This document shows, in pieces, positions 1 to 36,140 of a stretch of 36,140 bases of DNA. The stretch's first letter is position 1; every line of letters starts with the position of its first letter. A program made the position numbers and the translations under genes. The DNA comes from an uncultured Clostridia bacterium (GTDB lineage Bacteria; Bacillota_A; Clostridia; TANB77; CAG-508), in NCBI GenBank assembly GCA_947625985.1, contig CANQQF010000055.1, positions 1-36,140 on the forward strand, in the 5' to 3' direction. The notes under the pieces were generated by a model, which saw only the letters and a program-made list of their open reading frames with translations, was not told the DNA's origin and searched no databases.

Positions 1-189
1 GTTGCGCAGTTTGGAGCACTTTAGTGCGACAGCAAAACATTCTTAAATTATTTTTTTTATGCTCAATTACTTAACAACAACAAAAACAAAACAATAAAAA
101 GCAAATTATCTTCAGAATGCTCTATGTAAAGAAGAAAGAGCACTGCGATAATAAGCAAGTCATCAGATTGTAAGTTAAAAAACAAAAAG
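1..189. other. non-coding stretch at window start
   Basis: I see no gene here; all three forward frames from base 1 stop within about 85 bases. Two small inverted repeats are visible: GCACT-TT-AGTGC at 16-27 and TGCTCT (118-123) with AGAGCA (137-142) around a 13-base loop. Neither is followed by a clear T-run on either strand, so neither is a convincing terminator. The stretch lies downstream of the minus-strand gene that ends at 190. Confidence 0.5.
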
Positions 190-555
190 TTATTCATCTT
201 CAAAATTCTCCAAAATATCTGCCATTTTCAAAAAATTAGAATACTTATCTATATTTTCCTTACGGCTATCTCGCATATACGGTTTTAACGATTTGAGAAG
301 ATTAGTCCTAGGATCATCTTTCTTATTATTTACTTTATTAAATATAGATTTAATTTTCATTAAAGTAGCCATATCGATATCGATATCGCTATCGCCAGAA
401 TTAGAATTATTTGAAGAATCAGAATTATTGTTCATCATTTTTGAAAAATTTTCAATCATTTCAGGGGAAATCTGCGAAATAGCCTCATTTACCTGCTTTT
501 CACCCATCATACTTTTTAAATTATTTATCATATTTTGGTCAAAATTATTATTCAA
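190..555 (-). CDS. small hypothetical protein, acidic, Asn/Ser/Asp-rich middle
   Basis: Encodes 121 aa from a TTG start at 555. I prefer this start over an in-frame ATG at 606 because AGGGGTGA (568-561) sits 5 bases before the TTG, while the ATG would fall inside the likely promoter. There is no signal peptide or membrane helix, so the product should be cytoplasmic. The N-terminal half is rich in Asn, Met and Ser. The middle is a low-complexity Asn/Ser/Asp stretch ending in DIDIDM, encoded by a short ATATCG-type repeat near 371-395. The basic C-terminal third contains DPRTNLLKSLKPYMRDSRKE. A 'PR..LL.(A/S)LKPYL...R..K.D' tail of this kind occurs in small uncharacterised clostridial proteins, which I recall without a family name. 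It is divergent from the adhesin cassette, is probably unrelated to it, and its function is unknown. Confidence 0.8.
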   Translation of the reverse strand: MNNNFDQNMINNLKSMMGEKQVNEAISQISPEMIENFSKMMNNNSDSSNNSNSGDSDIDIDMATLMKIKSIFNKVNNKKDDPRTNLLKSLKPYMRDSRKENIDKYSNFLKMADILENFEDE

Positions 556-560
556 AATTA

Positions 561-568
561 TCACCCCT
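561..568 (-). promoter_or_regulatory. ribosome binding site that sets the TTG start of the small gene
   Basis: On the minus strand the sequence reads AGGGGTGA, 5 bases before TTG at 555. It is a near-consensus Shine-Dalgarno sequence and the main reason for choosing a TTG start. The upstream in-frame ATG at 606 has no comparable site. Confidence 0.65.
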
Positions 569-579
569 AATAAATTTAT

Positions 580-613
580 ATTATAAAGGAACAAAAAAGT
601 TACCAATTGTCAA
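580..613 (-). promoter_or_regulatory. possible promoter of the small minus-strand gene
   Basis: A consensus TATAAT lies at 585-580 on the minus strand and a consensus TTGACA at 613-608. Their separation is 22 bases, which is longer than the usual 16-18, so the TTGACA may not be the functional partner. A start site just downstream of TATAAT would give a very short leader before the ribosome binding site at 568-561. Confidence 0.35.
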
Positions 614-737
614 GAAAAAAGATAAAAAAAAATATTAAATTTTTATTACAAAATTCATAAAAACTTACGCAAAATATAGAAAAAATTTTAATAAGTAGAT
701 AATTTTACATAAAAAGTTAAAAAATGGCTGAAAAAGC

Positions 738-766
738 TTGAAAAATCTCATAAAAAGCGTTATAAT
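738..766 (+). promoter_or_regulatory. sigma-A-type promoter of the A1-B1 operon
   Basis: TTGAAA at 738-743 and a perfect TATAAT at 761-766 are separated by exactly 17 bases. This is the best promoter upstream of A1. A second TATAAT at 814-819 has only a poor -35 (TTGAAT, 19-base spacer). Confidence 0.7.
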
Positions 767-892
767 ATATAGTGAATGCAAGTGATTTTTGAATAAATTA
801 TTGCACATAATAATATAATCGTATAAAGAAAAACGGTTATTATGGGAGATGTATTAATCCTAAGAAATAAATTAAATCCCTATATCAAAAAT

Positions 893-899
893 AAGGAGG
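893..899 (+). promoter_or_regulatory. ribosome binding site that decides the A1 start
   Basis: AAGGAGG lies 5 bases before the ATG at 905. It argues for starting there rather than at the in-frame ATG at 842, which would add 21 non-signal residues before the export signal. Confidence 0.8.
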
Positions 900-904
900 A
901 AGTT

Positions 905-3900
905 ATGATTATGGAAAGAAAGATTTTAAAAACAACCATTGCTATTATGTTGATAATAACATTATCAGCGATTAACTTTATTTCAGTTGGGGCTGGAATA
1001 GTAAGCTATGCTGTTGATAATATTGTTGCAATGGAAAAAACAAATCATGATAATGTAGGCTTTAGTGCCTATCTAAAGAATGACAAAGGAGAAAAGTTAG
1101 CTAACTCAAGTTTAGATATAAATTCAGAATCAATAAAATTATATCTAAATGTAGAAGTTAGAAAAGAGGGATACTTTAATGGAAAAATAAAATTAAAGGA
1201 TGCTAACTTTGAATTTATTTCTTCTGAAAATGAATATGTAAATAAAGTAACAAAAGACACAATAAATTTAAATCAAATTAATGCTGGCTCAAGTCCTGAG
1301 ATTGAAGTAATTGTAAAACCAACAATTAAAGGAAATTTTGACTTGGGACTTTTAAACATGGAAAGCAAATTAGATTTAGAAGGTATCTATAGAGATAGTA
1401 CAGAAAAAGATATTAAAGTTTCAGGAAAAGATACAGTTCAAATTTCATATGTAAGTATAAAACCAGAAGAGAATGTAGTAAACAATCTAGAAGTAATTAC
1501 AAACAAAATAGGAATGTATAATGGAGAAGAAAAAAGAATTGTACAAGTTAAAGCAAAACTTGGAATGAAAGATGGTATCTATCCAGTTAAACATATTACA
1601 TCTCAAATAAATGTACCACAAATAAATGATGAGGAACCTCAAATTGAGCATAAAGTTACATTAAAAGGTATGCAAAATTATAAGTATAACTATGAAAAAA
1701 ATATGGTAACCATTGAAATAGATAACGATGCAAATACACAAAATGAAATAAAATGGGCAAAAGATGGAAATGAAGAGGTTATCTTAACATATATCTATGA
1801 TAAAGATGTACTTATAGATAATGAAATGATAGCATCAAAAGAGGAAATAACATTACACGATGGAAAAACACTTTCAGCACAAGAGGTAAACGTAATAATA
1901 AATAAAGATGTTGAAAAAGATGGAATCATAACTTTAGACGAAAAGGTTGAAGGGTTATTATATAAAGGAAAAGTTTATGCAGGTGTAGATAAAGAATATA
2001 CAACTAATACACAAATACAAGTAAACTTAGATAAATTGGCAGAAACAGTATATGTAAATGAAAATGAAACATCAATACCAAGTAAGTATAAAACTACAAC
2101 AATAAACAAAAAAGAATTAATAAGCTTATTAGGAGAAAATGGAAAACTTGAAATCAGTACAAAAATAGGAGATTTAACAAGAGGAATAATGACAATTACA
2201 AGAACAACTGAGGAAGATGAAAACGGAAATATAGTTGTAGAATATCCAAAAGATGTAAGCAACATAATAATTAGAACAACTAAGCCACAAAATGCAGGAA
2301 ATTTAAACCTAAAACATTCAAAAGTAATAGAAGCAAAATACAAAGATCAAATAAGAAATGCTTCTGAATTAATAACAACATTAGATGGTAGATATGAAGC
2401 AAAAGGTTCTACAAAAGGTATTATAGAAAAAATCGAGACAAAGACAGAACTAAAAGAGACAACAACAGAAGCATCATTAGAATTAGATAGAGACAATTTA
2501 ATAACAGTATCAGAAAACAAAGAAGTTCAAATTAAAGCAACATTAAAATCAAATGCAGAACAATATGATTTATATACAAATCCAACATTTGAAATAGAAT
2601 TCCCAGCAGATGTAACAGAAGTAAAAGTAAACTCTATAAACAAAATTTATGGTGAAGAATTTACAGAAATCAAACCAAGTCAAACAGTAGTAAATGGAAA
2701 ACATGTTATAAGAGTTGAATTAAAAGGAACTCAAACAGAATATAAAGAAGAAGCTATTGAAGGAACACAAATATTAATCAATGCAAATATAACATTAAAT
2801 AATAAAGCAACAAGCAAAACAGATACAATGAAAATGACATATACAAACGAAAATGCAAATCAATATAAAGATTTGGCAGAATTTGGAACAGAGATAGTAA
2901 ATATGTCAATAGTATCACCAAAAGGTATGATTACAGTAAATAATATGAAAGACTTAGAAATTGAAACAATAGGTGAACAAGAAAAAGTTGAAAAACAACT
3001 AGATATTAATAAAGAAGCAAAACAAGTTAGAGTTGAATCAGAAATAATCAACAATAACGAGGCACAAGTAAATCAAGTAGGTATATTAGGAAAATTTGCT
3101 ACAGATAGTCAAGAAAACAACTTACATGCAGTATTAAAATCAGGATTAAATATAGAGAGTGCTGATATACAAGATGCAAAGATTTACTATACAGAAAATG
3201 AAAATGCAAATACAGATATAGCAAATAATGAAAATGGATGGCAAGAACAAGCAACACCAAATGCTAAAAAATATTTAATAACAATTCCAGATATGCAAGT
3301 AGCCGAAGATTTAAAAGTAAGTTACGATATGGAAATACCTGCAAATCTAGAATATAATCAAAAAGCTAGTGAAAGTTACGAAGTTCAATATGTACAAAGT
3401 GATACAGGAGTTGCTCAATTAGTTAATTCAACAATAATTGGGTTAGCAACACAAGAAGCTCCAGAAGAAGAAAAAATAGAAACAGTAGAAAGCAAAAAAC
3501 CAGAAGAAATTCCAACAGAAGACATAAGCGTAACATTAGAAATGGATGGATATAGCGGTAATATAACAGGAAATATTGATGTTGGAGGAAATACATCTTA
3601 TATCGCAACAATTAAAAACAATACGAACAGTGAACAAAAAAATATTAAACTTACATGGAAATTACCAGAAGAGCTTGGAATAATATCACAACTATTATTT
3701 TCTGATGAAGCTTATTCAAAATTTAATGATCCAAACTATACAGGAGAAGAAGACATAAAAGAATTAGATAACGATAAAGAAATTACAATAGAATCAATAC
3801 CAGCAAATAGCAGTTTTAAAGTATATATATTAGTAGAAGCTAGTCAAATTAAAGATGCTTCAAAACCATTCTCAATACAAGCAACTGTACAAAATGGAGA

Positions 3901-5401
3901 AAAAACTTACAATTCACCTAAAGTTGATGGACAAATTAAAAACGTAAAACTATTTACAGCATCATTATCAGCAAGTAAAGAAAACGAATATGTAAAAGCT
4001 GGAGATGAAATTGAATATACAATAAAATTAAAAAATAATAATGACATAATAATAAATTCATTATCATTAGAAGATAATATACCAGAAGGATTATCAATTA
4101 CAAGTATAAAAGTAGGAAATGAACAAGAACAAGTACCAGATTCAAATTATGTAATGTTACCAATAAATTTTGCACCTGGTGAAGAAAAAGAAGTAAAAAT
4201 AAGTACAATAGTTAACTACAAACAAAATAGAGAAGATGAAACAATAACAAATAAAGCATCATTATACATTAGTAATAGTGAAGAAATACCAACTAACGAG
4301 GTTTCACATGAAATATTAGCTAATAAAGGAAGCGGAATTACTTCAAATGAAGTAGTAAACGAAGACGGAAGTATTTCATATACATATAAAATCAATGGTA
4401 TGGCATGGGAAGACGAAAATAGAGATGGTCAAAGACAAGATAATGAAGCCAGATTAGCTGGAATTAGAGTACAATTACTAAATGTAAAGACAAATGAAAT
4501 AGCAAAAAATCCTCAAGGAGAAAACATTACAGCAATAACAAATGATGCAGGAAACTATACACTTGACAAAGTTTCAAATGGTGAATATATAGCAGTATTT
4601 GAATATGATACATCAACTTATGCATTAACAAACTATTCTACAGATAGAAATAGAACATCAAATGTTGTAGCAAAAAAAGCAAATATCAACGGAGAAGAGA
4701 AAACATATGGTGTAACAGATACAATTCAAATAAGTGATAATAATATATCAAATGTAAACATTGGTTTAGCTAAATCACAAAAATTTGATATGAAATTAGA
4801 AAAGTTTGTAAGCAAAATAGTAGTTCAAAATTCAGAAGGAACTCAAACATATAACTATAATGATGAAACATTAGCAAAAGTTGAATTATATAGAAAAGCA
4901 GTACAAGGAGCTAATGTAATTATAGAATATAAAATAAGAGTAACAAACGAGGGAGAACTTGAAGGATATGTTAAAAACATTGTAGATTACTTACCAAATG
5001 ACTTAACATTCTCATCTGAAATAAATAGTGATTGGTATAAAGAAGGAAACAATGTATACAACAATACAATAGGAAATAAGAAATTAGCACCAGGAGAAAG
5101 TAAAGAAGTCACATTGACAGTAACAAAAACAATGACAGAAGATAATACAGGATTAATAAATAACTTAGCAGAAATAGCACAAGATTATAGTGGTTCAAGT
5201 GTAACAGACATAAATTCAACACCTGGAAATAAAACACAAGGAGAAAACGACCTAGGATCTGCGGATGTAATCATAAGCGTTAGAACAGGTGAAAACTTAA
5301 TGTTTGGAACATTAGTAGTAATTGCACTAGGAATATTATCAGTAACAGCAATATTTATATATAAAGAAATAAAATTTAAAAAAGAAGAAAAAATTATATA
5401 G
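905..5401 (+). CDS. A1: large secreted, membrane-anchored surface protein with DUF11 and SdrD_B-like modules
   Basis: 1498 aa if started at 905, where the ribosome binding site is. A signal peptide covers about residues 1-36 (likely cut after VSYA). The first ~750 residues are an N-terminal region shared with A2 and A3; one diagnostic stretch is the IYGEEFTEIKPSQTVVNGKH block. Ig/DUF11-like modules follow. Around 1160-1290 is an SdrD_B-like module with an EF-hand-like Ca2+ loop (WEDENRDGQRQDNE, W1168). From about 1295 there is a second DUF11-like module, then a membrane helix (~1465-1487) and a Lys-rich tail. Before the helix is SVRTGEN, a weak relative of a sortase motif without the proline. 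It probably forms an extended stalk outside the membrane, expressed with B1, whose ATG lies 18 bases past this stop. Ligand and exact role are unknown; an adhesin or fibre component is inferred from the domain families. Confidence 0.88.
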   Translation: MIMERKILKTTIAIMLIITLSAINFISVGAGIVSYAVDNIVAMEKTNHDNVGFSAYLKNDKGEKLANSSLDINSESIKLYLNVEVRKEGYFNGKIKLKDANFEFISSENEYVNKVTKDTINLNQINAGSSPEIEVIVKPTIKGNFDLGLLNMESKLDLEGIYRDSTEKDIKVSGKDTVQISYVSIKPEENVVNNLEVITNKIGMYNGEEKRIVQVKAKLGMKDGIYPVKHITSQINVPQINDEEPQIEHKVTLKGMQNYKYNYEKNMVTIEIDNDANTQNEIKWAKDGNEEVILTYIYDKDVLIDNEMIASKEEITLHDGKTLSAQEVNVIINKDVEKDGIITLDEKVEGLLYKGKVYAGVDKEYTTNTQIQVNLDKLAETVYVNENETSIPSKYKTTTINKKELISLLGENGKLEISTKIGDLTRGIMTITRTTEEDENGNIVVEYPKDVSNIIIRTTKPQNAGNLNLKHSKVIEAKYKDQIRNASELITTLDGRYEAKGSTKGIIEKIETKTELKETTTEASLELDRDNLITVSENKEVQIKATLKSNAEQYDLYTNPTFEIEFPADVTEVKVNSINKIYGEEFTEIKPSQTVVNGKHVIRVELKGTQTEYKEEAIEGTQILINANITLNNKATSKTDTMKMTYTNENANQYKDLAEFGTEIVNMSIVSPKGMITVNNMKDLEIETIGEQEKVEKQLDINKEAKQVRVESEIINNNEAQVNQVGILGKFATDSQENNLHAVLKSGLNIESADIQDAKIYYTENENANTDIANNENGWQEQATPNAKKYLITIPDMQVAEDLKVSYDMEIPANLEYNQKASESYEVQYVQSDTGVAQLVNSTIIGLATQEAPEEEKIETVESKKPEEIPTEDISVTLEMDGYSGNITGNIDVGGNTSYIATIKNNTNSEQKNIKLTWKLPEELGIISQLLFSDEAYSKFNDPNYTGEEDIKELDNDKEITIESIPANSSFKVYILVEASQIKDASKPFSIQATVQNGEKTYNSPKVDGQIKNVKLFTASLSASKENEYVKAGDEIEYTIKLKNNNDIIINSLSLEDNIPEGLSITSIKVGNEQEQVPDSNYVMLPINFAPGEEKEVKISTIVNYKQNREDETITNKASLYISNSEEIPTNEVSHEILANKGSGITSNEVVNEDGSISYTYKINGMAWEDENRDGQRQDNEARLAGIRVQLLNVKTNEIAKNPQGENITAITNDAGNYTLDKVSNGEYIAVFEYDTSTYALTNYSTDRNRTSNVVAKKANINGEEKTYGVTDTIQISDNNISNVNIGLAKSQKFDMKLEKFVSKIVVQNSEGTQTYNYNDETLAKVELYRKAVQGANVIIEYKIRVTNEGELEGYVKNIVDYLPNDLTFSSEINSDWYKEGNNVYNNTIGNKKLAPGESKEVTLTVTKTMTEDNTGLINNLAEIAQDYSGSSVTDINSTPGNKTQGENDLGSADVIISVRTGENLMFGTLVVIALGILSVTAIFIYKEIKFKKEEKII

Positions 5402-5419
5402 GAAGGGAGGAGAAGGAAA

Positions 5420-8400
5420 ATGAGTAAGAATGTCACAAAACTATTAATTTCAACAATAGTAATGTTAATAGCAATAATAACTGCAGTAAATGTTGTAGAA
5501 GCTAAACATTTAGACTTTGGAACACAAACAGTTACAGCTGCAGGATACCGTGGAACTCCGTATCCGAATGACCAATTTTGCGTTGATGGTCAGCCAGGAA
5601 ATGAAACTTTCTGTATAGCAAATCATAGAGCATTAAGTACAGAAACATACAATGTAACAAATTACATACACATTGACGGTCAAAAATCCACAGTATACAC
5701 AGGTAACACAAATGCAGAATCAGCTATACGTGGTGGAACAACTTCACCTGTTAATGCAGCACTTGCATGGATTTTAGCTCAACCAGATGAGGGATCCCTT
5801 CCATATTCATCAATATATTCAAATAAACAAAGAGCAATATATGCATATTTTACTACATGGAAAAATACTAATGGATTAAGTGATGTATATACATATGGTG
5901 ATCCAGCAAATCAAAACTGGGAATGGGTTCGCCGAGCAGAACAATATGCACAAACAGTGCCAGCTGATGCAGAATCAGGGCAAAAAGCAGCAATAGAAGA
6001 TCATACAGGAAAGGTAGATAATAGAAACCCAATAGATATTGATGGTAAAGAAATGGTAAGACTTGGAGTCTTCAATATGGACTTTATAGGAAAAATTGAC
6101 TATTTAAAAGTTATTGGTAAAGACGGAAATGAAATCTCAGCATTATTTGCTAAATATGAGGGAGAAGATATAAAAACATCAAGTGATCCTAATGAGATAA
6201 TAAAAAGTGGAGAAGACTTTTATATAATAGTTCCGGGAGATGGAAGTGTATTATCTATAAAATCTATAGATGTTCAAGTATCTTTAGACGTAGATATTTA
6301 TCAAGCTGATATATGGATATTACAAAGATTGCATGCACTTAAACAAAATTTAATAACAGTAGACACAAAATCTGAACCACAACACTCAACTGCAGATATT
6401 CAATTACCAACACCAGAGCCACCACCATCAGAGACACCAACACCAGAGACACCAACGCCAGAGACACCAACACCAGAGACACCAACACCAGAAACGCCAA
6501 CATCAGAGACACCACCATCAGAACCACCACCACCAGATATACCAGTGCCAACAAAATTACAGGTGGTAAAAGTAAATAAAGATGCACCAGAAATAAGATT
6601 GGGTGGAGTAGGATTTATCTTTCAAAAGAAAGACTTAGGAAAATTTATTAAACAAAGAGAAAATCCACCTTCAGATTTAGAAACATTGGAATGGACAGAT
6701 AATAGAGAAGATGCAACAGTGTTTACTACAGATGAAAATGGTGAATTAGTAATAGATAATGTAATACCTGGAACATATATAGCATATGAGGTTGCAAATA
6801 CCCATTATGGATATGAAGTAGTTGAAGAAGGTATAGAAATAGTAGTTGAAGAAACTGAGGGAGTAATAAGAAAAAATACAATAGAAAATAAACAAGTACT
6901 TATTAAACTTTCAGGATATGTATGGGAAGATATGCCATTTGACAGGAAAGATGGAGAAGATTTTGATATGGAAGGAACTAAAGATGGTATACATAACAAC
7001 CTATACAAAGACAACTCACTTGACGATAGAGATGTATTAAAAGAAGGAATACCAGTTAGATTAAAATCAGTAAGCACAGGAGAGACAATTCAAGAAACTG
7101 TGACAGACCAGGATGGAGCATACTTATTTGAAGATGTAGAAATAGTAAAATTGGAAGATTACTACATAGAATTCGAATATGATGGATTAGTATATACAAA
7201 TGTTATTCCATATATAGAGCCAGATAATGGATCAAAAGCAGCTGAAAATGCACAAGGAAGAGCAGAATTTAACGAAAGTTTTGCAAATATTCAAGGTAAA
7301 GATGCAGAAGCAAATACAGGTGTTTCAACAAATTCAAAAGGAGAAGAAACACACCAATTAAAATATATAAGAGGAGAAGGAGAAGACTTATATAGTTCAC
7401 ACTTAGATGAAAGCCTATACTTCCCAATAACAGCCAATACAAATGAAGCTGGATATTATATTAATAACCATTTCTCTTGGGGAACTGAAGAGATTAAGTA
7501 TATTAATCTAGGAATCTACAAGAGAGAGCAACCAGACTTAATGATATTAAAAGATGTTCAAAACTCAATAGTATCAATAAATGGATATAATCATACATAT
7601 AACTATGCAAATAGATTTAAAAACCAAGATGAATATAAAGCAGGATTTAATGTAGGAGTTAAATTTGGAGGAGCAATAAGAGCTGATAAATATACAAGAG
7701 CTATATATAAATCAGATGCAACATTTGTTGATACAGTAAATGAAAATAAATCAAATGAATTAAAAGTAGCAATAACATATAGAATAAGCTTTGTAAATGA
7801 GTCAACAAACTTAGGAGCACGAGTAAATAGTATAGTAGATTACTATGATAAAAACTATACAATAAAAGCTGTAGGAACAGGAATAAACGAAAAAGGATTA
7901 GTAACAGGAGAGCTTAAATATGAAGAAGGTGGAGACTACAATAATGACTATAAAATTGTAAGAATCCAAACAGACGGAAAAATGTTAGATCCAGGTAAAC
8001 AAATATCAACTGAAGATGGATCAGAAGAAGCAGAATATAATTCAGGAGATGTATATGTACAATTCGAAATGAATAGAGAAACAACATTAAGAATACTTAA
8101 ACTAAATGAAAATGATGAAGATCCTAAAGGACCATTAGTAAATAGAGTAGAAATAGCTTCATATAGTACATTTGATTCAGATGGAAATATATATGCAGGT
8201 ATTGATAAAGATTCTGCACCAGAAAACTCAATACTAGACAAAGAAGAAACACTTGAAGATGATATAGACTTAGCACCATCAATGATATTACAATTCGCTG
8301 GAGACAACAGAGTTGTAACAGGAAATGCATTCGAAGATGTACCAGAACTTAAAAAAGATTTTGAAGGCGGAAGCAAGACTTTATCAGGAAAAGAACGTTT

Positions 8401-10201
8401 AGGAAATGGTAAATATGAACCAGAAGATCCTGAATATCCTGAAAAAGGAATAGAAGGAATAGAAGCAAGATTAATAAATCTAGATTTAAAAGATAATGAA
8501 ATTCAATATGATGAAAATGGAATGCCAAAATTGAAATATGACAGCTCTGGAGAACCAGAAATAGCAGTAGATTATTCAGCAACAGCAGATACAGAAGGTG
8601 AATCACAAGAAAATATAGAAGGTGGAACAGAAGCTCAAATAAGAAAAATTACTGCAACAACAGGAGCAGACGGAAAATATGAATTAAAAGGATTTGTTCC
8701 AAACAAATATGTAATTCAATTTGTATGGGGAGGAAAAACATATATTTATTATGCTGAAGGATCAGAAGAACCTCAGACAAAAGAAAATAAATATAATGCA
8801 ATTGATTATAAATCAACAACTATGCCAGAAGATGAATATAATAGAAAATACAATGATTCACCAAACTTTGACTGGTATAAAGAATATAAAGAAGACTTAA
8901 CAAAAGATCCAAGATATAATGACGCAATAGATGACCAAAATATTAGAACAATATTTGACAATGTAGTAAGAGATCAAGTTTATGGAAATAGTAAACAAAA
9001 CTTAGATATAGAAGGTCTAAATATGCATTCATACTCTGCTCCATTAAATATAACATTAGAGTTTACAGACATAAATGTTACTGAAACAGAAATTGATGAA
9101 AATGGAACAAAAGACGTATTCTTAGCATATACAGTACCAAATATTGATTTCGGAATTATTGAAAGACCTAGACAAAATATAGAATTAGACAAAAGAGTAT
9201 CATCAATTAGATTTACATTATCAAATGGAGAAATAATTTCAGAAGTAGATATCAATGAAGATGGAACACATAAAGGAAACGATGCAGGATTTATATACCT
9301 ATCTCCAAGTCCAGAATCTGTAAATGGAATGGTAAAACTAGAAATCGATCAAGAATTACTTGAAGGAAGTTCATTAATGGTAGAATATGAATTTAAAGCT
9401 AAAAACATAAGTGAAATAGATTATGAAGATTGGAATTATTATGTATATGGTAAACCTTCAGAAGGAGCTCAACTAAGAACACTTAGTGCTTCAGAAATAA
9501 TAGATTATCTAGATGGAGATTGGGGATATGATAAAGAAAATGAAATAAATACTGCGAACAAGTGGCAACAAGTTGATAGAGCATTTATGGAAACATATAC
9601 TAAGACATTTAATATCAATGGAGAAGATAAAAAATATGATATGTTTGCACCAGAAGTAAAAGCTAATGATAATCTAAATAATAGAAAAATTCTAATAACA
9701 GATGTATTAGTAAAAGACTTATTACCAACAGGAACTGAGGAAGAAACAACAGCTAAAGCTAATTTAGAAGTATCTAAGGTATTAGCAAATGCAGATGATA
9801 TATCTCTTGATAATGAAGCTGAAATAACACATGTTCATAAAGAACATGGAGGAAGAGAAATAGAATCTATACCTGGAAACTATGTAGCAGAAATGGGATT
9901 AGAAATCTTGAATAGATCATCAGAACCATCAACAGTACCATCTACTGATCCATCAACAGCTACATCTATAGATCCATCAGCTAACCCATCTGAAGTACCA
10001 GCAACACCAGAATCAACAACAGATGTAACAATAATACCACCTAAAGAAGCAGATACAGCATTAGCTGAAACAGTTGTAGTAACACCTCCAACAGGAGCAG
10101 ATGCAATTACATATGTAATTTACACAGCAACAGCTATTGTAGGTCTAGCAATAATAGCAGGAGGAATAGTAATTATTAAAAAGAAAGTACTAGGAATATA
10201 A
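5420..10201 (+). CDS. B1: thioester-domain-type surface adhesin with sortase-like TPPTG anchor
   Basis: 1593 aa; the start is supported by GGGAGGAGAAGG just upstream. A signal peptide ends near VEA28. Residues ~40-180 look like a bacterial thioester domain (TED/TQXA): C54 (QFCVD) or C65 (TFCIA) would bond Q137 in NKQRAIYAYF, matching the family TQxAIY motif. A conserved post-head domain (~205-310) follows, then a Pro/Thr linker (~330-376) and one SpaA/Cna_B-type domain (~379-494) with candidate Lys, Glu and Asn isopeptide residues in VVKVNK, AYEVA and IENKQ. The C-terminal half, shared with B2, has two SdrD_B-like modules (from ~497 and ~964) around DUF11-like modules, then a Ser/Thr/Pro stretch, TPPTG (1555-1559), a membrane helix and a Lys-rich tail. 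In known TED adhesins the thioester covalently captures host surface amines. B1 is the smallest B protein and may represent the basic form. Confidence 0.87.
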   Translation: MSKNVTKLLISTIVMLIAIITAVNVVEAKHLDFGTQTVTAAGYRGTPYPNDQFCVDGQPGNETFCIANHRALSTETYNVTNYIHIDGQKSTVYTGNTNAESAIRGGTTSPVNAALAWILAQPDEGSLPYSSIYSNKQRAIYAYFTTWKNTNGLSDVYTYGDPANQNWEWVRRAEQYAQTVPADAESGQKAAIEDHTGKVDNRNPIDIDGKEMVRLGVFNMDFIGKIDYLKVIGKDGNEISALFAKYEGEDIKTSSDPNEIIKSGEDFYIIVPGDGSVLSIKSIDVQVSLDVDIYQADIWILQRLHALKQNLITVDTKSEPQHSTADIQLPTPEPPPSETPTPETPTPETPTPETPTPETPTSETPPSEPPPPDIPVPTKLQVVKVNKDAPEIRLGGVGFIFQKKDLGKFIKQRENPPSDLETLEWTDNREDATVFTTDENGELVIDNVIPGTYIAYEVANTHYGYEVVEEGIEIVVEETEGVIRKNTIENKQVLIKLSGYVWEDMPFDRKDGEDFDMEGTKDGIHNNLYKDNSLDDRDVLKEGIPVRLKSVSTGETIQETVTDQDGAYLFEDVEIVKLEDYYIEFEYDGLVYTNVIPYIEPDNGSKAAENAQGRAEFNESFANIQGKDAEANTGVSTNSKGEETHQLKYIRGEGEDLYSSHLDESLYFPITANTNEAGYYINNHFSWGTEEIKYINLGIYKREQPDLMILKDVQNSIVSINGYNHTYNYANRFKNQDEYKAGFNVGVKFGGAIRADKYTRAIYKSDATFVDTVNENKSNELKVAITYRISFVNESTNLGARVNSIVDYYDKNYTIKAVGTGINEKGLVTGELKYEEGGDYNNDYKIVRIQTDGKMLDPGKQISTEDGSEEAEYNSGDVYVQFEMNRETTLRILKLNENDEDPKGPLVNRVEIASYSTFDSDGNIYAGIDKDSAPENSILDKEETLEDDIDLAPSMILQFAGDNRVVTGNAFEDVPELKKDFEGGSKTLSGKERLGNGKYEPEDPEYPEKGIEGIEARLINLDLKDNEIQYDENGMPKLKYDSSGEPEIAVDYSATADTEGESQENIEGGTEAQIRKITATTGADGKYELKGFVPNKYVIQFVWGGKTYIYYAEGSEEPQTKENKYNAIDYKSTTMPEDEYNRKYNDSPNFDWYKEYKEDLTKDPRYNDAIDDQNIRTIFDNVVRDQVYGNSKQNLDIEGLNMHSYSAPLNITLEFTDINVTETEIDENGTKDVFLAYTVPNIDFGIIERPRQNIELDKRVSSIRFTLSNGEIISEVDINEDGTHKGNDAGFIYLSPSPESVNGMVKLEIDQELLEGSSLMVEYEFKAKNISEIDYEDWNYYVYGKPSEGAQLRTLSASEIIDYLDGDWGYDKENEINTANKWQQVDRAFMETYTKTFNINGEDKKYDMFAPEVKANDNLNNRKILITDVLVKDLLPTGTEEETTAKANLEVSKVLANADDISLDNEAEITHVHKEHGGREIESIPGNYVAEMGLEILNRSSEPSTVPSTDPSTATSIDPSANPSEVPATPESTTDVTIIPPKEADTALAETVVVTPPTGADAITYVIYTATAIVGLAIIAGGIVIIKKKVLGI
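6408..6548 (+). repeat. Pro/Thr-rich linker repeat in B1
   Basis: An imperfect 15-bp tandem repeat encodes ETPTP units, about five in a row, flanked by degenerate PPPSE/PPSEP copies. It separates the thioester-like head and post-head domain from the SpaA-type domain and is likely an extended wall-spanning linker. Copy number could vary by slippage. Confidence 0.8.
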
Positions 10202-10232
10202 TATAAAATATTACAACCTTCTAAGTAAAACT

Positions 10233-10271
10233 AAAAAGAATTTCAGATTAATTTCTGAAATTCTTTTTTTT
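10233..10271 (+). terminator. intrinsic terminator after B1
   Basis: AAAAAGAATTTCAG (10233-10246) and CTGAAATTCTTTTT (10255-10268) form a perfect 14-bp stem around an 8-base loop, running into a T-tract. It ends the A1-B1 transcript. Confidence 0.9.
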
Positions 10272-10347
10272 ATGCTTAAAAAACAAAAAATAGAGAAACC
10301 CTACGGAAAAAAGAAAAAGAAATACAAATTTACAAAACTTATAAAAA

Positions 10348-10375
10348 TGTAACAATAATGTAAATAAATCTTAAA
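10348..10375 (+). promoter_or_regulatory. 11-bp-periodic direct repeats upstream of A2 (possible operator)
   Basis: TGTAAC (10348), TGTAAA (10359) and CTTAAA (10370) are spaced exactly 11 bases apart, about 100 bp before the -35. The same series precedes A3. Hexamers repeated once per helical turn are typical of OmpR/PhoP-family response-regulator sites, but the regulator is not known here. Confidence 0.4.
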
Positions 10376-10394
10376 CAAAGTAATAAAAAAACTC

Positions 10395-10421
10395 AAAACG
10401 ACCTTCCCTAAGAACAAAAAA
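10395..10421 (+). promoter_or_regulatory. 27-bp element shared with the A3 upstream region
   Basis: The stretch, with core ACGACCTTCCCTAAGAAC, is identical to 25082-25108 and sits 57 bases before the -35, against 58 at A3. It contains TTC-N5-GAA. It is not present before A1. A regulatory role is inferred from its conservation in position and sequence among less conserved surroundings. Confidence 0.4.
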
Positions 10422-10451
10422 GATGAAAAAAAAAAGTGCTAAAAACAGCTA

Positions 10452-10480
10452 TTGATTTAGAAAAAAAAAGAAAGTAATAT
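10452..10480 (+). promoter_or_regulatory. promoter of the A2-B2 operon with an A9 tract in its spacer
   Basis: TTGATT (10452-10457) and TAATAT (10475-10480) are 17 bases apart. The spacer reads TAG-A9-G-AAA-G, so a homopolymer of nine A (10461-10469) lies between the two hexamers. The A3 promoter has the same structure. Confidence 0.7.
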
Positions 10481-10520
10481 ATTATTAATTAATATTATAA
10501 GAAGAATGAGAGGGATTACT

Positions 10521-13500
10521 ATGAAAAAAATCGGGCTAAATAATGGGGCAATAGCTAACAAGTTAATAGCAATATTTATTGTTTTTTGCATGATTTTTGT
10601 ACAATATGCAATAGTAGGAAGTAACATAGTATCAGCTGTAGCAGAAGAATTAGAAAGTCAGCAAACAATAACAAAAGGAGAAAATGTTGAATTTGAAGCA
10701 TTTTTTAGAGATGGTAATAATTCAGTTCATGAGGCAAAGCTTAATTTGGAAGAGACACAAAAACTGTATATAGAAGTTGCAGTAAAAGATAAAGTTTCTG
10801 CCAAAAATGCTGTTATAAAAATAGAAGATGCAAACTTTAATATTAAAAAAGATGAAATGAAAGATAACAGATATGTAAGCGATGTAAACACTGAAACAAA
10901 CGAAATACAACTAAAAAACATATCTTCTAACAATACAGCGTTAATTGAAATACCAATTGAATTCAAAAAACAAGAAAAAACAAATTCAGGTTATTTTGAA
11001 AAAGAAGTTAATATTACATTAAAAGGAAATACTGAAGATATTAATCAACATATGAAAGACTTACAGGGAAATGTAAAAATAAGACCATTATGGACTGCCA
11101 ATACAGAATTAAATTTAACACAATCAATTGATAAATATTTCAGTTTAGGAGATAAAGGAATAATACTTCAACAAACAGTAAAATCTGAAGTTAAAAATAA
11201 TGCATTACCAAGATATAAAGAAGTTATACAAACAGAAGCACCAACAGTAGCTAATGAGAAACCAGAAAGAGTAACAGTATTAGTCGATGGTGAGAAAGTT
11301 GATGATAATAATGTTGAATATAACAATGGAACAGTAAAAGTTACATATTCTAAAATAGACGATAGTGATGGAAATATTGAGTGGGGAGATGCTAAAAAAG
11401 AATATACATTTATGTATCATTACAATAGTACAACACCATTAGTAGAAACACCAATAAAATTAAATACAAAAGTAGAAAGTTCACAATATACAAAAGATGA
11501 TAATGTTACAAAAGAAGATACAACAGAAATAGTAGCAACACCAATAGGAAATATTACTACTGTAGAAACAACTCTAACAGGAGATATTTATAAAGGTTAT
11601 TTATATGAAAATGAAGCAAAAGAACTTCAATATGTAGAAAGAAACGATATAGATGTTTCATATATAGAAGGAATTGAAAATATACAATTACAAACAAACA
11701 ACAATACATATGCAAATGAAGCAGGAATCGGAGTAATCTCAGCACAAAACATAACATATAAACAAACACAAGTAAATAAAAAAGAAATATTAAAATTACT
11801 AGGACAAGAAGGAAAAGTAACAATAAAAAGGGCGACAGGAGAAGTAATTACAGAAATAACAAAAGATACACAAGAAGATGAAAAAGGAGTAATAACAGTA
11901 GAATATCCAGAAGGTGAAACAGGAATAGTTATTGAAACAACAAAACCACAAGTAGAAGGAAAAATGACAGTATTAAATACAAAAGCTATAAGTGGAGTGA
12001 CAAATCAACCAAGAACAGCAATCAGTCTTATTAAACAATTAATAGTAAACCCAGAAATAATAACAAATGTAAGTAAAGAAGGAACAACTGCATCATTAGA
12101 AATGAAAGAACCAACAACAGAAGCATCAATTGAAGTAAATAGAACTTCTTTAACAACAACTCAAGAAAATCAAAAAATAGAAATAAAAGCAATGTTAAAT
12201 ACAAATGATGCAAAACAAGACTTATATGCAAATCCTTCACTAGCAATAGAATTACCATCAGATATACAATCAGTAAATGTAGAAAGCATTGATAAATTAT
12301 ATGGAGATGAGTTTACAGACGTAAGAGCAAGTCAAGGAGTAGTAAATGGTAAACAAGTTATAAGAATCGACTTAATAGGAGAACAAAAAGAACATAAAGA
12401 TGCAGGTGTAAAAGGAACAGTTTTAAATATTAATGCAAATGTAACATTAAATAAAAAAGCAACAAATAAACAAGATAATATAAAGATGGTATATTCAAAT
12501 GCTAAAGCCAATCAATATAAAGATGCACAACCAGTTGGAATGGCTGAAACGCCTATAGAAATAATTTCTCCAAAAGCATTAATTACAACTAACAATATAG
12601 CATCATTAGATATACAAACAGTAGGAGAACAAGAAGGTGTAACAAAAACAATAGAGCGAGGAACTGAATCAAAGCAATTTACAGTAGAATCTGAAATAAT
12701 AAACAACAATTCAGCAGAAATAAAAGATGTAAAAATATTGGGAACATTCGGAACACAAGGAATAGCAAAAATAGGTAAAGATACATATGAAAATAATATA
12801 AATTCTATGTTAACAAGCGAACTTTCAATAGAAAGTGTAGATATGAGTAAAGTAAGAATATACTATACAGAAAATGAAGAAGCTACAGATGATTTAGAAG
12901 ATATAAATAACAGATGGCAGCCAACAGTAGCAAATGCTGGAGCAACAAAAAAATATTTAGTAGTAGTTTCAAAAATGGATGTAGCAGAACAAATAAAATT
13001 AAATTACAACATAGTAGTACCAGAAAATTTAACATATGATAAACAAATGTATCAAGGATATACAGTAAAATATAATGACGACCAATTAATAAGTGAACAT
13101 GAAAGCAAAGCAACGACAATAGAATTAAAAACAAAAGAAGGGCCAAAAATTGAAGCTACTTTATCTGCTAAAGTAGGTTCAGATACATTAACAAATGGAA
13201 TGGAAGTAAAAAGAGGAGAAATAATAGAATACAATGTTACAACATCAAATGTAGGAGATGAAAACGTAGAAAATGCTAAAGTTAAAGTAGATATACCAGA
13301 AGAAACGACATTAATAGAAAGAGAAGAAGAAAGAGGAGAGTATACAGAAAAAGAAGATAGAACAAAAGAATTTGAAATAGGTGAAATACAAGCGGGAGAA
13401 TCTAAAACGATAAAATATAAAGTAACAGTAAATCAACAGGCAGAAAAAGGAAAACAAATAAGGGAATTAGCAACAGTACAGTATAATGAACAACAACTAA

Positions 13501-15635
13501 ATACAGAAGAGTTGACAGCAGTGATTGATAATGCAGAAGGAGGAATAAAAGCACAAATATTTCAAGAGCATTATGAAACTGACAAAACTAAAGAAGGAGA
13601 AGCATATATAAATTCAATATACATAACAAATACAACTGAAGAAGAAATAAAAAATATTAAAGTAAAATGGGATTATCCAAATGAATTTAAATTTATAAAT
13701 CAAATAATAGATGATGATACACAAATACCAGAACCAATTGAAGATGAAACAATTACAATCGATTCTTTACAGCCAGGTGAAAAAAAGAAAATTGTAGCAA
13801 GTTTTGAAGTTTCAGAAATTGAACAAAATATGACAATTAATATTTCAGCAAGAGTCATATATGGTGGAGATGAATACCGTACAAACCATATAGAAAGTGT
13901 ACTACAGGATATAAAAGATTGTGGAATAAGAATGACTTCGGAACCTACTAATAATAGCATTATTAATATGGGAGATGAAATTGTATTTGATATAGAAGTA
14001 GAAAATTATGATGATAATTTAGTAGCACTTGTTACAATTGAAGACACAATACCAAGTGAAATGACAATTAGTTCAGCTATACTAAAAGATAATGAGGGAA
14101 ACTCTGAAGAAATACAATTAAAAGGAAATGAAATAGCATGTCAAACTATTCTTAATCCGAGAGAAAAGAAACATCTGATATTAACAACAAAGCTTTTGTA
14201 TAAAGAAAATGTCACAGAAAATAAAATAATAACTAATAAAGCAGAATTATATAATCTAACAAATTTAGGAAAAAAATCAGGAGAGGCTGAAGTAGGGTTT
14301 ACAATTGTGCCACAAGGGTCAACATCGCCAAGTCCTCAAGGACCAGGTACACAAGAATCAACAGAACCAAGTACACAAGAGCCAGGTACACAAGAATCAA
14401 CAGAGCCTAGTACACAAGAACCAAGTACACAAGAGTCAACATCGCCAAGTACACAAGAACCAAGTACACAAGAGTCAACATCGCCAAGTACACAAGAACC
14501 AAGTACACAAGAATCAACATCGCCAAGCCCACAAGAGCCAGGTACACAAGAATCAGCACCACCAAGTACACAAGAGCCAGAAACAATAAATACAAAAATA
14601 TCTGGTTATGCATGGACAGATGAGAATTTGAATGGTGCAAAAGATAATAATGAAAATACAGTGCCAAATATAAAAGTTAGATTATTAAATGCGAAAACAA
14701 ATGAATTATTGAAAGATGAAAATGAAAAAATAATAGAAGTTTATACAGATGATACAGGTTTATATACATTTGAAAATGTACCAATTGGACAATATATTGT
14801 GGTATTTGAATATGATGTGACTTCATATGAATTAACGGATTATATGAAGGAAGGAGTTACGGAAGAAGTATCATCAAAAGCGGTTTCAAAATCATTAGAT
14901 ATTGATGGTGAAGAAAAAACATATGCAGTAACAGAAGTTATAACGATAGGAGAAAAAACGCAAATTTCAAATATAAATATAGGACTAGTTACAACAGGAA
15001 AATTCGATTTACAATTAGATAAATATGTGTCAAAGATTACAATAAATAATAAAGATGGAGTTAAATCATATACTTATGACAAAGAAAATTTAGCGAAAGT
15101 AGAAATAGATAGAAAAAAAATGGATGGAACAACAGTAACAATAGAATATGATATTGTTGTAACGAATGCAGGAGAAGTATCAGGTTATGCAAAAACAGTA
15201 GAAGATGAAATACCAGCAGATTTAACTTTTAGTCAAGAGTTAAATAAAGAATGGACTCAAACGGGTTCAACAATAAGAACAAATAGCATAGAAAACGAAG
15301 TTATAGCACCTGGGGAAAGTAAAGTGTTGAAATTAGTGTTAACAAAAGTAATGACAGATGATAATACAGGAATAGTAACAAATAACGCAGAAATAACAGA
15401 ATCATATAATGAAGAAGGAATAGAAGATATTAACTCAATTCCAGGAAATGGAGTACAATATGAAAATGATTATAGTACATCTGATACGATAATAGGTATA
15501 AAAACTGGATCAAGTGCAGTATATGTTACTTTAATATTAATAATATTAGGAATGATTGGAATTGGAATATTTTTTATAAGAAAAGAAACATTAGAAACAG
15601 TAGAAATAGATGAAAATATATTTAAAATACAATAG
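10521..15635 (+). CDS. A2: large secreted, membrane-anchored surface protein with DUF11/SdrD_B-like modules and a 13-residue repeat linker
   Basis: 1704 aa from the ATG at 10521, which has AGAGGG six bases upstream; an in-frame ATG at 10506 overlaps that site and is less likely. A signal peptide ends near AVA41. The long N-terminal region matches A1 and A3, and residues 194-615 are encoded by DNA almost identical to A3. Three Ig/DUF11-like modules follow (~885-1260), then a Ser/Thr/Pro/Gln repeat linker (1267-1354). An SdrD_B-like module comes next, with EF-hand-like loop WTDENLNGAKDNNE (W1365), then a DUF11-like module (~1494-1640), IKTGSS and a membrane helix (~1667-1687). The tail after the helix is acidic, unlike a classic sortase signal, so plain membrane anchoring is possible. 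It is co-transcribed with B2, 17 bases downstream. It probably works with B2 at the cell surface; its ligand is unknown. Confidence 0.87.
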   Translation: MKKIGLNNGAIANKLIAIFIVFCMIFVQYAIVGSNIVSAVAEELESQQTITKGENVEFEAFFRDGNNSVHEAKLNLEETQKLYIEVAVKDKVSAKNAVIKIEDANFNIKKDEMKDNRYVSDVNTETNEIQLKNISSNNTALIEIPIEFKKQEKTNSGYFEKEVNITLKGNTEDINQHMKDLQGNVKIRPLWTANTELNLTQSIDKYFSLGDKGIILQQTVKSEVKNNALPRYKEVIQTEAPTVANEKPERVTVLVDGEKVDDNNVEYNNGTVKVTYSKIDDSDGNIEWGDAKKEYTFMYHYNSTTPLVETPIKLNTKVESSQYTKDDNVTKEDTTEIVATPIGNITTVETTLTGDIYKGYLYENEAKELQYVERNDIDVSYIEGIENIQLQTNNNTYANEAGIGVISAQNITYKQTQVNKKEILKLLGQEGKVTIKRATGEVITEITKDTQEDEKGVITVEYPEGETGIVIETTKPQVEGKMTVLNTKAISGVTNQPRTAISLIKQLIVNPEIITNVSKEGTTASLEMKEPTTEASIEVNRTSLTTTQENQKIEIKAMLNTNDAKQDLYANPSLAIELPSDIQSVNVESIDKLYGDEFTDVRASQGVVNGKQVIRIDLIGEQKEHKDAGVKGTVLNINANVTLNKKATNKQDNIKMVYSNAKANQYKDAQPVGMAETPIEIISPKALITTNNIASLDIQTVGEQEGVTKTIERGTESKQFTVESEIINNNSAEIKDVKILGTFGTQGIAKIGKDTYENNINSMLTSELSIESVDMSKVRIYYTENEEATDDLEDINNRWQPTVANAGATKKYLVVVSKMDVAEQIKLNYNIVVPENLTYDKQMYQGYTVKYNDDQLISEHESKATTIELKTKEGPKIEATLSAKVGSDTLTNGMEVKRGEIIEYNVTTSNVGDENVENAKVKVDIPEETTLIEREEERGEYTEKEDRTKEFEIGEIQAGESKTIKYKVTVNQQAEKGKQIRELATVQYNEQQLNTEELTAVIDNAEGGIKAQIFQEHYETDKTKEGEAYINSIYITNTTEEEIKNIKVKWDYPNEFKFINQIIDDDTQIPEPIEDETITIDSLQPGEKKKIVASFEVSEIEQNMTINISARVIYGGDEYRTNHIESVLQDIKDCGIRMTSEPTNNSIINMGDEIVFDIEVENYDDNLVALVTIEDTIPSEMTISSAILKDNEGNSEEIQLKGNEIACQTILNPREKKHLILTTKLLYKENVTENKIITNKAELYNLTNLGKKSGEAEVGFTIVPQGSTSPSPQGPGTQESTEPSTQEPGTQESTEPSTQEPSTQESTSPSTQEPSTQESTSPSTQEPSTQESTSPSPQEPGTQESAPPSTQEPETINTKISGYAWTDENLNGAKDNNENTVPNIKVRLLNAKTNELLKDENEKIIEVYTDDTGLYTFENVPIGQYIVVFEYDVTSYELTDYMKEGVTEEVSSKAVSKSLDIDGEEKTYAVTEVITIGEKTQISNINIGLVTTGKFDLQLDKYVSKITINNKDGVKSYTYDKENLAKVEIDRKKMDGTTVTIEYDIVVTNAGEVSGYAKTVEDEIPADLTFSQELNKEWTQTGSTIRTNSIENEVIAPGESKVLKLVLTKVMTDDNTGIVTNNAEITESYNEEGIEDINSIPGNGVQYENDYSTSDTIIGIKTGSSAVYVTLILIILGMIGIGIFFIRKETLETVEIDENIFKIQ
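11101..12364 (+). repeat. 1264-bp near-identical block shared with A3 (copy 1)
   Basis: Base by base this matches 25791-27054 with one difference, at 11161 (T here, C in A3, changing Ile to Thr). The last 1203 bases are identical. By hand count identity falls to about 73% in the 60 bases before it and about 84% in the 115 bases after it. Recent gene conversion is the likely cause. Confidence 0.92.
14319..14582 (+). repeat. 39-bp tandem repeat in A2 (Ser/Thr/Pro/Gln linker)
   Basis: Six full 39-bp units and a partial seventh encode a 13-residue motif of the form STEPSTQEPGTQE, with S/E and G/S variants. It lies exactly between the last Ig-like module and the SdrD_B-like module. A1 and A3 have no such linker at this junction, so it is an insertion or expansion specific to A2. 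Confidence 0.9.
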
Positions 15636-15652
15636 AAGAAAGGAAGAAAAAA

Positions 15653-18600
15653 ATGAATAGTACTACAAAAAAAAGTAAATTAAATAGTAAATTGAAAATA
15701 ATTGGAAAAATTATTTTAAGTATATTATGTATTATTTGTTCTATTTTTGTAGTAAAGCAAAAGGCATACGCCGTAGATGCATATGTTGATATTGTTCTTG
15801 ACGATAATGGGAGGTTTGTTGCGCCTAATCCTACAATAAATGGTTGGTTTTATTGTATGTATTCAGGTAACTATAATCCTAATAAAGTCGAATTAAAAGG
15901 TTACGCTGAAGTATTTCATGATCATATAGAGTTTCATAATCGTTATGGAACAAAAATAGAAGGTAAAGATTCTTATTTCCCAGGGTGCAGATTTACAAAT
16001 CAGATTGCAATGATGGTTAGTATGGCGAAAGCTGGACAAGATCCTAGCAATCATTTTGGAAACAGCCGAAAAAGTAATCGTCAAAGGTGGATGTGGAGTC
16101 ATCTAGGAGGATTTGATACGATTAACTGGATGAGAGGAGAGTGTGGTATTAGTACAGGTGAATTTCCTCTCCATGATGTAGACAACAGTGGTGGTGGAAT
16201 ATATAGTACAGACGAATACAATGATTATATTCCTTATTTTAATGGATCAGGTTCAATTGAAGCACATGCTGAATTAAGCTCAGTTGGCGCTAATGTTGAA
16301 ATGAATACAGTTATAAATGGTAATACAGAATATGTTGCAATAGGACCATTAACAGTTTCAAATAGATCGGGAAATATTACAGCTGGACATATATATGATG
16401 GAAATGGCGTTGAATATGGAAATAGAGTATATGCATACAGATATAGCGAACATGACTTTGGAGTAGCAGATTTATCAGGAGTGGAGAACAATAGTGAATT
16501 TTATGTATTGCTTAATAAAACAGAGTTTTTAACAAGAGGAGGCACGACTAAATTCAGTTTAGACGTAATTGGTATAGATGGAACAGCTTTTGTTGGTACT
16601 CAAATGCCATGTAGAATTGCTTTTTGGTATGGAAACAATGGAACACAACCACTGGTAAGTTTAGCGGGGGGAACTTATGATATAAAAGTTCCAGATGAAA
16701 AACCAACAACGTATGAATGTCCAGTAACTATTCCTCCTGTACCTTCGATTAATATTAATAAATATGCCGACGATGGTAATGGATATGCTAATACAGCTAA
16801 GGGAATGTTATCAGGTGCAAGATTTACGATTAGATTAAAAAATGGTGGATATTTGACACACGGGTCTAGTTGGGATCCTATCACAGGGTCAGGAACAATA
16901 ACAGATGATTGTTATACCAATGTTACAGAGCTTACTGAAGAACAGAAAAAGCAAGATAATGAATATAAATTTATTACAATGTCAACTCAAACAAGAGGAA
17001 TAAATCTTGACAGATTAAGACCAGGAGAATATGAAGTAGAAGAAGTTGTGCCTCCACCAGCTGATGTAAATGATGGTATAGGTTATGGATTATCATTTAA
17101 TGGTGAAGGTAGTGGAAACAAAGCAACATTTACTGTTTCAGAAAACAGTATTGTTACACCAGATAGACTAGACTTTATTAATAAACCACTTGGAGGATTA
17201 GTAATTAGAAAATTTGCAGCTGATGGATTTGGAAATGCATTACCAGAAAAAGGATTATTAGCAGGTGCAGAATTTACAGTTTATAGTGAAACAGAAGGAA
17301 AATATGTTAGCGCAGAAAATGTAGGAACAGGTGTAGTTGGAACATATAAATTTAATGGTTGGACTGATAATAAAGCATTAGCAAATTTTACCACAGGTAG
17401 TGAAGAAGAAGGAATTGAAGGAAAAGGAATTGAAATAAAAATTACAGGTTTACCTCCAGGAACATATAAAGTAACAGAAGATAAACCACCTACAGGATAT
17501 GACTTATCACACAATGGTGAGAAAGGAGGAAACGTAGCAACAGCAACAATTGAAGAAAATTCATCAGAAATAATACCACTAGATTTCCATAATAAAAAAC
17601 CACCGCCACCTCCAAATTCAAACTTAAAAATATATAAGTATCAAGAAATAGTATCAATAGGCCAGGAATCTTTTGGAGAATCAGTAGGAGAAAGAATAAA
17701 TGTATTATTACCAGGAGCAGAATTTATAGTATGGTTTGAACCAGATGTATCAGATGAATATTATAAAGAGCTAGGATTAACTGAAGACCAGGTTTATAAG
17801 AAATATAATCGTAGATTGATAAAGTTAGATGAAGAAGGAAATGCACAATATACAAATTATGAAGTTACAAATTATTATGATAATGCTGATGTTAGACAAA
17901 GTGATGTGCGTTATCAAAGTTATATACCAAAAGCTAAAGATGTAGAGGGTGATGGAGAAGAAATTACAATTGATGATGAAAATTACCCTATAATAAAAGA
18001 TGAAAAAGGTTTAGGGTATGTAGAGCTTAAAAATATTTTGCCAGGAAGTTATATTATGAAAGAAATTAAAGCTCCGGATCGTCCAACAAATGGTACAGGT
18101 CAAACAGGTAAAGGTGGAGAATCGACTTCTAGAACAATTGAGCGAGGAGCAGAGCCAAAACGAAAAGGAGATGAAACATATAATGACTTTCAAATAGATG
18201 AATCTCCACCAAATGGAATTCAAGGATTAAAAGTAGGTCAAAATTATGAACATTTATTTATGGACGAAACAGCTGCTGGTATTCATATTAGAAAATATGA
18301 ATTTGACAATCAGTTAGATTATGATAATGCGTCAGAATCACAGAAAACAGCAAAAAAAGCTAGTACAAAAGTTACAATTCAATTAAAGCCAGAGCCTAAT
18401 GGAGATCCGGGCGAAGGAAGTCCAGATAGAGCTATAGTAAGAGATGATGAAAGAAATGTAAGTGATAAATATATCGGACGTTATTTAGATCCAAACTCTG
18501 ATGCATGGATAGGTGATTATAATTCAGCAGAAGGTGCATATTTCGAAGCACATAGAAAAGATGATGTTTATAAAGAAGCTGCAAATCAAGATGCAGCAGT

Positions 18601-21600
18601 AGCTGCTGGCTATGTATTTGAAATACCTGAAGGCGGAGAAGCTTTTTTAAGACATTTAATACCAGGAAGATACATAATACGAGAGGTAGATGAAAGTAAA
18701 CTACAAAGAGCTGAGGTTTATACGAAGCAGTTAAATGCTGGAGCAGATGAAACAATAGTATATGCTGATTCTGATAAGGCTAACAAAGATATTGAAACAG
18801 CACAAGAAGACGGTGTAGAAGTGTATACTAGAAAGAAAGAGTTCTACCATCCAATTGTTAGTTTATGGAATGGTGACGGATCAAAAGTAGAAATAGAGAA
18901 AGTTGACGAAGATGAAAATCCTGTAAAAGGAGCAGTAATTACATTAGCATATGTAGGAGATGGAAGTAATCCAAATGCTAAACCAGAATATGTACAAAAA
19001 AGTGGAACAGTAAAAAGAGACGATTATGGACCTAATGAAGTTAAATTTACAATACCTGAAGAAAATCCTGAAAAATCAGAAGATGGGGGAGACTCAGCAA
19101 AAATTGTCTTTAGGAACCTAAAACCAGGTAAATATCAAATAACAGAGGTCGAAGCTCCAGATGGATATTCTAAACTAGAAATTCCAAAAGAATTTGAAGT
19201 AAAAGAAAAGATGGAAGAACCAGTGGAAGTAAAACTTGAAAACAAAGAAATAAAAACACAGGAATTGCAAGTTTATAAAGTAGAAAAAGGTACAGAAAAA
19301 CAAATAAAAGATGCTACATTTACATTACAATATACACAACCAGATAATAAATATTTGAAATATAAAAATTTATATGTTCAAACAGAAAAAGGTAAAGGGG
19401 TGGCTATAGAAGAAAGATATACTTCTGAAGAAAAAGAATTTAGGACAAAAGCAGAAGAAGGTGGAGTATCATTTAATAACTTATTACCAGGTAAATATAC
19501 AGTAAAAGAAACAAATCCACCACCAGGATATAGTTTAACAGATCAAACGCCAGAACAATTATCAGCTAAAGTTATTGAGAATTCAGATAAACCAGTAAAA
19601 ATAAAAATTGAAAATGAGAAAAAAAGAGATTGCTCATTGGTAATTGAAAAAGTTGATGCAGATACAGGAATGACAATAAGAGATTTAGAGGCGGAATTTT
19701 TAATTGAATATAATGATGCCGAAGATAGGAATAGATATGTAAAAAAACCAGGTGAATATACAAGTTCGCAAACCAACGTTCGAACAGAAGGTGGTTTTAT
19801 AGAACTTAATAACTTAAAAGCAGGATCTTATACAATAACAGAGAAAAAGGCGCCAGAAGGATATGAAATAATTGAACCATCAAGCCTTCAAAAAACACTA
19901 GAAACAGGAGATAATGTAGTTGTAATAAAGAATAAGAAGAAATCAAATTCACCTTCACCTTCACCTTCACCTTCTATAACACCTACAGGAGATTTAGGAT
20001 TATGGAAATACATTAAAGGAACAACAGCAGGACTAGAGGGATTTGAATTCCAATTAATACAATATGATATAAATGATGAGTATCCATCAATATGTAGAGA
20101 TGAGGTTTCTCCAGGAACAGTTACAGAAAACAATAATTATAGAGATAAAAGAACAGATTACTGGTCATGGGTACCAGATCCACCACCTCCAGAACCAGAA
20201 CCGGAAGGAGGAACTCCAGTTAGTAAGGCTATAACTACTATAACTTCAAACAGTACAGCACTTCAAAGCGGAACACAAAAAACAGAGTATAATTGGCCAG
20301 TAATTGAACAAATAAATCCAGGTGATCGTGCAAACCATATAACATCTATGGTAGGAGTTGGGGTAAGTCCAGGAAGTATAGGTTCCACAAACAATAAAGG
20401 AATGGATATATCTTGTAATACAGATACAAAGATAGTAGCTACAGCTAAGGGAACGGTAATAAAAGCAGGATGGTATGGAGAATATGGATTTACAGTAGTA
20501 ATCGATCACGGAGAAAAATCAGATGGAGAACACTTATATAGTTTATATGGACATAATAGTAATATTTCAGTAAATATTGGAGACAAAGTAAATGAAAATG
20601 AATTAATAGCAACAGCAGGATCAACAGGAAATTCAACAGGTACACAGTGTCACTTTGAAATTAAGAGAGGAAAAAGTTTTGAAGAAGGTTATGTTGTAGA
20701 TCCAATTTCATTATTTGCAGAGGGGCAAGTAGTTGGTGTATCTGCACAACCAGAGATTATGCAGATAGCAACAGGAGGATACCATGCAGAAGATGAAAAT
20801 GGAAACACATTAGCAGGAGTATCAGAACAAGCAGTATATAATCATAATAATGAGATAAATGAAGAAAATGAGGAAATAGAAGAATGGAATAAAAAACTTG
20901 ATGAATATAATGCTAAAGTAAGAAAAGCAAAAGAAAAATATGAAGCTAGACAAAATTTATTACGCAATAATACAAAAAATGGAGTATTAAAAACAAATGA
21001 AATAGGTTATATAGATTTAACATTTTTAGGAGAAAAGAATTTAGCAGAAGAAGCTAATATAAATGAAGAATACGATTCGTCAGTAACAAGTGGTGATGAC
21101 GGACATGGAATATTCTTAATAAAAGAGATAAGTGTAGGAAACAACCCATACTTCAATGTTGATAGTAACAATCAAAAAGAAATTCATGGAAGACTAGAAG
21201 AGGATATAGTATTTGAAAACAAGAGAATGAGAGTAGATATTGAAGGATATATATGGGAAGATATACCAACCCTAGGAAAAGAAGGTACAGAACGTAGAAC
21301 AGCAGACGGAATATGGGGCTCAGGAAGAGATCATCTTCTTTACCCAGTAGTTGTAAAACTAAAAAATGGTAATATGGTATTAGGACAAGGTATAATAACT
21401 ACAGATGGATTCTATAGAATTAGAGCAGGAGGAAGTAACGGTGAATTTATAGATTATATTACGGACAAAGGAAGAGCATCAAATACTTATATAGAATTCA
21501 CATATAATGGATTAAAGTATCAAAGTTGTTATGACGCAGTTTTAGGACAAGAAAATGGTTCTAAAGCTGAGGAAAAGCCAGAAGAAAGAAGATCGTTTAA

Positions 21601-24600
21601 TGAAAGATTATCAACAATAGTTTCAAATTCAGGAGCTGCCACACAAAGCAATACAGGTACTGGAAACACAGTAATGAACTATGATTCAAGTGGAAGTTAT
21701 GAGAAAAAGATAAACTATGAAGGAAATGTATCAGGAAGATTTACAGGAGAGAGTGCAGATCCAATAGCTGACGGAAAATATACATTAGGACAAAAAATGC
21801 CAAAAGCAAGTGAAAAAGACCCACAAACTCAACAAAAAGCAGGAAATGGAGATAAAAGCACATATCCAAATAACACTTATTATATTGGAAGCGAACAACC
21901 AGGTAATAAATATCAAATCCATGCAGATACAAAAACGGCAGGATTTAGAGGATTTATAGATTATAATGTTGTAAATGATAAAATTACTGGAGTTAACTTA
22001 GGTGTATATGAAAGAGAGCAACCGGATATAAGTTTAGTAAACGATATTGAAAGGGTAAAAGTAAAAATAAATGATGAAGCATATTTATATCAATATGGTA
22101 AAAAATTGGCAAAAACGAAAGATGTATTCGATCAGACTCCAACAGCAAGATTTGGAAGTAATTTAAACCCTAAAAAATATACAAGAGAAGTATTAGCAGA
22201 AGAAATTCAAATTGATCCAAAAGATTATAGCAGTTCTAATGATCCATTTGAAGTAAAAGTTTACTATAAAACAGCAATACGAAATGATAGTACTAATTTA
22301 CTTATGCAGCCAGTAGAAGTAGTAAGTCAATATGATAGCAAATATGCGTTACCACAAGATGCAACAGCAGAAGTTGCGGCTGATATAGGACCTACTAATG
22401 TAGCTATGCCAGCGCAATGGAAAGATACATCTAGTCAGATAACAGGAAATAAATCTGCACCTGCTGGATATAAAAATGCATATAGAACTATAAATAATGT
22501 ATTGAAACCTGGAGAAGAAGTAGTATTCTACACAGAATATACAGTAAGTAGAGAGCAAGCAAAAGGATTGATTCAGGGACAGCCAACACTACAATTGTTT
22601 AATAATGTAGAAATAAATGCATATAAAACAACGTACCCAGGACAAGAAAGAAGAGGAGAAATAGGAACAGATGCCTTTGCAGGAGTTGATGTAGATTCAA
22701 TAGCAGGTAACGCTAACCCATTAAATAAAACAGCAACATTTGAAGATGATAACGATGAAGCACCGGTATTAGAATTAGTTCTAGGAGAAACTAGAGTAAT
22801 AACAGGACAAGTATTTGAAGATGCAGCTAATGCAGTAAAAGCAGGAAATAGAGAAGGAAGCGAATTAATGGCATATCTAGGAAATGGTAAAAAAGATAAT
22901 ACCGAAGGAGGAATTCCGCAAGTCACAGTAGAGTTAGTTGAACTTGATGATAATGGAAATGAGATACTAGAAAATGGAGAAACAAAAGTAAAAGTAACTA
23001 ATGGAAACCAGCATACATATGAAACATCACAAGCAAAAGTAATCACAGATGCTTACGGTAACTATAAATTTGAAGGATTTGTACCAGGAGAATATATAAT
23101 AAGATATACATGGGGGCAAGGTAAAGGAACTACAATTCCGTCAAAAGGTTCAGGAGAAAATGCAAAAGCATATGTACAGCAGTATAAGAGTACTATATTT
23201 AATAATGAAGCTAGATATCAAAGAATGACAGAAAATCCTCAAACAAATAGATGGTATTTAGATGAAAGTAATTTAATAGATAGAGGTGCTACTAACTTAC
23301 CATTATCTAGTGCTATTGATGATATGGCAGTAAGAAAGTTAATAGATAGTCAAATTGAGAATACTGGTAATGATGAAACATTTGGTGCAGATGAATATAA
23401 TGACTTGTATAAACCAGGAAGAACATATATATATCCTGGTATTGAAGATACTAACATAAATAAGAATCTTATAAAAGAAGTTTCAGCTAGAACACCTTCA
23501 TTTGATGTAGGAATTGAAGAGGTTAACGTAGATAGCGAAGATACTTCTGTAAAAACAGAAGGAAAAAATGACTATCCAAAATTCCAAATAAATAATCTTG
23601 ATTTCGGTATAACAGAACGACCAAAAATGGAAATGGATTTAGACCAAAAGATAGAGAGAGTTAAAATATCAGCGGCAAATGGAAACATAATACTAGATAC
23701 AAGTGTAGAATATGATGAAAATGGTGTTCCACATTTAAAAGGAAGTTATAATAATGCAACATATCCAAAAGAACCACAGGACGGAAGTTATCCAATTGGT
23801 GTATTCAAAACTGAACTTGACCAAGAAATAATGCAATATGCATCTTTGGAAATTACATATAAATTTATTATAGTTAATAACAGTCAATTAGACTTCGTAA
23901 TTAAAGAAGAAGGTTTAGGAAATAATGCTTATGACTTCCAATACAATGTACAAAATAATAGATATTATAAATATGGTGATTATGGAGGGGCAACAGAGCC
24001 TGAGGTTGAAATAAGACCTACAATAATTATTGATTATTTGGATAACAAGCTAAGTTATTTAAGAAATCCAGATACAAATGCACCAGAAGAAAACGACTTA
24101 TGGGAAAAGACAGATGAATCTGATGAAAGAGTAAAGAAAATATTATTTAAAAATGGAACACAAGGTAATAATTATAAAATGAACAATGAATTATATAAAG
24201 AAGGAACATATAATAGATATCCAGAACCAAACATAGAAGCAAGATTAAACTATATAAGGAGAAATTATTGGATACTTTTAAGAGATACAACACCAAATAA
24301 TATGGATAAATTAGCGAAAGAGTTAAATATTGATAATAAAGAAGAATATTTTAATGAACAATATATATCATTAAAAGCTCAAGAAAAATCAGAAGACGAT
24401 GTTAAACTTGTGGCATCAAAATATATAGCTGATACATCAGAAGGTTTAATATTCTATTCTTCAGGAGAAATAGCCCAAATGAATAGAACAGGAGGAGCAA
24501 TACCAGAAAATACAATACCAGCAAATATGGATCCAACAAATATAGGATATTATAATTCTGATGATAAAAATACGAACTTCCAAGATCAAAATAATTTTGG

Positions 24601-24793
24601 AGATGATAATACAAAATATACATTAGAAAATGATGGATCATGGGCCGGAATAATCACAATCACACCACCTACAGGAAATACTAAAGATTATAGTAAAACA
24701 ATAACAATGATTATTTCTATAATAGGATTAGGTGTTGTAGCAATAATATTAACAAGTAAAAAAATAAGAATAATAAAAATAAAGAAATGGTAA
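15653..24793 (+). CDS. B2: 3046-residue thioester-like/SpaA multidomain surface protein with an inserted M23-like domain
   Basis: The start is supported by AAAGGAAG just upstream. A signal peptide ends near AYA40. The head (~60-170) resembles a divergent thioester domain: C68 (FYCMY) and Q144 (NRQRWMW) align with B1. The post-head domain is at ~215-345. Eight SpaA/Cna_B-type domains run from ~365 to 1860, each with a strand-A Lys, a Glu of the xTExxxPxGY type and a terminal Asn (Asp in the third). Domain eight is interrupted by an M23-like domain (~1545-1690) and a charged helical, coiled-coil-like segment (~1728-1775). Two SdrD_B-like modules (from ~1861 and ~2381) and DUF11-like modules follow, as in B1, then TPPTG (3004-3008), a membrane helix and a Lys-rich tail. 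It is probably a covalently stabilised fibre with a reactive tip. The wall-hydrolase-like insert is unexpected and probably inactive. Confidence 0.87.
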   Translation: MNSTTKKSKLNSKLKIIGKIILSILCIICSIFVVKQKAYAVDAYVDIVLDDNGRFVAPNPTINGWFYCMYSGNYNPNKVELKGYAEVFHDHIEFHNRYGTKIEGKDSYFPGCRFTNQIAMMVSMAKAGQDPSNHFGNSRKSNRQRWMWSHLGGFDTINWMRGECGISTGEFPLHDVDNSGGGIYSTDEYNDYIPYFNGSGSIEAHAELSSVGANVEMNTVINGNTEYVAIGPLTVSNRSGNITAGHIYDGNGVEYGNRVYAYRYSEHDFGVADLSGVENNSEFYVLLNKTEFLTRGGTTKFSLDVIGIDGTAFVGTQMPCRIAFWYGNNGTQPLVSLAGGTYDIKVPDEKPTTYECPVTIPPVPSININKYADDGNGYANTAKGMLSGARFTIRLKNGGYLTHGSSWDPITGSGTITDDCYTNVTELTEEQKKQDNEYKFITMSTQTRGINLDRLRPGEYEVEEVVPPPADVNDGIGYGLSFNGEGSGNKATFTVSENSIVTPDRLDFINKPLGGLVIRKFAADGFGNALPEKGLLAGAEFTVYSETEGKYVSAENVGTGVVGTYKFNGWTDNKALANFTTGSEEEGIEGKGIEIKITGLPPGTYKVTEDKPPTGYDLSHNGEKGGNVATATIEENSSEIIPLDFHNKKPPPPPNSNLKIYKYQEIVSIGQESFGESVGERINVLLPGAEFIVWFEPDVSDEYYKELGLTEDQVYKKYNRRLIKLDEEGNAQYTNYEVTNYYDNADVRQSDVRYQSYIPKAKDVEGDGEEITIDDENYPIIKDEKGLGYVELKNILPGSYIMKEIKAPDRPTNGTGQTGKGGESTSRTIERGAEPKRKGDETYNDFQIDESPPNGIQGLKVGQNYEHLFMDETAAGIHIRKYEFDNQLDYDNASESQKTAKKASTKVTIQLKPEPNGDPGEGSPDRAIVRDDERNVSDKYIGRYLDPNSDAWIGDYNSAEGAYFEAHRKDDVYKEAANQDAAVAAGYVFEIPEGGEAFLRHLIPGRYIIREVDESKLQRAEVYTKQLNAGADETIVYADSDKANKDIETAQEDGVEVYTRKKEFYHPIVSLWNGDGSKVEIEKVDEDENPVKGAVITLAYVGDGSNPNAKPEYVQKSGTVKRDDYGPNEVKFTIPEENPEKSEDGGDSAKIVFRNLKPGKYQITEVEAPDGYSKLEIPKEFEVKEKMEEPVEVKLENKEIKTQELQVYKVEKGTEKQIKDATFTLQYTQPDNKYLKYKNLYVQTEKGKGVAIEERYTSEEKEFRTKAEEGGVSFNNLLPGKYTVKETNPPPGYSLTDQTPEQLSAKVIENSDKPVKIKIENEKKRDCSLVIEKVDADTGMTIRDLEAEFLIEYNDAEDRNRYVKKPGEYTSSQTNVRTEGGFIELNNLKAGSYTITEKKAPEGYEIIEPSSLQKTLETGDNVVVIKNKKKSNSPSPSPSPSITPTGDLGLWKYIKGTTAGLEGFEFQLIQYDINDEYPSICRDEVSPGTVTENNNYRDKRTDYWSWVPDPPPPEPEPEGGTPVSKAITTITSNSTALQSGTQKTEYNWPVIEQINPGDRANHITSMVGVGVSPGSIGSTNNKGMDISCNTDTKIVATAKGTVIKAGWYGEYGFTVVIDHGEKSDGEHLYSLYGHNSNISVNIGDKVNENELIATAGSTGNSTGTQCHFEIKRGKSFEEGYVVDPISLFAEGQVVGVSAQPEIMQIATGGYHAEDENGNTLAGVSEQAVYNHNNEINEENEEIEEWNKKLDEYNAKVRKAKEKYEARQNLLRNNTKNGVLKTNEIGYIDLTFLGEKNLAEEANINEEYDSSVTSGDDGHGIFLIKEISVGNNPYFNVDSNNQKEIHGRLEEDIVFENKRMRVDIEGYIWEDIPTLGKEGTERRTADGIWGSGRDHLLYPVVVKLKNGNMVLGQGIITTDGFYRIRAGGSNGEFIDYITDKGRASNTYIEFTYNGLKYQSCYDAVLGQENGSKAEEKPEERRSFNERLSTIVSNSGAATQSNTGTGNTVMNYDSSGSYEKKINYEGNVSGRFTGESADPIADGKYTLGQKMPKASEKDPQTQQKAGNGDKSTYPNNTYYIGSEQPGNKYQIHADTKTAGFRGFIDYNVVNDKITGVNLGVYEREQPDISLVNDIERVKVKINDEAYLYQYGKKLAKTKDVFDQTPTARFGSNLNPKKYTREVLAEEIQIDPKDYSSSNDPFEVKVYYKTAIRNDSTNLLMQPVEVVSQYDSKYALPQDATAEVAADIGPTNVAMPAQWKDTSSQITGNKSAPAGYKNAYRTINNVLKPGEEVVFYTEYTVSREQAKGLIQGQPTLQLFNNVEINAYKTTYPGQERRGEIGTDAFAGVDVDSIAGNANPLNKTATFEDDNDEAPVLELVLGETRVITGQVFEDAANAVKAGNREGSELMAYLGNGKKDNTEGGIPQVTVELVELDDNGNEILENGETKVKVTNGNQHTYETSQAKVITDAYGNYKFEGFVPGEYIIRYTWGQGKGTTIPSKGSGENAKAYVQQYKSTIFNNEARYQRMTENPQTNRWYLDESNLIDRGATNLPLSSAIDDMAVRKLIDSQIENTGNDETFGADEYNDLYKPGRTYIYPGIEDTNINKNLIKEVSARTPSFDVGIEEVNVDSEDTSVKTEGKNDYPKFQINNLDFGITERPKMEMDLDQKIERVKISAANGNIILDTSVEYDENGVPHLKGSYNNATYPKEPQDGSYPIGVFKTELDQEIMQYASLEITYKFIIVNNSQLDFVIKEEGLGNNAYDFQYNVQNNRYYKYGDYGGATEPEVEIRPTIIIDYLDNKLSYLRNPDTNAPEENDLWEKTDESDERVKKILFKNGTQGNNYKMNNELYKEGTYNRYPEPNIEARLNYIRRNYWILLRDTTPNNMDKLAKELNIDNKEEYFNEQYISLKAQEKSEDDVKLVASKYIADTSEGLIFYSSGEIAQMNRTGGAIPENTIPANMDPTNIGYYNSDDKNTNFQDQNNFGDDNTKYTLENDGSWAGIITITPPTGNTKDYSKTITMIISIIGLGVVAIILTSKKIRIIKIKKW
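19949..19974 (+). repeat. 6-bp microsatellite in B2 (Ser-Pro linker)
   Basis: TCACCT-type units are repeated about four times and encode SPSPSPSPS between SpaA domains seven and eight. It is short and in frame; six-base units would change length without breaking the frame. Confidence 0.7.
20288..20723 (+). other. M23 (LytM)-like domain inside B2, active site degenerate
   Basis: The fold is recognisable from NKGMDIS, GTVIKAG, VVIDHG, LYSLYGH, GDKV and TQCHFEI, in the usual M23 order. In active M23 peptidases the metal site is HxxxD plus the second His of HxH. Here the first His is Asn (N1581, with D1585 kept) and the HxH reads Q1665-C-H1667. H1634 in YGH is kept. Zn2+ binding and catalysis are therefore doubtful, and a binding or structural role is more likely, as for other degenerate LytM domains such as NlpD. 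A helical Glu/Lys-rich segment follows at about 20840-20970. Confidence 0.82.
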
Positions 24794-24851
24794 ATATTGC
24801 CTACAAAATCTTCTTATATAAAAAAGGTATTCTAAAATAGAAGCCTAAAAG

Positions 24852-24885
24852 TAAAAATCTCAGTGAAAAATCACTGAGATTTTTA
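24852..24885 (+). terminator. intrinsic terminator after B2
   Basis: TAAAAATCTCAGTGA (24852-24866) pairs perfectly with TCACTGAGATTTTTA (24871-24885) around an AAAA loop. The 3' arm ends in a T-rich tract. It closes the A2-B2 transcript. Confidence 0.9.
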
Positions 24886-25033
24886 TTTATATAGAAATCA
24901 AAATTGAAAAAAATTAAAAATTTCAAAAATTTTGCTTTTTACCTAAAAAATAAAATGGTAATTTATGAATGATAAATATAAAAGAAAACTTACGGAAAAG
25001 CAAGGTTCAAAAAAAGCACAAAATTAAAAAAAA

Positions 25034-25072
25034 TGTAACAATAATGTAAATAAATTTTAATAAAAGTTAATA
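25034..25072 (+). promoter_or_regulatory. 11-bp-periodic direct repeats upstream of A3 (possible operator)
   Basis: TGTAAC (25034), TGTAAA (25045), TTTAAT (25056) and TTAATA (25067) start exactly 11 bases apart. The first two units and the bases between them are identical to those before A2, at nearly the same distance from the promoter. Confidence 0.4.
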
Positions 25073-25081
25073 AAAAAACCT

Positions 25082-25108
25082 AAAACGACCTTCCCTAAGA
25101 ACAAAAAA
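25082..25108 (+). promoter_or_regulatory. 27-bp element shared with the A2 upstream region
   Basis: Identical to 10395-10421 and 58 bases before the -35. The sequence on both sides is less well conserved than the element itself, which suggests a protein-binding site. Confidence 0.4.
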
Positions 25109-25139
25109 CGGCTATAAAAAAAAATGCAAAAATTCTCTA

Positions 25140-25168
25140 TTGATTTAGAAAAAAAAAGAAAGTAATAT
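25140..25168 (+). promoter_or_regulatory. promoter of the A3-B3 operon with an A9 tract in its spacer
   Basis: TTGATT (25140-25145), a 17-base spacer and TAATAT (25163-25168), with nine consecutive A at 25149-25157. The hexamers and spacer are identical to those of the A2 promoter. Confidence 0.7.
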
Positions 25169-25210
25169 ATTATTAAGTTAATTTTTGTAAGAAGAATGAG
25201 AGGGATTACT

Positions 25211-28200
25211 ATGGAAAAATTAAGACTAAGTAATAAGGCTTTTGCCAACAAGTTAATAGCAATACTTGTTATCTTCTGCATGATTTTTGTGCAATATGCA
25301 ATAGTGGGAGGTAACATAGTACAAGCTGTAGCAGAAGAGCTAGAAGAGCAAGAAACGATAACGAAAGGAGAAAATGTTGAATTCAATGCATTCTTTAGAA
25401 GTGATAATGGTTCAACTCATGAAGCAGAGCTAAATTTAGAAGAGACGCAAAAACTGTATATAGAAGTTTCAGTAAAAGATAAAGTTTCTGTAAGAAATGC
25501 TGTTATTAATATAAAAGATGCAAACTTCAATATTAAAAAAGATGAAATAAAAGATAACAGATATATAAGTAAAATAGACACTGAAGCAAATGAAATACAA
25601 CTAAAAGGTATATCTTCTAATAATACAGTATTAATTGAATTGCCAATTGAATTCAAAAAACAAGAAAAAATAAATTCAAGTTATTTCGAAAAAGAAGTTA
25701 ATATCACATTAAAAGGAAATACTGAAGATATTAGTCAACGTGTAAAAGATTTAGAAGGAAGTGTAACTGTTAAGCCATTATGGACTGCATATACAGAATT
25801 AAATTTAACACAATCAATTGATAAATATTTCAGTTTAGGAGATAAAGGAACAATACTTCAACAAACAGTAAAATCTGAAGTTAAAAATAATGCATTACCA
25901 AGATATAAAGAAGTTATACAAACAGAAGCACCAACAGTAGCTAATGAGAAACCAGAAAGAGTAACAGTATTAGTCGATGGTGAGAAAGTTGATGATAATA
26001 ATGTTGAATATAACAATGGAACAGTAAAAGTTACATATTCTAAAATAGACGATAGTGATGGAAATATTGAGTGGGGAGATGCTAAAAAAGAATATACATT
26101 TATGTATCATTACAATAGTACAACACCATTAGTAGAAACACCAATAAAATTAAATACAAAAGTAGAAAGTTCACAATATACAAAAGATGATAATGTTACA
26201 AAAGAAGATACAACAGAAATAGTAGCAACACCAATAGGAAATATTACTACTGTAGAAACAACTCTAACAGGAGATATTTATAAAGGTTATTTATATGAAA
26301 ATGAAGCAAAAGAACTTCAATATGTAGAAAGAAACGATATAGATGTTTCATATATAGAAGGAATTGAAAATATACAATTACAAACAAACAACAATACATA
26401 TGCAAATGAAGCAGGAATCGGAGTAATCTCAGCACAAAACATAACATATAAACAAACACAAGTAAATAAAAAAGAAATATTAAAATTACTAGGACAAGAA
26501 GGAAAAGTAACAATAAAAAGGGCGACAGGAGAAGTAATTACAGAAATAACAAAAGATACACAAGAAGATGAAAAAGGAGTAATAACAGTAGAATATCCAG
26601 AAGGTGAAACAGGAATAGTTATTGAAACAACAAAACCACAAGTAGAAGGAAAAATGACAGTATTAAATACAAAAGCTATAAGTGGAGTGACAAATCAACC
26701 AAGAACAGCAATCAGTCTTATTAAACAATTAATAGTAAACCCAGAAATAATAACAAATGTAAGTAAAGAAGGAACAACTGCATCATTAGAAATGAAAGAA
26801 CCAACAACAGAAGCATCAATTGAAGTAAATAGAACTTCTTTAACAACAACTCAAGAAAATCAAAAAATAGAAATAAAAGCAATGTTAAATACAAATGATG
26901 CAAAACAAGACTTATATGCAAATCCTTCACTAGCAATAGAATTACCATCAGATATACAATCAGTAAATGTAGAAAGCATTGATAAATTATATGGAGATGA
27001 GTTTACAGACGTAAGAGCAAGTCAAGGAGTAGTAAATGGTAAACAAGTTATAAGGATTGATTTAACAGGAGAACAAAAAGAACATAAAGAAGCAGGTATA
27101 AATGGAACTGTATTAAATATTAAAGCAAATGTAACATTAAACAAAAAAGCAATAAGTAAAAAAGATAATATAAAAATGACTTATACAAATGCTAAAGCTA
27201 CTCAATATAAAGATGCTCAACCTATAGGAACTGCAGAAACACCACTAGAAATAATATATCCAAAAGCATTAATTACAACAAATGAAATAGCTGATTTACA
27301 AGTTGAAACATTTGGAGAGCAAGAAGAAGTAACTAAAACAATACCATATGGAGCAGGAGAAAAAGTTCTTAATATAGGCTCAAAAGTTATAAATAACAAT
27401 TCATCAGAAATAAAAGATGTAAAAATCTTAGGAACATTTGGAACACAAGGAACAGTAAAAATAGGAGAAAAAGTATTTGAAAACAACATAAATTCTATGC
27501 TTGTAGGTGAGTTTGCGGTAAATAATGCAGATATGAGTAAAGTAAAAATATATTATACAGAAAATGAATCAGCTACAGATGATATAGAAGATACAAATAA
27601 TAGATGGCAATCTACTTTAACAAATGTTAGTGCAATTAAAAAATATTTAGTTGTAGTTTCAAATATGGTTAATGGAGAAGAATTAGATATAAACTATAAT
27701 GTTAAAGTTCCTGCAAATTTGGAACATAATCAAAAAATGTATCAAGGTTATACAGTAAAATATAATGACGATAAAACTATAGGAGATCATCAAGTTTCAG
27801 CAACAACAATACAATTGAAAACAGGTATTGGACAAAAAATAGAAGCTAAGTCATCAGTAAAAGTTGGAAATAGTGTAGTTAACAACAATGAGATAGTAAA
27901 AAGAGGAGAAAAAATAGAATATAACATAGAAATATCAAACACAGGTGATGAAGATATAAAAAATGCAGTAGTTAGAGGAATAGTTCCAGAAGGAGCAACA
28001 CTACTAAATTCGAAAAATGAAAAATATTATGGAGTTTATACTGAATCACCAGAAAGAGAAGTAAATTTTGAAATTCCAGAAATAAAAGCTGGAGAAAAAA
28101 TAAATAAATCATATATAGTAAAAGTAAATGATAATGCACAAACTCAATCAGCTATAAACCAAGCTATGAGTGTTGAATATAATGGAAATGAAGTGCATAA

Positions 28201-30049
28201 GTCACAGAGTACTTTAATAGTAGGAGATATACAAAGTCCAATTGAAGCAACTACATCATATTATCAAGATTCTGAAGTAATAGCTGGAACTTCATTAAAT
28301 ATAGGTGTGGATATTACAAATAAAACAAATCAAGAAATAAATAATGTTGTAGTTACATGGGAAATGCCAAAAGGATTTAACATGAAATCAAATGCTTTAA
28401 TATCAGATATTGAAGCTAAAGAAAATACATCTATAACATATACAATAGATAAAATTGAAGCTGGACAAACAGCAAATGTACTTGCTTTACTAGGTATAGA
28501 TGATTCAGTTGTAGATGGAGATTACCCAATTTCAGCAACTGTAAAATACAATAATGAAGTTTATAAAACAAATTCAGCAGATGTAAAAGTAAAAACAAAA
28601 GAACAAATGAGTGTAAATACTATAAGTGATGCTAAAGATAGAGTTCTTAATATAGGTGAAATTGTTACATATAAAATAACAATGAAAAGTAATAGAAACC
28701 TAAGTAAAGAAAGAGTAGAAGTAACAGATATATTACCAACATATATGATGCTTAAAGAAGCAACATTAAAAGATGGTGCAGGAAATGTTACAAATTTACC
28801 AATAGAAAATGATGGTATGTTTTCTCAAAAAATAGCTTTTGCCGAAAATGAAGAAAAAACATTAACATTAAAAGCTGAAGTTGTATGTATAGATGAATTA
28901 TATGAAGATGAAGTTTTGAAAAACGAAATTTCAGTTTTACTTGATAATAAATCTGTTTATAAGTCAGAAGTAGAAAGTACATTAAAGGCTAATACAGAAA
29001 GTGAAAAAACAAATTCTATTTCAGGATATGCATGGATAGATGCTAACTTAAACGGACAAATAGATACAGATGAAGAAATATTATCAAATATTGGTGTAAA
29101 ACTATTAAATGTAGCAACAAATGAATTTGCAAAACAAGATGATGGACAAGAAATTGTAGAATATACAGATGATGAAGGTTTATATACATTTGAAAATGTA
29201 CCAACAGGTCAATATATAATTATATTTGAATATGATACAAGTTTATATAAAACTACTGAATATATGAAAGAAGGAGCAGATGAGAGTGTTTCATCAAAAG
29301 CTATATCAAGAACAATAGACGACGATGGAGAAAAGATAACGATTGGTGCTACAGATGTTATAAACGTACAAGAAAGTACCCAAGTATCTAATGAAAATAT
29401 AGGTTTTGAAGAAAAAGGAAAATTTGACCTTGACTTAGATAAGCATATATCTAGAATAGTTGTAAACAATAAAGATGGTATAAAAACATATGATTACAGC
29501 AAAGGTGATTTAGCTAAAATCGAATTAGATAAAAAGAAGATAAGCGGTTCATCAGTAATTTTTGAATATGAAATTAGAGTTTCAAACAATGGTGAAGTAG
29601 CTGGATATGCTAAAGAAATTGAGGATACAATGCCTTCAGACCTAACATTTAGTTCTGAAATGAACCCTACTTGGTATCAATCAGGTTCAGCATTAAAAAC
29701 AAATTGCTTAGAAAATGAAATTATTGAACCTGGTGAAAACAAAACTATAAAATTATTTTTAACAAAAGTTATGACAGAAAGTAATACAGGAATGATTACA
29801 AATACACCTGAAATTACTGAAGCATATAATGAAGACGGAACTATAGAAATTAGTTCAACATCAGGAAAAACAACAAATTATGAAAGCGGATATACTACTA
29901 CATCTGATGCAATAGTAACTACAAAACCAAACTTGAGTTTAGTATATACGACTCTATTGCTTGTCATAGTTACATTATTAGGTGCAGGAATATTCGTTCT
30001 AAAAAAAGAAACAATTAAAATAGATGAAGATATATTTAAAGGATTATAA
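25211..30049 (+). CDS. A3: large secreted, membrane-anchored surface protein, paralogue of A2, without a sortase-like motif
   Basis: 1612 aa from the ATG at 25211 (AGAGGG six bases upstream, as in A2; a less likely in-frame ATG lies at 25196). A signal peptide ends near AVA41. The N-terminal region is collinear with A2, with no net length change up to residue 193; residues 194-615 come from DNA nearly identical to A2, and similarity drops after that. Ig/DUF11-like modules (~875-1255) lead directly, without the A2 repeat linker, into an SdrD_B-like module (loop WIDANLNGQIDTDEE, ~1274) and a DUF11-like module. Before the membrane helix A1 has VRTG and A2 has IKTG, but A3 reads TTKPNLS, so no sortase-type motif remains. 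It is expected to be membrane-anchored, exposed outside, and expressed with B3, which starts 21 bases downstream. Confidence 0.87.
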   Translation: MEKLRLSNKAFANKLIAILVIFCMIFVQYAIVGGNIVQAVAEELEEQETITKGENVEFNAFFRSDNGSTHEAELNLEETQKLYIEVSVKDKVSVRNAVINIKDANFNIKKDEIKDNRYISKIDTEANEIQLKGISSNNTVLIELPIEFKKQEKINSSYFEKEVNITLKGNTEDISQRVKDLEGSVTVKPLWTAYTELNLTQSIDKYFSLGDKGTILQQTVKSEVKNNALPRYKEVIQTEAPTVANEKPERVTVLVDGEKVDDNNVEYNNGTVKVTYSKIDDSDGNIEWGDAKKEYTFMYHYNSTTPLVETPIKLNTKVESSQYTKDDNVTKEDTTEIVATPIGNITTVETTLTGDIYKGYLYENEAKELQYVERNDIDVSYIEGIENIQLQTNNNTYANEAGIGVISAQNITYKQTQVNKKEILKLLGQEGKVTIKRATGEVITEITKDTQEDEKGVITVEYPEGETGIVIETTKPQVEGKMTVLNTKAISGVTNQPRTAISLIKQLIVNPEIITNVSKEGTTASLEMKEPTTEASIEVNRTSLTTTQENQKIEIKAMLNTNDAKQDLYANPSLAIELPSDIQSVNVESIDKLYGDEFTDVRASQGVVNGKQVIRIDLTGEQKEHKEAGINGTVLNIKANVTLNKKAISKKDNIKMTYTNAKATQYKDAQPIGTAETPLEIIYPKALITTNEIADLQVETFGEQEEVTKTIPYGAGEKVLNIGSKVINNNSSEIKDVKILGTFGTQGTVKIGEKVFENNINSMLVGEFAVNNADMSKVKIYYTENESATDDIEDTNNRWQSTLTNVSAIKKYLVVVSNMVNGEELDINYNVKVPANLEHNQKMYQGYTVKYNDDKTIGDHQVSATTIQLKTGIGQKIEAKSSVKVGNSVVNNNEIVKRGEKIEYNIEISNTGDEDIKNAVVRGIVPEGATLLNSKNEKYYGVYTESPEREVNFEIPEIKAGEKINKSYIVKVNDNAQTQSAINQAMSVEYNGNEVHKSQSTLIVGDIQSPIEATTSYYQDSEVIAGTSLNIGVDITNKTNQEINNVVVTWEMPKGFNMKSNALISDIEAKENTSITYTIDKIEAGQTANVLALLGIDDSVVDGDYPISATVKYNNEVYKTNSADVKVKTKEQMSVNTISDAKDRVLNIGEIVTYKITMKSNRNLSKERVEVTDILPTYMMLKEATLKDGAGNVTNLPIENDGMFSQKIAFAENEEKTLTLKAEVVCIDELYEDEVLKNEISVLLDNKSVYKSEVESTLKANTESEKTNSISGYAWIDANLNGQIDTDEEILSNIGVKLLNVATNEFAKQDDGQEIVEYTDDEGLYTFENVPTGQYIIIFEYDTSLYKTTEYMKEGADESVSSKAISRTIDDDGEKITIGATDVINVQESTQVSNENIGFEEKGKFDLDLDKHISRIVVNNKDGIKTYDYSKGDLAKIELDKKKISGSSVIFEYEIRVSNNGEVAGYAKEIEDTMPSDLTFSSEMNPTWYQSGSALKTNCLENEIIEPGENKTIKLFLTKVMTESNTGMITNTPEITEAYNEDGTIEISSTSGKTTNYESGYTTTSDAIVTTKPNLSLVYTTLLLVIVTLLGAGIFVLKKETIKIDEDIFKGL
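25791..27054 (+). repeat. 1264-bp near-identical block shared with A2 (copy 2)
   Basis: This is the partner of 11101-12364, offset by exactly 14690 bases, with a single mismatch at 25851. It begins and ends abruptly inside the coding sequence and not at a domain boundary that I can see. Confidence 0.92.
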
Positions 30050-30070
30050 AGGAAAGGAGGGGAGAAATAG

Positions 30071-33000
30071 ATGAAAAGATTTATTAAAAATTTATTATTA
30101 TCAATAATAGCCATATTTATTATAATAATAGGAATGAAAATTAATTTTGCTAATGTATCAGGTGAAATTGTTAAAGCCAGATATTTGCCAAATGGAAAGA
30201 TAGAAGTAAGTAATGGTGCGAATAATATTTATAGCATTGGTTCTAATAAAGAAATAAATAACGAAATAGGAATTGCTAGTCGTGTAGGAGAAATTACTTT
30301 TAAAGAAGATGGAGTTTATGTTGACGACAAAAATTTAGGTTGGGATGATGGTAAATATAGATTAGCATGGGCAATAGTTAATGCAACACCTGAATTAGAA
30401 AATACAGATAACGAGAAATATCAAGTTGTTAGAGCAGTTATAAGTGATTCTGTTAGATATTTAGGAAATCAATTTGGAATCAACTTTGAAGGAAAAAGTA
30501 GTGAAGGAGTAGATACTTCTAAATACGAAGAAGAAATACAAGAGTTTATCAAAGAATGTAAAATAGTTAATAATGAAGATGTACTTAAAGTATATCCATC
30601 AGTAAACTCTAAAAATCTTAAAGTACAAGAATACAAATATAAAAATGAAGAATGTATAAAAATAGGACCATTAGAGATGGATATGCCTTATGGAGGAATT
30701 CTAGATAATTATGAAGTTATAGATACAAATAATTCAGTGATTCCTGAAAATGAATGTAAAATCATTAAATCTAATAGTGATGAAATAAAAGCAAATGAAA
30801 TAAAAAGTCAATCTCCTTTCTATGTTTTAGTTAAAAAATCAGCTGTAAAAGAAGGAATAAAAAATATTAACTTCAACGCAACACGTATTCAAAAACATAT
30901 TGGAGAGGGAAGTAAAATATCAGTATATAAAAGTGTAAAAGCAGGACATCCTGATTTTATATCAATAGAATACAATGTAACCTCAGAGGAACAGGCGGTA
31001 TCAGTAACATATAGCCAAAATGTAGATTGGAAACTTACAGAAGAGACAAAGTCATCAGAAGAAGAAACAAAGCCATCAGAAGAAGAGACAAAGCCATCAG
31101 AAGAGATAAAACTATTAAAAGAAGAGGCAAAACCATATGTGGGAGCAGAGATACAAATACATAAATATGCAGCAAAACCAGATGGAACTACAGACACAGA
31201 AAAAGGAATACTAGAAGGAGCAAGATTTGTAGTAAAAAATGTAACTACAAATGAATATATAAAACATACAGATGCAAATTATCAACCAACAGAAGCAGTA
31301 TTCAATGTAGATGATTCATGTTATGAATATGTAAATGAACTTAGAGAAGAAACAATGTTCAATGAAAGAGGAAGTGCATATGCACAATTCTATCTAACAA
31401 ATGTAACTGGAAAACCAATAATATTGAAGAACCTAAAACCAGGAACATATAAGGTTACAGAAATACTACCACCAGATGGATATAGTTTATCAACAAATGG
31501 AGATGGAAATACAAATACACACACAATAACAATTAGAGATAATGGAACAATAGTACAATCAACAAACCAATTACATTTTATTAATAAAGAAGCAGTAGGA
31601 GCAAATTTAGAAATAAATAAATATGCACTAAAAGCAGATGGAAGCGTTGATGAAGAAAAAGGAGTTCTTGGTGGAGCAGGATTTGTAATAAAGAACATAA
31701 CTACAAATCAATATGTAACACATACAAGAGCTGATTACACATCAGAAAAAACTGAACTAAATGTAAAAGAATCTTCATACAAAAGATTAACTTCAAGTGA
31801 TGAAAATCTTTTAGTAAACATAAATCTATCTAAGTTTGAAGATTATATATTTATGACTACAGCAGGACAACCAATTAAGTTAAATAATCTAAAACCTGGA
31901 AAATATGAAGTAACGGAAGTAATGGCACCACAAGGTTATAGTTTATCAGTAAATGGTAATGGAAATTCAAACAAACATACAATAACGGTTTCTGAAGAAG
32001 GTAAAATACTAGAAAATACAAATACACTTAATTTCCATAATTCTGAAAGTAAAGATGTGGAAGTAAAAATATATAGATATGTAGCAAAATCAGATGGAAC
32101 TGCAGATGTAGAAAAAGGAATACTTGAAGGGGCAAGATTCGTAATAAAAAATACCACTACAAATCAATATTTAAAACATGAAAACGGAGAATACCAACTA
32201 GCGCAAGGAGTATTTAATCCAAATAATTCAAGCTATGAAACTTTATCTGGAAACAATGAGCAAAAAATGCTAAATGAAAAAGGAGAAGAATTCGGAAGAT
32301 TTTATTTTACTAATGCAAGAAATGTAGTGATAAAATTAAGAAACTTAAAACCAGGAAAATATAAAATAACAGAAATAATACCACCAGATGGATATAGTTT
32401 ATCAACAAATGGAGATAACAATTCGAATTCACAAACAATAACAATTAACTATGATGGATCAATAATTGAAGCAACAGACCAGTTGCACTTCATTAGTAAA
32501 GAATCTATTGGTGGAAATATAGAAATCCATAAATATGCATTAGCAGAAGATGGATCTAAAGATGAAGACAATGGAATATTAGAAGGAGCAAGTTTTGCAG
32601 TTAAAAACAAAACTACAAACCAATATGTAACACATGATAATACACAAGAGAAAACAAGTCATATGTTAATAGCAGCAAAAAAAGTACATAAAATAATGGA
32701 AGATAAAAATTATACATATGGAAGCAATACATCTCTTACAATTGAAGAATCAGAAAATCAAGGAAAAAAGGAATGTGACTGTTCAACATATGTAGATTGG
32801 GTATTAAATGAATTAGGACTAGACCTACAAACAAGATCGGCTGGAGCAGATATGAAATCAGAGCTAGATGCAGCTGATTGGTGTGAACCAGTTGCAAGTA
32901 GAGATGTTGCACAACCAGGTGATATAGTACTATATAATAGACACGTACAAATATATGGAGGAAAATCTATTAATGGACAAGATCAATGGTATAATGCAGG

Positions 33001-36000
33001 ATCTGAAGAATCTATAAAAACAAGGGCACCTTCAGTAATTGGACTACCATTTGGAAGTGAAATTGGAATATACCGTGTAAAAGATACAGCTATTCCAGAA
33101 GAATTAAGAGTGTCAGAAGAAATAAAAGAATCTTCATATAAAACATTAAGTAAAGAAGATGAAGATAAATTACTAAATATAGATCCAGAAAGTTTCAGCG
33201 AATATTTATTTACAACTACAGCAGGACAACCAATAAGATTAAATCAATTAAAACCAGGAGAATATGAGGTAACAGAACTAATAGCACCAGAAGGATATAG
33301 TATATCAACAGATGGAGTAGAAGGTTCAAATACACTTACAATAACAATAAACGAAGATGGATCAATGGCAGGAGGAACTAACCAATTACGTTTTTATAAT
33401 AAGATAGCAGAACAAATGACTCCTGCAGAAATGCAAATATCTAAATATGCAGCAAATGTAGATGGAACTGCAGATAAACAAAGTGGAATACTAGATGGAG
33501 CTATATTTGTAGTAAAAAATACATCTACTGGTATGTATATAAAACATGTAGATGACAATTATCAAACAGAAGAAGGAATCTTCGAAACAAATGAAACAAA
33601 TTATGAAGCTTTAAGTGAAGAAGACGAACAAAGAATGTTAAATTTAAGAGAAGATGAATTCAAACAATATTACTTAACAAATTTACCAGGAAAACCAATA
33701 ATAATAAGGAATTTAATATCTGGTAAATATACAATTACAGAGTTATTACCACCAGATGAATATAGCTTATCAACAAATGGTAAAAACAATTCAAATTCAC
33801 GTACTCTAACTGTTAGAAAAGATGGAACAATAGTACAACCATCAAATGAATTAGAATTCATTAATAAAGAAGCAGTTGGTGGAAATATAGAAATCCATAA
33901 ATATGCACAAAATGAAGATGAAAGTGAAGATACAGAAAAAGAAATTATGGGTGGAGCAGGATTTGTAATAAAAAATACAACTACAAATCAATATGTAACA
34001 CATACAGAAGAAAGTTATGATGAGAAAGAAACAACATTAGAAGCAAAAGAATATTTATATAAAATATTAGATGAAGCAAGTGAAAAAGAATTATTATTAA
34101 ATAATTCATCAGGATATGAAAATTATTTATTTACAACTACAGAAGGACAACCAATTAGATTAAATAATTTAAAACCAGGAAAATATGAAGTAACAGAAAT
34201 AATAGCTCCAGAGGGATATAATTTATCTAAAAATGGAGAAGGAAATACAAACAAATTAACAATAACAATAAATGAAGATGGATCAATTGAAGAAGAAGAC
34301 AATCAGTTACATTTTTATGATTCTGAATGTAAAGATAAAGAAATTCAGATTTACAAATATGGACTAACAGAAAATGGCGATATAGATAAAGAAAAAGGTA
34401 TACTAAAAGGAGCAAGATTTGTAGTAAAAAATGTAACTACAGATGAATACTTAACTCATACAGATGAAAACTATAATGAATCAGAAGGAACTTTTGATGT
34501 AGAAGATTCAAGTTATAAAAAGTTAATTGAAGCTGAAGAACAAATTGTATTAACTGACAGAGGAGAAAATGAAAAAGATTATTACTTAATAAGTACAAAT
34601 GAAAAACCAATAGTGTTGAAGAACTTAAAAGCAGGAGAATATAAAATAACAGAAATGTTACCGCCTGAAGGATATAGTTTATCAACAAATGGAGAAAAAA
34701 ATACAAATTCACAAACATTAACAGTAAATGAAGATGGAACAATAAAAGAACAAACAAATGAAATGTTTTTCTATAACAAAAAACAATATTGCACAAATAT
34801 AGAAATAAATAAATTCGGATTAAATGATCAAGGAAAAATAGATAAAAATAGTGAAGTTATAGAAGGAGCAAGCTTTACAATAAAAAATATAACAACAAAT
34901 CAATATGTTACTCATACAAATAAAAACTATCCATTACAAAATAATGAAATAAACTTGAATGAATTATCATATAAAACTTTAGACGAAAAAAATGAAGAAC
35001 TTTTACAAAAAAGGGAATCATCTTTAGTTAAAAATTATACATTTAATACTTTAAAAGGAAAATCAATAAAATTAAACAATTTAAAACCAGGAAAATATGA
35101 AGTAAGAGAGCTAGTAGCACCAGAAGGTTATAATTTCTCAACAGATATTAATGGAAATAGTACAAATGTACAAACATTAGTGATAAATGAAGATGGATCA
35201 ACAGAAGACGATAAAAGATCTTTAGATTTCTATAATTCAAAATATAAAACTGCTGATATAGAAATACATAAATATGCAGCAAATCCAGATGGAACTACAA
35301 ACACAGAAAAAGGAATACTTGAAGGAGCAAGATTTGTAATTAAAAATACAACTACAAATGAGTATTTGAAACATGTAAATGGAGAATATCAACCAACAGA
35401 AGGAATATTTAATGCAAAAACTTCAAGCTATACAGTTTTAGATGAGACTAGTGAGCAAGCAATGTTCAATAAAAGAGGACAAGCTCATGGAGAATATTAT
35501 TTTACAAATGTAGCAGGAAAAGCTATACAATTGAAAAACTTAAAACCAGGAGTTTATAAGATAACAGAAATACTACCACCAGATGGATATAGTTTATCAA
35601 CAAATGGAGATGGAAATTCAAATACACACACAATAACTATTAATGGAGATGGAACAATAAAAGAACCAACAAACCAATTACATTTCATTAATAAAGAAGC
35701 AGTTGGTGCAGATATAAAAATTGTCAAATTTGCACTAAATGATGACGGAACAGTAAATGAGAATAAAGGAATGCTTGGAGGAGCAAGTTTTGTAATCAAA
35801 AATACAACTACAAATCAATATGTAACACATACAAGAGCTGATTACACATCAGAAAAAACAGAATTAGATGTAAACGAGATTGCATATAAAACATTAACAA
35901 ATGATGAAAATAATCTACTAAATACAAATCCATTAAGTCTTGGAGAATATACATTTAAAACTACAGAAGGACAACCAATTAAATTAAATAAATTAAAACC

Positions 36001-36140
36001 AGGAGATTATGAAGTAACAGAAGTAATAGCTCCAAATGGATATTATTTATCAGAAAATGAAAGAACGCATAAATTTACAATATACGAAGATGGAACTATA
36101 AGTTTACCAACAAATGAATTACATTTCCATAACCGTGAAG
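30071..36140 (+). CDS. B3: giant SpaA-repeat surface protein with an inserted NlpC/P60-like domain (3' end outside the window)
   Basis: The reading frame is open from the ATG at 30071 (AAAGGAGGGGAG upstream) to the window edge: 2023 codons with no stop, so the gene is incomplete. A signal peptide covers about residues 1-28. The head (~30-165) resembles the B1/B2 head around LAWAIVN and KYQVVRAVI (Q118), but has no cysteine before C163, so no thioester can form there. The post-head domain (~195-320) is conserved. An acidic linker of EETKPSE units (~324-355) leads to at least ten SpaA/Cna_B-type repeats of about 152 residues, starting near 359, 511, 662, 815, 1119, 1271, 1423, 1575, 1728 and 1880. 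Repeat four carries an NlpC/P60-like domain of about 152 residues. The missing C terminus is predicted, by analogy with B1 and B2, to hold SdrD_B/DUF11 modules and a TPPTG-like anchor. Confidence 0.87.
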   Translation, partial: MKRFIKNLLLSIIAIFIIIIGMKINFANVSGEIVKARYLPNGKIEVSNGANNIYSIGSNKEINNEIGIASRVGEITFKEDGVYVDDKNLGWDDGKYRLAWAIVNATPELENTDNEKYQVVRAVISDSVRYLGNQFGINFEGKSSEGVDTSKYEEEIQEFIKECKIVNNEDVLKVYPSVNSKNLKVQEYKYKNEECIKIGPLEMDMPYGGILDNYEVIDTNNSVIPENECKIIKSNSDEIKANEIKSQSPFYVLVKKSAVKEGIKNINFNATRIQKHIGEGSKISVYKSVKAGHPDFISIEYNVTSEEQAVSVTYSQNVDWKLTEETKSSEEETKPSEEETKPSEEIKLLKEEAKPYVGAEIQIHKYAAKPDGTTDTEKGILEGARFVVKNVTTNEYIKHTDANYQPTEAVFNVDDSCYEYVNELREETMFNERGSAYAQFYLTNVTGKPIILKNLKPGTYKVTEILPPDGYSLSTNGDGNTNTHTITIRDNGTIVQSTNQLHFINKEAVGANLEINKYALKADGSVDEEKGVLGGAGFVIKNITTNQYVTHTRADYTSEKTELNVKESSYKRLTSSDENLLVNINLSKFEDYIFMTTAGQPIKLNNLKPGKYEVTEVMAPQGYSLSVNGNGNSNKHTITVSEEGKILENTNTLNFHNSESKDVEVKIYRYVAKSDGTADVEKGILEGARFVIKNTTTNQYLKHENGEYQLAQGVFNPNNSSYETLSGNNEQKMLNEKGEEFGRFYFTNARNVVIKLRNLKPGKYKITEIIPPDGYSLSTNGDNNSNSQTITINYDGSIIEATDQLHFISKESIGGNIEIHKYALAEDGSKDEDNGILEGASFAVKNKTTNQYVTHDNTQEKTSHMLIAAKKVHKIMEDKNYTYGSNTSLTIEESENQGKKECDCSTYVDWVLNELGLDLQTRSAGADMKSELDAADWCEPVASRDVAQPGDIVLYNRHVQIYGGKSINGQDQWYNAGSEESIKTRAPSVIGLPFGSEIGIYRVKDTAIPEELRVSEEIKESSYKTLSKEDEDKLLNIDPESFSEYLFTTTAGQPIRLNQLKPGEYEVTELIAPEGYSISTDGVEGSNTLTITINEDGSMAGGTNQLRFYNKIAEQMTPAEMQISKYAANVDGTADKQSGILDGAIFVVKNTSTGMYIKHVDDNYQTEEGIFETNETNYEALSEEDEQRMLNLREDEFKQYYLTNLPGKPIIIRNLISGKYTITELLPPDEYSLSTNGKNNSNSRTLTVRKDGTIVQPSNELEFINKEAVGGNIEIHKYAQNEDESEDTEKEIMGGAGFVIKNTTTNQYVTHTEESYDEKETTLEAKEYLYKILDEASEKELLLNNSSGYENYLFTTTEGQPIRLNNLKPGKYEVTEIIAPEGYNLSKNGEGNTNKLTITINEDGSIEEEDNQLHFYDSECKDKEIQIYKYGLTENGDIDKEKGILKGARFVVKNVTTDEYLTHTDENYNESEGTFDVEDSSYKKLIEAEEQIVLTDRGENEKDYYLISTNEKPIVLKNLKAGEYKITEMLPPEGYSLSTNGEKNTNSQTLTVNEDGTIKEQTNEMFFYNKKQYCTNIEINKFGLNDQGKIDKNSEVIEGASFTIKNITTNQYVTHTNKNYPLQNNEINLNELSYKTLDEKNEELLQKRESSLVKNYTFNTLKGKSIKLNNLKPGKYEVRELVAPEGYNFSTDINGNSTNVQTLVINEDGSTEDDKRSLDFYNSKYKTADIEIHKYAANPDGTTNTEKGILEGARFVIKNTTTNEYLKHVNGEYQPTEGIFNAKTSSYTVLDETSEQAMFNKRGQAHGEYYFTNVAGKAIQLKNLKPGVYKITEILPPDGYSLSTNGDGNSNTHTITINGDGTIKEPTNQLHFINKEAVGADIKIVKFALNDDGTVNENKGMLGGASFVIKNTTTNQYVTHTRADYTSEKTELDVNEIAYKTLTNDENNLLNTNPLSLGEYTFKTTEGQPIKLNKLKPGDYEVTEVIAPNGYYLSENERTHKFTIYEDGTISLPTNELHFHNRE
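31040..31135 (+). repeat. 21-bp acidic linker repeat in B3
   Basis: Units encoding EETKSSE, EETKPSE, EETKPSE and the degenerate EIKLLKE form a charged 7-residue repeat between the post-head domain and the first SpaA repeat. It occupies the place of the Pro/Thr linker of B1 but is unrelated in sequence. Confidence 0.75.
31145..36140 (+). repeat. array of ten or more SpaA/Cna_B-type repeats in B3, of two alternating types
   Basis: The repeats begin near 31145, 31601, 32054, 32513, 33425, 33881, 34337, 34793, 35252 and 35708, a period of about 456 bp; the fourth is longer because of an insertion. Odd repeats generally contain (E/D)GARFV(V/I)KN and LPPDGYSLSTNG. Even repeats contain GG/EGASF or GAGF, TTNQYVTH, (T/A)GQPI and (I/V)APxGY. 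Most have the Lys (IHKYA), Glu (TEI/TEV) and Asn (FxN) expected for an intramolecular isopeptide bond. The array runs out of the window. Confidence 0.88.
32640..33110 (+). other. NlpC/P60-like cysteine peptidase domain inserted in SpaA repeat 4 of B3
   Basis: Residues ~857-1013. DCSTYVDWVLNELG supplies the catalytic Cys (C904) in the family DCSxxV context, and GDIVLYNRHVQIYGG supplies the catalytic His (H958). WYNAG after it is where the third polar residue is expected. Family members cleave peptidoglycan stem peptides or related amides. The flanking SpaA sequence resumes at the matching place, with K and E/N isopeptide candidates kept, so this is a clean insertion. It looks catalytically competent, unlike the M23-like insert in B2. 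Confidence 0.85.

Follow-up and report, generated by a model that had tools for sequence, protein, structure and literature searches.

The giant fibre gene and its fourth repeat

The window analysed here, a contig stretch of 36,140 nucleotides from an uncultured Clostridia bacterium, contains the open frame B3 (30071..36139; all coordinates given are on the forward strand), whose 2023 codons encode a giant SpaA/CnaB-repeat surface protein with ten visible repeats and a 3' end outside the window. SpaA was recognised by Pfam in 10 stretches of B3 (E 5.1e-57), which provide tandem stalk domains of the sortase-anchored fibrillar type. Pfam and NCBIfam also gave weak hits to YlzJ and phageSPP1_gp7 in B3; these coincide with SpaA repeats and were regarded as fortuitous. 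A sister giant SpaA protein of 3046 aa, B2 (15653..24793), is matched by both SpaA and Peptidase_M23 in Pfam. Inspection by eye indicated a hydrophobic N-terminus in B3, and a PPTG motif followed by a hydrophobic stretch and a basic tail at the C-termini of B1 and B2. Since the C-terminal anchor of B3 lies beyond the window, its shaft display is inferred from B1 and B2. B3 would be a giant fibre protein of the cell surface, with SpaA/CnaB shaft domains that mostly carry the residues for an internal Lys-Asn bond; its host is probably an uncultured gut bacterium.

Repeats 1-3 and 5-9 of B3 comprise 152-154 aa and repeat 10, cut by the window end, 141 aa, whereas repeat 4 (32522..33433, residues 818-1121) comprises 304 aa. 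The anchor motifs TTNQYVTHDN (residues 848-857) and KESSYKTLSK (residues 1019-1028) are separated by 163 residues in repeat 4 versus 14 in the even repeats 2, 6, 8, and 10, so a 14-residue loop was swapped for a stretch of 163 residues (32636..33124, residues 856-1018), within which the NlpC/P60 domain proper spans 32642..33103 (residues 858-1011). An earlier note had described a hydrolase-like domain interrupting this repeat at 32640-33110; the repeat lengths and the motif gap bear this out, and the coordinates proved correct to a few codons. According to the repeat table, the host repeat keeps the isopeptide Lys (K821, 32531..32533), the bond-catalysing Glu (E1069, 33275..33277), and the isopeptide Asn (N1110, 33398..33400), while repeat 3 has R669 and S809. 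The reading frame is open across the whole insert. With a GC3 of 0.104, the insert falls between its two flanks (0.116 and 0.086), and its overall GC (0.338) exceeds theirs (0.287 and 0.270) and stands at the top of the B3 sliding windows, which include the insert itself.

Predicted fold and active site of the insert

The Pfam profile NLPC_P60 (PF00877, MEROPS C40) matched the whole of B3 with 24.2 bits against a cut-off of 23, and the 179-aa piece around the domain with 28.7 bits. The predicted structure displayed the papain-like NlpC fold, although the SpaA flanks were modelled with low confidence (pLDDT mostly below 70). The fold had been proposed in the earlier note, as had the intact C904 and H958 at the positions observed, and the model bears it out. 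Two alignments were dropped from structure prediction, namely the mixed SpaA and NlpC alignment A4, where rows of NlpC sequences became aligned to the SpaA portion, and A6, which was stretched by the relative P0005. A Foldseek search with the model gave no match at E 1e-3, with a best value of 0.013.

The predicted nucleophile C904 (32780..32782) is Cys in 36 of the 36 rows of alignment A8, B3 included, and the predicted catalytic base H958 (32942..32944) is likewise His in all of them. The predicted third polar residue, N975 (32993..32995), corresponds to Asn in 27 rows, Asp in five, Ser in three, and Gly in one; it comes after a conserved Tyr, like the His in YHAG of the CTn7-Orf16 hydrolase. 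In the model, C904 opens the helix 904-914, H958 opens the strand 958-965, and N975 directly follows the strand 971-974, and these are the places expected in the NlpC/P60 fold. In fold, Cys-His order, third polar residue, and GD motif, the insert is the same as NlpC/P60 endopeptidases such as CwlO, MepS, and CTn7-Orf16, but in B3 the predicted peptidase occupies a loop of a CnaB domain within a giant repeat protein. Enzymes of this family act as endopeptidases of the gamma-D-glutamyl-diamino-acid type. RipD, a non-catalytic NlpC/P60 domain adapted to peptidoglycan binding according to its PDB title, was among the best structural matches of the insert; RipD has reportedly lost its catalytic residues, whereas B3 retains the catalytic Cys together with H958 and N975. 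For repeat 4, computation showed the fold and boundaries of the insert, an intact Cys-His-Asn set, and intact host isopeptide residues.

Hydrolase folds embedded in related proteins

The closest sequence kin of the insert was P0001 (49% identity), which has a hydrophobic stretch, along with the NlpC/P60 proteins L098, L104, L107, L123, and others from related Clostridia; some of these other proteins additionally have lysozyme-type or Hydrolase_2 domains. Among these kin, SpaA repeats were seen only in L097/L077 within the stretch examined. Judged by sequence, the B3 insert has its kin among free-standing wall hydrolases from related gut Clostridia. A phage or plasmid origin was rejected, as tblastn found no match in phages or plasmids and no relative occurred in viral contigs; PHROG weakly matched tail proteins that have lysin activity (1.1e-7).

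NlpC/P60-like inserts were also found in the relatives L097 and P0005. In a sample of 292 genomes from the family of G002, 62 of 74 NlpC matches were examined, and a single one fell within a SpaA frame. Hydrolase-fold inserts in SpaA repeats are rare but recurring. A first scan of the genome contigs with B3 yielded no match, and a search with B3 residues 846-1000 among proteins of B3-like length returned none of 163 candidates at E 1e-3. The latter does not prove absence, because the P0005 insert escaped it. Pfam called the NlpC insert neither in P0005 (matches listed to E 0.1) nor in L097 (listed to E 0.01).

L097 contains Cys, His, and Asn in what appears to be a permuted order, with the Asn segment first and the Cys still before the His. 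The post-His segment of B3 scored 75 at L097 residues 903-940 versus 34 elsewhere in that protein, a value reached by none of 5000 shuffles. For P0005 the same segment scored a weak 33 (about 1.3% of shuffles), below a better chance match of 40 elsewhere, and Thr occupies the Asn place. In the L097 model, the segment before the helix is mostly below pLDDT 50, and the VIA matches begin at model residue 55 at the earliest and extend to 196-224, reaching the SpaA region. It may be that a SpaA strand fills the position of the permuted strand in this model, which either counts against the permutation or reflects modelling without aligned rows there. On sequence, the L097 insert is a probable circular permutant, offering a probable new permutation of the NlpC/P60 fold at a CnaB insertion. 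Among circularly permuted NlpC/P60 enzymes, the YaeF/YiiX-like and LRAT-like groups are described in PMC3142127 as having the Cys near the C-terminus; L097 appears permuted like them, yet its Asn segment comes first and its Cys precedes the His. The B3 insert, with the order Cys, His, Asn, is not permuted, unlike these enzymes.

A second hydrolase fold is embedded in B2, where an M23 domain (20288..20719) was detected by Pfam at residues 1580-1673 (E 1e-24), and the relative L189 also harbours one. M23 endopeptidases of the LytM type carry the motifs HxxxD, YxH, and HxH. In B2 these read NKGMD, YGH, and QCH, with two of the five canonical residues replaced, and the motif alignment indicated that canonical residues are lost in both embedded copies, whereas all 21 of the other M23 rows in the comparison, not counting L189, keep them.

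In a tree of 110 columns, B3 paired with P0001 (95/88) and L097 with P0005 (95/83), a long branch, and the four NlpC domains grouped at 91/84. This grouping is consistent with a single origin that the NlpC inserts may share, while the NlpC/P60 and M23 inserts of the relatives were apparently acquired separately. The number of insertion events rests on the reading of the loops and on this same 110-column tree, in which the four domains group.

Possible roles of the embedded peptidase

Domain insertion into CnaB and the 'fibrillar enzyme' are both known kinds, and B3 combines a wall-hydrolase fold with a shaft repeat. In the main text of PMC12617251, CnaA/CnaB domains (RrgA, Spy0125, and others) take whole domains, namely TED, vWFA, or CnaB, in a loop between the bond-forming residues, and the usual inserts in isopeptide shaft domains are isopeptide or adhesion domains; the words hydrolase, peptidase, and NlpC are absent from that main text. 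The NlpC/P60 domain of B3 is likewise a whole domain in a loop between bond-forming residues. The 'fibrillar enzymes', as PMC9210967 describes them, have a stalk of repeated domains and an enzyme region in place of an explicit adhesive domain; B3 shares the repeat stalk and an enzyme-type domain, but this domain lies inside a stalk repeat.

We favour, with moderate confidence, a reading in which a covalent fibre incorporates the B3 insert as a module directed at peptidoglycan, which it binds and probably cuts. A surface loop of repeat 4 appears to have been replaced by a complete NlpC/P60 domain, around which the host CnaB domain would still fold and crosslink, so that the peptidase would project from the shaft as a side domain. 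There it could meet the stem peptides of peptidoglycan in the outer layers of the own wall or on a touching cell, bind them, and probably cut them as a gamma-D-glutamyl-diamino-acid endopeptidase. In this protein group, NlpC/P60 and M23 folds have been placed in SpaA repeats more than once and apparently separately, a pattern that suggests selection for a module directed at the wall. More tentatively, a group of gut Clostridia may possess covalently stapled giant fibres whose shaft domains repeatedly capture NlpC/P60 folds, plain or newly permuted, and M23 folds in different loops, gripping or cutting walls on contact. A wall hydrolase inside a crosslinked shaft domain would, if true, make the fibre a wall-directed tool, and its purpose becomes testable because one protein group has apparently captured unrelated hydrolase folds repeatedly. 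Repeat 4 would also offer a natural model for fixing an enzyme within a mechanically stapled domain.

Cleavage might be absent or irrelevant, with the hydrolase folds recruited as side domains that bind peptidoglycan and staple the fibre to a wall. Binding instead of cutting is a real alternative, though not the one we expect, as both embedded M23 domains are without the full canonical residues that the other rows keep; these degenerate copies suggest that some such modules can get by on binding, and together with the Thr of P0005 they indicate that some members may be binders only. The structural resemblance to RipD points the same way. Against it, B3 retains Cys, His, and Asn, L097 has all three in an apparently permuted order, and nothing in the B3 sequence points to lost catalysis.

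A cutting module could instead serve the producer, severing crosslinks near the fibre so that a stapled protein of 2000-3000 residues crosses the wall or is placed in it. Wall hydrolases do cut the wall for conjugation machines, hydrolases of conjugative transposons are among the solved structures that the family profile matched, and B3 is very large. This remodelling of the own wall is rather doubtful, however, considering that the insert is followed by six more SpaA repeats before the window ends, which would probably place the domain far from the anchor if the C-terminus is wall-linked, and that neither L193 (3883 aa) nor L191 (2764 aa), relatives of similar size, matches NlpC or M23. Antagonism, in which cells in contact with the fibre would meet the peptidase and suffer wall damage, is unlikely. 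The placing of an enzyme along a long shaft would suit it, and NlpC/P60 enzymes elsewhere are said, in the titles of PMC7860986 and PMC6299479, to act on other organisms' peptidoglycan, but the inserts are sporadic among the relatives.

Quite improbable is a neutral passenger, that is, a hydrolase domain common in the bacterial family that landed by chance in an accepting CnaB loop. NlpC/P60 and M23 domains are indeed common in the family, the inserts are rare, and CnaB loops are known from the main text of PMC12617251 to take insertions, but this one protein group repeatedly contains two unrelated folds of peptidoglycan hydrolases, and among the SpaA frames scanned Pfam reported no other catalytic domain above its cut-off. 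That metagenomic reads were wrongly joined is scarcely credible even for a repetitive gene of possibly metagenomic source, for the insert is in frame at both ends, sits exactly between two motifs, and has a GC3 like the rest of the gene, and similar inserts occur in relatives from other assemblies.

The peptidase-like insert of B3 and its genomic surroundings

B3 (30071-36139, + strand) is open at the window end and comprises ten SpaA repeats, the fourth of which (residues 818-1121) spans 304 residues, the other nine measuring 141-154 residues (repeat 10, with 141 residues, is cut by the window end). The distance from the YVTH motif to the next [KN]E..YK motif is 14 residues in the even repeats 2, 6, 8, and 10 and 163 residues in repeat 4, where both motifs are intact around an extra, in-frame stretch at window positions 32636-33124. 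The GC3 of positions 32642-33103 is 0.104, between the values for the upstream (0.116) and downstream (0.086) parts of B3, and the overall GC is 0.338 (0.287 and 0.270, respectively). Despite the insert, repeat 4 still has all three residues for the CnaB bond (K821, E1069, and N1110). Elsewhere in B3, R669 and S809 replace Lys and Asn in repeat 3 (window 32066-32524), with the loss of both bond residues, and repeat 6 (window 33890-34348) carries D1417 instead of Asn.

The insert is most likely a peptidoglycan-directed module, and B3 has probably retained the predicted endopeptidase. A module for pure binding is a possible rival; one directed at the cell's own wall is a doubtful one, and direction at a neighbour's wall is unlikely. 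Among the papers listed by the literature searches, none was presented in its title or introduction as dealing with a CnaB/SpaA repeat that houses a wall-hydrolase domain. CnaA and CnaB folds are described in part of PMC12617251 as accepting insertions, usually isopeptide or adhesion domains; a passage of PMC9210967 uses the term 'fibrillar enzymes', and the main text of PMC8286594 mentions none of NlpC, peptidase, hydrolase, CHAP, and M23.

The window contains six giant ORFs, all on the + strand and arranged as three A/B pairs (an extension of the labels in the earlier note), and Pfam assigned DUF11 and SdrD_B domains to the A-type and SpaA domains to the B-type ORFs; the GC content is 29.5%. 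Positions 10332-13302 and 25018-27992, which take in upstream DNA and the 5' region of the second and the third A-type ORF, respectively, share 88.7% identity over 2989 columns, and a long internal stretch of both proteins is nearly identical by eye. This likeness looks like a recent duplication or gene conversion. The N-terminus of B1, another B-type ORF (window 5420-6300), displays FC and QRAIYAYF motifs that we take to be reminiscent of a thioester adhesin domain, for which Pfam gave no match.

Relatives of the NlpC/P60 domain

The closest relative found for the B3 domain is P0001 (49% identity, 75% query coverage), a 238-aa protein in which a hydrophobic stretch precedes the domain. The domain was matched at E 1e-3 in 16/22 genomes of relatives of B2, the sister giant SpaA protein (those of 22 of the 76 B2-relative loci), and at E 1e-8 in 69 of 292 genomes sampled from the family of G002, with 74 matches in total. 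Among the 62 of these 74 examined for SpaA context, one lay within a SpaA frame (L077/L097, genome G002), and no SpaA match was near the other 61 in the stretch examined. A Pfam scan of ten such relatives detected NLPC_P60 at E 1e-3 in eight, some of them below the Pfam cut-off; L110 contained CHAP without NLPC_P60, and L130 neither. Accompanying domains were Hydrolase_2 (1/10), phage lysozyme (1/10), and tail lysozyme (2/10, one of them with Glucosaminidase below cut-off). These domains, together with conjugative-transposon structures, can be read as placing such relatives in mobile elements; no relative of the B3 domain was matched in phage, plasmid, and viral collections. A 1741-aa frame of a relative (G005:C10:5990-10477) includes two NlpC-like matches and is apparently another kind of wall-hydrolase protein.

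Rare but recurrent inserts and the embedded M23 domains

B3-like SpaA repeats were found in 1/390 family genomes at E 1e-12; at E 1e-6, two genus samples that overlap yielded 5/97 genomes apiece, which together make six different genomes. NlpC-like inserts inside SpaA repeats recur in P0005, a 2565-aa B2 relative (family HMM i-E 3e-8), and in L097, a 1653-aa frame filling its contig G002:C95 (residues 903-1054, i-E 3.2e-18), at the same kind of place; Pfam called neither. Among the 76 loci found via the B2 family, no NlpC match at E 1 occurred outside the window, and the only M23 match there was a separate 366-aa protein in L003. The close relatives L190, L191, L192, and L193 (L058 holds this same 3883-aa frame) gave no NlpC or M23 match, and Pfam found none in L001 or in L063 (2647-aa frame). 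In G002 and G019, the source genomes of L002 and L063, the inserts are located on other contigs; therefore, an insert-free locus does not mean an insert-free genome.

M23 domains are embedded in B2 (residues 1580-1673, window 20288-20719, + strand, Pfam E 1e-24) and in L189 (G019:C21, frame 99-10796, 3566 aa, residues about 1120-1249, Pfam E 4.2e-16). Canonical M23 motifs are H..D, Y.H, and H.H, and their residues were canonical in all 21 comparison rows (L003 and 20 loci from a search in which 97/97 genomes matched). In B2, the first His is replaced by Asn and the first His of H.H by Gln; in L189, the His of Y.H is replaced by Asn and the last His by Gly. Each copy thus lacks two of the five canonical residues, but different ones, and both look inactive by their motifs. 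By eye, the insert in the last SpaA domain varies among B2 (C-terminal part) and its relatives L058, L063, L001, L097, and P0005; in these relatives it often contains several Cys and His residues, and the M23 of B2 occupies this place.

A probable circular permutation and the likely number of captures

The L097 insert looks circularly permuted, with the Asn segment first. The segment after the His in B3 (GQDQWYNAGSEESIKTRAP...IYRV) matches the L097 segment before the helix (GTDLWFNAGGDWSINTPAP...VYRV) with a score of 75, the best elsewhere in L097 being 34 and 0/5000 shuffles as good; family HMM positions 110-136 match L097 before the helix, weakly (i-E 0.018), and positions 6-112 after it. 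By sequence score, P0005 fits the same permutation weakly, and structure matches of the L097 model extend into the SpaA part instead, which may speak against the permutation. The known permuted NlpC/P60 enzymes, as described in portions of PMC3142127 and PMC10318531, differ from this arrangement in having the Cys near the C-terminus.

Our reading of the sequences places the NlpC domain behind strand one in L097 and P0005 and in the loop that joins strands three and four in B3, and the M23 near a repeat end in L189 and within the final SpaA domain of B2. An NlpC tree built from 41 sequences over 110 columns paired B3 with P0001 (95/88) and L097 with P0005 (95/83), all four grouping together at 91/84. 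The tree is short and P0005 a long branch; at least two NlpC captures are tentatively favoured by these pairings, the different loops, and the apparent permutation, and with the two M23 placements included, three to four insertion events overall may have occurred.
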